This document shows positions 1-64,000 of a DNA stretch of 64,000 bases, in pieces (the stretch's first letter is position 1; the number at the start of each line of letters is the position of its first letter). The notes under the pieces were generated by a model. It was not told the origin of the DNA and searched no databases. It saw only the letters and a list, made by a program, of their open reading frames with translations. The position numbers and the translations under genes were made by a program. Source of the stretch: Nitrospira sp. MA-1 (GTDB lineage Bacteria > Nitrospirota > Nitrospiria > Nitrospirales > UBA8639). The stretch covers positions 1,488,001 to 1,552,000 of the forward strand of contig JAQJDB010000007.1 in assembly GCA_032139905.1 (NCBI GenBank), read 5' to 3'.

Positions 1-654
1 ACGTTCCGTGAAAGATGGGGGTTGTTTCCTCCATGAACGGACTAAATGTGTTTGAGATTCATTCCTTCGTTCAAGGAGGATTTTCCCGCGATCCTCCCGA
101 AAAAAATAGTCCTCATACATAACTGTTTCCTCCATCAAAGAATTTGGAATTTCAGGCGATGCCTATAATTCAAAAATACGCGTGGTTGCCATACTGGGTG
201 GTGTGATGACAGATCTCATCTTTTCTTTAAGGCATCTTAACGAAGAAACCCCGTCAGCTTGGTGCCGGGCTCTTCATTATGAATAGCATTTTCCAGGCCC
301 AAAGAACCCACCATAAGGTATTAGCACAACATTCTAATATTTCATTGGTGGAATGACACGTTTTGAGAATTTCAAAAGAACCCGGAAATCATTCTCTAAG
401 GGTCCACGCACTCAAATCCATTCATTATTGACCAGGATAAAATGGCAGACCATGCTGTTTAACTTAAAAAGTTGTTGCACCTGTGAACAAGTCCGAACCT
501 CTTCCGGAAAATATTGTAATCATAAAAATTTATAAAGGGGCAGGGATGAGTTCCTCTGTTCCTTATAACGCGACCAAGAAATGTTTCTGGTCACGGACCA
601 ATCGTAAAAATATCACGGTGAGAAGGGGTTTCTGAGAGGCGGATCGAGCACTTA
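1..654. other. Gene-poor stretch at window start
   Basis: I see no convincing gene here. Open frames are short, lack ribosome-binding sites and resemble no family I know. A 60-codon open frame at 353-535 has a residue mix atypical of a protein. A small imperfect hairpin (arms GACCAAGAA and TTTCTGGTC, near 571-591) is the only local structure noticed. The stretch could be the 3' flank of a gene outside the window, or decayed sequence. Confidence 0.4.
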
Positions 655-888
655 TTGGATCAAAATCGCACAGTGTGCTCACTGCAAAATCAATCATCTC
701 TTGAAATCAGGGTAGTGGGAATGAAGAATTTGGAAGGGGGAGAGTCGTGGCACCAGATGGTTGTCGGGGATGTCATGGAAGAAATGCCCTATTCTGAAGA
801 CGTGAAACGAGAATCAGTTGCTAGCATCCTGATTGTTTTCAGGTCTGAATGGAAAAAATACCGATTCAAAATCTTCGGAAATGTTTAA
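655..888 (+). CDS. Possible small hypothetical protein
   Basis: A 77-codon frame opening with TTG; an ATG at 721 would give a 55-residue version. No good Shine-Dalgarno sequence precedes either start. The product is charged, has no cysteine pair, membrane helix or signal peptide, and I do not recognise it. The C-terminal part (FRSEWKKYRFKIFG) is plausible protein, which is the only reason to list it. It lies 42 bp before the exported protein at 931. It may be spurious. Confidence 0.22.
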   Translation: MDQNRTVCSLQNQSSLEIRVVGMKNLEGGESWHQMVVGDVMEEMPYSEDVKRESVASILIVFRSEWKKYRFKIFGNV

Positions 889-930
889 TTTATTTTTGAG
901 GCACCAGCTTTGATATGGTAGAATCAGGCC

Positions 931-1509
931 ATGCGTCACTGGATTCTTAGTGGAGTATTGATTGCGAGTGGTCTTTTCTCAGGCCTTGAGGCGTGGGGAT
1001 TGGAATTTACTGCAGATCAGATCGTGAAGGTTGGGCGGAAGACCCAAAAGGCCAACCTGTACTATCGGGATGACCGGTGGCGGTTAGAGCACCAGTCGAT
1101 GGGTCCGGTCAACGTCACCATTGTGCGTAAAGACAAACAGGTGATGTGGCTGCTCCTCTCGCGAGTGAGGCACTTCAAGACCCTCCCCTATGATCCTGCA
1201 CAGGAACCGAAATTGAGCGAGCATCTGGAGGGGGAAGTCTCGCGGGAAGAGATTGGAAGGGAGACGCGCGAAGACCACCCGACGATCTTATACGAGGTGA
1301 CAGTGAAGGAGGGCGATCAGACCGATGTCTACTACCAATGGTTCGCCACCGACATTCAGTTCCCGATGCAGTTGACCAGGAAGGACGGGAGCTGGAGCGT
1401 GGAGTACCGACATGTGAGGTTGCGGCCGGTGACCGACTATTTATTTCAACTCCCACTGAATTTTCAGCCGCTGGAAGAGTTCGACCCGCCAAAGAAAGAA
1501 GAATCCTAA
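931..1509 (+). CDS. Exported protein, LolA/DUF4412-like fold suspected
   Basis: A 192-residue protein with an N-terminal hydrophobic signal peptide (about residues 1-21, ending near LEAWG). The mature part is rich in alternating hydrophobic and charged strands (ANLYYRDDRWRLE, VTIVRKDKQVMWLLL, VEYRHVRLRP). This resembles the half-barrel of LolA/LolB or DUF4412 periplasmic proteins that take up lipid or outer-membrane cargo. The fold call is inference from strand pattern and not from a diagnostic motif. The gene stands alone and converges on dnaE2 across a 200-bp gap. The ATG at 931 is favoured because it directly precedes the signal peptide; the ribosome-binding site is weak. Confidence 0.7.
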   Translation: MRHWILSGVLIASGLFSGLEAWGLEFTADQIVKVGRKTQKANLYYRDDRWRLEHQSMGPVNVTIVRKDKQVMWLLLSRVRHFKTLPYDPAQEPKLSEHLEGEVSREEIGRETREDHPTILYEVTVKEGDQTDVYYQWFATDIQFPMQLTRKDGSWSVEYRHVRLRPVTDYLFQLPLNFQPLEEFDPPKKEES

Positions 1510-1709
1510 CCGCATTCAATGTCCTCACCTATTCGTTCAAAGGCGAGGTAGCCTGCGCCGGCTGTAATATCTCCTGATCACTAATTTCTCTGTCCGGACA
1601 CAAACCCTCCCTCGTTGGCGAAGGGTGATAATCTGTTGTGGCTTTTCCTGAGCCCGTAACGTTCGGTCCATGTTTGAATGCTGGAATGTATGTTTAGACA
1701 GATGAGGTG

Positions 1710-4700
1710 TTAACCGATCACTTGCATATGCTGCACGGTCAGTGTTGTCGCGGTAAAGTCTTCCTCCACCAAGCCCTCCAGAAGAAGTGGCCGTTCGTTT
1801 GTCAGTAGCGGTCCGTATCGTTGAAATATTTTCGGGAACAGCGTGGCGTCATAGAGCCCCGTGGTATCTTCGAGCGTGATAAATTCCATCGATTCGCCGT
1901 GTTTGGTCGATGCGGCTTTTTCCGTGATCAGCCAGCCAACCATCTTTACCCGACGGCCGATATGCATGGCCATCTCAGTCGCGCGGGTGATCTGCAGGTC
2001 TTGTAAGTGTTTCGCGTAGAGCGTTAATGGATGGCAACGGAGCGGAAAGCCGAAGAGCTCAATCTCATGCTGGATCAGCCGATCTGTGGCATATTCGTGG
2101 GGAATCGGGAGCAGACGGGCCGCAGGCAACAGTGGGGTGGCGTGTGGTGTCACTGCTCTGAGCGAGGAGATCCCGCCGGTTGGATGATCGGCGTAGACGC
2201 GCCAGAGGAGGCCGGGGCGAGTCACCTCACCGGCAATGGCATCGAAGCAACCTGCCAGAATCAATAGACGCGTTTGTGCCGGCTCGGGGTCGAGCCTACA
2301 CAGAAAATCATGCAACGACTGAAACGTGCCGTGGCGATGGCGTTCTTCGAGAAGCCGATCAATGAATCCTCGTGCGATGTCTTTGATTTGCATCAAGCCC
2401 ATGCGAATGGTCGTTCCCGCTCCCTCATATGCCCATGTGCTGGCATTGACGTCCGGGGAGAGAACGGTCAGCCCCATCCGGCGGGCTTCTGATACATAGG
2501 CGAAGGTGGAATAAAATCCACCCTGATTGCTGATGACGGCAGCCATGAATTCAGCAGGGTAATGGGCACGGAGATAGGCTGACTTACATGACACCTGCGC
2601 ATAGCTGGCTGAATGAGGCTTGCAAAAGCTATAGCCCGCAAAACTCATCGTCATGGCCCACACCTGCTCAATGGTCCGGACATCCACCCCGCGCGCGCGC
2701 GCGCCGTCGATAAACTGCCGTTGATAATCACGAAGCCGTCGTTCTTTATGCTTTTTGCTGAGGATTTTCCGGAGTTGATCGCCATCTTCTACGGAAAACC
2801 CCGCCAGGCCCATGGCCACTTTGGTGACGTCTTCCTGATACACCATGATGCCGTGGGTTTCCACGAGCACGTCTTCCACTAACGAATGCAAGGGGCGATA
2901 AGCACCGCCATGCGCCCGCCGGACAAATTCTTGAATGAACCGGTTCGCGGCTGGACGAATCAATGATGAGACGATGATCAGATACTCAAAGACGTCGGCG
3001 CGCGCGCGCTGATCGGCGGGCATGCCTGTCCAGAGTTTTCTCAGAAGCAGGCGGGTGGCGGGTGATTCAATATAAAAACACCCGATCGTTTCGCCTCGTT
3101 GAATGAACTGTTGCGTCCGGTGATCGGTTAACGGGTCCCAGGTGGCATAGTCGATGTGTCGACCGGTATGTTCCGCAATTGCAGCAAGAGCATCCCGAAT
3201 GACGGCTAAAGACCGATTGCCCAGGAGATCGATTTTGACCAGGCCGGCATCCTCCGTTTGATCCTTTTCCCATTGAATGACCGGAATACCCTTTGCCGCC
3301 ACTTCCACCGGCACATAGCGGCGGATGTCGTCAGGGACAATCACGATACCCCCGCAATGCAGCGACAGGTGACGGAAGCGTCCCTGAAGTTGAAGAGCGA
3401 GTCTGACAATTTCCGGCCATGGCTCGCGCAAATCGGTGAACGCCGAGACTCCATCAAGGGGTGAATGTGGTCTTTTGCCATTAGGTGGCGTTGAAGACGT
3501 TGTGGATGGGGAAGCGCGAGGTTTTCCATTTTCTCGACTGGTAGGAGGACGGGGAGGCTGCCGGGTTCCAGATTGGGGGCAAGGGGATGCGGAGGACTGT
3601 TGAGCCGGCAAATCGGTGAGCGGGAGGCGGGTCAGCAGTCGACTCATCTGCTGAATTTCCGCCGGAGGCATGCCATAGACTTTAGCGACTTCCCGCACGG
3701 CCGCCCGGAGCGCGAGCGTATTTTGATTGGCCACCATGCCGGCCTGCTGGCTGCCATAGCGCGCGAAGACAAAATCTATAATGCGGTCCCGCTCATCCCA
3801 GGGAAAATCCACGTCGATATCCGGTGGATCGTGACGCCCGGGATTCAAAAATCGTTCAAAAAACAGATTGTGACGGATGGGATCCACATGGGTAATGCCC
3901 AGGCAATAGGACACGATGGATGCCGCAGCCGATCCTCTGCCGCAGGTGCGAGGCGCCTGGCGGACAATCTCGTCGACTACCAGAAAATAATGGGCGTAGC
4001 CTTTATCCCGGATGACGCTCAACTCGCGTTCGATTCGATCGATCACGACCGGTGTCAGTGAACCGTACCGCCATCGGGCTCCGTTGTAGGTCTTCTCGCG
4101 TAGCAGAGTGAAGGCATGTGGGTCGGAGAGTTGGCGAAAATTCGGAAAAATCGTCTCTTTGAACGACCACTCGGTCTGGCACTGTTGCGCGATTTTCGAG
4201 GTGTTGGCCATCGCGTGAGGCACATGGGGAAACTGGGGAGCCAGTATCGCAGGCGGCACCAACCAATGGTTGGGTGCACAGCAGGCGTCCGGCGGTAATT
4301 GAGAGAGAGTCGTGTTCAAGGCGATCGCGCGAAGGATTTGATGGAGAGGGAACTCCTGCGGGGTCACGAAATGCACCCGGTTGGTCGCGACGGGAGGAAT
4401 GTGTGTGCGGCGGCTAAAGGCCAGGGCCTGGTGCATGAGTGCGCCAGGCGAGAGCTCTACGTATAGATCTTTAGGTGAGTGACGTTTCCAAGCGGTCAGT
4501 GCGGGAAGGTCATCAGAGAGAATGATCAGTCCTTTTCGGTGTTCCTGAACTGAGGCGATGCCGTCAAAGTCAGCATCGCAATGGCGTTGGGAGAGCAGGC
4601 GGCAGAGGTTGGTATAGCCAAAAGAATCTTTAACCAGGAGCACGGCGCGGTGCCGGTTGTGGGTCAGTTCGGCTCCCAGGATCGGGTGTAAGCCATGGGC

Positions 4701-4868
4701 CTGGGCGACTTCGATAAAGCGAATGGCGCCGTACAGTCCGTTCGTATCGGTCAGGGCGAGTGCCTCGGCTCCCTGTCCACTTGCCGTCTGGCACAAGGCT
4801 TCCAACGTGGACACTCCTTGCATTGGGGAGTACTCAGAATGAACGTGTAAATGGACAAAGGCTGACAT
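1710..4868 (-). CDS. dnaE2: Error-prone DNA polymerase III alpha subunit DnaE2 (ImuC)
   Basis: A 1052-residue C-family polymerase of the DnaE2/ImuC group, which copies past DNA lesions in the mutasome with ImuB; its length fits DnaE2 rather than replicative DnaE (about 1160). The PHP domain starts at once with HLHVHSEYS. The polymerase acidic motif PDIDVDF is near residues 346-352, with a CGRGSAAAS glycine-rich motif before it. A C-terminal OB-fold region covers roughly residues 960-1052. A low-complexity Ser/Pro-rich insert (about residues 412-470) interrupts the region after the palm and is unusual. The gene lies on the same strand as the ImuB-like gene, but a strong terminator (5081-5120) separates them, so it probably has its own promoter. 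Confidence 0.93.
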   Translation of the reverse strand: MSAFVHLHVHSEYSPMQGVSTLEALCQTASGQGAEALALTDTNGLYGAIRFIEVAQAHGLHPILGAELTHNRHRAVLLVKDSFGYTNLCRLLSQRHCDADFDGIASVQEHRKGLIILSDDLPALTAWKRHSPKDLYVELSPGALMHQALAFSRRTHIPPVATNRVHFVTPQEFPLHQILRAIALNTTLSQLPPDACCAPNHWLVPPAILAPQFPHVPHAMANTSKIAQQCQTEWSFKETIFPNFRQLSDPHAFTLLREKTYNGARWRYGSLTPVVIDRIERELSVIRDKGYAHYFLVVDEIVRQAPRTCGRGSAAASIVSYCLGITHVDPIRHNLFFERFLNPGRHDPPDIDVDFPWDERDRIIDFVFARYGSQQAGMVANQNTLALRAAVREVAKVYGMPPAEIQQMSRLLTRLPLTDLPAQQSSASPCPQSGTRQPPRPPTSRENGKPRASPSTTSSTPPNGKRPHSPLDGVSAFTDLREPWPEIVRLALQLQGRFRHLSLHCGGIVIVPDDIRRYVPVEVAAKGIPVIQWEKDQTEDAGLVKIDLLGNRSLAVIRDALAAIAEHTGRHIDYATWDPLTDHRTQQFIQRGETIGCFYIESPATRLLLRKLWTGMPADQRARADVFEYLIIVSSLIRPAANRFIQEFVRRAHGGAYRPLHSLVEDVLVETHGIMVYQEDVTKVAMGLAGFSVEDGDQLRKILSKKHKERRLRDYQRQFIDGARARGVDVRTIEQVWAMTMSFAGYSFCKPHSASYAQVSCKSAYLRAHYPAEFMAAVISNQGGFYSTFAYVSEARRMGLTVLSPDVNASTWAYEGAGTTIRMGLMQIKDIARGFIDRLLEERHRHGTFQSLHDFLCRLDPEPAQTRLLILAGCFDAIAGEVTRPGLLWRVYADHPTGGISSLRAVTPHATPLLPAARLLPIPHEYATDRLIQHEIELFGFPLRCHPLTLYAKHLQDLQITRATEMAMHIGRRVKMVGWLITEKAASTKHGESMEFITLEDTTGLYDATLFPKIFQRYGPLLTNERPLLLEGLVEEDFTATTLTVQHMQVIG

Positions 4869-5080
4869 GAGAAGTAGGGCTTCGACGATTAATTGCGCGC
4901 CTTTTTAATTAAAGCATCACTTTACTTTATGTGTATGTTGATAACTTGTTGATGAAAGTAAGGCTTTATTTTTTCTATCTGTGGGTAACTTTATAATTAA
5001 TGCCATTGTTTATATTTTAGTGTTTAAAAATGTGAAAAGCCTATTATCCATTGGTTATTTTTCATGTTAAGCAATGCCAT
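4869..5080 (-). promoter_or_regulatory. AT-rich dnaE2 upstream region with candidate promoter and repressor site
   Basis: This 212-bp block is much more AT-rich than its surroundings. On the minus strand a -35-like TTTCAC (5032-5037) and a -10-like TATAAA (5009-5014) are 17 bp apart. Just upstream, 5043-5059 shares the ten-base core CCATTGGTTA with the perfect palindrome at the S24 repressor start (6902-6918), matching 12 of 17 positions overall. This would place dnaE2 under the same repressor, by inference. The leader would be about 135 nt. Confidence 0.35.
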
Positions 5081-5120
5081 AAAAAAGGCGATGCTCTCGC
5101 CAGATAGGCGAGAGCATCGC
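5081..5120 (-). terminator. Rho-independent terminator after the imuB-like gene
   Basis: A perfect 14-bp stem (GCGATGCTCTCGCC, 5088-5101, paired with 5107-5120) has a 5-nt loop. Read on the minus strand it is followed within one base by six thymines (5086-5081). It sits 26 bp beyond the stop codon of the ImuB-like gene, so it should end the repressor-imuB transcript and uncouple it from dnaE2. Confidence 0.9.
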
Positions 5121-5146
5121 TAGGGAATTCCTCAAGATTCGGATAT

Positions 5147-6349
5147 TTAATCTAAACGAGAGGCCATGTGTGAGCGTCCCCATTGTATGACTTTCATGCC
5201 GAACCGGGTATGCAAACGATCAAGGGCTAATGCCAAGCGATGGGGACGGGGTGGTTCCTGAGGTTCTTCCTGGTCCTGTGATGGAAAGAGCGACAGTTGT
5301 TCGGGCGGGGGACGAAAGCTATTGCTTCGAATGGTCAGTGAGCGAACACGCACGCGTCGTTGGAAGCAACGACGGAATAAGGTCTGAGCTGATGGAAACA
5401 TATCAACCTCCCAATGTGTGGGTGTGGATAAGATAGATGAGCGGTGAACCCTGAGCTGATCACTAGAGAGTAGTGTCAGTCTGAGGCGATGACACAGGCG
5501 CTGTTGCCGACGTAGATCATGGCAGAGAGCATCCAGAAGACATGACAGGCCTCCAAGGAGCCGGTCCTGGTCAATCGTATCCGGCTCAAAGCGATAGGAA
5601 TGGGTCAACGATAGCGAGGTCTCAGGAGCCACGACCGGCAAGAAATCAATCCCGCGTGCCCACTGGTAGAGCCGATGGCCCCATCGACCGCAGACGGCTT
5701 CCAAGGCTTCCAAGCTCACGTCGCCCACATCGCCGATGGTCTGCAGATTCAAATCGGCCAAACGTGTCTGGAGTGCAGTCCCTCCAGGGCCTCGTAGGCC
5801 GGGAAGGATTGAGACCGGTAAAGGCGATAAAAAGTCCTGTTCGGAGCCTGCCCGGACATCACAGAGTTGAGGCGGCGTGAGGATGGAACTGGCCATTTGC
5901 GCGACAAGTTTGTTGGTTCCGATACCGGCGACGGCTTGGAGCCCAAGCCGTGATGTGACATCGCGCTCTAAGCGCATCGTGGTGTCACGGGTTGGGCCAA
6001 AGAGTCGAGTGGTCCCGGTCAAATCCAAATAAAAATGTCCCGGCCTGAACGACTCCCAAACGGGTGCGATCGGTGTCATGAACGACACGAGGGCATGATG
6101 GGCTTGGGCAACACGGGTAGGGTTGGGAGGCACGAGTCGAAGTGAGGGACAGCGTCGTCTGGCCCGGTCGGCCGGAAGTCCCGGTATCACTCCCGCGTCT
6201 TCGGCTTCGGGGGAAACTTCACGGATGATGGCGCGGGACGCATGCGCGGAAGCCACGGCGACAGGTCTGGTGCGTAAAGAGGGGGTATCGAGGCGCGCCA
6301 GGGCCACTTCGAATCGAGGAATACATAAACAGACAATCTGACGATCCAT
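5147..6349 (-). CDS. imuB: ImuB-like Y-family polymerase homologue, catalytically inactive, clamp-binding
   Basis: A 400-residue Y-family (DinB/UmuC fold) protein. The metal-binding acids are gone: the first-motif aspartate of DinB is replaced (IVCLCIPRFE), and the SxDEAYLD motif reads RPGHFYLD, so the Asp-Glu pair is Gly-His. This is the hallmark of ImuB, the non-catalytic organiser of the ImuB-DnaE2 mutasome. A textbook beta-clamp-binding motif QLSLF is at about residues 351-355, as in ImuB. The gene lies 10 bp downstream of the S24 repressor and is probably cotranscribed with it; DnaE2 is the next gene on the same strand. ImuA, the usual third partner, is not in the window. A plain UmuC/DinB polymerase is ruled out by the missing acids. 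Confidence 0.85.
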   Translation of the reverse strand: MDRQIVCLCIPRFEVALARLDTPSLRTRPVAVASAHASRAIIREVSPEAEDAGVIPGLPADRARRRCPSLRLVPPNPTRVAQAHHALVSFMTPIAPVWESFRPGHFYLDLTGTTRLFGPTRDTTMRLERDVTSRLGLQAVAGIGTNKLVAQMASSILTPPQLCDVRAGSEQDFLSPLPVSILPGLRGPGGTALQTRLADLNLQTIGDVGDVSLEALEAVCGRWGHRLYQWARGIDFLPVVAPETSLSLTHSYRFEPDTIDQDRLLGGLSCLLDALCHDLRRQQRLCHRLRLTLLSSDQLRVHRSSILSTPTHWEVDMFPSAQTLFRRCFQRRVRVRSLTIRSNSFRPPPEQLSLFPSQDQEEPQEPPRPHRLALALDRLHTRFGMKVIQWGRSHMASRLD

Positions 6350-6359
6350 TATTTTTCAT

Positions 6360-6902
6360 CTAGCCACAATGCCGAATGACCCCGATCACCACTCCTTCAA
6401 TCGCAAATTCATCCTGCGGGGTCACCAGAATGGGAGCCATGGTCACGTTTGCCGGATGCAGTTCTATCTGCCCTTCTTTATTGTAATATTTCTTAATCGT
6501 CGCCTCCTGATTCACCAGCGCGACCACAGTTTGTCCATTTCGCGCCATTTTTTGCTTGTGTACAATCACCAGGTCGCCGGGGAGAATGCCTTCATCCCGC
6601 ATCGATTCACCTTTCACGCGTAACGCGAAATTATCTCCCGTTCGCAGCATGGAGGGTGGAACCTCCACCAGTTCGGTTTGGGGTATGGGTTCAATCGGGT
6701 TGCCGGCAGCGACGATACCGGCCATGGGAATTTGTGTCGGAGAGTCCAGGTGGGAGAGGATGGCTTCGACCACTCCAGGAATCCGGCGCATCCCGCACTC
6801 ATAGCGGGTAATGGTCATGCGGGTGGTGCGGAGGCGTTCAGCGAGTTGGTTTTGGGTTAAACCGAGGCGTTGCCGAATGTGTTTGAAGGTTTCAGGTGTC
6901 AT
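6360..6902 (-). CDS. XRE-family repressor with LexA-type S24 self-cleavage domain
   Basis: A 180-residue repressor. Residues 5-45 form an XRE/Cro-type helix-turn-helix (LGLTQNQLAERLRTTR), unlike the winged helix of classical LexA. The C-terminal half is a peptidase S24 domain: the Ala66-Gly67 cleavage bond lies in IVAAGNP, the nucleophile Ser100 in KGESM, and the general base Lys137 in EATIKK. By family knowledge such proteins cleave themselves when RecA filaments form, releasing the genes they block. Its place at the head of an imuB-dnaE2 cassette makes it the likely SOS regulator of that cassette. A perfect palindrome overlaps its start codon, suggesting autorepression. There is no Shine-Dalgarno sequence, so the transcript may be nearly leaderless. 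Confidence 0.88.
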   Translation of the reverse strand: MTPETFKHIRQRLGLTQNQLAERLRTTRMTITRYECGMRRIPGVVEAILSHLDSPTQIPMAGIVAAGNPIEPIPQTELVEVPPSMLRTGDNFALRVKGESMRDEGILPGDLVIVHKQKMARNGQTVVALVNQEATIKKYYNKEGQIELHPANVTMAPILVTPQDEFAIEGVVIGVIRHCG

Positions 6903-6939
6903 GTAACCAATGGTTACATAGCGAGATGAGAAGTGTCAA
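6902..6939 (-). promoter_or_regulatory. Palindromic operator and -35 box of the S24 repressor operon
   Basis: 6902-6918 is TGTAACCAATGGTTACA, with 8-bp perfect arms around one base, overlapping the first base of the repressor start codon. On the minus strand a perfect -35 box TTGACA lies at 6934-6939, and the operator covers the place where the -10 (TATGTA or TGTAAC) must be. A bound repressor would therefore block the promoter. Operator identity is inferred from position and symmetry. Confidence 0.65.
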
Positions 6940-7281
6940 TGATGGTGGTCGGCCAGAGATACACTCAAATTGCGCCAAGTGTGAATCTCGTAACTAGTTA
7001 ATTTATATATTAATATTTTCAAATATCTCTCATGCTGAATGTGGGGCTCTATCGGGTCATCTATGGACGGCTTTCGAGAATGTCACGCTTAGGACAGCTC
7101 ATCGTGAGAAGACCCGTCAGCAATGTTTCCTGTTTACGAACCAAGAAGTGATCAAGATCTACCCTATGAAAAAAGCCCGCATGTTCATACCTGCGGATCC
7201 TGTACGGTCGTGTAACGTCGTGCAGGAATACGGCTATGGCTCAACACATTCGATGGTCACAAGAAAAAAGAGGAGAATCTG
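6940..7281. other. Intergenic region between the repressor and terC
   Basis: A divergent intergenic region of about 340 bp. It holds a 10-bp palindrome TAACTAGTTA (6991-7000) followed by an AT-rich run. Nearer terC are two small inverted repeats (CCGCA/TGCGG; CCTGTACG/CGTGCAGG, near 7175-7235) that could fold in a leader RNA. I looked for the manganese yybP-ykoY riboswitch common before terC-like genes and did not recognise it. AGAGGAG before 7282 serves as the terC ribosome-binding site. Confidence 0.35.
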
Positions 7282-8025
7282 ATGTTTGAATGGCTGACAA
7301 GTCCTGAAGCATGGATCGCATTAGGCACGTTAACCGCGTTAGAAATTGTCCTGGGGATCGATAATATTATCTTTATCTCCATCCTTGTCGGACGTCTTCC
7401 CGAGAGTCAGCGGACGTTTGCCAGAAGAGCAGGGCTTGGCCTTGCCATGGTGGCGCGCCTGGGATTGCTGTTTTCAATTTCCTGGGTCATGGGACTCACC
7501 GAACCGTTAGTGACCGTGTTCACCCAGGCGATTTCAGGGCGCGATATTATTCTGGTCGGCGGTGGGCTGTTTCTCATGGCAAAAGCTACGCATGAAATCC
7601 ATAACAGTCTGGAAGGGCTAGAAGAAGAGAGCGGGCACGTAACTGTAGCGGCCAGCTTGGGAATGGTTCTCGTCCAGATTGCGGTTTTGGATATTGTGTT
7701 TTCACTGGATTCAGTCATTACGGCGGTCGGTCTGGTTGATCAGATTTCTCTTATGGCGATCGCCATTATCCTGGCCGTGCTCGTGATGCTGATGGCTGCA
7801 AAAGCGATTGGCGATTTTGTCGATGAGCATCCGACCATCAAAGTTCTTGCCCTCTCATTTCTCATTCTGGTGGGTGTGACCCTGATGGTGGAGGGGTTCG
7901 AGGTGCATGTCCCGAAGGGCTATATTTATTTTGCGATGGCGTTTTCCGTTACCGTGGAAATGCTCAATATTCGCATGCGGAAAAAACGGGCCCCGGTCAA
8001 ACTGTTCAAGACGATTTCCGAATAG
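7282..8025 (+). CDS. TerC family integral membrane protein
   Basis: A 247-residue inner-membrane protein with about seven hydrophobic segments. The TerC/YoaE signatures are present: an acidic motif in the first helix (LEIVLGIDNIIF) and a second in the middle (VFSLDSVITAVG). TerC proteins are linked to tellurite resistance and, in several bacteria, to manganese efflux or metal loading of exported enzymes; which applies here cannot be read from sequence. The C-terminus is basic (RMRKKRAPVK). It appears monocistronic. The ATG at 7282 has a good AGAGGAG ribosome-binding site. Confidence 0.88.
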   Translation: MFEWLTSPEAWIALGTLTALEIVLGIDNIIFISILVGRLPESQRTFARRAGLGLAMVARLGLLFSISWVMGLTEPLVTVFTQAISGRDIILVGGGLFLMAKATHEIHNSLEGLEEESGHVTVAASLGMVLVQIAVLDIVFSLDSVITAVGLVDQISLMAIAIILAVLVMLMAAKAIGDFVDEHPTIKVLALSFLILVGVTLMVEGFEVHVPKGYIYFAMAFSVTVEMLNIRMRKKRAPVKLFKTISE

Positions 8026-8143
8026 CCGGAAACAAGCGGATGCCGCAGGAAGCATTTAAAGTCTGCACACAAGAGGGGAGAGGATGTGTTTTGGCCCACC
8101 GTCTGTATGGGGAGAGGTCCCAGGTGATGTGGGGCAAGATGTG

Positions 8144-8710
8144 CTAATGCGGATATTGGTGCTCGCGGCAGATCAATTGAACGTCTTGCATGCTTAATGG
8201 TTCTCGTGTCAAACCGCAGACATACCCGTTCTTCCCATGATCTTCATTGAAACGACAGGTGTGGCAGGCACCAAAGGCTTTTCGTCCATTGGCCTGCTGC
8301 ATCCCTCGCAGGATTGAGCGCAAAGCAGAAGTCAGTTCAGCGATTTTCATGGGGTCCGTCATCGCCAGTGCCGGTTCCAGGTTTCTGGCGAGAAGGGCCT
8401 TTTTGCTGAGATTGCTCCCTTTGGTAGTCGGCGCAAGGCGTACGATCCGTTTGTCCTCATTATCCGCCTGCTTCCGCAGGAATCCCTTCTGCTCTAAAAC
8501 CTTGAGCGATTGTGAGACAGTTCCCTTCGTGAGCCCCAGATACTCCGCTACGGCTTGCGGCGTATTTGAATAGCGGTTGCATTGCGTCAGATATGTGAGG
8601 GCTTCCATCTGCACTGGCTGTAATCCGTAACGCAGACCAAACGCCCGTGCCTCCATCCGTTGCAGGTTGCACAATCGCTCTAAGACCTCATTGGCTTCTT
8701 GGGTGCTCAT
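8144..8710 (-). CDS. MarR family regulator with C-terminal four-cysteine cluster
   Basis: A 188-residue regulator. Residues about 30-135 form a MarR winged helix (AEYLGLTKGTVSQSLKVLEQKG as recognition region, then DKRIVRLAPTTKG wing). Residues 149-181 add Cys149, Cys152, Cys165 and Cys181 with two histidines, an arrangement that could hold zinc or an iron-sulfur cluster and so sense metal, oxygen or nitric oxide; that role is inference. The gene is divergent from a CPVC thiol protein and an exported haemoglobin. A perfect inverted repeat at 8719-8735 lies 9 bp before its start and is the likely operator. Confidence 0.82.
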   Translation of the reverse strand: MSTQEANEVLERLCNLQRMEARAFGLRYGLQPVQMEALTYLTQCNRYSNTPQAVAEYLGLTKGTVSQSLKVLEQKGFLRKQADNEDKRIVRLAPTTKGSNLSKKALLARNLEPALAMTDPMKIAELTSALRSILRGMQQANGRKAFGACHTCRFNEDHGKNGYVCGLTREPLSMQDVQLICREHQYPH

Positions 8711-8718
8711 AGGCCAAT

Positions 8719-8767
8719 TGTATCGCCTCGATACAGATTTGACAAATGAAAATATCGCTGCTAAATT
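8719..8767 (+). promoter_or_regulatory. Divergent operator and promoter between marR and the thiol-protein gene
   Basis: TGTATCG-CCT-CGATACA (8719-8735) is a perfect 7-bp inverted repeat, typical of a MarR dimer site. It abuts a plus-strand promoter: -35 TTGACA (8739-8744), a 17-bp spacer and a -10-like TAAATT (8762-8767). The regulator could therefore control both its own gene and the rightward pair. A strong AAAAGGAGG ribosome-binding site precedes the ATG at 8820. Confidence 0.6.
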
Positions 8768-8819
8768 CCATATAGTTTCGACTCAATACTAATTACTTTT
8801 TTTCAAAAGGAGGCAGGTT

Positions 8820-9062
8820 ATGAAGAAAGCCGTGTTTTATCATGCAGGGTGCCCGGTCTGTGTGTCTGCAGAGACGATGGTGACTCAGGCCATTGATCGT
8901 CAGCAATACGATTTGGAAATCGTGCACTTTGCGCAAAAACCCGATCGGGTGGGTGAGGCCGAAACGGCAGGGGTGAAGTCTGTTCCGGCGCTGGTGTTAG
9001 AGGGGCAGGTGTTTCATGTGAATTTTGGTGCGTCCATGGGTGATGTGAAAGCCAGTCTTTAA
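8820..9062 (+). CDS. Small thioredoxin/glutaredoxin-fold protein (CPVC)
   Basis: An 80-residue cytoplasmic protein with the thioredoxin-fold start KKAVFYHAGCPVC; the active-site pair is Cys11-Cys14. A cis-proline follows in SVPALVLEGQVFHV, as in glutaredoxin-like and KaiB/GrxC-like small thiol proteins. It probably performs dithiol-disulfide exchange; the partner is unknown. It heads a two-gene unit with the truncated haemoglobin 88 bp downstream and is divergent from the MarR regulator, suggesting a shared redox or nitrosative-stress response (inference). Confidence 0.78.
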   Translation: MKKAVFYHAGCPVCVSAETMVTQAIDRQQYDLEIVHFAQKPDRVGEAETAGVKSVPALVLEGQVFHVNFGASMGDVKASL

Positions 9063-9150
9063 GCCGAATGATTTAATTTTACAGAAGTGAGACGGATTGC
9101 GATAAATCGTCTGAACCGGATCTCAATTAGCAACGAAAGGAGAAAATAGT

Positions 9151-9609
9151 ATGCGTGTGTGTGTGAAGGGCCTGTATCTCGGGTTAGCTGTGGGGCTGTT
9201 CCTGAGTGGGGTTGCCTGTTCAACGGTTGAACCCCCGTCCGGAAAAGTGACGCCATCGTTGTACGACCGGTTAGGAGGAAAGCCGGCGATCACAGCCGTT
9301 ATCGATGAATTTGTCGGCAATGTTGCCGACGATCAGCGCATCAACGGTCGCTTTGCCACTACCGATATCCCGAAACTGAAGGGACATCTGGTGGATCAAG
9401 TCTGTGGAGCGACTGGTGGACCCTGCACCTATACGGGCAGGGATATGAAGACGACGCATGCGGGAATGCGCATCAGCAATGCCGACTTTACGGCGATGGT
9501 GGAGGACCTGGTTGCTGCCCTCGATACATTCAAGGTTCCGCAAGCGGAACAGAAGGAGCTGCTCGGGTTGCTCGGATCCATGAAGTCGGATATTGTCGAA
9601 ATTCCATAA
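9151..9609 (+). CDS. Group 1 truncated haemoglobin, lipoprotein form
   Basis: A 152-residue protein. Residues 1-23 form a lipoprotein signal peptide with lipobox SGVAC and Cys23 as lipidation site. The rest is a group 1 (TrHbN) truncated globin: YDRLGGKPAI opening, F-helix proximal histidine His103 in KTTHAGM, and the C-terminal LVAALDTFKVP region. Group 1 truncated haemoglobins bind oxygen and nitric oxide and can dioxygenate NO. Membrane anchoring outside the cytoplasm is unusual for the family. A GAAAGGAG ribosome-binding site supports the start. It lies downstream of the CPVC protein in the putative MarR regulon. Confidence 0.88.
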   Translation: MRVCVKGLYLGLAVGLFLSGVACSTVEPPSGKVTPSLYDRLGGKPAITAVIDEFVGNVADDQRINGRFATTDIPKLKGHLVDQVCGATGGPCTYTGRDMKTTHAGMRISNADFTAMVEDLVAALDTFKVPQAEQKELLGLLGSMKSDIVEIP

Positions 9610-9640
9610 CTCTACCTGGGGTAATGAGTTCTGTGATATT

Positions 9641-9669
9641 CTTGGGGGGATGTGTCTCATCCTCCCAAG
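9641..9669 (+). terminator. Stem-loop after the haemoglobin gene
   Basis: A 12-bp stem (CTTGGGGGGATG with CATCCTCCCAAG, one G-T wobble) and a 5-nt loop lie 32 bp after the haemoglobin stop codon. No thymine run follows, so this is either a weak terminator or a 3'-end stabilising hairpin. Confidence 0.45.
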
Positions 9670-9778
9670 TATCCTGGCTTATCCTTATACATTAGGAGCT
9701 TTGCTTCAGAGTCAGCGATATCTGTGAATGGCTGTGTCATTGCGCCGGGAGGTTACTATTCAACAAGGAGAATTCAAC

Positions 9779-10651
9779 GTGAGGAATGTTTCGCAAACCG
9801 AAATAGGAGTCGTTCAGTCGTTGTGGCGCTATCCAGTCAAGTCGATGAGGGGAGAGGCCTTATCCCTTGCTCAGGTCACCGCCCACGGACTTCAAGGAGA
9901 TCGGGTCTACGCCATTCTTGATGGGGCCGATGGCAAAGTGGCCACCGCCAAAAATCCCAAAAAATGGCCGAATCTTTTTGCCTTTCAGTCGAGCCTCATG
10001 GAGGGAGTCAGTGACAATGAATTGGTGCCTCGCGTCCGCATCACTTTGCCAGATGGCACGATTGTCACCAGCGAGCAAAAGGATTTATCTCAGGCCCTCT
10101 CTCAAGCCCTGAACCGTGAGGTCTCACTGGCAGTCATCGAAGAGGGCCGGGTGACCGGAGTTCAATCAGCCATGGCTGGAACCTGGATACCCCAGTCGGA
10201 AGAATACTGGCCCGATATGGATGGCCGGGAGAAGCGGGACACGGTGACGGACTTCTCGCTTCCGGCCGGCACGTTTTTCGACGCTGCCATGGTGCATCTA
10301 CTGACCACCTCCACGCTCAACCAGCTTCGTGGTGCGTATCCGGAAGGGCGGTTCGAGGAGCCGCGATTTCGTCCGAACCTGGTAGTGGAATCTGCAGGGG
10401 ATGGGCAGGAAGGGTTTATCGAACAAGGCTGGATCGATCATACACTGGGTATTGGGGACGAGGTGCGCCTGAAGATCACCGGCTCCTGCGGTCGTTGCGT
10501 GATGACGACATTAGCGCAAGGAGACCTTCCGAAGGACACAGGGATTCTTCGTACCGCTGTCCAACACAATTCCGGCAATGTTGGAGTGTATGCCTCAGTC
10601 ACGCAGGGCGGTATGATCCACTGCGGTGACCGCATACGACTGGTGGACTAA
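9779..10651 (+). CDS. MOSC domain protein
   Basis: About 290 residues from a GTG start at 9779, chosen because AAGGAG (9765-9770) lies 8 nt upstream and the protein then opens at the MOSC N-terminal barrel (GVVQSLWRYPVKSMRGE). The C-terminal MOSC domain follows (RFRPNLVV, GSCGRCVMTT with the conserved cysteine). An ATG at 9728 in the same frame would add 17 residues without a ribosome-binding site. MOSC proteins, including YcbX/YiiM and the molybdenum-cofactor sulfurase C-terminus, bind Mo cofactor and reduce N-hydroxylated compounds or move sulfur. The specific substrate here is unknown. Confidence 0.85.
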   Translation: MRNVSQTEIGVVQSLWRYPVKSMRGEALSLAQVTAHGLQGDRVYAILDGADGKVATAKNPKKWPNLFAFQSSLMEGVSDNELVPRVRITLPDGTIVTSEQKDLSQALSQALNREVSLAVIEEGRVTGVQSAMAGTWIPQSEEYWPDMDGREKRDTVTDFSLPAGTFFDAAMVHLLTTSTLNQLRGAYPEGRFEEPRFRPNLVVESAGDGQEGFIEQGWIDHTLGIGDEVRLKITGSCGRCVMTTLAQGDLPKDTGILRTAVQHNSGNVGVYASVTQGGMIHCGDRIRLVD

Positions 10652-10721
10652 TCGGTCTCTGCATGGTGCTCATAGCCATACGTCCGATCTTCCACTCGTT
10701 CACCAATTCTGATTGACTCCT

Positions 10722-11660
10722 ATGATTACTGAATTTGTCGTGACGGCGGGTGAAGCCCGCAAACGCCTTGATCAATTTTTAGTCAATCGGGAGCGGGACA
10801 TATCCCGTTCCCGATTGCAACGATTGATCGAGTTGGGACGGATCCGTGTCAATGACAGGATGGTCAAACCGAGTCACACCATTCAACCAGGCGATCACAT
10901 TACGATGGATGTTCCCCAGCCTGGACCGCTCCTGGTCAATGGGAAAGCCATGCCATTGGAAATTCTTCACGAAGATGAAGCCCTTCTGGTGATGAACAAG
11001 CCTGCGGGAGTGGTGGTGCATCCCACGTCAGGCAACTGGGTGGGCACCGTGCTCAATGCGCTGTTGGCCCATTTTCCAAATCATGGTGATACAGAAATGT
11101 CCAATGGGAATCCGACGCTACCAGGACTGGTGCACCGACTGGATAAGGATACCTCCGGAGTGATGGTGGTCGCCAAGACCGATCATGCCCATCGTATGCT
11201 GGCGGCACAGTTTGAAGCACACTCGATCGATCGAACGTACGAGGCACTTGTCTGGGGGGCACCCCGGAATGAGCAGGGAGTGATCGAGTTGCCCATCGGT
11301 CGGGATCGGGGAGAACCGAAAAAGGTTTCATCCAAGACCGCACATCCACAACGGGCCATCACGGAATATCGGACTGTGAGAAAATTGGGTGACCTGGCTT
11401 CACAAGTGACGTTAGCACCCCGCACTGGGCGGACACATCAGCTTCGAGTTCATCTGACGTCTCTAGGGTGCCCGATTTTGGGGGATGAGACGTATGGCGG
11501 TCAGCATGTCTGCCGGGTCGCGGAAACCGACATTCCACGGGTGATGCTTCATGCACGCACACTGGGATTTCAGCATCCCGTATCCGGGATACTTCAGGAA
11601 TATTCAGTGGACCTTCCATTGGATATGCAAGGGATTTGTCAGTCGTTACTCCGTAGATAG
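10722..11660 (+). CDS. rluD: RluA/RluD family 23S rRNA pseudouridine synthase
   Basis: About 312 residues. An S4 RNA-binding domain (residues ~10-70: RLDQFLVNRE, SRSRLQRLIELGRIRVN) precedes the RluA-type catalytic domain, whose motif HRLDKDTSG carries the catalytic aspartate. The C-terminal signature is RTGRTHQLRVHL. The S4 plus catalytic layout and length fit RluD/RluC, which convert uridines of 23S rRNA to pseudouridine; the exact site cannot be assigned. I prefer the ATG at 10722; a TTG three codons upstream (10713) is possible, and neither has a clear ribosome-binding site. Confidence 0.88.
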   Translation: MITEFVVTAGEARKRLDQFLVNRERDISRSRLQRLIELGRIRVNDRMVKPSHTIQPGDHITMDVPQPGPLLVNGKAMPLEILHEDEALLVMNKPAGVVVHPTSGNWVGTVLNALLAHFPNHGDTEMSNGNPTLPGLVHRLDKDTSGVMVVAKTDHAHRMLAAQFEAHSIDRTYEALVWGAPRNEQGVIELPIGRDRGEPKKVSSKTAHPQRAITEYRTVRKLGDLASQVTLAPRTGRTHQLRVHLTSLGCPILGDETYGGQHVCRVAETDIPRVMLHARTLGFQHPVSGILQEYSVDLPLDMQGICQSLLRR

Positions 11661-11832
11661 TGTACTTTGACCTCTGCTCCTCTCCTGGATTTTTAGTTAA
11701 TCCCCATTAAGTTTTTTCTCATCTGACCGTTACAATCGGAGAGCCTCCTTTGCATGAGCTGCCATGGGTTGGGAAAGATTGGGCTTCTAAGAATATCTAC
11801 AATCAATAGGCATCAAGAAAGAATGAATCAGA

Positions 11833-12228
11833 ATGTGGCGTAAAATCCTCCTGCTGTTGGTGGCGGTGATTGTCGGGTATGTGTCCAATGTGTCCAGTCA
11901 AGCCGCCTGTCTTGAGAATGCCACGTTCTGGTACTCCCATGTGATGATGTCGAGTCAGCCGTTTTTTCTGAAATTGGAGCCGGGACAGGATCACGTCCGT
12001 CGAGCTTTGGATACTGTCGATGCCCCCTATACTGTGTGGCGTTCCGACTCCGATCAGGAAGCCTATCCACGAGTCGTCATTACGACCAGCTTCTGGTTTC
12101 CCTTCTTCGTTTCTGAACATTTTCATACTGAAGGGGATGCTTCAAGACGGGTCGTCTTTACCGCGCACTATTTGGGACTGTTTGGTTTTGCCTTATCGGT
12201 AGGGGATTCGGTTGAGATTGCAGCCTGA
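11833..12228 (+). CDS. Hypothetical secreted or membrane-anchored protein
   Basis: A 131-residue protein with an N-terminal hydrophobic segment after MWRK (signal peptide, cleavage probably near VSSQA). The mature part has aromatic strands (TFWYSHVMM, TTSFWFPFFVSEHFH) and ends in another hydrophobic stretch (YLGLFGFALSVGDSVE). I do not recognise the family. It is convergent with the sheath gene 85 bp downstream. Coding confidence rests on length, signal peptide and codon pattern. Confidence 0.55.
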   Translation: MWRKILLLLVAVIVGYVSNVSSQAACLENATFWYSHVMMSSQPFFLKLEPGQDHVRRALDTVDAPYTVWRSDSDQEAYPRVVITTSFWFPFFVSEHFHTEGDASRRVVFTAHYLGLFGFALSVGDSVEIAA

Positions 12229-12312
12229 ATCCTGTTTGGGCAAGCACCGTTATTTCCCATATTTTCGAACCTTAAAAAACAGGGGATCCCCAATACCTTT
12301 GAAAAAGGGTAA

Positions 12313-13470
12313 TCACACTTGGCCGAAGGGTTTGGCTTTCTGTTGGATGTTAAGAATCATAAATTCAGCCGGTTTGAGTGGTGCGAATCCTATCATGATG
12401 TTAACGATGCCGGCAGTCTGGTCAGAGGCCGAAATGGTATCCCGTCCGCATTTGACAAAATAGGCTTCCTGGGCTTTTTGCCCTTGAAAAGCCCCCTGCC
12501 GGAAGATTGATTGGAGAAATATTTCAATTGCTTGGCGGATGTGGGCCCACAGGGGTTCGTCGTTCGGTTCACCCACCACCCACCCTAATCCCTGTTGTAT
12601 GCTTGCTTCCAGAAACAATCCCAGACGACGGACCGAAAGATATTGCCATTCACTGGAAGGTGACAGGGTTCTTGCCCCCCACGCGACAAACTGTGACGGA
12701 GATGTTTGCCGGATTGGATTGATTCCAAATTTAGTGAGTTGCCCCATTTCCGATTGCGTCAGTGTCGGTTCGATATTCTGAACGCCATGAAGGATGGCCT
12801 CCGTTCCTGCCGGGGCTTTCCATACTCCTTGTTGTTGATCGGTTCTGGCCAAGACCCCAGCCATAGCTCCGCTGGCGGAGATGGTCTGCTGAGGTGCGTT
12901 CTTAAGTGACTGGGGGACTTGGACACGCGGAACGTACATAGCCACATTCGGATGGTGAATGTTTGATTGATGATTTACCCAGGTTGTCAGAGCTCTGACC
13001 GTTTGTCGGGGGGCATCGCGTTGGGGGACATCCAGGACATACATCGCACGGTGTTTGGCAACAAGGGCAATGGCTGCTTGCATGACTTTGACTGCATGGA
13101 CATCCGGAAGCTGTTCGGTTTGAGGAATGAATAAAATATTAAAATTTACTATGCGATCGAGAAGAGAAAGGCCTTTGAGAAATGGAGACACACCTTTGAT
13201 CGGTCTTGTTCCGATGCGTACCACCCAAATGGCCTTTCCTCCATTATTAAAGAACTGTTTGATGCAGTGGGAGGAGAGAGCGTCTGTTGTGAGTCCCCCG
13301 TATTCTTTCTCAAATGCCAACCAGTTCCGGACCTGTCGTGGAGACGTCATCGACCCTTTGGGAAATGAACCGATGATGGCCGCGGTTGAGGTGGAAGCCG
13401 GTTCGATCGCTGGAGGGAGGAACGAAGGTTTGTGGATAGATGCGCCAGGAGTCGAGTGAAATTTTTTCAT
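12313..13470 (-). CDS. Phage-tail/contractile-injection sheath protein, orphan
   Basis: A 385-residue tail sheath protein. The N-terminal region has the sheath family pattern: STPGASIHK, TSTAAIIGSFPKG, WLAFEKEYGG and a QFFNNGGKAIWVVRIG core. The C-terminal domain is strongest (QYLSVRRLGLFLEASI, WVVGEPNDEPLW, EAYFVKCGRDT, GFAPLKPAEFMILNI) and is shared by phage sheaths and extracellular contractile injection systems. By family knowledge sheath subunits polymerise around an inner tube and contract. It is shorter than most eCIS sheaths, suggesting a reduced middle domain. No tube, baseplate, spike, cap or ATPase gene is near, so either the apparatus is encoded elsewhere or the protein has another role. 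The frame is intact. Confidence 0.87.
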   Translation of the reverse strand: MKKFHSTPGASIHKPSFLPPAIEPASTSTAAIIGSFPKGSMTSPRQVRNWLAFEKEYGGLTTDALSSHCIKQFFNNGGKAIWVVRIGTRPIKGVSPFLKGLSLLDRIVNFNILFIPQTEQLPDVHAVKVMQAAIALVAKHRAMYVLDVPQRDAPRQTVRALTTWVNHQSNIHHPNVAMYVPRVQVPQSLKNAPQQTISASGAMAGVLARTDQQQGVWKAPAGTEAILHGVQNIEPTLTQSEMGQLTKFGINPIRQTSPSQFVAWGARTLSPSSEWQYLSVRRLGLFLEASIQQGLGWVVGEPNDEPLWAHIRQAIEIFLQSIFRQGAFQGQKAQEAYFVKCGRDTISASDQTAGIVNIMIGFAPLKPAEFMILNIQQKAKPFGQV

Positions 13471-13578
13471 AAAAAACCGTTCAATCTCTTTCTGTGGCCC
13501 TTACCTTTAAAGGGTATGAACATTGGCATGAATCTGAAAATGGCTATGGAGCAGAATTGCATTCCTGCTTCGAGATCT

Positions 13579-14730
13579 TCAGGACGAACGGGCTGATGCG
13601 GCCTTCAATCGCTTGGGAGAATTCCCGGCATAGGTTTCACCTCTGAGATCCTGATTTCCCAGATAAAAGGCTGCGACCGTCAGACATTCAAGGCCGAACG
13701 GTAAATAGCCGGCATACCCGAGGATCGGCATTTCCCCCATTAGGACTGCGTGGACGTAGGGAATTGAATATTCCCAGTGGACAAGGCTGTAGGCATTCCA
13801 CATCTCCCAAAATACTCCACAGACCAAAGCTGCCAGAGCGGAAAGAATCGCGGGACCCCAGTTTCCTTTGGCCAATGGGGACAGGATGGTTGGAACCCTC
13901 CGTATTATTTGTATTCCTAACATGATCAGAAGCGGGCTCACCCAGAGAAGAGAATACAGCAGCGTGGGCCAAATCCCAATCATCAGAAGCCCGAAACAAC
14001 CAAGGCTGAACATCAGCCATCCGGTGTGCGATTCATTGACTGAAGAGATGGCCAGCCAGTTTTCAAATGGTGCTCTTATCCAGGAAAAGGAAGACAGGTA
14101 TTCATAGGTACCCAGAACGGCGGGTAGAACCGTCGAAAATGAAAGAGTGAACCAGGAATAGGTCAGAAGCGGTTGAGTTGGTACCAGACCGACATAGTGC
14201 CAGTTCTGTACATACTGATTGAGATATTCAAACGTCCACCAGAAGCCTGCACTGAGGAGAAAGAGTTTGAAAAGATAAGCGGGCTGATGCGTGATCATGC
14301 ACCTGCCGGTTCGAGAAAAGCATAAGGCGTTGATGACCGCGATGTAGCCAAGCCAGAGCAGGGGGAACGTATAGGGCTGCCATTCCTGGAACCAGGAAAA
14401 ACGTGTCCACGCGAGGATTGAAGCTAGAGTCGTCCATCCTACGGCCATCCAACCCCACCAGGGAAACTTTTTGGTAGAACCGGATTTGTATGGGCTGTGG
14501 CACCGGGTTTTCCCGTAACGCCAAAGAAACGGGGTAACCGTTGCGGAAATGAGCAGGGCCAGGAGTCCAAATATCGGCCAGGAAAGAGAGGCGTTTCCTG
14601 ACTGTAGAGGAATGGGCAATAGAGCCAAATCCTGGGGAAGAGGTTGGCCAGATAGCACAATACCCAGAGGAGGCAGCCCAAGAAGCAAAAAAATAAGAAT
14701 GCTGGCGTTGATTACCTTTGTGGAAGACAT
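13579..14730 (-). CDS. Polytopic membrane protein of unknown function
   Basis: From the ATG at 14730 (MSSTKVINAS) the product is about 383 residues with roughly ten hydrophobic segments rich in Trp, Leu and Phe. The frame stays open to 14865, and an ATG at 14778 with AAGG upstream is an alternative start. No substrate motif is recognised; the last helices (AALVCGVFWEMWNAYS, YLPFGLECLTVAAFYL) precede a basic tail. It lies 108 bp upstream of the sheath gene on the same strand and might be cotranscribed with it, but no functional link can be read from the sequence. Confidence 0.65.
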   Translation of the reverse strand: MSSTKVINASILIFLLLGLPPLGIVLSGQPLPQDLALLPIPLQSGNASLSWPIFGLLALLISATVTPFLWRYGKTRCHSPYKSGSTKKFPWWGWMAVGWTTLASILAWTRFSWFQEWQPYTFPLLWLGYIAVINALCFSRTGRCMITHQPAYLFKLFLLSAGFWWTFEYLNQYVQNWHYVGLVPTQPLLTYSWFTLSFSTVLPAVLGTYEYLSSFSWIRAPFENWLAISSVNESHTGWLMFSLGCFGLLMIGIWPTLLYSLLWVSPLLIMLGIQIIRRVPTILSPLAKGNWGPAILSALAALVCGVFWEMWNAYSLVHWEYSIPYVHAVLMGEMPILGYAGYLPFGLECLTVAAFYLGNQDLRGETYAGNSPKRLKAASARSS

Positions 14731-14961
14731 GGGAATGTAAAAAACAGAAATCCACGTGTAGAGATTGAAGGCACACATGAAGCCTTGGTTCAGCTTAAAC
14801 CAGGCTTGCCTCCTGAGCCAACAGCCAAGAATGTGGGGCAAGGTTAAACCGCCGGAATTTAGCAAGATCCATTATGGAACTTGTCATGTGTGTGCCAAGA
14901 GCGCAGAATGCTGGAAACACTTGGAACCTATATAGCCTTGGCGAGCCCCGGCTGAATTCTT

Positions 14962-15273
14962 TTACCGTCTTTCCATGCCGCATTTCCAGCATGTAGTAAA
15001 TTCTTTTTGATGCAATTCTCCGCATCCGGAACAGGTCCATTGCGTTGCTTCGAGAGGCTGAGCTTGTTCCCAGTCTTCAAGTAATCTGTTGGCCCGGTTA
15101 AAATTCTCGTCCTTCAGCACCCACAGTTCCGGGAAGACCTCAACAAATGGCACTTCCCCTCCCAACATCGCTGAGCGTTGATTCTTGATCGTGGACGGTA
15201 TCTGGGCCTGATCCAACAGTTCTTTTCGGGATTCCACGTCGATGAGGCTTTGCGAGACGTACAGGTTTTTCAT
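14962..15273 (-). CDS. DUF2007 protein with C-terminal zinc ribbon
   Basis: A 103-residue protein. Residues 1-70 match the DUF2007 pattern (LYVSQSLIDVESRKELLDQAQIP at the start, then GEVPFVEVFPELWV), a small ferredoxin-like domain seen in putative signal-transducing proteins. Residues ~78-103 form a zinc ribbon with CSGC and CWKC pairs. Function is unknown. It lies downstream of mgtE on the same strand with a 228-bp gap, so cotranscription is uncertain. Confidence 0.75.
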   Translation of the reverse strand: MKNLYVSQSLIDVESRKELLDQAQIPSTIKNQRSAMLGGEVPFVEVFPELWVLKDENFNRANRLLEDWEQAQPLEATQWTCSGCGELHQKEFTTCWKCGMERR

Positions 15274-15501
15274 GGTTCATGTACCTGGTGTTGGATAGGC
15301 AACAAAGACGAAGAGGGGAATGTGCCAACCAACATATCGGAATGGTTCAGACTAAAGCGATCAAGCTCCATTACACAAATATAAGTAGGGGAAATCCAGT
15401 CAAGATCTTTAGTGAGGGGAGAACCTTCGATCCTGTATGGGGCCATGTGGGAAAAGAAGGCAATCTTTTTCGAAATGACTTTGGATGGAAAGGCTTTCTT
15501 C

Positions 15502-16851
15502 TTACATCCACCATCCTGTGCCCCCGCCAATAATAACTGTAGCAATGGAAAAGTAGAGAAGAAGGCTGGTCACGTCGGCAGTCGAGGTGACCATGGGGCT
15601 ACTTGCAACGGCAGGATCGATTCGGAAAAAATTCAACGCGACAGGAAACAAGACGCCAATCAGATTGGAGACGAGGACAATAGCCGTCGTGGCTAATCCG
15701 ACAGCGAGTCCAATACTCCAATCGCTTCGGCCAACGCCGATGAGACCCACCCCCATTCCCATGGTAATGCCCAACAGACTTCCCACGCCGAATTCTTTGC
15801 CCAAAACCTTTATCCATTGGCTGCCTTTGACATCTTCAGTGGCCAAGGCGCGGACCATTAATGTGGCGGCTTGAGTTCCGGTATTCCCGCCACTGGCCAT
15901 TAACAATGGAATGAAAAAGACGAGGGCTATGGCCGAGGTTAGAATTTCTTCATATGCGGCAAGCACCACAGATGCGCCCAGATTCACCAGAACCAGTCCG
16001 ATGAGCCAGGGAATCCGTTTTCGATACAGACCCCAGACACTCGCCTCACGGTAGCTCATCTTGAGTGGTTCAACGGCCGCCCCTTTCTGAATGTCCTCGG
16101 TGGCTTCTTCCGTGGCCACATCAAAGACATCGTCGGCTGTGACAATGCCGAGGAGTACCCCATTGGTGTCGACAACCGGCAACGCAAACAGGTCGTATTT
16201 TTGCATGATTCTCACGGCTTCTTCCCGATCTTCTTCCGGAGCCAAGGCCACAAAGGAATGATCCATAATGTTTTCAATGGTGGCTGAGGGAGCGGCCAAG
16301 ACTAATCGCTCCAATCCTAAGGCATTTAACAGTTTCTCTTGAGCATCGGTCACGTAAATGATGCCAATTGTTTCAGCTTCTCTTCCTTTTCGTCGAATAT
16401 GTTGTAAAGCCCGTTCGATTGTCCAGCTTGGGAGGACGGAGACAAAGTCAGGGGTCATGAGACGTCCGATGCTTTCTTCAGGGTATCCCAGAAGTTTTCT
16501 TGCTTCGATCAGGTCAGGAGGACTGAGGAGATTCAGCAGTCTCATGGTGGTCTGACGAGGCAGATCTTCGAGCAAAACGGTACGATCATCCGGACGAAGC
16601 TTCGCTAAGAGTTCGCGCGCTTCTTGATCGGTTAATTCCGTTAAGAGAGAATCCTGAATGTCCGGCTCTAGGTAGGAAAACACTTCACACGATTGGGGGA
16701 AAGGCAACGCATGGTAAAGAAGGACGCGATGGGTTTTCGCCATGGTAGAGAGCATTTCGGCTATTTCGGGGGAGGGTTTGTCTGTTAAAAGATTCTGGAG
16801 TTCCTCCCATTTTTGCTCATTGAATAAAGATTCCATCCGGGTATCTGCCAT
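15502..16851 (-). CDS. mgtE: Magnesium transporter MgtE
   Basis: A 449-residue MgtE. Domains in order: a cytoplasmic N domain of helical repeats (about 1-130, with LRPDDRTVLLEDLP), two CBS domains (about 130-255, ending LLGIVTADDVFDVATEEATED), then five membrane helices (about 285-449) including the selectivity region SGGNTGTQAATLMVR. MgtE is a magnesium channel gated by magnesium binding in the N and CBS domains. Length is typical. No M-box magnesium riboswitch was recognised upstream. Confidence 0.94.
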   Translation of the reverse strand: MADTRMESLFNEQKWEELQNLLTDKPSPEIAEMLSTMAKTHRVLLYHALPFPQSCEVFSYLEPDIQDSLLTELTDQEARELLAKLRPDDRTVLLEDLPRQTTMRLLNLLSPPDLIEARKLLGYPEESIGRLMTPDFVSVLPSWTIERALQHIRRKGREAETIGIIYVTDAQEKLLNALGLERLVLAAPSATIENIMDHSFVALAPEEDREEAVRIMQKYDLFALPVVDTNGVLLGIVTADDVFDVATEEATEDIQKGAAVEPLKMSYREASVWGLYRKRIPWLIGLVLVNLGASVVLAAYEEILTSAIALVFFIPLLMASGGNTGTQAATLMVRALATEDVKGSQWIKVLGKEFGVGSLLGITMGMGVGLIGVGRSDWSIGLAVGLATTAIVLVSNLIGVLFPVALNFFRIDPAVASSPMVTSTADVTSLLLYFSIATVIIGGGTGWWM

Positions 16852-17065
16852 GATTTGATCTCCTTGATAGGCCTATGCACTCGGCCTGAGTGCCGGGTGA
16901 GGATCATATACTGGTAGGGTTGGAGCTGAAAATCAAATATGGAGGAACAGAACACAGTTTGAGGAAAACAATGTAGTCTTCCCCAACTTACTCAGGATGT
17001 CTAGTTCTGCTTCCTCTAAGCTTTGAAGATTCGTTGGAAAACAAAGGAGCGAAAGCAGCAAGTAA

Positions 17066-18124
17066 TTATTCCTTCTTTGGATTAGGAATCAATTCAATAT
17101 CAGAGATATCTCTAGCGCCCATAGCGACAAACTGCAGGCGACTGGGAACCCAAGCCACAGAATTCACCGGCCAATGACGCGAAGTCATGCAATAAGATTT
17201 CCACTGGCTATTTTCCACACCCGAATCCCTCCATACCCGGTCCCTGAGACCACCCAGCGGCCCATCGGATCAATGGCGCAACTGCTGCCCCAGGCCTGTA
17301 TGCCCCTCCAGCGTCCGGAGCAATGCCGGATCGAGCAGATCCGGTATCGGCCACTGTGGCTTGAGATACGGAAAATCAAAAGTCTGTCCAATCCGTTTCG
17401 CTTCCTCCTGCAAAGAGGATTGGTCTTGTACCGGGTTTAATAAGGTCGTGTGTACGGCTTCCAAAAAGGTCTGGCCAGCAAACAGATGGGTGTCCTGTGG
17501 GATCAGGCGTTGAAGACGGTTGAGACCTTTGTCTTGTTTAGAACCGAGGATGGCACGGGGAATATCCCCCTACGACACTGGTTTTCAGACAATTAAGCTA
17601 CTCTGGCCGTTCCTGAAAGTGTGGACGCTCGGAGGGCACGCCATACAGCATGCCAAGGGGAGCCGTTTCGTCTTGATTCAAAGTTTTCGGTCCGGGAAAC
17701 ATCCGCAGGGGCACAGGGGGAGTGAGGGTACTGGGTGGATCTCTACTGGTGATGGAAATATGACTTTGATCGGCCTGGGAATGAACTGCGATACATCCCC
17801 CTACTTTTGAAATGTCTCTACGAGGGTTTGGGAAATTATCATGAGGGCCGCATGTTGTTCTCGTTCTGAGAATAGATCCAACGGTTCTTGTGGTGGACAA
17901 GCCCATTGATATTTGTCTAGGCCCGTGGGTCCCGCCGAACTGGAACTGATCGGCACACAAAACATGGGGATGTGTCCGTTTGCCGCAGCTTCCTCAAACG
18001 GAGGCAGTTCATGGTTCATGATAAAGTCTGAGTCAAAAAAATGAGGGCTGAGAAATGAGATTGCGCGTTTCCTGCGGCATAGAAGGTCAGAGAAAAACAT
18101 TGAAGGGATTGGAATGGTGAACAA
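17066..18124 (-). pseudogene. Decayed TIR / NB-ARC-like / WD40 protein
   Basis: Pieces of one large signalling protein lie in order on the minus strand but in different frames. 17801-18124 reads as the second half of a TIR domain (RAISFLSPHFFDSDFIMNHE, KYQWACPP). 17598-17700 reads as the linker that precedes NB-ARC domains (GVPSERPHFQERPE). 17270-17464 then leads into a WD40 repeat (LLRTLEGHTG), which shifts frame (GRWVVSGTGYGGIRVWKIA) and shifts again to a last strand (WPVNSVAWVP) ending at TAA 17066-17068. The TIR N-terminus and the whole NTPase core are missing. At least three frameshifts or deletions make this a pseudogene. Intact relatives are STAND-type sensors, often NAD-cleaving defence proteins. 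Confidence 0.75.
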
Positions 18125-18247
18125 CCTGTAAAAGGTAGGTTACCGTGAAGGACGAAAATTCACAATATTTTGGAGGAAGCTTGTGAGGGAAAAAGGGAGG
18201 CCGATAAATGGCAATGAGAGTAGGTACTCTCTTCCAGGCATACTGTC

Positions 18248-18724
18248 TTACCGGATGCCCCAATGAATCTGATAAGACAAATCATAACCCCACTCATTTT
18301 GTGTCCCTCCCAATACCGATCCGCTGAATGAAATACGATAAAGGCCGCTCTCCTGTATGGGAAATGTTACTGTGCCTCTCCCGGATTGAGAAACCATCTT
18401 ATGGTAGGGCGTGTCGCCAGATGGCGCAGTTCCAATTTTATACACGTGGATGGTGAGGGACCCTTTGTGTATCACCGTCTCATACTCAGCGAAAAATTCC
18501 TGGCCTTTTGTAAAATAAAATGTGTTAAGGCCCCATGAGTAGCCTGATTGAGTATTGGTAATTCCATTTCCCTTGATGTTACGAGATTCATAGCCCAAGG
18601 TCTCCATTATGCCGGTGGCCAAGGCCAAAACCATCCCAACGACTAATACGAACAACATTCCGAATCCGCCGACCACGACTTTTCCGGAAATTTGGTTTTG
18701 CTTTTCTAGAGCAACATTTTCCAT
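18248..18724 (-). CDS. Single-pass membrane protein with beta-rich outer domain
   Basis: A 158-residue protein. Residues ~15-45 form one membrane helix (VVVGGFGMLFVLVVGMVLALATG). The remainder looks beta-rich (LNTFYFTKGQEFFAEYETV, KGSLTIHVYKIG, GRGTVTFPIQESGLYRISFSG), like a small jelly-roll or GOLD-type domain. I do not recognise the family. The ORF is intact although both neighbours are pseudogenes. The start at 18724 places charged residues before the helix. Confidence 0.6.
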   Translation of the reverse strand: MENVALEKQNQISGKVVVGGFGMLFVLVVGMVLALATGIMETLGYESRNIKGNGITNTQSGYSWGLNTFYFTKGQEFFAEYETVIHKGSLTIHVYKIGTAPSGDTPYHKMVSQSGRGTVTFPIQESGLYRISFSGSVLGGTQNEWGYDLSYQIHWGIR

Positions 18725-18849
18725 AAATATGCCATGTTGATGTTGGTCTGCCTTTTTTCCATCTCAGTTCTCTCCTGGTGTATCTTTAGGAATTATCGGC
18801 CTCGTCCGCTACATCCTTAATCTCCACACGGCAATGTTTATGGGGTATG

Positions 18850-19060
18850 GGCGGAGACCTATGACGTGGACAGGTACGCTCTACCGAACCAGGTCTGTCC
18901 CCCAGCAAGCAAGGACAAGGAACCCATGATAGTGGGGTGATTCTGTATGTGATGGCTGTTCGGATGGGGCCCGTGCATCTGGGTAAACAGCATATGCCAC
19001 CTATTACCGCAAATCCGGGTAACAGAGCCCCCCAGCACAGGTACATGAGGTAAAAATGGA
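18850..19060 (-). pseudogene. Fragment of a histidine-rich membrane protein
   Basis: Two overlapping minus-strand frames together match the C-terminal third of the intact protein at 35211-36038. One frame gives WGALLPGFAVIGGI (intact copy WRSLLPSFALVGGF); the next gives MLFTQMHGPHPNSHHIQNH followed by TIMGSLSLLAGG (intact copy MLFRHMHGLHPGGHDIQTH, NIMGTLALAGG). The frame change and missing N-terminal two-thirds mark it as a relic of a duplicated or transferred gene. Confidence 0.65.
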
Positions 19061-19304
19061 TCGGAAGTTGTTGCTTTTGCTTTTGCGATGTAAAGTTGAA
19101 AGAACGACGAAATATTTCGCGTGGATTTCTTCCCGGGCATCAATCATCCCTTTTCGTACTGTGGAACGTCTGGAGGTCTTTAGCGATTATAAAACCACAC
19201 AGGAAGCGATCCCGAGGTCACCATTGTTTAGTTCTTTTTATACGCAAGTCCTAAAAGGTCAGGTTCCTCCTTTTGTCCTGGTTCCGCTTGTGGGCTTAGG
19301 GGTT

Positions 19305-20663
19305 CTACTCCTCTATCCCATATTCTTTGATTTTATATTGGAGCGATCTCACACTGATCCCGAGGAGTTTCGCAGCCTGTTCACGGTGATGGGTGACTTC
19401 CACGAGTGTTCGGCGGATGACTTCCCGTTCAATGTCCTCGAGAGGGGTTCCGAGGGAGATCACCATCCTGTTTGCGGGATTGACACTTGTTCGAATTTCA
19501 TCTGGAAGTTGATCGGGCTGAATGGAGTGCTCCTTCACCGTGACGACCAGACGTTCAATGACATTCCTGAGTTGACGAATATTACCAGGCCAGTGGTATT
19601 GAACGAGAAATCTTAGCGAAGCGGAAGCAAGATTTTTGAGTGGAATCCGGTGCTTCTGTGCAAATTCCTTGAGAAAATAGTCAAGAAGGACAGGGATATC
19701 TTCACGACGCTCTCGCAAGGGCGGCAGATGAATCGGCACCACATTTATACGATAGAAAAGATCTTCACGGAACTGTCCGGTTTCGACCAAATGAGCCAAA
19801 TCGCGGTTGGTGGCGGCAATAATCCGGGTATTGACGGTGATCAGGTTTTTTCCTCCAAGCCGCCGGAATTCACCGGTCTCTAAGACCCGTAGAAAATCTA
19901 CTTGGGCTTTTAAGGGGAGTTCCCCCAACTCATCCAGAAAGAGCGTTCCCTCATCGGCCAACTCAAATCGCCCCGGCTTGGTTCCAACCGCCCCGGAGAA
20001 TGCCCCTTTTTCGTATCCAAATAATTCACTTTCGAAAAGAGACTCGGGAAGGGCACCACAATTCATGGTGATAAAAGGTTCATGGGACCGCTGGCCTTGT
20101 TGATGAATGGCGCGTGCCACCAACTCTTTGCCTGTTCCACTTTCGCCGCCGATTAAAACTGTGACGTCGTTTTTGGCAACCATTCCAATAACATGGTGAA
20201 TGCGACGCATCGCTTCACTTTCGCCAATCATTTCCTCGATTCGTTTTCGTGTCTCGAGTTGGTGACGTAAATCCTGATTTTCGGCTGCAAGCCGGTGGCG
20301 GTCCAGGGCCTTTTGAACCACAATCGAAAACCGATCGCGGTCAATGGGTTTGGTGAGAAAATCATATGCCCCCAACCGCATGGCTTCCACAGCCGTCTCA
20401 ATAGAACCATAGGCCGTGATGACGATGATTTCGGTGGCTGGCCAAAGGGATTTTATTTGTGGGACGAGAGCGATTCCACCGATACCTGGCATTTTTACAT
20501 CCGTAATAAGAAGGTTGCTGGGCGACTCTTTCATCAGAGTCAGGGCGGATTCGGCGGAGTCTGCGCCCTGGGCGCAATAACCAGCCTTTTCCAATATCGT
20601 CACCAACGCATTACGAATATTAATTTCGTCATCGACAACCAGAATGCGAGTGTCTTGTTTCAC
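19305..20663 (-). CDS. Sigma-54-dependent NtrC-family response regulator
   Basis: A 452-residue regulator. Receiver domain (1-120) has phospho-acceptor Asp55 (ITDVKMPG) and Lys105 (FLTKP). The AAA+ domain has Walker A GESGTGKE (173-180), the sigma-54 contact loop GAFSGA (220-225, Ser in place of the usual Thr), Walker B GTLFLDE and REDLFYRINV. A Fis-type helix-turn-helix ends the protein (AAKLLGISVRSLQYKIKEYG). It activates sigma-54 promoters after phosphorylation by its partner kinase, whose gene overlaps it by 4 bp upstream. Targets are unknown; ZraR, AtoC and HydG are the nearest named relatives by layout. Confidence 0.92.
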   Translation of the reverse strand: MKQDTRILVVDDEINIRNALVTILEKAGYCAQGADSAESALTLMKESPSNLLITDVKMPGIGGIALVPQIKSLWPATEIIVITAYGSIETAVEAMRLGAYDFLTKPIDRDRFSIVVQKALDRHRLAAENQDLRHQLETRKRIEEMIGESEAMRRIHHVIGMVAKNDVTVLIGGESGTGKELVARAIHQQGQRSHEPFITMNCGALPESLFESELFGYEKGAFSGAVGTKPGRFELADEGTLFLDELGELPLKAQVDFLRVLETGEFRRLGGKNLITVNTRIIAATNRDLAHLVETGQFREDLFYRINVVPIHLPPLRERREDIPVLLDYFLKEFAQKHRIPLKNLASASLRFLVQYHWPGNIRQLRNVIERLVVTVKEHSIQPDQLPDEIRTSVNPANRMVISLGTPLEDIEREVIRRTLVEVTHHREQAAKLLGISVRSLQYKIKEYGIEE

Positions 20664-22087
20664 GCACCCTCCAGGAGGATGGTAGGGGCATTCATCACCA
20701 CTGGTAAGCTCAACGTGACCGACGTGCCATCACCGGGAAGAGCGGCCACGTCAATGCGACCGCCGTGATTTTGTAAAATTCGATGTGCGACCGCCAGGCC
20801 AAGGCCGGTCCCGGTTTCCTTTGTCGTGTAAAAAGGATCGAAGATATGGACAAGCGATTGAGGATCAATACCTTGTCCGGTATCGTGAACGGCGATCTCT
20901 ACCCAGTGACGCTCTTGTCGTTCACGTTCCTGGACGATAATTCGGCAGACCCCACCTGCCGACATGGCCTGGAACGCATTAATTACGATATTGATGAGCG
21001 CTTGTGCGATCTGCGTTTCGTCACCCTGGACATCCGGAAGGTTCGTGGGTACTGAAACCTGAAGCTGCTGATCCCTGTCCTGGGCCTCATGTTGTAATAA
21101 CTGTGTGACGTGCGACACGAGGGACTGAATGTTCACTTTCTGAAATTGAGCAGGCCGTGATTGTGCATATCGCATGATATTGTCCAAAATTGTCGACAGC
21201 CGGTTCAATTCGGTATTCAGTACTTGGAAATAGTCATTGGTGCGACTGGACAAGTCGGTTGTCTCTCGGAGTTCTTCTTCAAGTAAATGAAGATTGAGAT
21301 CCAAGGCGCTGAGAGGATTGCGGAGTTCATGGGCGACACCAGCTGACAACGTATGAAGCGCAGTCAATCTTTGGGCTTCGTTCACCTGTTTTTCGAGGGC
21401 TAGCCACTCTGTGACGTCGTGTAGTTGAAAAATCATTCCTGCCGGTTTGCCATTATCTTCCGTCAAATCAACATTGGTAATGCGGATCGTTCGTACCTCT
21501 CCATTTTTGGAATCGAAGGTAATCTCTTTCGAATGCATGGATCCGCCATGGTGGAGGATTTGGGAAAGGAGCACCTGAATGGGATGCCCTTCCCCAAACA
21601 CCACCTCATAATGTTTGCCCAATAGAGAAGCCGCAGGGCGCTCAAGAATGGTTTCAGCTGTTGGATTGGCTGCGGTAAGAACTCCATCCTCACTGACTGT
21701 TAACACACCGGTCGGGATACTTTCCAATATGTGCCGGGCGAGCCCCTTGACCTCTTCAAGGTTTTGTTTGGTGTTGGCGTAATGTAGATAAGTGACGACT
21801 GCGGAAATACCAACCCCACCGACGATGAAGAGCAGAAGTGTGATGGCGATTAAATCCCGGCGGGATTGTCCGACTGCGGCATTTAATTCCGAGGATACGG
21901 TTTTGCCTTCTGTGAGGCCAACCACCACCATACTTTGATGCTCAAGACTAAAAACCAATAACACGCCAATTACTACCCCCACAATGATAAGAATGGGCAT
22001 GATTTGGCGAATGAGGAGATTGTGAAAAAGTGGTGTTTCAGGGTGAGGGCGGAACATTCTTATTCTCTTTTTTTTTGATTCCTTCAA
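20660..22087 (-). CDS. PAS-containing sensor histidine kinase
   Basis: A 475-residue membrane kinase. Two membrane helices (about 28-46 and 79-100) enclose a very short periplasmic loop, so sensing is probably not by a large outer domain. A PAS domain (~115-225: LESIPTGVLTVSEDGVL, AANPTAETILERPAAS) precedes a HisKA domain with phospho-acceptor His253 (SAGVAHELRNPLSALDL). A HATPase domain follows with N box (ALINIVINAFQAM), G1 (VHDTGQGID) and G2 (TGLGLAVAHRI). The 4-bp overlap with the NtrC-type regulator downstream makes a cognate pair. The layout is like ZraS/NtrB-type kinases. Confidence 0.92.
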   Translation of the reverse strand: MKESKKKRIRMFRPHPETPLFHNLLIRQIMPILIIVGVVIGVLLVFSLEHQSMVVVGLTEGKTVSSELNAAVGQSRRDLIAITLLLFIVGGVGISAVVTYLHYANTKQNLEEVKGLARHILESIPTGVLTVSEDGVLTAANPTAETILERPAASLLGKHYEVVFGEGHPIQVLLSQILHHGGSMHSKEITFDSKNGEVRTIRITNVDLTEDNGKPAGMIFQLHDVTEWLALEKQVNEAQRLTALHTLSAGVAHELRNPLSALDLNLHLLEEELRETTDLSSRTNDYFQVLNTELNRLSTILDNIMRYAQSRPAQFQKVNIQSLVSHVTQLLQHEAQDRDQQLQVSVPTNLPDVQGDETQIAQALINIVINAFQAMSAGGVCRIIVQERERQERHWVEIAVHDTGQGIDPQSLVHIFDPFYTTKETGTGLGLAVAHRILQNHGGRIDVAALPGDGTSVTLSLPVVMNAPTILLEGA

Positions 22088-22239
22088 GAAACTCCTGTGG
22101 AATCCTTATCTATCCTTCTCATTTACCATAGCCAAGGAACAAGAGAGGCGCAATGGTCGATATTGTGGTTATGGAGGAGTGAATCGGTGGGTGGGTTCGA
22201 AATCATATCGGGATACAAAAGCGTAATTCCCGAAATTCT

Positions 22240-22569
22240 TTATTCATGATCCGGAAAACATCTGACGCATTTTTTAATCCGTGGGATATATTGATTGCGG
22301 CGATGCCGCTTTGGCGGCACATGGGCACGGGCTCTCATCCGAAAGTTGTCAATGACAGCTCTGGCCATGAGGTCATTCGGGTAGATGTTCAGGATGCGCT
22401 CACATTCTTCCCTGGCCTTTCCATACCGTCGATTGGCTATTAGGAGAAACACGAGAAAATATCGATATTGGATCACCGTACATTTTCTGTTGATCAAGCT
22501 CCGTAGTATAGTCTCCTGACTATTGACCCAGGCTTCATACAAGGGGTTCATGTTTAGAGTTGAGAGCAT
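22240..22569 (-). CDS. Small TPR-like hypothetical protein
   Basis: A 109-residue basic protein. Residues ~38-85 look like one and a half tetratricopeptide repeats (YFLVFLLIANRRYGKAREEC, ERILNIYPNDLMARAVIDN), followed by a basic tail with a Cys pair region (KKCVRCFPDHE). The family is not recognised. It lies between the two-component operon and a broken response regulator, and could itself be a remnant of a longer TPR protein, though the frame is intact. Confidence 0.5.
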   Translation of the reverse strand: MLSTLNMNPLYEAWVNSQETILRSLINRKCTVIQYRYFLVFLLIANRRYGKAREECERILNIYPNDLMARAVIDNFRMRARAHVPPKRHRRNQYIPRIKKCVRCFPDHE

Positions 22570-22674
22570 GGCCTTTCCCTTTCTGAGAAAAATGAGGTCA
22601 TTCCAGGATTACGAAGAAGCGGTTTCATGGTCGTTTGGGTCTCTTGCCCATTTTTGATTATTGCGGCATATCTC

Positions 22675-23073
22675 TTATAGATCAGGTTTTAATCCCAGAA
22701 CCTTCATGACCTGAGCAACCAATTGCTGAAGGTCATAGGTTTTTTTGAGTACCAGGCACGCGCCAGCCTTCATTGCCTGCTTTTGTAGGGTCTCATCCCA
22801 ATCACTGGTAATCATGATGACCAGTGGAGAGTCGTCTGAGTTTTGCTGCTCAGTCAACTGATCCAGGAATTCCATTCCATCCATGATCGGCATGTGGTAA
22901 TCCTTGAGTACCAAATCAAAATGCTCATTTTTGAGTTATTCGAGAGCCGCAGTTCTATTCACAGCCTGACGGCATTCGCACCCTTCTGCCTGCAGGGTTT
23001 TGCAAATCGATCGCCGAATGGAAAGGGTATCGTCAACGACCAGCACATGTTTGGCAGAATAGTAGACGGCCAT
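22675..23073 (-). pseudogene. Response regulator receiver interrupted by one stop codon
   Basis: One continuous frame encodes a CheY-like domain of 132 codons. It has the acidic pair in VLVVDDTLSIRRSI, the phospho-acceptor aspartate in LVLKDYHMPIMDG, Thr/Ser in MITSDWD and Lys in LVLKKTYD. A single in-frame TAA (22936-22938) replaces codon 46, just before LKNEHFDLVLKD. Nothing else is damaged, so this is a recent nonsense mutation, a sequencing error, or a gene needing readthrough. No output domain follows. The kinase partner is not obvious; the histidine kinase at 20660-22087 already has a partner. Confidence 0.8.
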
Positions 23074-23324
23074 ATCCCAAAACCTTTTATTGGCAATCTA
23101 AGGCATGACTTATTCAGAGATCTTCAAAGGAATGTGACCTCGTTTGCAGAACAAAGGTTATGAAGTGAATGACAACATTCATCGTTGGTCACACTTTGGA
23201 ATTTCTGCATTACCTTAATCGCAAACTGCAGGTACCCTGACAGAACGTATCGAAAATAAAGATATACACAAGAGCAGTGTTGGTTGGACAAGGATATTTC
23301 CTGAAATATTCTCCTATTGGTATT

Positions 23325-23591
23325 TCAATTCGTTAGAGTTTCAAAGATAACCCCGTAGCACGACATCCCTTCCCCCCGGTCATCATAGTTAATGTGCTTG
23401 CATTGAACTATTTCCCCCCAATGTCCTTCTCTCCATATTATTTTGGGCTTTGGCATGGTCATGGGAATTTCATAACAGTGTTTGAACCTTAGGCTGAGCA
23501 ATGGACATGCCAAATGCCATATGAGACGTCGAACATCGTTTATTGAAGGAGAACTGAGCTTTTCCTCAAATTTTTCGGATTGGATGATTTT
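23325..23591 (-). pseudogene. Open frame without a proper start, possible gene fragment
   Basis: The minus-strand frame is open from after a TAA at 23592-23594 to the stop at 23325, and reads like real protein (SINDVRRLIWHLACPL, KPKIIWREGHWGEIVQCKH, MSCYGVIFETLTN). No ATG or GTG occurs before the middle of the frame; an ATG near 23462 gives only 45 residues. The C-terminal part vaguely recalls a PilZ-type barrel, but key arginines are not visible. It is best read as the tail of a decayed gene. Confidence 0.25.
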
Positions 23592-24524
23592 TTACTCGCC
23601 TATCAAGCAGGGTGTTCATGCAAAAGTTGCATGAGGAAGATCGACTTAGGAGAAAGGTATTTTGAAAAGCCTTTAATCTATACCAAGTTTTGATGAATAA
23701 GCATAACTATAGATGTGCAAATTTTGCATCATGACTGAGGAAGTTTTTCAGGAAGATAGAATTTACATGGATCAAGGGTTCACTGGTTTTTTGCATATAT
23801 GGCGATGTGGACAACGTCTGTCGTGGTCGTTTTGAAGGAAAGGCAATGGGCACAGGAGGAGGTCGATTCCTATTGACGAAAGCCTTGTTGGAAACTTGTA
23901 TCGATTTGAAGGCCACATGCATTCCTATTGGTGTGGTGGCATGGCTGGAAATATGTTGCACGTTAGCTGGAGGAATCATCGTGACCCAAGACCTGCAAAG
24001 TTTGCAGAAGAGATGCGGAAATGCGTTATTTCTTTGGAATTCCTTAACCGACTTCGAGCTATTTCTAGGGTCTTTTGCCGTGTTTCCAAGAACATTGGAG
24101 CAAGAACAGAATAAACATTCAAGGTATAGCTTTTGCACTGACATGGATGTGTGCATGAAAATCAAAACACCATTAGAGAATTTGAGGGGACGGTTAAACA
24201 GATACTAGTGAGAACGCCAAACTTCGACTCAGGCCATCAGCATGTTGTTTCTTTCCTAGCGTGGATATTTCCCCAATCCCGAATAAATTTTTGCGTGGGT
24301 CACCCCTTCAAGGAAACCAAAACCCCCTTGCACCCAACACGTCTACTCACCAAGAAATTTGGTGGTTTCTCCTCTAAGCATGTGTCTCTTTATGCGACGG
24401 TCATGAAACGATCTGATGACCAACATTCCTTAGGATATTCCTATTCTCTCAATCAGGTGAGGCCAACTGTCTTGACACTTCCGCTTGCCCGTTTGGTCAC
24501 TGAAAGTGACACCGTAATCAAGGC
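23592..24524. other. Gene-free stretch with small palindromes before the Ehr operon
   Basis: About 930 bp. Open frames on both strands overlap each other (23707-24165 minus, 23807-24208 plus, 24151-24528 plus), lack ribosome-binding sites and resemble no protein. The stretch contains three related palindromes: TCATGCAAAAGTTGCATGA (23616-23634), TGCAAATTTTGCA (23716-23728) and CTGCAAAGTTTGCAG (23993-24007). The operon promoter must lie here or near 24470, where a TTGACA box is present without a convincing -10. Confidence 0.4.
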
Positions 24525-26555
24525 ATGACGACAATCCTGTTTTTGGCTCTGCTGTTGGCTTATGCGTGTGGGATGCTTCTCCCACTTTGTTTCCCAAGTC
24601 GACCGCATATTCAGAATGTGATTGCGCATGGATCAGCGTCCGTGGCCTGTGGCCTGGGGATAGCCCTTGGTCTGATTGGGCTTTTGGCCTCTGAGCCGCT
24701 GGTTTGGTTTTGGTCTTCTTCGATTCCTCTTCTGACGTTTTCTCTCCGGCTCGATTCCCTCAGTGCCTTTTTTGTCCTGACGATTTCCCTTGTGGGGTTG
24801 GCGGTGTCGGTATTTGCCAGTGGCTACGTCCGGGAATTTTACGGACGTATTCCTGTCAGTCTTCTCGGCTTTCTCTATAACGGGTTTCTTCTATCCATGT
24901 TGTTGGTTGTCACGGCGGATAATGCCTTCTTCTTTTTAATCGTCTGGGAATTGATGTCCCTCCTCTCATATTTTCTCGTAGTATCGGAGCATGAAAAACC
25001 GGACGTCCGTTTTGCTGGATTGTTTTATTTAATTATGACCCATGTGGGCACGGCATTTATTCTGGTGACGTTTCTCATGTTTTACCAGGAGACGGGTTCG
25101 TTTGCCTTTGAGGCATTTCGAAGCGCCGACCAAGCCCTGCCGGAAGGGTTGCGGACCCTGGCCTTTTGGACAGCCCTCATCGGTTTTGGAACCAAAGCGG
25201 GCATTGTGCCACTTCATGTCTGGTTACCCTATGCCCATCCCGCCGCACCATCTCATGTCTCCGCGTTGATGTCGGGTGTCATGATTAAAACGGCGATTTA
25301 TGGCCTCCTTCGGATGTATTTCGATTTTCTTGGCGGACCGTTTCCCTGGTGGTGGGGATTTGTGGTCTTGTTGGTGGGCACGGTTTCGGCCCTTCTTGGG
25401 GTGATGTATGCGTTGATGGAACATGATTTGAAGAGTCTTTTAGCCTTTCACAGCGTCGAAAACATCGGCATTATTTTAATGGGAATAGGAACAGGCATGG
25501 TGTTCTATGCCTATGACATGCCCCATCTGGCAGCATTGGGAATCATCGCCGGGCTGTACCACACGATCAATCACGCGGTGTTTAAGGCCTTGCTCTTTAT
25601 GGGCGCGGGTTCACTCCTGTATGCCACCCACACCCGGAACATGGAAGAATATGGGGGACTCCTTCGACGGATGCCCTGGACGGGCCTGTTTTTCTTAATT
25701 GGGGCCGTTTCCATTTCGGCCCTCCCGCCGACGAATGGATTTGTCAGTGAATGGCTGGTGTTTCAGGGGCTCTTTTTGAGCTTGGAACTCCCCTCTCTTT
25801 TTCTGAAATTGATGCTTCCCATCGCTGCGGCCTTGCTTGCGCTTACTGGCGCGTTGGCTCTTGCGTGCTTTGTTAAGGCCTTTGGGATTTCCTTCCTGGC
25901 CCTTCCGCGAAGTCCCCACGCACGAAAAGCTCAAGAGGTTCCTGTCCCTATGCGCGTCGGGATGGGAATTCTCGCCGGCCTTTGTCTGGTTTTAGGATTG
26001 GCTCCTGCAGTCGTGGTGCCCCTCCTGGATCGGGTGAGTGAACCCTTTGCGGGGATATCAATTGCCGGGAGGATGTTTGAAATGGGTGGTTGGACACTCG
26101 CACCGGTGAGTGGAGAGTTTTCAAGTCTCTCTACTCCAGTTCTGGCGATTATCCTGGTCGGTCTCACAGGATTGGGATGGGGGCTCGCCTATGTTCTGGG
26201 AGGGAAAGGGAAAACCCGGTTTTATAAAACATGGGGGTGTGGGTTGAATGTGACCGCACGAATGGAATACACCGCGACCGGTTTCGTGCAGCCCATTAAA
26301 CGGGTATTTAGCACCATTTATCAACCGACGGTCAAACTCGAAACAGAATTTCTTGAAGAATCGCATTATTTTGCCAAGCAGAGACATTTCGAATTTTCCA
26401 TCGAACCCATTTTCCTCAAGTATTTGTATCATCCAATCCTGAAATTCTTTTCAACCCTGGCTGATCGTTCCCGGGTGATCCAAGGAGGAAATTTGTCTTT
26501 GTACCTGGCTTATATTTTTGTGACGTTGGTGGTTTTACTGGTGGTAATGGGATAG
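24525..26555 (+). CDS. hyfB: Ehr/hydrogenase-4-like proton-pumping subunit HyfB
   Basis: A 676-residue membrane protein of the Mrp/NuoL antiporter-like family, HyfB branch. About fifteen helices are visible. Family residues include the acidic helix motif IVWELMSLLSYFLVVSEH, the lysine motif GFGTKAGIVPLHVWLPYAHP, the mid-membrane motif HDLKSLLAFHSVENIGI and the NHAVFKALLFMGAGSLL helix. It should translocate ions as part of a membrane-bound oxidoreductase. It is the first of seven genes spaced by 0-10 bp except before the last. The ATG at 24525 has a modest AAGG upstream. Confidence 0.92.
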   Translation: MTTILFLALLLAYACGMLLPLCFPSRPHIQNVIAHGSASVACGLGIALGLIGLLASEPLVWFWSSSIPLLTFSLRLDSLSAFFVLTISLVGLAVSVFASGYVREFYGRIPVSLLGFLYNGFLLSMLLVVTADNAFFFLIVWELMSLLSYFLVVSEHEKPDVRFAGLFYLIMTHVGTAFILVTFLMFYQETGSFAFEAFRSADQALPEGLRTLAFWTALIGFGTKAGIVPLHVWLPYAHPAAPSHVSALMSGVMIKTAIYGLLRMYFDFLGGPFPWWWGFVVLLVGTVSALLGVMYALMEHDLKSLLAFHSVENIGIILMGIGTGMVFYAYDMPHLAALGIIAGLYHTINHAVFKALLFMGAGSLLYATHTRNMEEYGGLLRRMPWTGLFFLIGAVSISALPPTNGFVSEWLVFQGLFLSLELPSLFLKLMLPIAAALLALTGALALACFVKAFGISFLALPRSPHARKAQEVPVPMRVGMGILAGLCLVLGLAPAVVVPLLDRVSEPFAGISIAGRMFEMGGWTLAPVSGEFSSLSTPVLAIILVGLTGLGWGLAYVLGGKGKTRFYKTWGCGLNVTARMEYTATGFVQPIKRVFSTIYQPTVKLETEFLEESHYFAKQRHFEFSIEPIFLKYLYHPILKFFSTLADRSRVIQGGNLSLYLAYIFVTLVVLLVVMG

Positions 26556-26564
26556 GGCGTATTC

Positions 26565-27518
26565 ATGAGCGCAATCGATTTCCTGCTGATTATTCTGCAA
26601 ATGTTTCTGGTTTTAGGGCTTTCTCCCTTAATCGTGGGGGTCATTCGACGAGTGAAAGCCCACATGCAATGTCGACATGGGGCGAACGTGTTCCAGCCCT
26701 ATTCGGATCTTGCCAAACTTTTTCACAAGGAACCGGTGATCTCTACAACAGCCTCGTGGATTTTCCCAGCTACGCCATACATCCTGTTTTCCTCAACCTT
26801 GGCTGCCAGTCTGCTTGTGCCCACCATTATTGCGCCCATGCCGCTCAATTTTGCGGGAAATATTATTGCCTTGGTCTATCTTCTGGCCCTAGGGACCTTT
26901 TTTCTGATGCTGGCGGGCCTGGATTCCGGATCCGCCTTTGGTGGAATGGGCAGCAGTCGCGAAGCGATTGTCGCCTCACTAACCGAACCGGCCTTGATTC
27001 TGTCCTTGTTTGCCGTGGCCCTCACGGCGGGCTCGGCCAATATCAGCGCCATCGTGTACAAGACGGCGATCTTGCAGGGTATTGTGCTGGATCCTCCGCC
27101 TCACTTAATGGCCTTGGTGGCTCTGTTTATCATTACGCTGGCCGAAACTGGCCGAGTGCCCGTGGATAATCCGGCCACGCATTTGGAATTGACCATGATT
27201 CATGAAGCGATGATTTTGGAATACTCCGGGCGATATCTGGCCCTGGTTGAGTGGGCAGCCGGAATGAAACTCATGATTTTTTTGACCTTGCTGGTCAACA
27301 TTTTTGCGCCGTGGGGCATTGCCACCACCTTGTCCCCGTCAGCTCTAGGCTTAGGGGTGCTGGTCTTTGTGGGGAAGGTTGTGGGGTTGGCCGTTGTGAT
27401 TGGTGTGTTTGAATGTATGTTTGCCAAATTGCGGTTGTTTCGCGTGACGGAATTACTTGGGGCAGCCTTTATTCTGTCATTATTAGCCCTGGTGTTTTTT
27501 TATATCCTGCGGGTGTGA
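26565..27518 (+). CDS. hyfC: Ehr/hydrogenase-4-like membrane anchor HyfC (NuoH-like)
   Basis: A 317-residue NuoH/HycD-type membrane subunit with about eight helices. The group-4-hydrogenase signature ETGRVPVDNPATHLELTMIHEAM lies at about residues 195-217 (quoted in part: NPATHLELTM). LFHKEPVI is present in the first cytoplasmic loop. In this family HyfC links the soluble electron-transfer arm to the ion-pumping subunits and carries the quinone-like cavity region. It starts 9 bp after hyfB and is followed by hyfE one base after its stop codon. Confidence 0.92.
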   Translation: MSAIDFLLIILQMFLVLGLSPLIVGVIRRVKAHMQCRHGANVFQPYSDLAKLFHKEPVISTTASWIFPATPYILFSSTLAASLLVPTIIAPMPLNFAGNIIALVYLLALGTFFLMLAGLDSGSAFGGMGSSREAIVASLTEPALILSLFAVALTAGSANISAIVYKTAILQGIVLDPPPHLMALVALFIITLAETGRVPVDNPATHLELTMIHEAMILEYSGRYLALVEWAAGMKLMIFLTLLVNIFAPWGIATTLSPSALGLGVLVFVGKVVGLAVVIGVFECMFAKLRLFRVTELLGAAFILSLLALVFFYILRV

Positions 27519-27519
27519 C

Positions 27520-28188
27520 ATGCCAACTCTCCCGGTCAATATTGGTTCGTACCTGGTCAATCTGTGCTCGGCCCTCCTGTTGCTGACGTGTTTTGCCATC
27601 GTCGCACAACGGCGCCTGATGGCGTGCGTGGACTTGTTCGCGTTGCAGTCGGGGTTTTTGGCAGTGACCGCCACGCTGGTGGCGTATTTGACCGGCATCC
27701 ACCATATTTACCTGGCGGCAATACTCACTATCGCCATTAAAGCCATTATCCTGCCACGGATTTTAAAGAAGATCGTGAGGCAATTAAATGTTCAGCGCGA
27801 GGTCAGCATGTATGTCAACATTCCAACGGGTTTGTTGATCTGCGGGGGATTGGTGATTCTCGCATTTTTTATTACTCAACCGATTGTTCATCTCGGTTTC
27901 CTTCTGACTCAAGATTCTTTGGCGATTGCCCTGGCCATCGTGCTGATCGGATTTTTTATCATGGTGTCCAGGCAAAAAGCCGTCACCCAAGTGATCGGGT
28001 TTCTCGTGATGGAAAACGGGCTGTTTCTCGCAGCCACCGCTGCCGCCTATGGGATGCCGTTAATGGTGGAGTTGGGAATCTTTTTCGATGTGCTGGTCGC
28101 CGGCTTGATCGTGGGTATTTATACCCATCAGATTCAGGAGACCTTCGGCAGTGTGGATACCAGCCGAATGAAGGCTCTCAAAGAGTAA
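27520..28188 (+). CDS. hyfE: Ehr/hydrogenase-4-like subunit HyfE (NuoK-like)
   Basis: A 222-residue membrane protein, HyfE type. The N-terminal half resembles MnhC/NuoK (three helices, SALLLLTCFAIVAQRRLMACVDLFALQ). The C-terminal half adds more helices, including QVIGFLVMENGLFLAATAAAYG, whose glutamate is typical of NuoK-like subunits. It probably completes the ion path between HyfC and the antiporter-like subunits. Spacing to its neighbours is 1 and 5 bp, indicating translational coupling. Confidence 0.9.
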   Translation: MPTLPVNIGSYLVNLCSALLLLTCFAIVAQRRLMACVDLFALQSGFLAVTATLVAYLTGIHHIYLAAILTIAIKAIILPRILKKIVRQLNVQREVSMYVNIPTGLLICGGLVILAFFITQPIVHLGFLLTQDSLAIALAIVLIGFFIMVSRQKAVTQVIGFLVMENGLFLAATAAAYGMPLMVELGIFFDVLVAGLIVGIYTHQIQETFGSVDTSRMKALKE

Positions 28189-28193
28189 GTCTC

Positions 28194-29678
28194 ATGATTT
28201 GGCCGATAATTCTTCTCATTGCGACCCCGTTCTTGATTGGCGTCAGTGGGCTTGTCGTCCGTCATCGGCAGACGTTGGACGTCCTGCATTGCGTGCAAGC
28301 CGGCATCATGGTGGTTTCGTCAATCTTATTGGTCGATGAGGTGTCCCTGAGCGGACCTGTTTCTTTTTTATACTTCCTGCATGTTGATGCCATCAGCGCC
28401 TGGTTTGATTTGGTGATCGGGATCGTGGCAGGGACGGGAACCTTATATGCCGTAGGGTATGTGGGGGAGCAGTATGACCGTGGGCACATGTCGCTCAAAC
28501 GGTTTCGTCAATTTTTTATGTTTTTCGATCTGTATTTGGGGGTCATGCTGTTGGCCGTCAATGTTGAAAATCTTGGGATGATGTGGATTGCCATTGAAGG
28601 AGCGACCTTGTCGGCCGCCTTGCTGATCGGATTTGAGCGGAACAAGGGAGGCCTTGAGGCGGGATGGAAATTTGTGATTCTCAGTTCAGTCGGTATTGCG
28701 TTGGCCCTTTTTGGGACAATCCTCGTGTATTACTCCTCGGAGCAACTCCTTGGGATTACCGAAGAAGCGCTACACTGGGCAACACTGTATGAGGTTGGGG
28801 ACCAACTCGATCCTTCCGTGATGAAAATTGCCTTTATTTTCATTTTGGTTGGGTACGGGACCAAGGCGGGTCTGGTCCCTATGCATACCTGGTTACCCGA
28901 TGCGCATGGAGAAGCCCCCACTCCCGTTAGTGCAATGCTTTCCGCAAATATGTTGACCATGGCGATCTATGCGATTCTCCGGTTCAAGATCCTGACCGAT
29001 CAGGCGGTGGGGCTGGATTTCACAGGAACCTTGCTCCTGGGATTTGGATTTTTCTCCGTCGCGCTCTCCTCGATTGTCCTGTTGCTTCAAGAAGATTTCA
29101 AACGACTGCTAGCCTATTCCAGTATCGAGCATATCGGTATCGCATTAATTGGTTTTGGTCTGGGGGGCTTGGGAGTATTTGGAGGATTGTGGCATCTGCT
29201 GAATCATGCCTTGGCAAAATCCGCCGCGTTTTATGGCGCTGGCCTTGTCCTGATTACGCATGAACATAAGTTTATCGCTCGTGTCCCTGGCCTGCTACGT
29301 GAGCATCCAGTTGCGGGAGTGGCCTTATTCGTCGCAGGGCTTGTTCTTGCCGGCATGCCCCCCTTCGGATTGTTTGTGAGTGAAATCACGATCGCTGCGA
29401 ACGCCATGAACACAACCCCATCGATCGCATATGGGTTCCTCGCTGTATTGACTCTGGCTTTTGCGACGCTGTTGTTTCAAATTTTGAGAATGGTCCTCGG
29501 TGTGCCCATGGAAACGGCCACCTCCACCGTGGGGCCACGGTGCCGGGCCTTTTCGACCGCCGCGATTGCAGTGAATCTGGGTGCCCTGATTTTTTTAGGG
29601 CTCCATGTCCCTGCCGGCCTTCATGATCTTATCGGGGCGATTCTGCCATTTTTTCATGCGGAAGGAGAGTATTTCTAA
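28194..29678 (+). CDS. hyfF: Ehr/hydrogenase-4-like antiporter-type subunit HyfF, first copy
   Basis: A 494-residue NuoL/NuoN-type protein of HyfF class. Conserved features are the acidic helix MMWIAIEGATLSAALLIGFE, the lysine motif GYGTKAGLVPMHTWLPDAHG, the mid-membrane DFKRLLAYSSIEHIGIA and the NHALAKSAAFYGAG helix. Key Glu and Lys residues are kept, so it should be a working pump module. It is clearly paralogous to the next gene, the stop codon of which pair abuts the start of the second copy (TAA then ATG). Confidence 0.92.
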   Translation: MIWPIILLIATPFLIGVSGLVVRHRQTLDVLHCVQAGIMVVSSILLVDEVSLSGPVSFLYFLHVDAISAWFDLVIGIVAGTGTLYAVGYVGEQYDRGHMSLKRFRQFFMFFDLYLGVMLLAVNVENLGMMWIAIEGATLSAALLIGFERNKGGLEAGWKFVILSSVGIALALFGTILVYYSSEQLLGITEEALHWATLYEVGDQLDPSVMKIAFIFILVGYGTKAGLVPMHTWLPDAHGEAPTPVSAMLSANMLTMAIYAILRFKILTDQAVGLDFTGTLLLGFGFFSVALSSIVLLLQEDFKRLLAYSSIEHIGIALIGFGLGGLGVFGGLWHLLNHALAKSAAFYGAGLVLITHEHKFIARVPGLLREHPVAGVALFVAGLVLAGMPPFGLFVSEITIAANAMNTTPSIAYGFLAVLTLAFATLLFQILRMVLGVPMETATSTVGPRCRAFSTAAIAVNLGALIFLGLHVPAGLHDLIGAILPFFHAEGEYF

Positions 29679-31223
29679 ATGCCGGACGAGAACGATGTGA
29701 CGCTGATGGTCCTGGCTGCGCCGGTTGTCGCCGCAACACTCAGTCTATTCATCAAAAATATTCGTCTGCTTCACGGCTTGAACGTGATGACTATGGTCAT
29801 CCTGGTGGTAGCCGCTCTGGTTCTTTGGGCAACCGTAGTTCGTGATGAATCCTTCACGGCACTCGGAAATGTGGTGTTTATTGACAGCCTCTCGATTTTC
29901 ATTCTCTCAATCGTGGTGGGTATTGGTTTTTCCTGTTCGATTTATCTGTGGTCGTATTTTGATGATGAGGCTATTCAACAGTTAGTTCAACCTCATCGTC
30001 TCTGGACTTTTTTCCCTCTGTATCACGTATTTTTGTTTGCCATGATCGTCGCGACCCTGGCGAACAGTCTGGGTGTGCAATGGGTTGCCGTAGAGGCGAC
30101 GACCCTGGCAACGGTCTTCCTCATTACATTTTTTAAAAGCCGGGAAAGCTTGGAGGCCGGATGGAAATATCTCATCCTTTGCTCGGTCGGTATTGCCCTC
30201 GCTTTGTTCGGAACGGTCCTGACCTATTATTCGTCAATTCGTGTGCTTGGGGAAGAAAACGCCGCATTGAATCTGACCAGCCTGTTGCCCGTGGCTGCTC
30301 AGATGGATGGACACGTCCTTAAGTTGGCTTTCATCTTTATTCTGGTCGGGTACGGCACGAAGATTGGTCTTGTCCCGATGCATACCTGGTTGCCTGAGGC
30401 CTATAGTGAAGCGCCGGCCCCGGTCACAGCTATGCTGGCCGGAGTCCTGGAAACCGTTGCGGTGTATGTCCTCCTGCGGAGTAAATCCATCGTGGATCAG
30501 GCCGTCTCACCGGGATTTACAGGGAACCTCCTGATCTTAATCGGATTGGTCTCGTTTGGGACGGCAGCGCTGTTTATCCTGATTCAACGCGATTACAAAC
30601 GGCTTTTTGCGTACTCCAGTATCGAGCATATGGGATTGGCCATGTTGGGGTTTGGTATTGGGGGACCACTAGGAACCTTCGGTGGGCTATGGCATCTCCT
30701 CAACCATGCCTTGGCTAAATCGCTGGGATTTTTTGCCGTCGGCAACATTTTTCGCCGTTATCGAACCAGACAGATTCATGAGGTCCAGGGTATGGCCAAA
30801 GTCCAACCCATTACCGCAATCGTCTTTCTAGCCGGTGGCTTGGCTTTGGTGGGCATGCCCCCGTTTTCACTATTTAACAGTGAGCTGTTAGTGATCACTT
30901 CACTGGCGCAAATGACCTTTCAATTTGATTCGTTTCATCTGGGGCGATTTCTAACCATCACCGTCTCACATGAAATTCGGAGCCTGGGAATCATCATGAT
31001 CATTGTTCTGTTCGCGGTGGCTTTATTCGGAGGATTTATCTACCGGCTGACCGGCATGGTATGGGGCACCCCACCTGCAGGGGTCAGGCAAGGGGAGGCC
31101 TGGCACATCGGGCAACTCCCACTTGCCTTATCGGTCTTCGCCTTGGTGTGGATGGGATTTTCTCTTCCCACCCAGGTTGAAGCTCTCTTACAACGGGCCA
31201 CCGACGTGGTGATAGGAAGATAA
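29679..31223 (+). CDS. Ehr/hydrogenase-4-like antiporter-type subunit HyfF, second copy
   Basis: A 514-residue paralogue of the preceding protein. Matching landmarks are QWVAVEATTLATVFLITFF, GYGTKIGLVPMHTWLPEAYS, DYKRLFAYSSIEHMGLAMLG and NHALAKSLGFFAVG. Pump Glu and Lys residues are present in both copies. E. coli hydrogenase-4 has one HyfF and a separate HyfD; here a second HyfF-type gene occupies the HyfD slot, giving three antiporter-like subunits with HyfB. Duplication followed by divergence is the simplest explanation. Confidence 0.9.
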   Translation: MPDENDVTLMVLAAPVVAATLSLFIKNIRLLHGLNVMTMVILVVAALVLWATVVRDESFTALGNVVFIDSLSIFILSIVVGIGFSCSIYLWSYFDDEAIQQLVQPHRLWTFFPLYHVFLFAMIVATLANSLGVQWVAVEATTLATVFLITFFKSRESLEAGWKYLILCSVGIALALFGTVLTYYSSIRVLGEENAALNLTSLLPVAAQMDGHVLKLAFIFILVGYGTKIGLVPMHTWLPEAYSEAPAPVTAMLAGVLETVAVYVLLRSKSIVDQAVSPGFTGNLLILIGLVSFGTAALFILIQRDYKRLFAYSSIEHMGLAMLGFGIGGPLGTFGGLWHLLNHALAKSLGFFAVGNIFRRYRTRQIHEVQGMAKVQPITAIVFLAGGLALVGMPPFSLFNSELLVITSLAQMTFQFDSFHLGRFLTITVSHEIRSLGIIMIIVLFAVALFGGFIYRLTGMVWGTPPAGVRQGEAWHIGQLPLALSVFALVWMGFSLPTQVEALLQRATDVVIGR

Positions 31224-31229
31224 CCAAAC

Positions 31230-32828
31230 ATGGAAACGGTATTTCAACCAGTTGAACATTTACAAAGCATATTCGGTCCGGCGATTAACCGTGTCTCCAC
31301 CGACCACGGTGTTCCTGTGGTCCATGTGAACACCAATCAAATTTTGCCGATTACCCGATATATTCATATCAATGAGGAATTCAGAGGAACTCTTTCCTTG
31401 CTATGGGCTGTCGATCACCGTCCTCGTGAGGTGCGCTACGAACTCTGGTACTTATTTACGCTCGGTGATTCCAAGGACTGGCTTATTGTCTCCACGGATC
31501 TTCTGGGGGACGAACGGCTCTTTGAGTCCATCACACCCAAAATTCATGCGGCCAACTGGTATGAGCGGGAAATCCGGGATATGTTCGGCCTCATCGCACA
31601 AGGGCATCCGGATCTTCGGCGTCTGGTCCGGCACAATCACTGGCCCAAAGGGGTTCACCCCTTACACAAAAATTTCCCATGCAATTCGGTCTTGCAATGG
31701 CGCCAACCTCCCGGATCGGTTGATGGTCATTTTATTCACGGGGAAGGCGTGTTCGAAGTGCCGGTGGGCCCCATTCATGCGGGAATCATTGAACCCGGAC
31801 ACTTCCGGTTTACTGTGGCAGGAGAACCGATTATGCACCTCGATCTCCAACATTTTTGGAAACATCGTGGTGTGGAAAAGCTGTTCGAACAACAGACGCT
31901 GTCCGATGGCGTGGTATTGGCCGAGCGAATTTCAGGGGACACGACCTTTGGGCATAGCCTGACCTATTGCCAGGCTGTGGAATCGTTAATGGACATTCAT
32001 GTGCCTCGACGGGCCAGATATCTCAGGAGTTTGTTCCTGGAATTGGAGCGGCTCCACAACCACATTGGTGATGTGGGAGGTCTTTGCAATGACACGGCCT
32101 ATGCGCTGGCCCATGCCCACTGCAGTCGATTGAAAGAACGGGTGATGCAATTGAACGACCATCTGACGGGCTCCAGGTTCCTTCGAGGGGTGAACTGCGT
32201 GGGAGGAGTGGGGATCGATCCCCCGGCGGTTCAATTATCCGACACCGTGACTGAACTTGAACGTATTGAAAAAGATTTTTCCGAACTGGAACAGATTATC
32301 GCCGTCAATGCTTCGCTGATCGATCGGTTTGAGAACACGGGTATTGTTAAGAAACAGACCGCCTGGGACCATGGGGTAGTGGGTGTGGTTGGCCGGGCGT
32401 CGGGGATTGACCGGGATCTTCGAAGAGATCGGCCTTTTGCAGCCTATGATGAGCTGTCCGTCCGTGTGGCGGGTTCTATAAATGGGGATGTACGGTCCAG
32501 GGTACAGGTTCGGATGGCAGAGATCCACGAATCGATTCGATTGATTGGAGAGATTCAGCGTACCCTCCCTGATGGCCCCCTGAAGGGTCGTCGCCAGGTG
32601 GTTCCTGTTCCCGGAGCCTGGGCGCTTTCTGCTGTTGAAGGATGGCGTGGTGAAATTGTGTGTTTCCTCATGGCGGGGGAACACGAAGGGATTCATCGTT
32701 GTAAGGTCCGTGATCCTTCCTTTGTCAATTGGCCGGCGATTCAATTGGCAGTGATTGGGAATATTATTCCAGACTTTCCTCTCATTAATAAAAGCTTCAG
32801 TCTGTCTTATGCGGGGAATGATTTGTAA
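31230..32828 (+). CDS. hyfG: HyfG/NuoCD-like large subunit without nickel-iron ligands
   Basis: A 532-residue fusion of a NuoC-like 30-kDa domain (~1-170, ANWYEREIRDMFGL, LRRLVRHNHWPKG) and a NuoD/hydrogenase large-subunit domain (~175-532, HLDLQHFWKHRGVEKLFE). The first cysteine motif of nickel-iron enzymes (ER-C-G-x-C) reads ERISGDTTFGHS at about residues 231-242, so both cysteines are lost. The C-terminal DPCxxC motif is also absent: the protein ends NKSFSLSYAGNDL. It therefore cannot hold a nickel-iron site and matches the energy-converting-hydrogenase-related (Ehr) class, whose substrate is unknown. Calling it a hydrogenase would be wrong. Confidence 0.9.
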   Translation: METVFQPVEHLQSIFGPAINRVSTDHGVPVVHVNTNQILPITRYIHINEEFRGTLSLLWAVDHRPREVRYELWYLFTLGDSKDWLIVSTDLLGDERLFESITPKIHAANWYEREIRDMFGLIAQGHPDLRRLVRHNHWPKGVHPLHKNFPCNSVLQWRQPPGSVDGHFIHGEGVFEVPVGPIHAGIIEPGHFRFTVAGEPIMHLDLQHFWKHRGVEKLFEQQTLSDGVVLAERISGDTTFGHSLTYCQAVESLMDIHVPRRARYLRSLFLELERLHNHIGDVGGLCNDTAYALAHAHCSRLKERVMQLNDHLTGSRFLRGVNCVGGVGIDPPAVQLSDTVTELERIEKDFSELEQIIAVNASLIDRFENTGIVKKQTAWDHGVVGVVGRASGIDRDLRRDRPFAAYDELSVRVAGSINGDVRSRVQVRMAEIHESIRLIGEIQRTLPDGPLKGRRQVVPVPGAWALSAVEGWRGEIVCFLMAGEHEGIHRCKVRDPSFVNWPAIQLAVIGNIIPDFPLINKSFSLSYAGNDL

Positions 32829-32975
32829 TACATTGCAAGAGGTGCAGTGTGGAGGGTAGGGGAATGGGTGGGAAGCAGGGAAACCAACCACCGTGATGAC
32901 ATGGAAGAACGACGGGGGAGCCCTATTTTCCACTGGACGGCTTAGGGATTTGACCCGCAAAAATGAGGAGAGACC

Positions 32976-33527
32976 ATGTTTGAAATTCTCAAAAAAAGTT
33001 TCAAAACAGGAATAGTGACCGACCAATATCCTCCTGCTCCTGCCGGACAGAAAATCTCTGTTGCGCCAACAGCTCAAAAGAAGGCTGAACTGTTTCGAAA
33101 GTCGCTCACCATTCGTGAAGTGGATACCGGTTCGTGTAATGCCTGTGAGATGGAAATGAATGCCTTAGCCAATCCTGTCTATGATATCGAACGCCTTGGA
33201 ATTCATATTGCCGCGTCTCCTCGTCACGCGGATGCCTTGGTGGTGACTGGTCCGGTTACGGTGAACATGGAAGGTCCGCTGAAGGATGTGTACAAAACCA
33301 CGCCCAATCCAAAATTAGTCATCGCCTTAGGTGATTGTGCAATCAATTGTGGAATCTTCAAAGGAAGCTATGCAGTGACTGGTCCGGTGGATCAACATAT
33401 TCCGGTTGATGTTCGCATCCCCGGATGTCCTCCCCGCCCGGCCGAAATTATTGAGGCTCTGACGGAGCTTCGGAAAGGCGAAACGACCTTTACCAGGTGG
33501 TTTAGAAAATTCTCGGGAGAACCATGA
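32976..33527 (+). CDS. hyfI: HyfI/NuoB-like iron-sulfur small subunit
   Basis: A 183-residue small subunit. All four ligands of the N2-type 4Fe-4S cluster are visible: the GSCNACE pair, GDCAINCG and PGCPPRP. This is the last cluster before the quinone or active-site cavity formed with the large subunit. The N-terminal ~35 residues are an extension. A 147-bp gap separates it from the large-subunit gene, and no ferredoxin-type HyfH gene is in the gap or anywhere nearby, so the electron-input module must differ. A GAGGAGAG ribosome-binding site precedes the ATG. Confidence 0.9.
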   Translation: MFEILKKSFKTGIVTDQYPPAPAGQKISVAPTAQKKAELFRKSLTIREVDTGSCNACEMEMNALANPVYDIERLGIHIAASPRHADALVVTGPVTVNMEGPLKDVYKTTPNPKLVIALGDCAINCGIFKGSYAVTGPVDQHIPVDVRIPGCPPRPAEIIEALTELRKGETTFTRWFRKFSGEP

Positions 33528-33655
33528 AGAAGTTGTGACATTTACGGTTAACCTGTTCACAAGGATTTTTCTGTGGCCAGAAAAAACAATTTTAAATAGG
33601 GCGGTAGTGGCCGGCTGCCGGATTTTAAGGGGTCTCTAACTTTTGGGGGAATATC

Positions 33656-34561
33656 ATGCGCGTATTATTACCCGTACTTGCCATATTTTTGATTCTCGGT
33701 GTCGGTCCGTCCTGGGCCTATCAAGAGATCCACGTCTCCAATGGAGGTGCGATTTCCGGAACCGTGACCATTGAAGGAGGGAAACCGCGGCCGATGGCTT
33801 TTAATTTGGTCACGATTCCTGATCCAGTGTATTGCGGGAGAATTTCGACGGGAACCGGTTGGCGTCTGGTGGAGGATTTCGTCATTGGGCCTGACGCGGC
33901 TCTTAAAGATGTCGTCGTTGTGCTAAAGGAGGTTTCAAAAGGCAAACCCTTTAAGGATGTTTCAACAAGGATTGAGGCCATTGACTGTGATTTTTTCCCG
34001 TTTGTGAATGTGGTGCGGGATCAATCGGAAATTACGGTTGTCAATATGGATCCCATCGAACATGATATCCAGGGGTATGAAACGGCTCGCACCCGCGGTG
34101 CGCGGGTCCTCTTTAACAGGCCGTTACCGATGAATCCCTTTCATAAAGCCGCAGGGTTCCTGGGGCATCAACATCTGGCCGGGGAGCCCATGGTGGAATC
34201 AATTCATCTCAGAAAAGGCCGCAATGTCTTTGTCATGCAATGCGGGTTTCATCCTTATATGTTCTCCTGGGGTTTGGTCGTGGATAACCCGTACTATGGC
34301 ATCACGGGAGGGGATGGGAAATTTGCAATTGGTGATATCCCCTCTGGAGAATACACCCTTTCCGCCTGGCACCCTGGTGCCAATACCTTCATTGATCAAT
34401 CTGTTACGGTATTAGCCAATCAGTCGGTCTCAGTTCAGTTAGTATTCGAGGCTCCCCAGGGGAGAAGAAGTGTCCATGAAATGGCCGAGAATCCACGATT
34501 CGGGTTGGAACTCCTCGGAGAAGAAGAAATTCATCCCTCGCTTCGTGTGCAAATACCATAA
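33656..34561 (+). CDS. Periplasmic cupredoxin with carboxypeptidase-regulatory-like domain
   Basis: A 301-residue exported protein; signal peptide residues 1-21 (ending SWAYQ). Residues ~100-210 form a cupredoxin: His136 (EHDIQG) and the amicyanin-type loop Cys196-Gly-Phe-His199-Pro-Tyr-Met202, a full type 1 copper ligand set. Residues ~213-265 (ITGGDGKFAIGDIPSGEYTL) are a carboxypeptidase-regulatory-like beta domain. An N-terminal beta segment (GAISGTVTIEGG) is similar. It probably carries electrons in the periplasm. It follows the Ehr small subunit by 128 bp on the same strand; a functional tie is inference. The gene may have its own promoter. Confidence 0.85.
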   Translation: MRVLLPVLAIFLILGVGPSWAYQEIHVSNGGAISGTVTIEGGKPRPMAFNLVTIPDPVYCGRISTGTGWRLVEDFVIGPDAALKDVVVVLKEVSKGKPFKDVSTRIEAIDCDFFPFVNVVRDQSEITVVNMDPIEHDIQGYETARTRGARVLFNRPLPMNPFHKAAGFLGHQHLAGEPMVESIHLRKGRNVFVMQCGFHPYMFSWGLVVDNPYYGITGGDGKFAIGDIPSGEYTLSAWHPGANTFIDQSVTVLANQSVSVQLVFEAPQGRRSVHEMAENPRFGLELLGEEEIHPSLRVQIP

Positions 34562-34759
34562 GCCGCTTCCTGATGATTTCCAGAAAATATTTCCTTATGC
34601 CTCATTCAATCTCTCTCCCCGAAGGAGTAAATTCAAAAAACGATTTCAGATCTCACCATTCTCTTTATGGCTTGTTCAAGCGGTAAATTTACATTCGTGA
34701 GTTGGAATATACTACGAACGGAATTGGCGGATTTTAATTCCCGGCCACGGATCCGTCTC

Positions 34760-34933
34760 ATGCATACTCATATCGTCCCGGACATTTTATCGGGAATTGC
34801 CATAGCCTGTATTGCGCTGCTGATGGCGCTTAGGATGTCCTTTAGAAGGCGCACGCCATATTTAAACCGTCCCAAAAATGAGAAGACTGCACAGGCCTTT
34901 CACTGGTTCCCAGAACACCATGAGGTTGGGTGA
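34760..34933 (+). CDS. Possible small single-pass membrane protein
   Basis: A 57-residue product from ATG 34760: MHTHIVPDILSG, one hydrophobic helix (IAIACIALLMALRM), then a basic and histidine-containing tail (FRRRTPYLNRP, FHWFPEHHEVG). The upstream frame is open to 34667. The ribosome-binding site is weak and the family unknown. The remaining sequence to 35210 holds no convincing gene. Confidence 0.35.
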   Translation: MHTHIVPDILSGIAIACIALLMALRMSFRRRTPYLNRPKNEKTAQAFHWFPEHHEVG

Positions 34934-35210
34934 GAGAATTCCGGAAATTCATGGCGTTCGAAATGTGTCCTGATTCTCATGGTGAGCGGGGCGTTGTGTA
35001 TTTGGTGTGGGGAGGATGCAGGGTGAAGGAGTACTGTTTGAGAATACGGTAGGGTATTGGTCGCTCATCAGACTGCCCTTGAATTCGAGGTTGGTCCGAA
35101 TCGTTGATTCACGCCCCGAATGATGTCACTCATTCGCTGTGTTGGTATTCGGTAAGAAGCTGATCAATGAGTGGGTTCTCCTTTATTGATATGTAGGGAG
35201 GGAACTCTCA

Positions 35211-36038
35211 TTAGGACTCAGAATAGAAAAGTAATTGCACGCCGATTGTGATGACCAGGAGAGCCCAGAGGATTTTGCATCCAAATTTGACGCGGGAGGT
35301 CGTCTGCAACGCGGCCTGGGATCGGGGTATGAACTCGCCGACAAACCAGGCTAGCCCACCTGCTAAAGCCAATGTGCCCATGATGTTATGGTGAGTCTGA
35401 ATGTCGTGGCCACCTGGATGGAGGCCATGCATGTGGCGAAACAACATAAAGCCACCGACCAGGGCAAAACTCGGCAGAAGTGATCGCCAGAACATGTGAG
35501 AAAATTTTCCAGCCCGAAGGAACCCTTCCACCAGGCCGACAGCCAGGGCCAGGATGCCGAATATTTTATGTTGCAGAATTTCAGGATCTTTTCCGGATAA
35601 GGTTTCGGCTAATGTCCATGAGCCAATGGGCCATGCCAAATGATCGCTCCAGATTAACAGGAAGATTCCTGATCCAATCAGTGAACCCGGCAAGAGCCAA
35701 CGAACCCACATGAATGCCTGCCAGCCCAGTACTCTTTGCCATTCACTGAGACCCATCAGAATGACACCGACTCCAACGAACGCATGGTTGAATTCGCTAT
35801 AGGCAATCCCTTCCGGGGAGCCTTCCCATTGTCCGACCTGCGGAGCAGCGTCCGGATGGTGGACGGTGTACTTGTGGTGAGTGTCTTCCTCCGAAATGTT
35901 GTGTGGTTCGGCCCAGGCGGAAGGTAGTCCAGGGTACAGCTTGTGGTTTATTGGTTCCCATAGGCCTTGAATTAGTAGTAACCCGAAAAAAACCCGATAG
36001 AGCCAGGTAAACAGGATAGTAGGAGGCATGATGCTCAC
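35211..36038 (-). CDS. Histidine-rich polytopic membrane protein
   Basis: About 275 residues from GTG 36038 (GAGG 5 nt upstream); an ATG at 36029 is also possible, and the frame extends to 36137. About seven helices carry many histidines near their ends: HHKYTVHHPD, EFNHAFVGVG, WSDHLAW, LQHKIFG, HMFW and the cluster HMHGLHPGGHDIQTHHN. Such a pattern suggests metal (copper) or haem binding in the membrane, comparable in style to CopD-type proteins, but no family is confirmed. A broken partial copy lies at 18850-19060. It is monocistronic. Confidence 0.7.
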   Translation of the reverse strand: MSIMPPTILFTWLYRVFFGLLLIQGLWEPINHKLYPGLPSAWAEPHNISEEDTHHKYTVHHPDAAPQVGQWEGSPEGIAYSEFNHAFVGVGVILMGLSEWQRVLGWQAFMWVRWLLPGSLIGSGIFLLIWSDHLAWPIGSWTLAETLSGKDPEILQHKIFGILALAVGLVEGFLRAGKFSHMFWRSLLPSFALVGGFMLFRHMHGLHPGGHDIQTHHNIMGTLALAGGLAWFVGEFIPRSQAALQTTSRVKFGCKILWALLVITIGVQLLFYSES

Positions 36039-36228
36039 GTGTTCCTCACTGAAGATTTTCCTTTGGTTATGGTTTTTCCAATGTAGGACGGTTGGAGAAT
36101 TATGTTTTGCTGAAAATGGAAAATAGAATTCTGGCATTTCCCTAAATAGGACTGGTCATATCGTTTATCCAGAGTATGGACGGTTACCGTCACTGGTGTG
36201 CGATGGTTTGAACCGGTGAAGCAGCATT

Positions 36229-37431
36229 CTACTGTGGCGCCCTTCGATCCATCCTCTCTGCATGGGAGAAAGTGACCAATTCTTTCCCTTCTAGGCTTTG
36301 CTGAACCAGCTGGGGAATGTCGAGGGCTTGCTCGACTTTGAGTATATGGGGTAGCTGGCATCGTGTTTGTGGATGTTTTGGGACAAAGAGGGTGCAGCAG
36401 TCCTGGTCAGGTTCGATGGAGGTTTCGAATGACCCCAGTGCTTGAGCCTGTTGCGTGATTTCCAGTTTATCCATCCCGATAAGCGGTCGAAGAATGGGAA
36501 GAGACGTCGCTTCGTTAATTACGGAAATATTTTCCGGGGTTTGGGACGCCACCTGACCCAGGCTGTCCCCGGTCGTGAGGGCCCATGCCTCCTCCTGTCC
36601 GGCAATTTGTGTGGCGATGCGGAGCATCAAGCGACGGTAAAGCACGACGCGAACGGGTGGCGGCGTGTTGATGACGATTTGGCTTTGAATATCACCAAAG
36701 GGAATGAGATGAAGACGGGAAGAAAGTTGGTACTTCGTGAGCAACGCGACCTGATCGCGGACTTTTTCCTCAGAAACCCGTGAGAGATATGGCCGACCGT
36801 GAAAATGCACAAAGACGGCTTTACAGCCACGTTTCATCATGCGATAGGCTGCCACTGGAGAATCGATACCACCGGAAATGAGACAGATGACTTTTCCCCC
36901 GGTCCCCGTCGGTAGTCCCCCGGGTCCCGCGTCTCGTTGACAGGAGTAGTAGGCGTAGGGCGGGACTAATTCGATAAAAATCGTCATGGCGGGGTGTGAA
37001 AGATTGACTCGCTTGCCGGTATGGTCGGCGACGGCGGCCCCGATTTCTCGTTCCACGTCCATGGAGGTTTTGACGAATCGCTTGTCTGCCCGTTTGGCAC
37101 TGACTCGAAAGGTAGCGTAAGGATGAGTGGGCAGGTGGGCAACGATCGCATCTTTGAGAACCGTAAGATCGGATTGGTCGTAAGCCAATGGCACGGCTCT
37201 GGTCAAAGAAAAATTGACGATACCGAATACGCGCTTGATCTGTTCCTGCAAGCGCGGCCATGCCGCCTCATCCTCGAAGCTCACCCGTATTCGTCCCTGG
37301 AGTGCTTCGACATGCACATGTGCCAGGGGTTTCAGGGCCCCTCGTAGATGGTGGACTAACCGGTATTCGAAATGTTTCCGGTTGCCTCCCTTGAGGGCGA
37401 GTTCATGATAATGCACTAGGACATGAAGCAT
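36229..37431 (-). CDS. thiI: tRNA 4-thiouridine sulfurtransferase ThiI
   Basis: About 400 residues from ATG 37431. N-terminal ferredoxin-like and THUMP domains (~1-165: HYHELALKGGNRKHFEYRL, FRVSAKRADKRF) precede a PP-loop adenylating domain (SGGIDSPVAAYRM near residue 184). ThiI transfers sulfur to U8 of tRNA and, in some bacteria, to the thiazole of thiamine. There is no C-terminal rhodanese domain, so sulfur relay differs from E. coli. The start ATG shares one base with the trxB stop codon (TAATG), so translation is coupled to thioredoxin reductase. The frame extends upstream to 37479, but that part overlaps trxB. Confidence 0.92.
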   Translation of the reverse strand: MLHVLVHYHELALKGGNRKHFEYRLVHHLRGALKPLAHVHVEALQGRIRVSFEDEAAWPRLQEQIKRVFGIVNFSLTRAVPLAYDQSDLTVLKDAIVAHLPTHPYATFRVSAKRADKRFVKTSMDVEREIGAAVADHTGKRVNLSHPAMTIFIELVPPYAYYSCQRDAGPGGLPTGTGGKVICLISGGIDSPVAAYRMMKRGCKAVFVHFHGRPYLSRVSEEKVRDQVALLTKYQLSSRLHLIPFGDIQSQIVINTPPPVRVVLYRRLMLRIATQIAGQEEAWALTTGDSLGQVASQTPENISVINEATSLPILRPLIGMDKLEITQQAQALGSFETSIEPDQDCCTLFVPKHPQTRCQLPHILKVEQALDIPQLVQQSLEGKELVTFSHAERMDRRAPQ

Positions 37432-38354
37432 TAGTGGAGTGATTCTAGGTATCGCTCGGCGTCGATGGCCGCCATGCATCCCGATCCGGCAGCCGTAATG
37501 GCCTGGCGATAATGTGAATCCTGCACATCACCTGATGCAAAAACGCCGGGGATGTTGGTGGTAGAGCGATTTGGCTGAGTGCGGATGTAGCCCTGCTCGT
37601 CCATATCGATGAGTCCGGTAAACAAGCTGGTGTTCGGCGTATGGCCGATGGCCACGAAGACGCCAGATAGGGGAATCTCTTCAACCTGGTTGGTTTGGAC
37701 GTTGCGGACCCGGATTCCCTTCACGACCTCATCACCCAGGACCTCTTCAAGAGCACTATTCCATTGAAAGGCGATTTTTTCATTGTTGATGGCCCGGTCC
37801 TGCATGATTTTTGATGCGCGCAATTTATCGCGACGATGAACGAGCGTGACTTTTGAAGCGAATTTTGTCAGGAATGTCGCTTCTTCTACGGCGCTATCAC
37901 CGCCGCCGATGACCGCAATCTCTTTGCCACGAAAGAAGAACCCGTCGCAGGTGGCACATGTCGAGACGCCATGACCCATGAGGCGGCTTTCGGAGGGTAG
38001 GCCTAGTAAATTTGCCGAGGCTCCGGTCGCAATAATCAGAGTTCGAGTTTCCAGAGTGGCTTCATCATCAACCGTGACCTTAAAGGGGCGCACCTGGAGA
38101 TCTACGCTGGTGACATGCCCCTGGCGAAATTGGGTGCCGAACCGTTCGGCTTGGGCCCGCATGTCTTGAATGAGTTGAGGGCCCATGATGCCTTTGGGGA
38201 ATCCGGGGAAATTTTCCACATCGGTGGTGATGGTTAATTGTCCGCCAGGCTGCGAACCATCAATGAGCAAGGGGGAAAGATTGGCTCGAGCGGTATAGAC
38301 GGCGGCGGTTAATCCAGCCGGGCCCGAACCCAGAATAATGACGTCATGCACCAT
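37431..38354 (-). CDS. trxB: Thioredoxin reductase
   Basis: A 307-residue low-molecular-weight thioredoxin reductase. FAD-binding GSGPAGLTAAVYTARA is at the N-terminus, the redox-active Cys133-Ala-Thr-Cys136 is in the middle of the NADPH domain, GGGDSAVEEATFL is the NADPH motif, and FASGDVQD the second FAD motif. It reduces thioredoxin with NADPH in the cytoplasm. It sits between coaE and thiI on the same strand and is coupled to thiI by a TAATG overlap. Confidence 0.96.
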   Translation of the reverse strand: MVHDVIILGSGPAGLTAAVYTARANLSPLLIDGSQPGGQLTITTDVENFPGFPKGIMGPQLIQDMRAQAERFGTQFRQGHVTSVDLQVRPFKVTVDDEATLETRTLIIATGASANLLGLPSESRLMGHGVSTCATCDGFFFRGKEIAVIGGGDSAVEEATFLTKFASKVTLVHRRDKLRASKIMQDRAINNEKIAFQWNSALEEVLGDEVVKGIRVRNVQTNQVEEIPLSGVFVAIGHTPNTSLFTGLIDMDEQGYIRTQPNRSTTNIPGVFASGDVQDSHYRQAITAAGSGCMAAIDAERYLESLH

Positions 38355-38392
38355 GCGTGAACTCCTTACAGTTAGACATGTAGGTGAACGGT

Positions 38393-39031
38393 CTATGGGG
38401 TATTGAGGCTGCGACGGGTCGTTCGTGACCGCGCCTCACTGTCATATGTCCTATACAATGACTGGACCGCATGGCGCAACCGGGTACGTGACCAAGTTCC
38501 ATCCAACACGGCGTCGGCATAGTCAAGCTTGCGGCGAAGGGGCATTTGTTGTCTGATTCGCCGGAGGGCTTGGGCCTTGGTCAGGCCATCACGACGGCAG
38601 GCGCGAGCGAGTTGAGTGGTCCGGTCGGCGGTGACCACAATGACATGATCCATACGCTTGTGTGCACCGGCTTCCAATAATAACGCGGCATCATAAATGA
38701 TAACCGCATGAGGATTTTCGTGTCGCATGTTCTTAACCTGTTTGGCCTGTTCGCGGGCGACACGGGGATGGATGATCGCTTGCAAAACGTGTAATTTCTT
38801 AGGGGATTTAAACACAATTTCGGCGAGAGCTTGGCGATTAATGGTGTGGTCTTTGGCAAGCACTCGTGGCCCGAATTCCTTGACGATATTCTTCCAAGCA
38901 GGTTTTCCAGGTTTGACAACGGCTCTGGCCAGTTCGTCGGCGTCAATAATCCTGGCTCCAAGTGATTGAAATATTTTGGCGACGGTCGTTTTTCCTGATG
39001 CCAATCCTCCAGTTAACCCGACAACGACCAT
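38393..39031 (-). CDS. coaE: Dephospho-CoA kinase
   Basis: About 212 residues from ATG 39031, chosen because AAGG lies 6 nt upstream and the P-loop follows at once (GLTGGLASGKTT, residues 5-16). The DADELAR motif and the lid and CoA-binding region (IIHPRVAREQ) are typical. It makes coenzyme A by phosphorylating dephospho-CoA. The frame extends to 39088. It lies 38 bp upstream of trxB and probably shares its transcript. Confidence 0.93.
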   Translation of the reverse strand: MVVVGLTGGLASGKTTVAKIFQSLGARIIDADELARAVVKPGKPAWKNIVKEFGPRVLAKDHTINRQALAEIVFKSPKKLHVLQAIIHPRVAREQAKQVKNMRHENPHAVIIYDAALLLEAGAHKRMDHVIVVTADRTTQLARACRRDGLTKAQALRRIRQQMPLRRKLDYADAVLDGTWSRTRLRHAVQSLYRTYDSEARSRTTRRSLNTP

Positions 39032-39192
39032 AACCAACCTTAGCATAGGGGGTTGGGAGCGACAATAAATGAGGAAAATTTTTGACATTTGCTTGACCGT
39101 TCCAAACCCCTTGGGTTATTGACTCGATGAGAGTCCTTTCCTTTGGGTGAGCCGATCGACTGCCAAGAGCTTGATAAGGGGGAATTAACACC

Positions 39193-40248
39193 GTGAGAGT
39201 TCAACAAATGCCGACCACCTTTCGACCAGCTCTCTTTTTTTATGCCCTGTTTTTGTGTGTCCTGCCTGGATTGGGGTTTGCCAATTCTGAGGAACTTTCC
39301 CCTTCTGGGGCAATTGCCCCGTCGGTATGGCAGGTTGCCTTGGATGGGTCGGGGCATTTCACCTCGATTCAAGAAGCGATTGATCAGGCTGCATCAGGTG
39401 ATACGATTTTGATTAAACGGGGAGCCTATGCCGAGGATGTTACTGTGCATAGCAAGGAGGGTTTGTCGATTATCGGTGAAGGCATGGACCTGGTAGTTCT
39501 GACCGGAAAAAAGCGTGTCGGGACTCTTCATATTGGCAAATGGCCCTATGGGGCAACGAATGTGACGATTCAAGATCTCTCCGTGATTCAACATGGAGGA
39601 TTGGGGGTTGGCATTTTTAATGGCAGTGGCGTGCGATTAACACGGATTCGTGTCAATGGCATGGTGTTTAGTCAACAGGTGCAGGATGTTCTTTTGGAAG
39701 ATTGTGTGATTGGTGACAGTGAAACAACAGGTGTGGCATTTGCGGATTCTACAGGCACCCTATCGGGCAATCTGATTTACCATAATGACCATGGCGTGGC
39801 TATCGGGGGCAACTCTGATGTGACCCTCAGACAGAATGTGATAACCCGAAGTCTTTATGAAGCCGTGTTGATGACTGATCAGTCCAAAGCCCGGTTGATT
39901 CAAAATACCCTGGCTCAGAATGGAGGTGGGGCTGCTTTTCATGACGATGCGCAAGCCGATGTACAGGGAAATATTATTAGTCAGAGCGCAGTAGGTTTTT
40001 TATTTTTTCCGGGGAGTCACACCACGCTGGCCTTTAACGCCTTGTCCAGCAACCAGGGGGATTATGTCATGACCGGAACTCCACCCACCCCGGCTCCGGA
40101 TAGGGCAGGGAAAACCGATGTACAATTTGCTCCCGGATTTGTCAGTCCTGAAAACGGGGATTTTCGTCTTCAGTCCGATTCTTCCTTGATCCAGGTTGGT
40201 GCCTTCCCGTATTTAGGGGCTCTGCCTCCGGTTTCTTCCAACCCGTAA
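39193..40248 (+). CDS. Exported right-handed beta-helix protein (NosD/CASH-like)
   Basis: A 351-residue exported protein with GTG start (AAGGGGG upstream) and signal peptide to about residue 30. The N-terminus of the mature part is the pectinesterase/NosD-type cap SIQEAIDQAASGDTILIKRG, followed by about ten parallel beta-helix coils (VTIQDLSVIQHGGLGVGIFN, LSGNLIYHNDHGVAIGGNSD). It contains no visible lyase or esterase active site, so a surface-binding or structural role is as likely as carbohydrate cleavage. It is divergent from coaE. Confidence 0.82.
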   Translation: MRVQQMPTTFRPALFFYALFLCVLPGLGFANSEELSPSGAIAPSVWQVALDGSGHFTSIQEAIDQAASGDTILIKRGAYAEDVTVHSKEGLSIIGEGMDLVVLTGKKRVGTLHIGKWPYGATNVTIQDLSVIQHGGLGVGIFNGSGVRLTRIRVNGMVFSQQVQDVLLEDCVIGDSETTGVAFADSTGTLSGNLIYHNDHGVAIGGNSDVTLRQNVITRSLYEAVLMTDQSKARLIQNTLAQNGGGAAFHDDAQADVQGNIISQSAVGFLFFPGSHTTLAFNALSSNQGDYVMTGTPPTPAPDRAGKTDVQFAPGFVSPENGDFRLQSDSSLIQVGAFPYLGALPPVSSNP

Positions 40249-40537
40249 ATTCCTTTTCAGTTTCGTCTGTCTGTCCAAGTGTCTGCGGCCTTCTCTTCGA
40301 GAGGTCTCAGTGCATAACGGGACCAGTCTTTTTCAACACTCCATGAATGTTCTCCGACTGTTTTTTCTTACCCATGCGTGAATGAGAAAACCAAATATTT
40401 GAAACCTTCAAGAGTCTTTTTGGTGGTTGGACATCCTTGGCGCAGAAATCAATAATCTATCCCTCTTTCGCTTTGTACCTACGCAATGCCACACAAACCC
40501 CGAGATTCTGAACATCCCGGAACGACGGTATATGAGA
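40249..40537. other. Convergent intergenic region
   Basis: Between the beta-helix gene and the protease gene, which converge. A short stem (CTCTTCGAGAG, near 40293) is the only structure noted; no thymine-rich terminator is clear. No gene is visible. Confidence 0.3.
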
Positions 40538-41287
40538 TTAGGGTTTTTGCTTGGGACGGAGAATCAATTGAGCATGCTCCGCATCCAGCGTCACGAGAAA
40601 GTGTTTAAGGAAGGACATGCCGAGAAGACCCTCAATGTGTTCCGGAATATCGGGAAGATCGTGAAGGGCGACGGCGACATTGGTAGCTTGTGCCGTTCCT
40701 ACCGAGATTGAGGAGAGATAATTCATGTTGACTTGGACTGACCCCCCGGCCGTGTTGACGGTCAAGAGTTCATTGTCGGTGGTTCCAAGGATTCCGAGAT
40801 CAATGGCGACCTGATTTGAAAGGACTGTCATGGAGGCACCGGTATCCACAATAAGTTGGGCCGATCGTTCCTGGTTCAACACGACCGGAACGATGAATGA
40901 TCCTCCACTTTTGGTGAGGGGGATGGTGATATCCTCATTGAAAGGCCCATCCTGATTCTCCCCATCCAGGGAGGAGGACAACCCGATAGAGATTTGTGTG
41001 TCAGGAGGTGCCTGATTAGGAATGGATTTAGTGGTAGCTTGAAGTGTTGGAACCGTGGATGGTGTTTGATTGGTGAGAGTCGAGCTCTGTGATGGCAATT
41101 GCGTGCAGTTGAATAGTTGGACCGGGTTGTCTGTTAATACACGTGCCCCGGATTCATCGAGACAGTCATAAGTCGCTGAAAAGACTGGAGATACCCATAG
41201 AACACAGTATGCCAACACTCCAACAAGCCACCACAAGGCGGTGTCCGGAGGATTCCTAAGAAAAAAAACACTGCGACTTTCCAACAT
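40538..41287 (-). CDS. Membrane-anchored retropepsin-like aspartic protease
   Basis: A 249-residue protein. One N-terminal membrane helix or signal (~17-37, WWLVGVLAYCVLWVS) is followed by a short DUF4124-like segment (TYDCLDESGARVLTDN) with two cysteines, a Ser/Thr/Pro linker, then a clan AA protease domain with catalytic Asp148-Thr-Gly-Ala-Ser and a matching beta-hairpin (HIEGLLGMSFLKHFLVTLD). Such single-domain proteases act as dimers. It lies 48 bp after the last pilus/secretion gene on the same strand, so processing of secreted or pilus proteins is possible (inference). Confidence 0.85.
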   Translation of the reverse strand: MLESRSVFFLRNPPDTALWWLVGVLAYCVLWVSPVFSATYDCLDESGARVLTDNPVQLFNCTQLPSQSSTLTNQTPSTVPTLQATTKSIPNQAPPDTQISIGLSSSLDGENQDGPFNEDITIPLTKSGGSFIVPVVLNQERSAQLIVDTGASMTVLSNQVAIDLGILGTTDNELLTVNTAGGSVQVNMNYLSSISVGTAQATNVAVALHDLPDIPEHIEGLLGMSFLKHFLVTLDAEHAQLILRPKQKP

Positions 41288-41335
41288 AATGGGAAAAGGA
41301 TACCAATATGCGAGGGGAAAACGCTATGAAGCCGA

Positions 41336-41935
41336 TTACCCGCTGGTGTCGGGTGTTAAGGGAATGGTGGCCTGAACATGAGAGCCGGTTTCCCACACCT
41401 GGGTGGACAGGACCACGGTTTCTGGTTCGATCCTGTGCACCTGCACACGACCGTCCAAGATCTCTCCCTGTTTGACGATATAAATGGCCTGCCCATTGGT
41501 GAGGAAGGCCTGGCTTTCCCCCCCCTTGGTTAAATACCCCAGGAACCGGAATTGGTTGAGTTGTTCCCTGGCTCGCTGTCCTGCAAGATCGGCAAAAGAA
41601 GGACCTGGGGGCGGCGGTTGGGGTGGAGGTGGCGTCGGGGAGGGTGCCGCCTTGGCGAGGCGAGAGGTGGTGGCTTTGTTTGTGTCTTGTCGGGCGATCT
41701 GGGCCATGCCCAGAGGTGCAAAAATATTTCGAGGGAGAGAGAACGTGACAGTTTGTCGAGGATTAGGAAAATCCGGGTCTAACTTCAAATCTTTAAGTGG
41801 TGGAAGTGGGTTTTCGGACGTGGCAGAGTGAAGCATGGGATCTGTTGGCTCCGAATCCCACAATTGGAAGATTGTCACCATTCCCCAAGCCAATAGTAAG
41901 CCCCCCAACATTAGCCATTTTCGTTGATTTGTCAT
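41336..41935 (-). CDS. PilP/GspC-like periplasmic linker protein
   Basis: A 199-residue inner-membrane protein: one N-terminal helix (WLMLGGLLLAWGMVTIFQL), a linker with RNIFAPLG, a proline-rich stretch (about residues 95-112) and a C-terminal beta domain (FRFLGYLTKGGESQAFLTNG, YIVKQGEILDGRVQVHRI) of the PilP/GspC homology-region type. These proteins connect the inner-membrane PilMNO platform to the secretin. Its start overlaps the PilO stop (TAATG). Confidence 0.78.
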   Translation of the reverse strand: MTNQRKWLMLGGLLLAWGMVTIFQLWDSEPTDPMLHSATSENPLPPLKDLKLDPDFPNPRQTVTFSLPRNIFAPLGMAQIARQDTNKATTSRLAKAAPSPTPPPPQPPPPGPSFADLAGQRAREQLNQFRFLGYLTKGGESQAFLTNGQAIYIVKQGEILDGRVQVHRIEPETVVLSTQVWETGSHVQATIPLTPDTSG

Positions 41936-42507
41936 TAGGCTTTCGTCTTTTTGACCGGTTCAGGGAATTCTTTCAGAAAGGTAGAGACCTTTAGCTTAAA
42001 GATGACCCCTTTCTGTTTTTTAGATGTTTCAACGGACAGTTTTTCAATAAAGAGGTAGGGCCAGCGTTGCTCTAGTTCGAAAATGAATTTACGAATAGCC
42101 TCATAGGGTCCTACGGCTTCAAACGCAAACGTGCCTTTTGTGGCCAGTTTATGGGGGAGGGGTTTGAAGTCGTATCCCATACCTGGAATTTGTACGCGAT
42201 TTCGTTTTGCTAAATCGGCAATGTCTAAACTTAAATCTGTGAATTCTCCGGAATCCGGAAGCGCGTTCCATATGGTGGATAGAATGGTTTGGGTCTGCCT
42301 GGCCGTCTGCATGGTTTTTTGTGTGTGCAGGGAAGCTTGATTCAGGGCCGTGATATGTTCAAAACGGTCCTGGGCCGGGTAAAAGATGAAGGCAAACATC
42401 CCGACCGATGACAGTCCTGCAAGGATTGTCACGATGAACAACGGACTTAAAAATTTTGTGATCCGGATCGTCGTCTTTGATCGTTGTATGATCTGAAAGG
42501 AATTCAT
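41935..42507 (-). CDS. pilO: PilO-like inner-membrane platform protein
   Basis: A 190-residue bitopic protein: short cytoplasmic end, one helix (LFIVTILAGLSSVGMFAFIFY), a coiled-coil (~55-90), then a ferredoxin-like periplasmic domain (GTFAFEAVGPYEAIRKFIFELE). This matches PilO/GspM, which pairs with PilN. It overlaps pilN by 4 bp (ATGA) and the PilP-like gene by 1 bp. Confidence 0.82.
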   Translation of the reverse strand: MNSFQIIQRSKTTIRITKFLSPLFIVTILAGLSSVGMFAFIFYPAQDRFEHITALNQASLHTQKTMQTARQTQTILSTIWNALPDSGEFTDLSLDIADLAKRNRVQIPGMGYDFKPLPHKLATKGTFAFEAVGPYEAIRKFIFELEQRWPYLFIEKLSVETSKKQKGVIFKLKVSTFLKEFPEPVKKTKA

Positions 42508-43118
42508 CGTTGCCTGGGAACCCCTGTCAAGTGAGAGGTCGAGCGTCGAGGATCATACGTGACTGTGAGCGTAAACACGCTATGGGAGCCACCTTGATCC
42601 TCTTTGGTGTTTTTTGTGGAATGCTGCGATAGCAAGACATTCTGAAAGGCTGCGTGCTTGTCTAGCTGATGAATGAGCCGGTTGAGGTCTGGAAGGGAAG
42701 CTGCCGATCCTTGAAGAAGAATCGTGTCGGTTTTTTCATCGAGAGACACCGAGTTCACGGTGATATCCGAGGGAACGGCTGTTTCCAGATCGGTCAGTAA
42801 TTGTGTCCAGGAAAATCCAACCCGTTCTCGAACCTGTTTCACAAAATTGACTTTTGATGGAATGCTTCGAATGGCCTGATGCGAAAGATCAAGCCCCGCC
42901 ACCCTGGCTTGAGAGACCAATTGATTGTTGGTGGTCTCGATACTGGATGCTTGGTCTTCTAGAATATCAATCTGTTCATGTAATGACTTTCCCTGCCACC
43001 AGAATGAAGCGGTAAGAGCGAGTGTCCCGGCTGTGAGGAGGGTGAGCCCGAGTTGGGACAATTGAAGAAAATGAATGCCGGGTGCAGACAAATTCCTATG
43101 TACACGTGGAATCATCAT
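42504..43118 (-). CDS. pilN: PilN-like inner-membrane platform protein
   Basis: A 204-residue bitopic protein of PilN/GspL-C type: a cytoplasmic N-terminus (VHRNLSAPGIHFLQLSQLG), one helix, a coiled-coil, then a ferredoxin-like domain (VNSVSLDEKTDTILLQGSAA). The N-terminal peptide of PilN docks into PilM, whose gene is directly upstream. It overlaps both neighbours by 4 bp. Confidence 0.82.
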   Translation of the reverse strand: MMIPRVHRNLSAPGIHFLQLSQLGLTLLTAGTLALTASFWWQGKSLHEQIDILEDQASSIETTNNQLVSQARVAGLDLSHQAIRSIPSKVNFVKQVRERVGFSWTQLLTDLETAVPSDITVNSVSLDEKTDTILLQGSAASLPDLNRLIHQLDKHAAFQNVLLSQHSTKNTKEDQGGSHSVFTLTVTYDPRRSTSHLTGVPRQR

Positions 43119-44293
43119 GCCACCATCAGACTGGCATAGCCTGGCAATGCCGCTTCTTCCCGGTTGCTTGCCGCCAGGTGTCTGTTTAATAAATGAAAAT
43201 GTGAGGCATGAGAAAGCGAGGTGACTCGAATTTGAGGCTCATGTCCTCCACTGGCCTTCAGGGACTGTTGAATGTGGTCGAGAGGCGGCATAAGGCTCTG
43301 TCCATAGGGCAGGTCGGTTGTCATGAACAGATTAACCGGAGAAGATGCCGTGGCAGAGATGGGAAACATCTCGAAATAATATTGCAGTGTTGCCAGGATT
43401 TCCTTTTCTACCTTCATGGCAATGTACGAATAATAGGGATTATTCCCTGTGTCGGATTCTTGGGGTGCGTTAGAAATCAGATCTTCTGACGTTGTTGTGC
43501 AATGTTCTCTGGTTTCCCTGTCCTCCTCAGCCTCAGGATTCACGGAAGAATCTTGAGAGTGATTTGCTTCCGTTTTGATGCCAAGAGCTTTCGTGCGGAC
43601 GAAGCGTGGACTGCCTTCCTGACAAGCTAAAAAAGTAAAACCCCAATGACTTATGAAGAGAAACATGACGACTGGGGGCGCGGAGGCCTGAGAGGGGTTT
43701 TCAGCCGTGAGCATGTCCTGGATGTTGTGGCGGTACAGATCAAAGATATCGAGCCCCGACATTCCCACAGAAGTTGGGATCAGGCCGGCTTCTAAGCACA
43801 TGTTCTCATATTGTTCAATAATTTCATGGCGAATGGCCGTGCCTAACACTCTGACCTGGCCTCTGTTGCCTGGGGAGGAATCCCTGACCGATGAGGGCAC
43901 GTAGAGGCCAAAAGCCAGGCGCGATTGGGAGGTATCGAGTTTGAGGTCCTGTTGAAAACGCCAATTCACCAGTGCCGTTTGCTCCGGTTTTTTGGTGGGG
44001 AAGGATGCAAAATCAAAAATGCTAGTCCGGGCGCATATGTCGGGGAGACTGAGTGCAATGGAGAGCGGGCGACGATAGGGCTTGACCAGTGCCTTAAGTT
44101 GAGTGAGAAATTCATTTGGATTGGCAATGTTGGGTTTTGCCGAAGAGAGGGTGAGGACTTCCGGCGAGAGCGGGAGTCTGGCGATATGCCGGAGCGACTT
44201 TTTTCGCCAAGATTTTTTGATTTCCACCAGGCATAGCCCATCCTCAGAAATGGAGAGTGCCACGGTGGGTGCCGAAATGGGAAAAAAATGCAT
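43115..44293 (-). CDS. pilM: PilM-like actin-fold protein (GspL cytoplasmic type)
   Basis: A 392-residue cytoplasmic protein with the actin-like fold of PilM/GspL: opening VALSISEDGLCLVEIKKS, IALSLPDICARTSIFDF, LIPTSVGMSGLDIFDLY. A low-complexity acidic insert (~250-290) is present. PilM binds nucleotide and PilN. It is more diverged than classical PilM, like MshI or GspL. Start and stop overlap both neighbouring genes, placing it inside the operon after the ATPase gene. Confidence 0.78.
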   Translation of the reverse strand: MHFFPISAPTVALSISEDGLCLVEIKKSWRKKSLRHIARLPLSPEVLTLSSAKPNIANPNEFLTQLKALVKPYRRPLSIALSLPDICARTSIFDFASFPTKKPEQTALVNWRFQQDLKLDTSQSRLAFGLYVPSSVRDSSPGNRGQVRVLGTAIRHEIIEQYENMCLEAGLIPTSVGMSGLDIFDLYRHNIQDMLTAENPSQASAPPVVMFLFISHWGFTFLACQEGSPRFVRTKALGIKTEANHSQDSSVNPEAEEDRETREHCTTTSEDLISNAPQESDTGNNPYYSYIAMKVEKEILATLQYYFEMFPISATASSPVNLFMTTDLPYGQSLMPPLDHIQQSLKASGGHEPQIRVTSLSHASHFHLLNRHLAASNREEAALPGYASLMVA

Positions 44294-46020
44294 CAGATTT
44301 CCTCGATCGGAGTGACCCGATTAATTTCCTTGAGTGTGGTTTCTCCTCGATAGACTTTTTCAAGCGCTGCTTGCCGTAAGGTGCTCATCCCCTGGGCCAT
44401 GGCAGCCGTGCGAATTTCAGATATGGATTTCTCGTTTAAAATCATTTCCTTGATGGAATCGGTCATATCTAAGAATTCTGTAATGGCCTTTCGGCCGCGG
44501 AAGCCCAAGCCGTGACATTCATTGCAGCCTTTGCCTTCATAGAAGGTCAGGTGTTTGACGTCCTCATACTCAATGCCGGATTCTTCACATTGCTCAGGGT
44601 GAATCTGGATTGGCACACGGCAGGTTGGGCAAATGGATCGGACCAGACGCTGGGCGAGAATGCAACTCAAGGAAGCCACAAAATTATACGATTCAATGCC
44701 CATATTCACAAAACGGCTAATGACATCAAAGGCATTATTCGCATGCACGGTGCTAAAGACTAAATGCCCCGTGAGAGCCGATTGTATGGCAATTTGTGCC
44801 GTCTCTACATCCCGAATTTCTCCAACCATAATTTTATCAGGGTCGTGTCGCAAAATGGATCGAAGCCCTCTGGCAAACGTGAGCCCCTTCTTTTCATTGA
44901 CTGGAATTTGTACGATCCCCTTTAATTGATATTCCACCGGGTCTTCTATCGTAATAATTTTATCTTCATCGGAGTGCACCTCATTGATAGCGGCATACAG
45001 GGTTGTGGTTTTTCCGCTTCCCGTGGGTCCGGTGACCAGGACCATGCCATAGGGACGAATGATGGCTCGGCGGAAACGCCGCAGATCCTCGCCGGTATAG
45101 CCCAGGGCTTCCAGGCGCAGCCCTTGGACGCCCGCCGAAATATGTTGTTTATCCAAAATTCTGATGACCACCGATTCCCCGTACACACTTGGAAGAATGG
45201 AAACCCGGAAATCAATGGTTCGGTGATTCAGAAGTAATTTAAACCGGCCATCTTGCGGCGTACGACGTTCCGCGATATCCAGTTCGGACATGATTTTGAG
45301 TCTGGAAATAAGAGAGGGGTGAATGCCGGTATCAAATGGTTCCATCGCTAAATAGAGAACTCCGTCAATACGGAATTTCACATCGACCGTGCGCTCGGTG
45401 GGCTCAATATGTATATCACTCGCCTGCTTTTGCAGGGCGGTTAAGATAATCGTATTCACCAGTTTGACTACCGGGCTGAGGTCCTTGGTGATCCGTTCAA
45501 CGGATAGGACTTCCTCCCCTTTCTCGTCTTCTTTGATCAGGACCGGATCCAGTTCGGCTTTGATGCGCGTGAGCACCTGGCTGTTGCCTTCGCTATTGCC
45601 CAAGGCTTCAAGAATGGCTGAGTGAGACGAGACGACCAATCGCAACTCAAATCCCAATTGGTGTTCCAGTTCATCAATGATTCGCAGGTCCTGTGGTTTG
45701 GCGATTGCGATTGTCAGAATCGGGCCTTCTTGTTCGATGGGCACAAATTCATACCGATGCATGAGTTCGACCGGGATGGACTCCATCAGCGATGAGGGGA
45801 TACGAAATTCCTTGAGGTTGTTCCAGGGCAATCCATATTGATCAGCCAAAGCCTGGCCGATCACCTCCTCCGTGAGCGTACCTTGTTCCAACAAAATGGC
45901 CGCAATGGTCTGGTTTGTCGTGCGTGCGGTTTCGAGCAGAGTCTCCTTATCCCGTTCCCGGATGAGACCCTTTTCCACCAAGAGGTCTTCGAATGGCATG
46001 CGTTTGACGGGTGTAGTCAT
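44293..46020 (-). CDS. gspE: GspE/PilB-type secretion ATPase
   Basis: A 575-residue AAA+-like secretion ATPase. An MshEN N-terminal domain (~1-150, LVEKGLIRERDKETLLE, LADQYGLPWNNL) is followed by the N2 domain and the ATPase: Walker A GPTGSGKTTT (near residue 331), Asp box (TIEDPVEYQ), Walker B region (RHDPDKIMVGEIRD) and His box (TGHLVFSTVHAN). A four-cysteine zinc motif (CPTC, CNEC) lies near residues 460-505. It powers pseudopilus or pilus assembly. The GspF gene ends 30 bp upstream. Confidence 0.93.
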   Translation of the reverse strand: MTTPVKRMPFEDLLVEKGLIRERDKETLLETARTTNQTIAAILLEQGTLTEEVIGQALADQYGLPWNNLKEFRIPSSLMESIPVELMHRYEFVPIEQEGPILTIAIAKPQDLRIIDELEHQLGFELRLVVSSHSAILEALGNSEGNSQVLTRIKAELDPVLIKEDEKGEEVLSVERITKDLSPVVKLVNTIILTALQKQASDIHIEPTERTVDVKFRIDGVLYLAMEPFDTGIHPSLISRLKIMSELDIAERRTPQDGRFKLLLNHRTIDFRVSILPSVYGESVVIRILDKQHISAGVQGLRLEALGYTGEDLRRFRRAIIRPYGMVLVTGPTGSGKTTTLYAAINEVHSDEDKIITIEDPVEYQLKGIVQIPVNEKKGLTFARGLRSILRHDPDKIMVGEIRDVETAQIAIQSALTGHLVFSTVHANNAFDVISRFVNMGIESYNFVASLSCILAQRLVRSICPTCRVPIQIHPEQCEESGIEYEDVKHLTFYEGKGCNECHGLGFRGRKAITEFLDMTDSIKEMILNEKSISEIRTAAMAQGMSTLRQAALEKVYRGETTLKEINRVTPIEEI

Positions 46021-46050
46021 GGGTATTCTTTTGTTAAGGCCACTTGGTCC

Positions 46051-47256
46051 TTACACGGCCCCTGCCATTTGAAAAATAGGAAGATAGAGGGCAATCACCA
46101 CTCCTCCTAAAATAACCCCAATCAGAATAATGAACATAGGTTCGATCCAAGTCATGAGTCGGGATAATTGAAAGTCCAATTCCCCTTCATGAAACTCCGC
46201 GACCTCAAAGAGCATGGCTTCAAGTGAACCGGTGGTTTCTCCCACTTCAACCATTTCCAGAGTGAGGCGTGGGAGAAAATTCTCTTTTTTCAATGCCGAT
46301 GAGAGGCTGGTACCCTCTCGAACATGAACAATAACTGATTGGAGCGCTTGGGCAAAGACTTTATTGGGCATGGATTTCGCTGTTACCTGAAGCGCAGATA
46401 ACAACGGGATTCCACCTCCAAGAATGGTTGACAGCGTTCTGGCCAAACGAATGACCTGGTTCTTCAAAAACAAGGGACCAAGTATTGGCGCATGGAGATA
46501 TAACCAATGTATTTGCCATTGACCTTGAGGTGTGTTTTTCCACCAATAGATTACGATGCCCCCAAGTCCCATGAGGATCAGAAGTCCCATCAGCCATTGG
46601 GTAGCCGATTGCGTCAGATCAATCAGGAGCTGAGTGGCCCAGGGCAATTCCACGCGACTTTCTTTATAGACTTCCGCAAATGAGGGTAGGACAAAAAATA
46701 ACAGGCCGATGGTCACCAGGAGTCCAAATCCCAATAAGAATACGGGATAAATAGTGGCTTTGACGACTTTTTCTCGAACTCCGATTAGCATTTTCAAATA
46801 GGCAATATATCGGCTCAGGACTTCCGGCAGATTGCCTGCCTGTTCTCCGGCACGTAGTGAGGCCTGGTAGAGTTCGGGGAAATAGGTGGGATGATGGGTC
46901 ATGGCCTCAGAAATGGCCGATCCTCCTCGAATATGCTCTCGGACCGATTGTAAGGCTTGTTGAAATCCCCCTTGGGTGTTCCGTTCTGCCAGGAGATCAA
47001 AACACCGTAACATGGGTAATCCGGCTTTGAGTAACGCTAAAAATTCCTGGTTGAAAATCAGGAAATCTCTGAGCGCTAAAGGGCGTTGCCGTTTTTTACC
47101 TGAGACGATCTTTCTGGTGCCAGAGTCCGCCAGGTCAAGAACAAGCAGTCCTTGTGCCTCGAGTTGAGAGCGAAGGGTTCGAGGTGATTCGCCTTCCCCA
47201 TCGGTTTCAATAATCGTTCCATCCGGACGAGCGGCTTTGTAATGAAACCGGGGCAC
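46051..47256 (-). CDS. gspF: GspF/PilC inner-membrane platform protein
   Basis: A 401-residue GspF/PilC protein. The N-terminal basic segment (FHYKAARPDGTIIETDG) is followed by two repeats of the T2SSF domain with three membrane helices (including ATIYPVFLLGFGLLVTIGLL and the C-terminal IEPMFIILIGVILGGVVIALYLP). It is the rotor-like platform acted on by the ATPase. It starts with GTG overlapping the stop codon of the LysM lipoprotein gene. Confidence 0.92.
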   Translation of the reverse strand: MPRFHYKAARPDGTIIETDGEGESPRTLRSQLEAQGLLVLDLADSGTRKIVSGKKRQRPLALRDFLIFNQEFLALLKAGLPMLRCFDLLAERNTQGGFQQALQSVREHIRGGSAISEAMTHHPTYFPELYQASLRAGEQAGNLPEVLSRYIAYLKMLIGVREKVVKATIYPVFLLGFGLLVTIGLLFFVLPSFAEVYKESRVELPWATQLLIDLTQSATQWLMGLLILMGLGGIVIYWWKNTPQGQWQIHWLYLHAPILGPLFLKNQVIRLARTLSTILGGGIPLLSALQVTAKSMPNKVFAQALQSVIVHVREGTSLSSALKKENFLPRLTLEMVEVGETTGSLEAMLFEVAEFHEGELDFQLSRLMTWIEPMFIILIGVILGGVVIALYLPIFQMAGAV

Positions 47257-48185
47257 TAGGGTGACTCAGGCGAATGGGGATTGCCAAGCGAGAGTATATG
47301 TTTTGGCTCAGGGACACTTTCCACACGATTGTCCTTTAGGGGAATGGTTTCATGTACCGGTTCAGTCAGGGGCTCTTGGATAGCAGGGGAAGTCGGCACC
47401 TCACTTGGACTACTCGAGGTATTTACCGATTTCAACTGGGGGACTGTCGGGGAGGTGACCTGAATTTTCAACCCGGTCATAATTACATCAGAATCGAGAT
47501 CATTCCATTCGCGTAATTGGGCTATAGAGACTTGATACATTTCCGAGAGTTTCCAGAGTGAGTCGCCACTTTGAATGACGATCTGTCCCTGTGAATCTGG
47601 CATGCGTTTATCTCCGGAAGAGACCGGTGGTTGGGAGATTGGGAATTTCGTTTGAAGAGGTTGTCCCTTACCTGAGGGCTTGTGGATTTGTTGTTTAATA
47701 AGAGTTACATCAGTGGAAAGCTGTTTTATGCTTGTCATGATCTGGTGAAAAGATTGGTTGAGGGTCTGAATGTCTGCCATGAGTTGCGTGGTGTCCGGAA
47801 TACTGGCAACCCGGCCTTCAAGTTCCATGTTGTGTCTTCGCAGTTCATCCCGCTCCGCTTGAGAGTTCAGAAGTTCTCCACGAAGGTGTTGCAGTTCAAC
47901 CCCTTGATTCTGTTCTCGATGCTGAATGGATTGAGTATGGCCTCGTAGCGATTGCAATTCACCGGCTTGTTTGGCCATGAGAACTTTTATTGCCCCTATT
48001 TCAGCCCGTAAATTTTCGTTTTCGGTTCTAGCCTCCTGAAGGAGAATCTGATGTTGAGAAGGCTGGGAGGAATGCCCTATTGATGAATCGACCGCGACCG
48101 GTTTCGTCAATTTCTGAGTACACCCGCCTAAGGCCAGGATAAATGTGCCGCTCAGTACCATGTGTGTCCAACTATTACGTTTCAT
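47256..48185 (-). CDS. Lipoprotein with coiled coil and LysM domain
   Basis: A 309-residue lipoprotein: lipobox LALGGC with Cys22, a long coiled-coil (~50-165), a Ser/Pro linker, a LysM domain (~205-250, IQSGDSLWKLSEMYQVSIAQ, then LREWNDLDSD), and a Pro/Ser/Thr-rich tail. LysM binds peptidoglycan, so it could anchor or guide the secretin through the cell wall, as FimV or MshN-type proteins do (inference). It lies between the pseudopilin and gspF genes, 7 bp after the former. Confidence 0.8.
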   Translation of the reverse strand: MKRNSWTHMVLSGTFILALGGCTQKLTKPVAVDSSIGHSSQPSQHQILLQEARTENENLRAEIGAIKVLMAKQAGELQSLRGHTQSIQHREQNQGVELQHLRGELLNSQAERDELRRHNMELEGRVASIPDTTQLMADIQTLNQSFHQIMTSIKQLSTDVTLIKQQIHKPSGKGQPLQTKFPISQPPVSSGDKRMPDSQGQIVIQSGDSLWKLSEMYQVSIAQLREWNDLDSDVIMTGLKIQVTSPTVPQLKSVNTSSSPSEVPTSPAIQEPLTEPVHETIPLKDNRVESVPEPKHILSLGNPHSPESP

Positions 48186-48192
48186 ATGCTAC

Positions 48193-48600
48193 CTACCATT
48201 CTGTATAGGGAGTGCCATCCAGCGCCTGGCCGTTACTCCCACTTTTAATATCAAAAATTCCAGCAGGAGAGTCCTCGCCCTCCTCCTGTTCTTCATAAAT
48301 TTCGGACCATGTGGTCGAGGACCTGGTAAATGGATCTACCGGGATGGCTCGAAGGTACTTCTCTTCCACCAGGTCCTCCAAGGTTGCGGGATATTCCTTT
48401 CTATCCGCATAAAATTGATCGATGACCGCTCGCATTGTGAATAAATTTTGTTTCAGAGCCGCTTCCTTGGCTTTGATTGCCGTGTGTTGAAACGTGGGAA
48501 TCGCGATGGAAACGAGAATCCCCACGATTGCCACAACAATCATGAGTTCAAGTAAAGTGTAGCCCTTTTTGCCAATAACTACAAAGTGGGTCATTACCAT
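48193..48600 (-). CDS. gspG: GspG-type major pseudopilin
   Basis: A 135-residue pseudopilin. The prepilin cleavage site is GKKG followed by YTLLELMIVVAIVGILVSIA, with Glu5 conserved; ATG 48594 (third codon) is an alternative start. The helix is followed by the GspG globular domain (FYADRKEYPATLEDLVEEKYLRAIP, VDPF) and a C-terminal region FDIKSGSNGQALDGTPY, typical of calcium-binding GspG. It should be processed by a prepilin peptidase encoded outside the window. Confidence 0.9.
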   Translation of the reverse strand: MVMTHFVVIGKKGYTLLELMIVVAIVGILVSIAIPTFQHTAIKAKEAALKQNLFTMRAVIDQFYADRKEYPATLEDLVEEKYLRAIPVDPFTRSSTTWSEIYEEQEEGEDSPAGIFDIKSGSNGQALDGTPYTEW

Positions 48601-49133
48601 TCACGATAGGGGGTCCCATCAATTGCCTTTTTTTCGCTGGTGGTATAGATGTCAAACACATCTTCCCCGCACCACCGCGTTTCGTCTGATTCATCCTGGA
48701 AACACCGGAGCCCCCATTCGGTGGACTCTGTTATTGGATCAAATGGGATTTTCCGGAGGTACCGTTTAATTTCCGATTCCTCACCCAGTTGGGCTTTCTC
48801 TCCTGTTAATTTAACCTTCAAGAGTGTTTCCAGCGTCTTAGGATAGCCGGTCGCTCCGGTGGCCTCCTGACATGACGTCACGTTTTCCACGCAGAGCTTC
48901 CCTGTACGAACGGTCCCATCTCTCGCCCAATCCAGATGAAACGCATCAATGGCGCTTCGTACTGTTCGTAAGGTATGGCGCAGCTCTAACTCTTGCGATC
49001 GTTTAATGCTGATTTTCGCAATGGGTAGGGCGACGGAGGCTAATATAAACATAATGACCAACGTGACTAATAGTTCGATTAAGGTTACCCCGCCTTGAGT
49101 TGGCGAGGATTTATTCCACCAAAATTCTGCCAT
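48594..49133 (-). CDS. Second GspG-like pseudopilin
   Basis: About 179 residues from ATG 49133 (MAEFWWNKSS). The prepilin motif GG followed by VTLIELLVTLVIMFILAS keeps Glu5. The globular domain ends FDIYTTSEKKAIDGTPYREW, nearly the same ending as the downstream GspG, so the two are paralogues. The frame is open to 49196; ATG 49163 is also possible. The start lies inside the 3' end of the secretin gene, giving an overlap of about 23 bp. Confidence 0.85.
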   Translation of the reverse strand: MAEFWWNKSSPTQGGVTLIELLVTLVIMFILASVALPIAKISIKRSQELELRHTLRTVRSAIDAFHLDWARDGTVRTGKLCVENVTSCQEATGATGYPKTLETLLKVKLTGEKAQLGEESEIKRYLRKIPFDPITESTEWGLRCFQDESDETRWCGEDVFDIYTTSEKKAIDGTPYREW

Positions 49134-51507
49134 GTTGGACCATGACCGGGATAGGTTGGCCATTGGCTCCCAAGACCGTTGTTTGTTGAATATCAATGTT
49201 TGAATTCCCAGCTCCTGCGGCTTCGAATACCACCGTGGCTAGCGAGCCACTTCCTTGTACAGACTTTCCTTGTTGCCCCATTTGGAGCACGATTTTACCA
49301 ATATTGGGGACGACAGAAACCGTGAGACTGGAGGGAACCGACTGGTTGCTCCAGAAGGGACCTTCCACTGCATTTTTAAAAGTCACAACGGCCGGATCAT
49401 ACGATAGCGTGAGAGACGAATTTCCGGTACTGGAGAAATTTTCCCCTTGAAGAGTAACGGAAATTTCTTCCCCCATTTTAATCGATGCGGCTGACGGTAG
49501 TATTTGAAGGTGAGGTTCATCGGCAATCGGCTGAGATGCCTCTGCCGTATCCTGTTCTACAGATTCCTGGGTGGGCGTCTTGCCCTCAGTGAATTGCGGA
49601 TTTTGCGGAAATTCGGACGGGTCCGAAGAATTGGTCATTTCTGTAGGGAAGTCCTGGGTGTTCATAAGGGCCACAGCCGGGTTTGGTTGTGAAAACAGCG
49701 GCTTGGTGGTGTACTGATTGGCCGTCCCGGACCAGAGAGTCTGTTTCGCTAACTGCTGAGGTTGGACGTTTCGGACGATATGGGGGGTAATCACCAAAAT
49801 GACTTCAGTCGTAATTTTTTCCTTATTGGTGTTACTGAGGAGGTCACCAAGGCCGGGAATGTCATCGACCCCGGGAACGCTATCCCGCGTCTTTGTGTCA
49901 TCCTCTGAAAGGAGCCCGCCGAGCACGACGGTCTCACCATCCCGCATATTGAGTGCGGTGTCCGCAGTACGGGTTCCAAACTTGAATTGGGTAATTAAGG
50001 GAGATGTTTGAAGTATTTCCCTGGCTCCCAGGCGTGTGACTTCTATCTGCAACCGCAGGGAAATGCTGTTATTCAAGTGGATGGTCGGCTCGACGGTGAG
50101 TTTGATGCCCGTATCCTTAAATTCAATGGAGGTCACGGTCGAAGTGGTGGGAACTGCACCTGTGGATGCCTGACCTGGTAACACATTCGTGGTGGACAGA
50201 AGAATCGGTTGTTTGTCCCCGACATTGATGGAGGCTTTCTGATTATTGAGCACTCTGATTTTAGGCGAAGCCAGGGTTTTGGCCTGAGATTCCTGTTTGA
50301 AAAAATTCAGTAGGACACTGCTGGGAAACCGAAAAATAAACGATTCCTGACCAATGTCTGTTAATTGTTTGAACGAAAATGTTGAAGGAAGAGAAAATGC
50401 GGGAGATAACGGAGACTCAGTGCCGGGCGGGAAAATACCAAATCCGGCTTCTTTGGCAAACTGTAAGCCCAGGTTTTGTTTGTTGGTACGGTTGACTTCC
50501 AGGACTTCCACTTCAAACAGGACTTCCGAGTCGCTACGATCATTGGCCAGGATGATCTGCTCGGCCAGGCTGACCTTGGCCGGTTCGTCTCGTATGACCA
50601 CGGTGTTCAACGGTTCATTCACATAGACGCGCTTGGTTTCCAGTATCGTCCGGAGAAGATTCGCGATATCTTTGGCCTTGGCATTGGAAAGATAAAACGT
50701 GCGAATTTGCAGGTCATCATATTGCTCCCGTTTTTGCTTGGTATCGGGGATGACCAACAGTCGGTCAGGCCCGACGCGTTTGGCAAACAGTTGATTGGTG
50801 GTTAATATAAGATTTAGGGCTTCATCGAAGGGGGTGTCTTTGGTGAAAATGGTCACGAGATCATCCCGCACATCCTTATCAAATAAAATATCGATATTGG
50901 CGGTTCTCGCCAAAATTTCAAAAACTTGCTTAAGACGGGTATTCTGAAACCGAAGGGTCACGGGTTCCGCCGAGCCACCGATGGCTTGGGTGGTTTTCTG
51001 TAATTGGACCACTCTCGTGATGCCCTCAACCGCCTCCGACAGGGAGGGGTCGAATTCCACAGATGATTCATACAGCGTCATGGCTTCGTCATATCGGCCA
51101 AGACCTTCCATGTGTTTGGCATCCAGCAAGTTTTGATGAGCGGTCTTTAAACGCCAGACATCGTTGAGGGCCGTATGGTGTTCAATATTCTGTGGATCGA
51201 ACCCCAGAGCCATTTGAAATTCTTGAAGGGCGTCACCGATTTTCCGCTCTTTTAACATTTGCCTTCCACGGGAGAAATGCTGATCTGCGGCACGGATTTT
51301 AACCGATTGGAATTTATCCTCAATTTCTTTATTGAAGGGGTCTTTCCTCAGGGCGTCCCGATAAGCCGCCACGGCTCCATCAAAATCACCTTTTTGTTCA
51401 AGTTCATCCCCAAGCTGGGTTTCACGAAGAGTGCAGGACATCAGAAGCATCATAAAAACCATGGCCAACACGCAAAACGGCTTAATTCTAGGCATTATAT
51501 CCTTCAC
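49111..51507 (-). CDS. gspD: Lipoprotein secretin with TPR head and cohesin-like tail
   Basis: A 798-residue secretin with unusual layout. Lipobox LLMSC (Cys25) is followed by TPR repeats (~30-165, GDFDGAVAAYRDALRKDP), then an STN domain (VTLRFQNTRLKQVFEILA), an N1-type domain (DLQIRTFYLSNAKAKDI) and the secretin core (~320-590, with ETVVLGGLLSEDDTK and VPGVDDIPGLGDLL). After a Pro/Gln-rich linker (~610-680) comes a cohesin-like beta domain (~685-798, SSLTLSYDPAVVTFKNAV). It forms the outer-membrane ring. The TPRs may replace a separate pilotin or assembly factor (inference). Confidence 0.92.
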   Translation of the reverse strand: MKDIMPRIKPFCVLAMVFMMLLMSCTLRETQLGDELEQKGDFDGAVAAYRDALRKDPFNKEIEDKFQSVKIRAADQHFSRGRQMLKERKIGDALQEFQMALGFDPQNIEHHTALNDVWRLKTAHQNLLDAKHMEGLGRYDEAMTLYESSVEFDPSLSEAVEGITRVVQLQKTTQAIGGSAEPVTLRFQNTRLKQVFEILARTANIDILFDKDVRDDLVTIFTKDTPFDEALNLILTTNQLFAKRVGPDRLLVIPDTKQKREQYDDLQIRTFYLSNAKAKDIANLLRTILETKRVYVNEPLNTVVIRDEPAKVSLAEQIILANDRSDSEVLFEVEVLEVNRTNKQNLGLQFAKEAGFGIFPPGTESPLSPAFSLPSTFSFKQLTDIGQESFIFRFPSSVLLNFFKQESQAKTLASPKIRVLNNQKASINVGDKQPILLSTTNVLPGQASTGAVPTTSTVTSIEFKDTGIKLTVEPTIHLNNSISLRLQIEVTRLGAREILQTSPLITQFKFGTRTADTALNMRDGETVVLGGLLSEDDTKTRDSVPGVDDIPGLGDLLSNTNKEKITTEVILVITPHIVRNVQPQQLAKQTLWSGTANQYTTKPLFSQPNPAVALMNTQDFPTEMTNSSDPSEFPQNPQFTEGKTPTQESVEQDTAEASQPIADEPHLQILPSAASIKMGEEISVTLQGENFSSTGNSSLTLSYDPAVVTFKNAVEGPFWSNQSVPSSLTVSVVPNIGKIVLQMGQQGKSVQGSGSLATVVFEAAGAGNSNIDIQQTTVLGANGQPIPVMVQHGRILVE

Positions 51508-51690
51508 TATATGTAATGAGAATGACTGGGGGGGTAAGACGAAGATCTCACAAATCCTCCTTACCCTAGCATATTTGTCAAATACGGGCTAGAGTTACTT
51601 GCTCGTTTCTTTAAGCTACTCTAATTTCTGTATCGGATATCCCTTCGTCAATATTGAGTCCCGTCCCTGCGGGCTCGAATGGGTTCAGGA

Positions 51691-52332
51691 TTACTGTAAA
51701 GGTGAAGTTTCCTCGATTGGGGCTTCTGTAGATGGAGATTGAATCGGGGAATTTGTCGAAGGGGTATTCCCTAGGGAAGGTTCTCCAGAAGGGAGTGTGT
51801 TGGCCGCAGGGGCACAGTTGGTTGGCGCATTAGGATTGAGCGGATTGATCTGGCAGTTGGTGTTTCCCTTGGCTTCGAAGCGGATGGCTTGGTAAGTTTT
51901 GGCACCCTTGAAGTCATTCTGATTATATGGGGTCTCGGTGCTGGTACTTCTGACTCCATGTATCTCCTGGCCAATTTTTATCAACGCAAATTTGTTTCCG
52001 GTTATGGGATCAGCGTAGGACTTCCGGAGATACCGTTTTGGTGACTTCTTCGTTAATTCTTCAAGCGTTCGCGGCCATTGGTTGGGACGTGTGCTTTTCT
52101 GAATTTCCCAGTCCGCCACAAATCGCTCAATGGCTTTTGCAATACTAGTTCCACGAAATTGTAGTTCGGCCTCTCGATCCCGTTGCATTATAACCGACCA
52201 CTGTTGAGTGACTTCCATCGTTCCAATGGACATGACGACAACCAGCATCATGACCAAAAGATAGGTGACTCCATTCTGGTTGCCGAGAATGGCCATCCGG
52301 TCATCTGGGGATTTCTTGATAGATTTCCTCAT
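51691..52332 (-). CDS. Atypical pseudopilin with Ser/Pro-rich tail
   Basis: A 213-residue protein. The leader ends GNQNG, followed by VTYLLVMMLVVVMSIGTME, a prepilin-like helix in which Glu5 is replaced by Leu; loss of Glu5 is a trait of GspK-type tip pseudopilins. Residues ~50-130 are a GspG/H-like region (ERFVADWEIQKSTRPNQWPR, KRYLRKSYADPITGNKFAL), and the last ~60 residues are low-complexity Ser/Thr/Pro with paired cysteines (NCQINPLN, NCAP). ATG 52296 is an alternative start. It heads the operon, 183 bp before the secretin gene. Confidence 0.75.
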   Translation of the reverse strand: MRKSIKKSPDDRMAILGNQNGVTYLLVMMLVVVMSIGTMEVTQQWSVIMQRDREAELQFRGTSIAKAIERFVADWEIQKSTRPNQWPRTLEELTKKSPKRYLRKSYADPITGNKFALIKIGQEIHGVRSTSTETPYNQNDFKGAKTYQAIRFEAKGNTNCQINPLNPNAPTNCAPAANTLPSGEPSLGNTPSTNSPIQSPSTEAPIEETSPLQ

Positions 52333-52404
52333 GTAGTGATGCTGTCTGTTTGTTGAGTGCGGATATCAGTTTGGTGACAACTGTGCCATGGTGCTGGGTG
52401 AGTG

Positions 52405-52794
52405 TTACTTGAAGATAGTCAGCCGTTTTCGTCCTTTCTCGGTAATGAGCACCCATCCAAGAATCAGAAAGGCGGCGCCAAAGGTATCGGCGACGAGATC
52501 CCAAATGTCAGCCTGACGCTGGGGGACAAACCACTGATGAATTTCATCGGAAATCCCGAATGCGATGACGCAGATGATTGCGAGGCCCATATTTCCAGCC
52601 ATCGGGGTTGTGTATTTGAATGCCCGATAGAGCAAAATCCCGAGTACGCCATATTCGCAGGCATGTAAAATTTTATCATTAATTTTAAAAAGAAATGAAG
52701 GGAGGTGGAGTTGTTGGGCAGGATTGGATTGGGAGGAGAGATATACAATAACAAGAGCATAGAGGACGACTGGCCCCCAATACTTTAATAGCAC
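52405..52794 (-). CDS. VanZ-like membrane protein
   Basis: A 129-residue protein with four hydrophobic segments and the VanZ family pattern: YLSSQSNP, DKILHACEYGVLGILLYRAF, FGISDEIHQWFVPQRQADIWDLVADTFGA (in part). VanZ-like proteins are membrane proteins of poorly known function, some linked to glycopeptide resistance. It lies 72 bp upstream of the first pseudopilin gene on the same strand. Confidence 0.85.
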   Translation of the reverse strand: MLLKYWGPVVLYALVIVYLSSQSNPAQQLHLPSFLFKINDKILHACEYGVLGILLYRAFKYTTPMAGNMGLAIICVIAFGISDEIHQWFVPQRQADIWDLVADTFGAAFLILGWVLITEKGRKRLTIFK

Positions 52795-52853
52795 GAATGG
52801 TTTAGATATGGCTTGGGTCGGAGAAATCTGACACGTCCTTTGTTAACAGTGGA

Positions 52854-53561
52854 TTAATGTGATGATGATGGATTCGGGGGGAAGAGGAAATACCTTACAC
52901 CCTCGATTTGGACGACGGGCAAAATCATTCCGTCCCCCTCCTGATCATGAGAAAAGCTATAGATGAGAGATTCATCGGCAACTAGAGTACCAAAAAAAAG
53001 GATGCCGATGGCAATTTGCTTACCCGTTTGTTGCTGACGCCGAATTTGCTTAACCAATTCAAGAGAGGGGATGGCCACCAAATAGTCGGGCAAGCCCACA
53101 GGCTTAAAGCGCACAATCCCCCACGATGTCGAGGTGAGTTCTGGACCTAAGGCTACGGAATATCCCTCGTATTCCGGCATATATTGCCGGAGAAAGCCTG
53201 ACCATAGAAAGGCAATGGGTTTTTGAAGGATATTTTTGTGGATGAGGCGGGCCTCGTCCCGAGCGCGATTCAGTTGGAATAGACGCTCGCTTTGCTCAGT
53301 GTGATCCGGGCTCTGTAAGGTGGGCCAATCCGGTGGATGGCCTTCAAGTTCCTGAAGAAATGCTTCCTGTTCTTCTGGAAGGAGGAGGGGACGGGTATCC
53401 CTGGGGATCAGTTGGTGCAAGGACTGGCCTTCCAGTTGGATAAGGGGTTGGATTCCTTTTGCCATGTGAGGTTGTCCATTGACCTGGACCGGAAATTGAA
53501 TCCCTGCACATACATTGAATAACACCAGGATATAAAGAAAGGGGAATTGGACTTTTTTCAT
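52854..53561 (-). CDS. Hypothetical exported protein
   Basis: A 235-residue protein with signal peptide (KKVQFPFLYILVLFNVCAG). The mature part begins with a Gln/Pro-rich segment and continues with strands (YSVALGPELTSTSWGIVRFK, LPDYLVAIPSLELVKQI) and a hydrophobic stretch (IAIGILFFGTLVADESLIYSF). I do not recognise it. The ATG at 53561 fits the signal peptide. It lies 59 bp upstream of the VanZ-like gene. Confidence 0.65.
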   Translation of the reverse strand: MKKVQFPFLYILVLFNVCAGIQFPVQVNGQPHMAKGIQPLIQLEGQSLHQLIPRDTRPLLLPEEQEAFLQELEGHPPDWPTLQSPDHTEQSERLFQLNRARDEARLIHKNILQKPIAFLWSGFLRQYMPEYEGYSVALGPELTSTSWGIVRFKPVGLPDYLVAIPSLELVKQIRRQQQTGKQIAIGILFFGTLVADESLIYSFSHDQEGDGMILPVVQIEGVRYFLFPPNPSSSH

Positions 53562-53668
53562 GTGCTTGCGTTGTCACCGGGAGAAATTGCGTGAATGAAC
53601 GGGCAGAGTTTTGAAAGCAGTGAATGCTGTCCACGTCATGTTGTTTAAAGATTAAGGAATGTAATGTC

Positions 53669-54337
53669 CTATATGGGCCATTTCTCTTCCCGCCAGGCCA
53701 TATCCCAAAACATCCATTCGTATTGTGAACTAATTAAAAAGGCTTCTTCCATTCTGGCTTTTTCTGCCCGGCCTGCTGTCTTGGCGCATCGATCGACGAC
53801 TTCGCGCATCCATCGGGTGACTTCCGCAAACTCGGGTGACCCATAGAGTTGTAACCAATCATAATACGGATGTGAGCGTTTGGGTGTTGTTTTCCCTAAA
53901 AGATGTTGTCCGACTTCACAATAGACCCATGCACAGGGTAGGGCCACCGTGGTGATTTCACCGAGTGTCCCGGTTTGAGCCACGCTTCTCATATGCCGAC
54001 AATAGGCATAATTCGTCGGGGAAAGGGGGGTGGATCGCATGTCCTTGGCGGAAAGAGCCCATTGCTTTCCATAGGATTCATGAAGGCCTCGTTCGACGGT
54101 AATGGTATCTTCAACCAATTTTGCAAAGCGGAGGGCTGTATCTCCATCCGTCGCTTTGGCCGATCCTAGAGCAAAGACTCTGGCCAATTCTTCTAAATAC
54201 CTGGCATCTTGTAGGATGTAATATTGAAACTTTTTTGCCGGTAACGTGCCTTTCCCCAATGCCACGACGAAAGGATGCCTTAACTGGGCAGTCCAAATAG
54301 GGGCGGCGCGATTTCGTAATTGTTCTGAAAACGTCAT
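53669..54337 (-). CDS. tenA: TenA-family thiaminase II / aminopyrimidine aminohydrolase
   Basis: A 222-residue all-helical TenA protein. Catalytic residues are in place: Asp44 (LQDARYL), Cys135 (LPCAWVYCEVG) and the C-terminal glutamate in SSQYEWMFWD. TenA hydrolyses aminopyrimidine products of thiamine breakdown for salvage. No other thiamine gene is adjacent and no TPP riboswitch was seen; thiI lies 17 kb away. The length is typical. Confidence 0.92.
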   Translation of the reverse strand: MTFSEQLRNRAAPIWTAQLRHPFVVALGKGTLPAKKFQYYILQDARYLEELARVFALGSAKATDGDTALRFAKLVEDTITVERGLHESYGKQWALSAKDMRSTPLSPTNYAYCRHMRSVAQTGTLGEITTVALPCAWVYCEVGQHLLGKTTPKRSHPYYDWLQLYGSPEFAEVTRWMREVVDRCAKTAGRAEKARMEEAFLISSQYEWMFWDMAWREEKWPI

Positions 54338-54374
54338 GAGAGTAAGTGGCGAATGTTTATGGACGTGCGTGGTG

Positions 54375-55034
54375 TCACGAGTTTGATAGTACGGATCGCG
54401 CTACTTGAAAGGCTCTCTCCATATCCGGCATATGGCCGAGATCGGGAGTGACCTGGAGATAGCGGATCACATTATTCGCATCGACAACCATGACGGCTCG
54501 AGCTAGGACATGGGGTCTCTCCAAGAGTAATCCATGCGAGATGCCAAACTCTCCACCTCGAAAATCTGACAGAAATTCAACATTGGCAATTCCTGCTTCT
54601 TTCGCAAATCGTTCTTGAGCGAAAGGCGTATCGACGCTAATGGTTATCAGTGACACCTGCTGATCAAGACCCTTGTTTTTTTCACTCAGGTAATGTGTTT
54701 GTTGTTCGCAAACTTTCGTGTCGAGGGAAGGCACGATACTGATGATGCGGACTTTCCCTTGAGATTCATGTATGTTCACGAGGGATAAGTCACCTTTTGC
54801 CAATGGGACCGCACGAAGAGTCTCCCCGATTTTCACTTCCATACCACTCAGCGGCAAGGGGGTACCTCGAAAAAGAATGGTCGACCCTTCTCCTGTCCTG
54901 GCGGTTTCTTTATCAATCGGAATGTTTTTATAGGAAAAATTCTGGTCTGATTGGCCATTCAGGGTGGAACATCCAGCTAATGAGGAAGCCGCTAGGATAA
55001 AAAGTAACGACATAATGGAGGAATTTTTTTGCAT
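54375..55034 (-). CDS. tpx: Tpx-type peroxiredoxin, lipoprotein, lacking the resolving cysteine
   Basis: About 219 residues from ATG 55034 (AAGGAG 8 nt upstream). Lipobox SLAGC with Cys22 makes it a lipoprotein. The rest is a thiol peroxidase: Cys109 in VPSLDTKVCE is the peroxidatic cysteine. The family's resolving cysteine (PFAQxRFC) is Ala144 here (PFAQERFAKEAG), so this is a one-Cys version needing another thiol for recycling. Membrane anchoring suggests periplasmic peroxide defence. It stands between tenA and the hydrolase gene, both on the same strand. Confidence 0.9.
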   Translation of the reverse strand: MQKNSSIMSLLFILAASSLAGCSTLNGQSDQNFSYKNIPIDKETARTGEGSTILFRGTPLPLSGMEVKIGETLRAVPLAKGDLSLVNIHESQGKVRIISIVPSLDTKVCEQQTHYLSEKNKGLDQQVSLITISVDTPFAQERFAKEAGIANVEFLSDFRGGEFGISHGLLLERPHVLARAVMVVDANNVIRYLQVTPDLGHMPDMERAFQVARSVLSNS

Positions 55035-55148
55035 GATGATGCTCCTTCTATCCAACTCGATGATCCGGGTTAAGCTATCGGTGTTATATAGAGAATACCA
55101 TTTTCTCAGATACGCGTGGGATAAATACCCGGTTGAGTGATGTGTCCT

Positions 55149-56102
55149 TTAGAAATCTCGTTCTAAAAATGAGAGGATAAATTGATTCACCATAGTAGGT
55201 GCTTCCCACTGGGCAAGATGCCCCGCTTCCGGGATGACATGCCATTCGACATGAGGTAATTGGTCTTTTACCCGTTCACCCACATCGAGCGGAAACACTC
55301 GGTCCTGATCTCCCCAGAGTAGCAGGACATGATGAGAAATCTGCTGAAACCTATTTCCATATTGTCCCTCCCATGTTTTGATATTGTCCATCAATGAATA
55401 AAGGGGGACAAGAAAATCGCCTCTTTGTCGATTGTGAAATGAACGGTCAATAATGGCAGGGGAGATGAGTGCGGCATTATAGATAATTTCTTTGAGAATA
55501 TATTCTGTGGTCCTTCTCCCGGCCATCCAGTTTCCTAATTTTGCGAGCCAAATGGGAGGGCGGTGGTGGAGAAAGCGTTGGTAATGTGGTGAAGCGATGC
55601 TGTTCTCAACGTGGGCGGGAAATCCCGAGATGAGCACAAGTCGATCCACTCGCTCCGGATAGTCAAGGGCCATGGCCATCGCCAACCCGGCTCCCATGGA
55701 ATTTCCGACTAACGTCGCTCGTGGAATATTGAGGGCATCCATGAATTGGCGAAAAAACTCCACGAGATATTTTGGCGTATACGCATCATCGGGTTTATCA
55801 GAGAGCCCAGAACCGAGCAAATCCAGGATGATGACCCGGTGAGTTTGGGCTAGAACCGAATATTGATGCTCCCATTGCCATATCGATCCGCCAAATCCGT
55901 GGATGAGGATAAGCGGCGGACCTTGCCCAACGTCAAGATAGGCAATGCGATGGGTGTTGACTCTGGTGGTCTGATAGGGCACACGTTGGATCAGGTCGAT
56001 TCCGGAAGGGAGCGTTTTGAGGGAAGAACAACCCAAAATCGTCAAGCATCCTAGCACGACCATGAAAAGGAGAAATAATCGAAAGTGAGAACAGCCCCGC
56101 AT
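55149..56102 (-). CDS. Alpha/beta hydrolase lipoprotein
   Basis: A 317-residue alpha/beta hydrolase with an N-terminal lipoprotein signal (TILGC, Cys25). Oxyanion region LILIHGFGGS, nucleophile elbow GNSMGAG (Ser135), acid in LLWGDQDRVFP and His in EAGHLAQWE form a full triad. The substrate cannot be assigned; family members include esterases, haloperoxidases and C-C hydrolases. It starts 2 bp after the pycB stop codon and so is probably cotranscribed with the carboxylase genes. Confidence 0.88.
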   Translation of the reverse strand: MRGCSHFRLFLLFMVVLGCLTILGCSSLKTLPSGIDLIQRVPYQTTRVNTHRIAYLDVGQGPPLILIHGFGGSIWQWEHQYSVLAQTHRVIILDLLGSGLSDKPDDAYTPKYLVEFFRQFMDALNIPRATLVGNSMGAGLAMAMALDYPERVDRLVLISGFPAHVENSIASPHYQRFLHHRPPIWLAKLGNWMAGRRTTEYILKEIIYNAALISPAIIDRSFHNRQRGDFLVPLYSLMDNIKTWEGQYGNRFQQISHHVLLLWGDQDRVFPLDVGERVKDQLPHVEWHVIPEAGHLAQWEAPTMVNQFILSFLERDF

Positions 56103-56104
56103 TA

Positions 56105-58045
56105 TTATTCCAGATGAATCAGCGTTTCATCAGGATTCACTTCATCTCCTTCTTTGACGTAGATGGTGATGACGGAACCGGCAATCGGCGATTGGACTCG
56201 ATTCTCCATTTTCATGGCTTCCACTACCAGCAGGGAATCACCCACGTTGACAGTGGAACCCTCTGTCACCAGGACTTTGACCACCCGGCCGGGCATGGGT
56301 GTGGTCACGTCTCCAGGTTGTGATGGCTTGGGACGTTTCTCCGTCTTTGATGCCTGGGATGGTGGAGGGTCAGGTGATCCGGCTAAGACTTCTTGAATCG
56401 GTTCAAGATACACTTCTTCAAGTTTGTCATTCACTTTAATGTAATAGGGTTTCACGCCGTCTACTGTCTGGCCGGATCCCGACACGCGAATATGATAGGC
56501 TTCGCCGTGAACGGTGACGTTGAATTCTACCGGAGCTAAATGTAGATCGTGAGCCACCGCCGGCCCACTCTCCGGGGAGGCGTGAAGGGGTTCGGGTTTG
56601 AGTTCCCCTCGCTCCCGTTCATCAAAAAATTGCAAGGCCACGGACGGGAGGAGCGCATAGGAGACAATGTCCTCTTCAGCCATTTCCCGTCCTACGAGTT
56701 CCTGCGTTGCATCTCCCAGCTCAGGATCAAGGTTGTCAGCGGGACGACCGGCTACAGGCACGTCGCCTTCCAATGCTTTTTGCCGAATCTTCGAGTTGAG
56801 GGTACCAGGTGGTTTCCCATACAAACCCTGAAAATAGTTTTTGGTTTCATTCGTAATCACTTTATAACGCTCGCCGGTCAAAATATTCAGCGTCGCCTGC
56901 GTTCCCACAATTTGGCTCGTGGGGGTGACCAAAGGGGGGTATCCCATATCTTTTCGCACGCGTGGAATTTCTTCCAGCACTTCTTTGATTTTTCCCAGCG
57001 CATTTTGTTCGGCCAGTTGGGCTGCTAAATTCGAAAGCATTCCCCCGGGCACTTGGGAGAGGAGAATGTCCGTATCCACACCGGTGAAATCGCTTTCAAA
57101 CTGCCGATAGCGTTTACGGGCTTTGCGTAATTTATCTGCAGCCGGGGCGATTTGTTCAAGATTTAATTTCGTGTCATAGGGAGTGTTGCGAAGGGCGGCA
57201 ATAAATGATTCGGTCGGGGGGTGAGAGGTGCCGCCGGAGAGGGGGGATAATGCGGTATCCAATATATCCAACCCGCCCATAATGGCCATGAGGGAAGACA
57301 TGGAAGCCATCCCAGAGGTGTAATGGGTATGCAGGTGAATCGGAACCCGAACGGTTGCCTTTAAGCGGGAGATCAGTTCATAGGCTTCAAAGGGAGGAAG
57401 AAGTCCAGCCATATCCTTGATACAAATGGTGTCTGCCCCGAGGTCTTCGAGTTGTTTAGCTTGTTCCACAAAGTGATTCAGACTGTGGACCGGACTGACC
57501 GTATAACAAATAGTCGCTTCAATATGCTTGCCGCAGGCCTTCACAACTTCCATGGCCGGTTTGATGTTTCTGATGTCATTCAGGGCATCAAAGATTCTAA
57601 AGACATCAATACCATTTTGCGCCGATAATTCGATGAATTTTTCAAGGACATCGTCAGCATAATGTCGATACCCTACAAGGTTTTGCCCACGCAAGAGCAT
57701 TTGAAGACGAGTTTTCGGCATGGCTTCACGAAAGGCTCGAAGGCGCTCCCAAGGATCCTCTTTAAGGAACCGGAGACACGAATCGAAGGTTGCGCCGCCC
57801 CACACTTCTAGTGACCAAAATCCGACTTCGTCTAATTCTGAAGCCACGGATAAGAGATCCTCTGTGCGCATACGCGTCGCTAAAAGGGACTGGTGTCCGT
57901 CTCGTAGAGCCACATCTGTTAAAAAGACCTGCCGCTTCGGAGACGCTTCGATATCCAGGGCCGGAGCGGCATCCAATTTCATCCGGGTAGGGACCGGACG
58001 ACTGGGCTTCTTGCTTTTATGGGTGTGTGATGTTTTTCGTGACAT
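56105..58045 (-). CDS. pycB: Pyruvate carboxylase subunit B (carboxyltransferase with biotin carrier)
   Basis: About 646 residues from ATG 58045 (AAAGG 8 nt upstream; the frame opens at 58060). The carboxyltransferase TIM barrel has ALRDGHQSLLATRMR, RIFDALNDIRN, the carboxylatable lysine in CIKDMAGL and metal histidines in HLHTHYTSG. A conserved-domain linker follows, and the C-terminal biotinyl domain carries VEAMKMEN with the biotin lysine. With PycA it makes oxaloacetate from pyruvate and bicarbonate; oxaloacetate decarboxylase alpha is the alternative, but the adjacent biotin carboxylase and absence of membrane subunits favour carboxylase. This is an anaplerotic step needed by reverse-TCA autotrophs. 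Confidence 0.93.
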   Translation of the reverse strand: MSRKTSHTHKSKKPSRPVPTRMKLDAAPALDIEASPKRQVFLTDVALRDGHQSLLATRMRTEDLLSVASELDEVGFWSLEVWGGATFDSCLRFLKEDPWERLRAFREAMPKTRLQMLLRGQNLVGYRHYADDVLEKFIELSAQNGIDVFRIFDALNDIRNIKPAMEVVKACGKHIEATICYTVSPVHSLNHFVEQAKQLEDLGADTICIKDMAGLLPPFEAYELISRLKATVRVPIHLHTHYTSGMASMSSLMAIMGGLDILDTALSPLSGGTSHPPTESFIAALRNTPYDTKLNLEQIAPAADKLRKARKRYRQFESDFTGVDTDILLSQVPGGMLSNLAAQLAEQNALGKIKEVLEEIPRVRKDMGYPPLVTPTSQIVGTQATLNILTGERYKVITNETKNYFQGLYGKPPGTLNSKIRQKALEGDVPVAGRPADNLDPELGDATQELVGREMAEEDIVSYALLPSVALQFFDERERGELKPEPLHASPESGPAVAHDLHLAPVEFNVTVHGEAYHIRVSGSGQTVDGVKPYYIKVNDKLEEVYLEPIQEVLAGSPDPPPSQASKTEKRPKPSQPGDVTTPMPGRVVKVLVTEGSTVNVGDSLLVVEAMKMENRVQSPIAGSVITIYVKEGDEVNPDETLIHLE

Positions 58046-58094
58046 AAGGAGACCTTTCACATGGGCAATGGATCATAACGTTTCATAAAGGGTG

Positions 58095-59513
58095 TTATAA
58101 TCCTTCAAATGCGGCGATAGCTGCGGATAGGGCAATGACGAGATCTTCCGGTTCTTCCGCCTCTTCATATTCAAACAGTTCGGGATGGCGTTCAAGATAG
58201 GAGGTATCAAATCGCCCGGCCCGGAAATCCGGTTCTTCCATGAGTTTTGCCATAAATGGAATGGTAGTTTTGACACCTCGCAGGACAAATTCCTCAAGGG
58301 AGCGATGAGTTCGGCGAACAGTTTCGTCCCAGGTCCGACCATGAACGGTCAACTTGGCGAGAAGGGCATCATAATACGGAGGGACGGTATAATCCTTGTA
58401 CACCGCTCCGTCAATCCGAACTCCAACACCACCCGGGGACAAATAGGCGGTAATTTTTCCCGATGATGGGCGAAATCCATTTTGGGGATCTTCAGCATTT
58501 ACCCGACATTGAATGGCATAGCCCTGGAGATTGACCTCATGCTGCCCGAAGACCAGAGGACGCCCTGCCGCAATCCATAGTTGGGATTGCACAATATCAA
58601 CGGTAGTAATCTGTTCCGTGACAGTATGTTCCACTTGGATACGAGGGTTCATTTCCATGAAGTAGTAACGTCCATCGGGATCTAACAAAAACTCCACGGT
58701 GCCGGCATTATAGAACTGGGCGGCGCGAGCGATGGCGATGGCGGCTTCTCCCATTTCTGCTCTTAGACGAGGGGTTAATACAAGTGACGGGGCAATTTCT
58801 ATCAATTTTTGATGGCGCCGTTGGATAGAACAATCACGTTCTCCCAAATGAATCACATAGCCGTTTTTGTCTGCCAGCAATTGAAATTCAATATGGTGTG
58901 GACGTTCCACATATTTTTCAAGAAATAAATCACCATTGCCAAAAGCGGCGAGGGCTTCTCGAGCCCCAGCTTCCATTGCCTCTTGTAATTCATCGTCTGA
59001 TCGCACGACGCGAAGGCCTCGCCCTCCACCCCCGGCGCTGGCTTTGACCATGACCGGGTATCCCGCCTTATGGGAAAATGTCAGTGCCTCTTCCAACGTG
59101 CCAACACTGCCGTCAGTCCCGGGAACAACAGGAACACCGATTTTAATGGCCAGTGCTCGAGCCTGGACCTTATCGCCGAGTAGTTCAAGTGAGTGCGGAG
59201 ATGGGCCAATAAAGAGAATGCCTGCCTCTTCACAAAGCCTGGCAAAATCAGCGTTTTCAGCCAAAAATCCATACCCTGGATGAATGGCATCGGCTCGAAT
59301 ACGCTTCGCTAATCCTACAATCTGTCGAGCATCAAGATAGCCTTGCACAGGACCCGGACCGACTAAATATGCTTCATTCGCTTTTTTGACGTAAATGGCG
59401 GTGGCGTCACTTTCCGAATAAATCGCCGCCGTGGCAATGCCGAATTCTCGACATGCCCTGATGACGCGCATCGCAATTTCTCCCCGATTGGCAACCAAAA
59501 CTTTTTTTAACAT
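58095..59513 (-). CDS. pycA: Pyruvate carboxylase subunit A (biotin carboxylase)
   Basis: A 472-residue biotin carboxylase: N-terminal VLVANRGEIAMRVIRACREFGI, ATP-grasp glycine loop KASAGGGGRGLRVV, the EKYVERPHHIEFQLLAD segment and catalytic EMNPRIQVEHTVTE. It carboxylates the biotin of PycB using ATP and bicarbonate. The 3' end lies 49 bp before the pycB start. An acetyl-CoA carboxylase AccC role is possible by sequence, but the operon partner decides for pyruvate carboxylase. Confidence 0.93.
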   Translation of the reverse strand: MLKKVLVANRGEIAMRVIRACREFGIATAAIYSESDATAIYVKKANEAYLVGPGPVQGYLDARQIVGLAKRIRADAIHPGYGFLAENADFARLCEEAGILFIGPSPHSLELLGDKVQARALAIKIGVPVVPGTDGSVGTLEEALTFSHKAGYPVMVKASAGGGGRGLRVVRSDDELQEAMEAGAREALAAFGNGDLFLEKYVERPHHIEFQLLADKNGYVIHLGERDCSIQRRHQKLIEIAPSLVLTPRLRAEMGEAAIAIARAAQFYNAGTVEFLLDPDGRYYFMEMNPRIQVEHTVTEQITTVDIVQSQLWIAAGRPLVFGQHEVNLQGYAIQCRVNAEDPQNGFRPSSGKITAYLSPGGVGVRIDGAVYKDYTVPPYYDALLAKLTVHGRTWDETVRRTHRSLEEFVLRGVKTTIPFMAKLMEEPDFRAGRFDTSYLERHPELFEYEEAEEPEDLVIALSAAIAAFEGL

Positions 59514-59630
59514 ACGATTCTAGTGTTCGTGTCTCAACTTTAGGAATGCATGACCGTGCCGATCGTGTTCTGAATTTTTCGAGGCCAGATGGTATCAGAA
59601 GATAAGCTAACGAATCAGGGATTCCGCGAA

Positions 59631-60527
59631 TTATTGGTCCTTCAGAAGTGGATAATATTTCCCTTTTCGCATTAGGTTTTGGCCTTCTGGGGAAAGGGCA
59701 AACTGTTCAAAGGCCAGAACCTGCTGTGAGGGACTGGATTGAGTGATGAGCATCACCGGTCGTTGGAGTGGATAACGATTGTCCAATATGGTTTGCACTT
59801 CAGGCTCCACCCGATTGATAAACAGAAGATTTATCGCGATCCCATCTTCTTTGGCCCGGAGGGCTGGGGTCATGGATACAAAGGTAATGGCCTCTAAATT
59901 TCCGCTCACTGCTTTAATGGCTTCATTCTCGGTTCCCGCCCTATGAGCGGAACGCGGAATCCCATCTGGAATATGTAATGTTTTTTCGAAACCTTGTCGA
60001 ATATTTTCATTAGGGGTGCGATTGATCAGCACAATTTTGGTTTGAGGGGCTTCCTCATGGACCTGAGACCAATAACGAATTTTTCCGGAAAAGACATCCG
60101 CAACTTGCTGGATAGTCATTTCTTTTACCGGGTTTGAAAAATTGGTTAAGACGGCAATGCCGTCTCTGGCAATGACCGTGGATCGGAGCGAAGGGACCTC
60201 CTCGCCCGTGATCCCAATATCAGCTTCATTAAGTTCGATGGTTCTGATTGGTTTGGCATTAGGATGCCAGAAAATATCAACGGAGACAGAAGGATGGCGG
60301 GACTCAAATCCCGCAGCCAGAATTTCCAGAAGATATCGCTCAGGTCCATTGCCAACAATGAGAATCGTTCCGGAAATCGTCCCTGAATCCGTAATCGGAG
60401 GTTCCGATTTAGTAGATTCCTTGGAATGAACCGGGCCTAAGGGAAATATCAGTCCACAGAGAAAAACGATTCCGATCAGAAAAGTTATCTTGACAGCATT
60501 ATATTTACAAATCCTGATGGCCGCCAT
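59631..60527 (-). CDS. PstS-like phosphate-binding protein
   Basis: About 298 residues from ATG 60527; the frame opens at 60617 with further ATGs. A signal segment (FLIGIVFLCGLIFPLGPVHS) precedes a PBP-like-2 domain: GTILIVGNGPERYLLEIL, DIGITGEEVPSLRST, NPVKEMTIQQVADVFSGKI and NRTPNENIRQGFEKTL. The phosphate-loop serine pattern of true PstS is altered (GNGPERY), so the ligand may differ. No pst transporter genes are adjacent. Such stand-alone PstS-like proteins often serve in signalling or surface roles. Confidence 0.75.
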   Translation of the reverse strand: MAAIRICKYNAVKITFLIGIVFLCGLIFPLGPVHSKESTKSEPPITDSGTISGTILIVGNGPERYLLEILAAGFESRHPSVSVDIFWHPNAKPIRTIELNEADIGITGEEVPSLRSTVIARDGIAVLTNFSNPVKEMTIQQVADVFSGKIRYWSQVHEEAPQTKIVLINRTPNENIRQGFEKTLHIPDGIPRSAHRAGTENEAIKAVSGNLEAITFVSMTPALRAKEDGIAINLLFINRVEPEVQTILDNRYPLQRPVMLITQSSPSQQVLAFEQFALSPEGQNLMRKGKYYPLLKDQ

Positions 60528-60714
60528 AATTTTTATCATCCCTACCAAAAACAACGGCCACGCCAGTGGTCGAAAAACCAGGTTACGATATGACCAAGAA
60601 TAAAAAAACGGGCACATCTTTCCGGTTTATAGAAATAAATGTCAAGGGGCGGGAATTGTGGAGGATAGAATACCTTGAGCGGTCAGCTTTATACATGTCC
60701 GCCCAAGCCTCATC

Positions 60715-61008
60715 CTATTCTCCTGCTGGGGGGTTAAAATTTGACTCGGTCGGCTCTGCGCGTTGGCCCATAATAGGAGGGAGTTTGGAAAACTTATCCA
60801 TTCGTTCATTCAACATGTTATAGGCTTTGCCTTCTGCAAATCCTGGTTTATGTGTTCCCACAATTTTCGACGCAAACGAGGACATGATGCGTCGGCTTTT
60901 GGTGGTGTTGCATTTAGGGCAAAGAGTTTCTTCTGGTTTCACGCTAAGCGCTTGCATGGCCTCATAACGATGATCGCAACCTTCGCAGACATATTCATAC
61001 AATGGCAT
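60715..61008 (-). CDS. FmdB-family zinc ribbon protein
   Basis: A 97-residue protein from ATG 61008, supported by AAAGGAG upstream; the longer frame to 61098 lacks one. The N-terminal motif MPLYEYVCEGCDHRYE, then CPKCNTTKSRRIMSSFASKI, is the classic FmdB/CxxC_CxxC_SSSS zinc ribbon. Function is unknown; family members are linked to regulation of amidase or formamidase genes and to translation. It stands alone. Confidence 0.88.
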   Translation of the reverse strand: MPLYEYVCEGCDHRYEAMQALSVKPEETLCPKCNTTKSRRIMSSFASKIVGTHKPGFAEGKAYNMLNERMDKFSKLPPIMGQRAEPTESNFNPPAGE

Positions 61009-61210
61009 ACCGGACTCCTTTGAAATTATACGATGAACATGATTAATATCGAGTCTGTCAGGACCCCAGTATATCGAAGAATGCCTAGGCGTGGCCAATG
61101 GATAAACGTAGTGACTATGGAAATGTCCAAAAAAATATTGACGGCAAGTTTATGATTTCACTATAATTTTTCGTTGGTCTTTTTACAGTCAAATTTTGGA
61201 GGAATGAGTC

Positions 61211-61390
61211 ATGTCGGTGTTAATTAGGAAATTTAAATTGCCCACTGGAATGGTCAAGGAGGAACGTATTGACGATCCGGATCGCATTGAGCGGTATATG
61301 CAGTTTTTTGATAAGGAACAGCAAGCCAAGCTTGATGCGGGGCAAAAAGTTTTTTTAGATAAAGATGAATGGCAATTTGTCGATAACTGA
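61211..61390 (+). CDS. Small conserved-looking protein, 59 residues
   Basis: ATG 61211 is preceded by TTGGAGGAATGAG, a strong ribosome-binding site. The product is 59 residues, charged and soluble: MSVLIRKFKLPTG, VKEERIDDPDRIERYMQ, DKDEWQFVDN. No cysteines and no membrane helix. I do not recognise it. The codon pattern and ribosome-binding site make it likely to be real. Confidence 0.6.
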   Translation: MSVLIRKFKLPTGMVKEERIDDPDRIERYMQFFDKEQQAKLDAGQKVFLDKDEWQFVDN

Positions 61391-61509
61391 ATTCCTGCAG
61401 GTCAGGCTCCCTCTTCGTTAATATTCCTGACAGGTTGTTTTCACGTAAATCTTTGATCGTGCCTGTGGGGCAGGCTCGGCGTACCATCCAGTGAAGGAGC
61501 ATCACGACT

Positions 61510-61713
61510 ATGGGGTATTGGATCCATCTGAAACGATCACTTGATGAAGCAATGATCCATCGGGATCGTTGTCCGGAGGTGCCTTCAGGCCCGCATCGGG
61601 CGGACTTTTGGGAAGGCGGATGGACCGAATATCCAGATAAGGATACGGCTCTGGAAAATTTGGAAAATACGGATGCCACCCTCCAACTCAAATGTCCTTT
61701 ATGTAAACCGTAG
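61510..61713 (+). CDS. Small hypothetical protein with CPLC tail
   Basis: A 67-residue protein; GAAGGAGC precedes ATG 61510. It reads MGYWIHLKRSLDEAMIHRD at the start, has a central EGGWTEYPDKDTALEN segment and ends KCPLCKP. With the earlier RCPEV cysteine this gives three cysteines, possibly a small metal site. The family is unknown. A 145-codon frame on the opposite strand (61254-61691) is judged a shadow. Confidence 0.55.
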   Translation: MGYWIHLKRSLDEAMIHRDRCPEVPSGPHRADFWEGGWTEYPDKDTALENLENTDATLQLKCPLCKP

Positions 61714-61790
61714 CTCGTGGGTTCTGATTTTGTGACTTTCAGTACAACCAGTCCGTGAGAGGGATTTTTCTTTTTTAAATAGTATTTGTT

Positions 61791-62225
61791 ATGGCGGAAA
61801 CATTTGCTAGCGCCCGGTGGGTGAAGGAAGGTTTTTTAGACAATCGGATTGTCGGATCGGTCGTTGGGCAAATCACCTTAGCTGGACTGGAAACCGTGGA
61901 TGTGTATTTGGTTGGAGATTTTGTTGGAGAGATTGCCGGAAAAATCGTGGGTTTTCAAAACCCACGATTTTTAGATGATCCTCAAGCCGGAGGATCGCTT
62001 TATGATTTTTCCATCCCTCAACTAGGCAAAGTCAGTCTCATGTCGTTTGATCCGCACCCTCTTCTTGACCCCCACCCTTACTTTGAATGGTTTTCGACTG
62101 ATCAACAACATTATCGCATTGAACTGCAACCGGATGAGGCGTGGGTCATGTCTGGTGATCAACGAGATGTTGTGGAGGGTCAGGCCCAGAGAATTCGCCA
62201 AGAGCTGGCACCTCTTTTACCATGA
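61791..62225 (+). CDS. Hypothetical protein with a perfect palindrome in its gene
   Basis: A 144-residue soluble protein of unknown family: KEGFLDNRIVGSVVGQI, VDVYLVGDFVGEIAGKIVG, DPHPYFEWFSTDQQHYRIEL. The strand-rich pattern suggests a small beta domain. No clear ribosome-binding site precedes ATG 61791. A 33-bp perfect palindrome at 61940-61972 lies in the frame and encodes KIVGFQNPRFL. The stop codon precedes hemE by about 150 bp on the same strand. Confidence 0.6.
   Translation: MAETFASARWVKEGFLDNRIVGSVVGQITLAGLETVDVYLVGDFVGEIAGKIVGFQNPRFLDDPQAGGSLYDFSIPQLGKVSLMSFDPHPLLDPHPYFEWFSTDQQHYRIELQPDEAWVMSGDQRDVVEGQAQRIRQELAPLLP
61940..61972. repeat. Perfect 33-bp palindrome inside a coding region
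   Basis: Arms AAAAATCGTGGGTTTT (61940-61955) and its exact reverse complement (61957-61972) flank a single C. On either strand it resembles a terminator: a stable hairpin followed by thymines. It lies mid-gene, in frame, without breaking the protein. Confidence 0.9.
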
Positions 62226-62373
62226 ACGGAAATGGATTGGTGGTATCCCGTCGTATTTAACAGGTAAGAGAGGGAGATCATTTTTGATTAGAAAGACAAT
62301 CTGCCGAACATAATAATAACCAGCATCACTTTGTGAACGTTATTGATTGACTCGCTTTTTCTCCATTCGTAGA

Positions 62374-63414
62374 ATGCCAGCCATGAATGACCGATTTATA
62401 AAAGCCTGTATGCGACAGCCTGTAGACCGGACCCCGGTTTGGTTTATGCGTCAGGCAGGGCGGTACATGGAAGAGTACCAGGCTATCCGACGCAAGTATT
62501 CGATTTTAGAAGTATGCAAAACACCGGCGTTAGCTGCCGAAGTCACCCTTCAACCGATTAATCGCTTTGATCTGGATGCGGCAATAATTTTTGCGGATAT
62601 TTTATTGCCCCTCCAAGCCATGGGATTAAACCTGGAATTTGTTGAGGGGAAGGGTCCGGTTATTGATAATCCGATACGAGGTGAGATGGGCATTGTGGAC
62701 CTGCGTCAGGTCGATGGGGAGGCCTTCGCTTATGCCGGGGAAGCCATTCGCCAGACACTTCAGGCCCTCGATAATCGAGTCCCCTTACTTGGATTTGCCG
62801 GGGCGCCGTTCACGTTAGCCAGTTACGCCATTGAGGGCGGAAGCTCACGTGACTATGCCCGAACCAAACATTTGATGTTCTCGCAGCCAACCGTGTGGCA
62901 TCAATTAATGTCCAAACTGTCTGTGGTTGTCGTGGAATATCTACGGGTGCAAAGTCGAGCAGGCGCCCAAGCTATTCAGCTTTTTGATAGTTGGGTCGGA
63001 AGCTTAAGTCCTGGCGATTATGAAGAATATGTCCTTCCTCATGTTCAAAATATTTTTTCAGCCCTACGCGTTGAAGGGATTCCCCTTATCTATTTTGGAA
63101 CAGGGACGACTGGGCTTCTTCCACTTATGCGAAAGGCTGGAAGCGATGTCATGGGCGTCGACTGGCGTGTTCGTTTGGATGAAGCATGGAGGACCATTGG
63201 GTTTGATGTGAGTATTCAAGGTAATCTGGACCCCCTGGTACTGTTTGCCCCTGAAAAAGAAATCGAGCGTCGGGTGAAGGATATTATGCAGCAAGCTGGC
63301 GGCCGACCCGGTCACATATTTAATTTAGGTCACGGAATTCTTCCTAATACCCCTTTGCACAGCGTTGAATTTGCCATTGAATGTGTTCGCCGGTTTTCCA
63401 CGGCTTCCTCGTAG
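62374..63414 (+). CDS. hemE: Uroporphyrinogen decarboxylase
   Basis: About 346 residues. The substrate-binding motif TPVWFMRQAGRYMEEY lies near the N-terminus, the catalytic aspartate in FADILLPLQAMG, with GFAGAPFTLASYAIEGG and the C-terminal FNLGHGILPNTPLHSVE. It removes four carboxyl groups to give coproporphyrinogen III. ATG 62374 or 62383 is likely; the frame opens with TTG at 62347. The next gene is a protoporphyrinogen oxidase, so this is a haem operon. Confidence 0.95.
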   Translation: MPAMNDRFIKACMRQPVDRTPVWFMRQAGRYMEEYQAIRRKYSILEVCKTPALAAEVTLQPINRFDLDAAIIFADILLPLQAMGLNLEFVEGKGPVIDNPIRGEMGIVDLRQVDGEAFAYAGEAIRQTLQALDNRVPLLGFAGAPFTLASYAIEGGSSRDYARTKHLMFSQPTVWHQLMSKLSVVVVEYLRVQSRAGAQAIQLFDSWVGSLSPGDYEEYVLPHVQNIFSALRVEGIPLIYFGTGTTGLLPLMRKAGSDVMGVDWRVRLDEAWRTIGFDVSIQGNLDPLVLFAPEKEIERRVKDIMQQAGGRPGHIFNLGHGILPNTPLHSVEFAIECVRRFSTASS

Positions 63415-63514
63415 GTGCTTTTTCCTGTCAGCTTTTCCCATCCCTCCATGAAAACCTGTTTATTTCAATTTCTCACCACGTTCTAGCATTTCCTCGTTGA
63501 TTGCTCGAGACTTC

Positions 63515-64000
63515 ATGAGGAAGACACCGTACCAAGTGGTTATTGTGGGAGGAGGGATATCCGGCCTCGCCACGTCGTATGCCATCATGGAAGAAGCTGA
63601 GAAAACCCAGACGGCCGTACAATGCACAGTCGTTGAACGAGATCCCAGATGGGGTGGGAAAATTCTGACACATGTCACAGACAAGTATCTGATTGAAGGG
63701 GGACCTGACTCCTTTCTCACTTCAAAGCCGTGGGCGCTCGAATTGTGCCGGACCCTGGGGCTTCAAGATCAATTAATTTCTACCAACTCACAACACAATC
63801 AAACGTTTTCATTTTGCCGGGGTGCCTTGAGAGAACTTCCACAAGGATTATTGGCCTTTCGGCCACGACGGGTTGATACCCTTGTTTCTAGCGGACTCTT
63901 GTCCTGGGGTGGAATGCTTCGGATGGCGGCCGAGCGCTTTTGGCCAAGGCGGAATCCTTGGCCGGCAGACGAATCAATGGGCGAGTTTTTTCGTCGACGG
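63515..64000 (+). CDS. hemG: Protoporphyrinogen/coproporphyrinogen oxidase, partial
   Basis: 162 codons, cut by the window edge. ATG 63515 opens MRKTPYQVVIVGGGISGLATSY, an FAD dinucleotide-binding motif, followed by VVERDPRWGGKI and IEGGPDSFLTSKPWALEL, which is diagnostic of the oxygen-dependent HemG/HemY flavoprotein. An insert (AEKTQTAVQCT) separates the first strands, as in several bacterial members. It completes the haem step after HemE, and its oxygen use fits an aerobic or microaerophilic host. Whether the true product is protoporphyrin or coproporphyrin cannot be read from this part. Confidence 0.88.
   Translation, partial: MRKTPYQVVIVGGGISGLATSYAIMEEAEKTQTAVQCTVVERDPRWGGKILTHVTDKYLIEGGPDSFLTSKPWALELCRTLGLQDQLISTNSQHNQTFSFCRGALRELPQGLLAFRPRRVDTLVSSGLLSWGGMLRMAAERFWPRRNPWPADESMGEFFRRR

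Follow-up and report, generated by a model that had tools for sequence, protein, structure and literature searches.

What does a complex built like hydrogenase 4 do once its nickel-iron site is gone? The question is raised by a locus of Nitrospira sp. MA-1 lying within the 64,000 nucleotides of contig JAQJDB010000007.1 that were analysed here (the window), where seven complete, co-directional open reading frames on the + strand (24525-33527) encode subunits in the order HyfB-C-E-F1-F2-G-I. Complexes of this kind, the so-called energy-converting-hydrogenase-related (Ehr) complexes, are already known, and the window complex is one that keeps an ancient extra pump subunit. Ehr has been reported from about half of the Nitrospirales, with no known function (PMC12342949), and is patchily distributed in the genus Nitrospira. 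In a survey of 296 Nitrospirota genomes, 172 yielded an Ehr-type match (E <= 1e-60), some true hydrogenases being counted among these, and Ehr is present in many phyla beyond the Nitrospirota. Hosts tractable in the laboratory that carry it are Cupriavidus metallidurans CH34, Rhizobium leguminosarum and Geobacter sulfurreducens. A general link between Ehr and autotrophy was considered and dropped, as Ehr also occurs in actinomycetes, rhizobia and candidate-phyla bacteria.

Subunits and the remade cavity of HyfG

The operon subunits match their expected Pfam and NCBIfam families far above chance. HyfB (24525..26555, 676 aa) is an antiporter-like subunit (PF00361, 2.6e-54) whose 755 bits exceed the cut-off of the NCBIfam model for hydrogenase 4 subunit B. 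It is followed by HyfC (26565..27518, 317 aa; PF00146, 9.1e-47), a NuoH/HycD-like membrane anchor whose top match among solved structures is HycD of formate hydrogenlyase (FHL; 7z0s_D), and by HyfE (27520..28188, 222 aa), which matches the NCBIfam hydrogenase 4 membrane subunit (1.7e-28). The second and third antiporter-like subunits, HyfF1 (28194..29678) and HyfF2 (29679..31223), were recognized from NCBIfam matches, pump residues and paralogue comparison. HyfG (31230..32828, 532 aa) is a fused NuoC-NuoD large subunit without [NiFe] ligands, as read from Pfam, alignment and fold, and HyfI (32976..33527, 183 aa) is the small subunit, consisting of an HyfH-like N-terminal anchor and a NuoB-like domain with four cluster cysteines. 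Genes of the HyfB, C, E, F, G and I types expected of Ehr are all present; the operon holds no HyfA, HyfD or HyfH gene, no NADH module (NuoEFG) and, by gene reading and Pfam, no carbonic-anhydrase-like subunit. The seven-gene Hyf-type operon described by the first-pass annotation is borne out, each frame being complete, on the + strand and in its reported place.

The antiporter-type subunits retain the TM5 Glu, TM7 Lys and TM12 Glu positions, HyfB also keeping TM8 Lys, so the earlier claim of three subunits with pump residues holds. These Glu and Lys residues, characteristic of the Mrp/complex I superfamily, are invariant across the relatives compared. HyfC has Glu at the positions of NuoH E157, E220 and E228, and His at that of E218, as in all 4f/Ehr relatives read. 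HyfF1 and HyfF2 are separate paralogues whose joint retention predates the divergence of the families; N. moscoviensis has lost HyfF1, and its only HyfF is orthologous to HyfF2. As judged by sequence comparison, the duplication is old in the Nitrospirota and ancestral to the class-level lineage of the window genome. The duplicate HyfF at first singled out as notable thus consists of two real, separate genes, which are not new to this genome.

Aligned to E. coli HycE, HyfG reads RISGDTTF at the position of RVCGICGF, and SLSYAG at that of DPCYSC, after which it ends. All four [NiFe] cysteines are therefore missing, with neither of the two CxxC motifs for Ni and Fe found, and SGDT stands in place of the first CxxC with no C-terminal DPCxxC, just as had been noticed initially. 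The C-terminus, SLSYAGNDL, lies where mature E. coli HycE ends, and the extension cleaved during maturation is absent. The remade cavity carries SGDT (235-238) and PDFPLINKSFSLSYAGNDL (514-532). Residues that might hold a ligand in it are H183, E188, S235, D237, N520, K521 and S526. Because the replacement motifs, SGD[T/S] and PDFPLxNKSFxxSYxGxDL-stop, are kept across phyla, the loss of ligands is, on this evidence, not decay. The positions of the quinone-ligand His (GPxHPSTHG) and Tyr (DRxDY) of complex I are Ile and Gly in Ehr; with both these residues and the [NiFe] cysteines missing, no acceptor site is recognizable in HyfG. Judged by known ligands, the window complex cannot be a [NiFe] hydrogenase.

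HyfG is nearest in sequence and fold to HycE of FHL (7z0s_E, TM 0.88). In the tree it falls with Ehr, beside group-4f-like hydrogenases, in a group split from complex I and from Hyf/Hyc with a support of 100, and its group includes sequences from N. moscoviensis, CPR and Saganbacteria, for all of which Ehr has been reported; this comparison did not include the Geobacter type member (GSU0739-45). A single Ehr clade was not rejected in a tree test; the second copy of Variovorax forms a very long branch and its position is unsure. The large-subunit phylogeny suggested at the outset thus sets HyfG apart from complex I, and the missing cysteines together with the grouping among Ehr uphold the assignment to an Ehr-type complex without a nickel-iron site.

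HyfI and the trace of HyfH

HyfI keeps all its cluster cysteines (C54, C57, C121 and C151), in agreement with the first-pass annotation. Its residues from about 1 to 25 form the HyfH-like anchor: the comparison with HycF/HyfH scores 57, shuffled sequences score 20.6 +/- 4.1, and none of 500 shuffles reaches the observed value. Across 70 Ehr HyfI N-termini compared with HyfH the median z is 6.1, the E. coli HyfI and HycG controls giving 1.0 and 0.2. Genome-wide, an E. coli HyfH query matches solely two complex I NuoI genes, and the HyfH/ferredoxin electron-input clusters of hydrogenases are not found in the window complex. The statement that HyfH is missing is accordingly correct for the cluster domain and too broad for the protein as a whole, of which HyfI bears an N-terminal segment. 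Nor is the missing gene notable, as had been thought: in the Ehr operons of SGD type that were read from other phyla, a separate HyfH gene was seen in only one archaeal MAG (L167), and by these operons its absence is normal for Ehr. SGD-motif Ehr whose HyfI still bears a fused 2x[4Fe-4S] domain occur at L172, L196, L219 and L186 and in one Variovorax copy; the HyfH ferredoxin domain was joined to HyfI and then lost in most lineages.

The cluster cysteines are intact (CCCC) in 110 of 122 HyfI rows. Two to four of the four, as far as readable, are lost in nine loci that form one tree group, mostly of candidate-phyla bacteria (L169, L171, which is partial, L173, L176, L180, L181, L203, L205 and L215), and likewise at L170 and in the Methanosarcina MAG L214. 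In the cluster-free relatives an Asp/Thr set takes the place of the cysteines. These loci retain the HyfG motifs SGD and NKS..LSYS, and their antiporter residues are invariant in 11 of 11. Two separate origins of the loss need not be assumed, as a single clade was not rejected (p 0.81); there may have been one loss or two. Since some relatives lost the HyfI ligands and kept all else, electron transfer would not be required in every Ehr.

Gene neighbourhood, proposed mechanism and its rivals

The gene at 33656..34561 (+), a conserved Ehr neighbour in many Nitrospirota loci, encodes a protein predicted to be exported, in whose sequence a type-1-copper-like H...CxxHxxxM pattern can be read; Pfam and NCBIfam give it no confident family. 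On the - strand lie an NtrC/AtoC-type sigma-54 response regulator (19305..20663), conserved beside Ehr, and its partner histidine kinase (20660..22087). A sigma-54 promoter upstream of hyfB was rejected: the pattern occurs at chance frequency, and a comparison of four loci showed no conserved copy ahead of HyfB. CO dehydrogenase next to hyf has been reported in Nitrospira (PMC5596200); a PF02552 neighbour need not be this enzyme, because PF02552 in the window genome is a member of both POR/OGOR-type 2-oxoacid:ferredoxin oxidoreductase clusters.

The reading favoured here, tentatively and as a whole somewhat short of an even chance, is that the Ehr complex descends from a group-4f-type [NiFe] hydrogenase and translocates ions on electrons supplied by a mobile low-potential donor, for instance ferredoxin. 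Here, swapping four metal ligands for a conserved polar set would have stopped the HyfG cavity from turning over H2, and the HyfH ferredoxin unit, once fused to HyfI, would have lost its two-cluster part, so that only the N-terminal membrane anchor and the one cluster of HyfI remain. The ion-translocating arm would comprise HyfB, HyfF1, HyfF2, HyfC and HyfE, one antiporter-like module more than in the N. moscoviensis form. A soluble carrier of low potential, namely ferredoxin in exchange with 2-oxoacid:ferredoxin oxidoreductases, may dock at the former HyfH cluster site and exchange electrons with the cluster in HyfI. The HyfG cavity would pass electrons on to an acceptor, and ion flow via the three antiporter-like units would be coupled to this step in either direction. 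The sequences themselves show the subunits, their descent, the loss of ligands, the anchor remnant, the pump residues and the age of the duplication; direction and ion are inferred, as are donor and acceptor, both unproven. The HyfH-like N-terminus, the fused domains of some relatives and the prevalence of intact HyfI cysteines argue for such a donor, as do the extra PF02552 subunit pairs that immediately precede Ehr in four families of this class, a count biased by genomes partly picked because the neighbour was visible. Several relatives have Ehr adjoining ferredoxin-oxidoreductase-type genes, but none of their POR-like partners shows a visible beta subunit and the window locus has no ferredoxin or oxidoreductase gene beside it; the lack of a recognizable acceptor site and the cysteine-loss relatives also speak against it.

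These relatives, with HyfG motifs and antiporter residues kept, bring in a serious if rather unlikely rival, in which ions are moved without net electron transfer, as by Na+/H+ exchange or by ion flow coupled to small-molecule binding or conversion in the HyfG cavity, and the remaining HyfI cluster is structural or regulatory. Five cysteine-loss loci adjoin F-type ATP synthase genes, four of the five in the same direction, and SulP transporter and LCIB-type carbonic-anhydrase-like genes adjoin Ehr in the close relatives L027-L029, SulP also in another genus (L033, L035, L107), all of which would fit such a machine. Against this, every other HyfI bar one keeps its four cysteines (110 rows), ferredoxin domains are still present in some Ehr, and carbon-uptake neighbours are absent from the window and most Ehr loci. 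A supposed carbonic anhydrase beside the L203 Ehr was discarded as a CxDGR look-alike without Pfam support or similarity to the L033 gene. It is also conceivable, though unlikely, that Ehr are hydrogenase-derived ion machines past needing electrons, in which the HyfG cavity binds or converts a small molecule or ion and powers the antiporter-like units or is powered by them, and that some lineages have discarded the whole redox chain including the last Fe-S cluster.

A complex I-like oxidoreductase that pumps ions while passing electrons from a low-potential donor on to quinone, or in the opposite direction, would suit the architecture and fold common to complex I, the mostly kept E-channel type glutamates of HyfC and the role suggested for Ehr together with formate dehydrogenase (PMC6349859); the Ile and Gly at the quinone-ligand positions and the place of HyfG outside the complex I cluster make it improbable. 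Docking of formate dehydrogenase on Ehr, in the manner of formate hydrogenlyase, has been proposed for Nitrospira hyf-like operons (PMC5596200) and Saganbacteria (PMC6349859), and Ehr proteins are more abundant in Geobacter sulfurreducens on formate (PMC7894505). This is very improbable here, as no HyfA or HyfH type linker is present and no formate dehydrogenase alpha subunit scores above the family cut-off in the window genome; five of 60 relatives have one, four of the five with Ehr. Patchy presence in the genus and the vanished metal site might suggest a functionless, decaying relic, a reading made hardly credible by intact frames, replacement motifs kept across phyla, invariant pump residues and the long retention of both HyfF paralogues.

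Hydrogenases with a fused ferredoxin domain, metal-free forms with that domain, metal-free one-cluster forms and cluster-ligand-free forms make up a four-stage series, which splits the donor and acceptor question into direct tests, chiefly of the need for the HyfI cysteines. If electrons are unneeded, complex I-type antiporter coupling would be open to study apart from redox chemistry.

Comparison with known systems

Formate hydrogenlyase-1/2 (Hyc/Hyf, group 4a, PDB 7z0s) shares fold, subunit families and the HyfB-C-E-F-G-I order with the window complex, which differs in lacking metal ligands, HyfA, HyfD, HyfH and the maturation tail, and in its separate tree group. Group-4f-like [NiFe] hydrogenases (L184 of Thermincola, L193, L204) have the GPIHAGIIEPGHFRF and PDFPLINKSF frame and the subunit set of the window, but keep RICGxC and ELCYxC and mostly a two-cluster ferredoxin domain, neither of which the window has; their HyfH-HyfI fusion would account for its HyfI anchor. 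Antiporter-like subunits are employed outside the classical respiratory chain in the DAB / NDH-1MS inorganic-carbon complexes. The likeness of Ehr to these is contextual, resting on the SulP and carbonic-anhydrase-like neighbours at some loci, and the carbonic-anhydrase-like subunit that marks them is not found in the window operon. The 2M complex I of Nitrospira also has an added antiporter-like subunit, potentially moving more ions per cycle, but its large subunit, with quinone residues kept, and its descent are different. A complex I operon with several antiporter-like subunits was seen on contig C1 of the window genome. The Ehr of N. moscoviensis and other Nitrospirales, of published composition hyfBCEFGI (PMC12342949, PMC10284858, PMC5596200), is like that of the window in subunits and HyfG motifs. 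The N. moscoviensis complex (L163), whose HyfG is orthologous to the window's and likewise without [NiFe] ligands, and which also has no HyfH gene, has one HyfF, whereas the window complex keeps HyfF1 and HyfF2.

The Ehr operon and its descent

The window, which comes from a 4.76 Mb Nitrospirales genome, carries a real and intact energy-converting-hydrogenase-related (Ehr) complex in a variant with two HyfF subunits. Seven complete + strand open reading frames (24525-33527) encode HyfB, HyfC, HyfE, two HyfF proteins, HyfG and HyfI, and family searches agree with these identities and with the seven-gene Hyf-type operon of the first-pass annotation. The large subunit, HyfG, is a NuoC-NuoD fusion whose top solved relative is HycE, the large subunit of E. 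coli formate hydrogenlyase (7z0s_E, E 6e-78). The small subunit, HyfI, has the four cluster cysteines noticed earlier, and HyfF1 and HyfF2 both retain the TM5 Glu, TM7 Lys and TM12 Glu. The earlier reading of three antiporter-like subunits that keep their pump residues stands. No formate dehydrogenase exceeds the family cut-off in this genome.

In a tree built from the NuoD domains of 92 sequences, motif columns excluded, the window's HyfG groups with Nitrospira HyfG within a group (support 100) of Ehr and group-4f-like hydrogenases (the '4f' label as used in PMC10284858), and complex I (100) and Hyf/Hyc both stand apart from it; the phylogeny proposed in the first-pass annotation thus places HyfG away from ordinary complex I. 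The twelve members of this combined group whose first and second cysteine motifs are intact adjoin the Ehr sequences. A single Ehr clade is not rejected (p 0.97), and therefore a single loss of the metal site suffices.

The HyfF1 and the HyfF2 sequences are sister groups (100 each, united at 96), each taking in several family-level groups of the class, and the duplication predates the order. The two copies, earlier thought notable, are real but less singular than that reading had it. Among the loci read the pair is found in 14 genomes besides the window (two of them fetched twice); HyfF1 is lost in N. moscoviensis and most relatives in family-level group f3, two f2 genomes retain HyfF1 alone, and in G017 the pair is merged by deletion. 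In that genome, a close relative of the window, HyfF1 is fused to the final 171 residues of HyfF2 (L028:11034-14601). A further pair flagged at L081 is actually a split gene.

The HyfG cavity and the shortened HyfI

The HycE motif RVCGICGF is replaced by RISGDTTF in the window's HyfG and DPCYSC by SLSYAG, as expected from the earlier reading of SGDT for the first CxxC and loss of the C-terminal DPCxxC. The reading frame ends at the last residue of mature HycE, as set by the HycI cleavage site, and HyfG therefore has no maturation tail. A motif comparison over Nitrospirota, Pseudomonadota, Actinomycetota and the remaining loci read finds SGD at the first site in most non-hydrogenase members (60 of 80 fetched loci, with metal-binding ones accounting for 12 of the other 20), and a C-terminal PDFPLxNKSFxxSYxGxDL followed by the stop is likewise shared by most. 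H183, E188, N520, K521 and S526 are each at least 97% conserved in the aligned Ehr set, and the quinone His and Tyr positions of complex I are Ile and Gly in Ehr. Compared with PDB structures, the AlphaFold2 model of HyfG (mean pLDDT 86) matches HycE best (TM 0.88). The cavity has been rebuilt rather than lost: given the conserved replacements and the missing quinone His and Tyr, the site serves a conserved function other than H2 chemistry or that of a standard quinone site.

No HyfH gene is present in the operon, and E. coli HyfH as a query against the genome matches only its two NuoI genes of complex I; this absence was reported correctly at first pass but is not unusual, since it is the norm for the Ehr family. 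HyfI residues 1-25 (MFEILKKSFKTGIVTDQYPPAP) resemble the N-terminus of HycF/HyfH (MFTFIKKVIKTGTATSSYPLEP), with a score of 57 against 20.6 +/- 4.1 for shuffles, none of 500 scoring as high. Across 70 Ehr HyfI proteins the match to the HyfH-type N-terminus has a median z of 6.1 (p <= 0.01 in 73%), against z values of 1.0 and 0.2 for the two E. coli controls. Most 4f-like hydrogenases have the two-cluster ferredoxin domain of HyfH fused between the anchor and the NuoB-like part; it is still present in the SGD-type Ehr of L172, L196, L219, L186 and one Variovorax copy, and is degenerate in L073 and L218, while an archaeal MAG (L167) combines the SGD motif with a separate HyfH. Because of the N-terminal match and these fused or degenerate relatives, the window's short HyfI is best read as a former HyfH-HyfI fusion, which would have lost its cluster domain later than the metal site.

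Genomic surroundings

In Nitrospirota, Ehr repeatedly has as neighbours the genes of a sigma-54 two-component pair and of a copper-type protein predicted to be exported. Between these and Ehr, genomes of f3, f5, f6 and f9 carry a pair of PF02552 proteins, joined in f3 by a POR gamma/alpha-like protein. As the PF02552 proteins of the window's genome are part of both its 2-oxoacid:ferredoxin oxidoreductase clusters, Ehr is tied to ferredoxin-dependent carbon enzymes in these relatives; their POR-like set has no visible beta subunit, and the window does not carry this set. In close relatives, SulP and LCIB-type genes lie 3' of Ehr, an adjacency of too few origins to weigh much.

The genes flanking the plasmid Ehr operons of Paraburkholderia and Variovorax (L069, L072) encode spermidine synthase and universal stress protein, and Variovorax plasmid 3 has two different Ehr operons in tandem. 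Complete operons also form a tandem pair at L087 (G104) and L088 (G064), with differing HyfG subgroups (SGT versus SGD). A true Hyf-type hydrogenase with CxxC, HyfH and a HyfD-like gene (L089:9457-18580, G118) occurs in the 2 Mb genomes of distant Nitrospirota, and formate-dehydrogenase-like frames of family f2 (G043:C4, G051:C120, G040:C61) contain one in-frame TGA each and are probably selenocysteine enzymes. Elsewhere in the window, reading by eye finds three features on the - strand: clustered genes for a DnaE-type polymerase (1052 aa), a Y-family polymerase-like protein (400 aa) and a LexA-like repressor (180 aa) that resemble an imuB/dnaE2 SOS mutagenesis cassette (1710-6902); a 385-aa frame of phage-tail-sheath-type appearance with no obvious phage genes adjoining (12313-13470); and a type II secretion/pilus-type cluster with GspE-, GspF-, secretin- and pilin-like frames (41336-51507).

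Loss of cluster ligands and the working of the complex

The sequence establishes the architecture and descent of the complex, its remade cavity and HyfH remnant, its one cluster and its three antiporter-like subunits, whose pump residues are intact. A mobile low-potential donor, probably ferredoxin, would meet the HyfI cluster at the former site of the HyfH clusters, and electron exchange with an acceptor in HyfG would be coupled to ion movement. The main rival to such a ferredoxin-fed ion pump is a redox-free machine, a reading forced into view by relatives that lack the cluster ligands. Most or all four HyfI cysteines are substituted, often to Asp, in 11 loci (TCDD, DCDD, SEGD, TEGN, DTDN; the HyfI of L171 is partial in this count) and all four are kept in 110 rows. 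The sources are Daviesbacteria, Levybacteria, Magasanikbacteria, Staskawiczbacteria, Moranbacteria and other MAGs, including one of Thermoleophilia and one of Methanosarcina. At these loci HyfG retains its motifs, with SYSAFDR as its end in L170, and all 11 have the antiporter Glu/Lys positions unchanged. ATP synthase genes precede the Ehr operon in the same direction at L171, L173, L203 and L205 (0.1-0.6 kb), and atpC lies on the opposite strand at L169 (0.9 kb); no other surveyed Ehr locus has them alongside. The association with cluster loss gives a Fisher p of 2e-7, on an approximate denominator and with related loci that are not independent. Mis-binning of MAGs can account for single loci, not for the overall pattern. 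The ferredoxin-fed and redox-free readings differ on one point, whether the HyfI cysteines are needed.

No earlier report of the ligand loss or the ATP synthase adjacency was found in the open-access literature, and the stepwise loss of the redox chain across the wider family is of more interest than the window's own HyfF and HyfH features. Ehr as such is not new, since a hyf-like operon (hyfBCEFGI) was reported from Nitrospira in 2017 (PMC5596200) and Ehr is known from about half of all Nitrospirales genomes, among them that of N. moscoviensis, where it shows no H2 response (PMC12342949). Ehr of hot-spring comammox Nitrospira lacks the CxxC motifs and lies near group 4f (PMC10284858), CPR Ehr is likewise devoid of the metal cysteines (PMC7304191), and Geobacter sulfurreducens has higher levels of its Ehr proteins on formate (PMC7894505).
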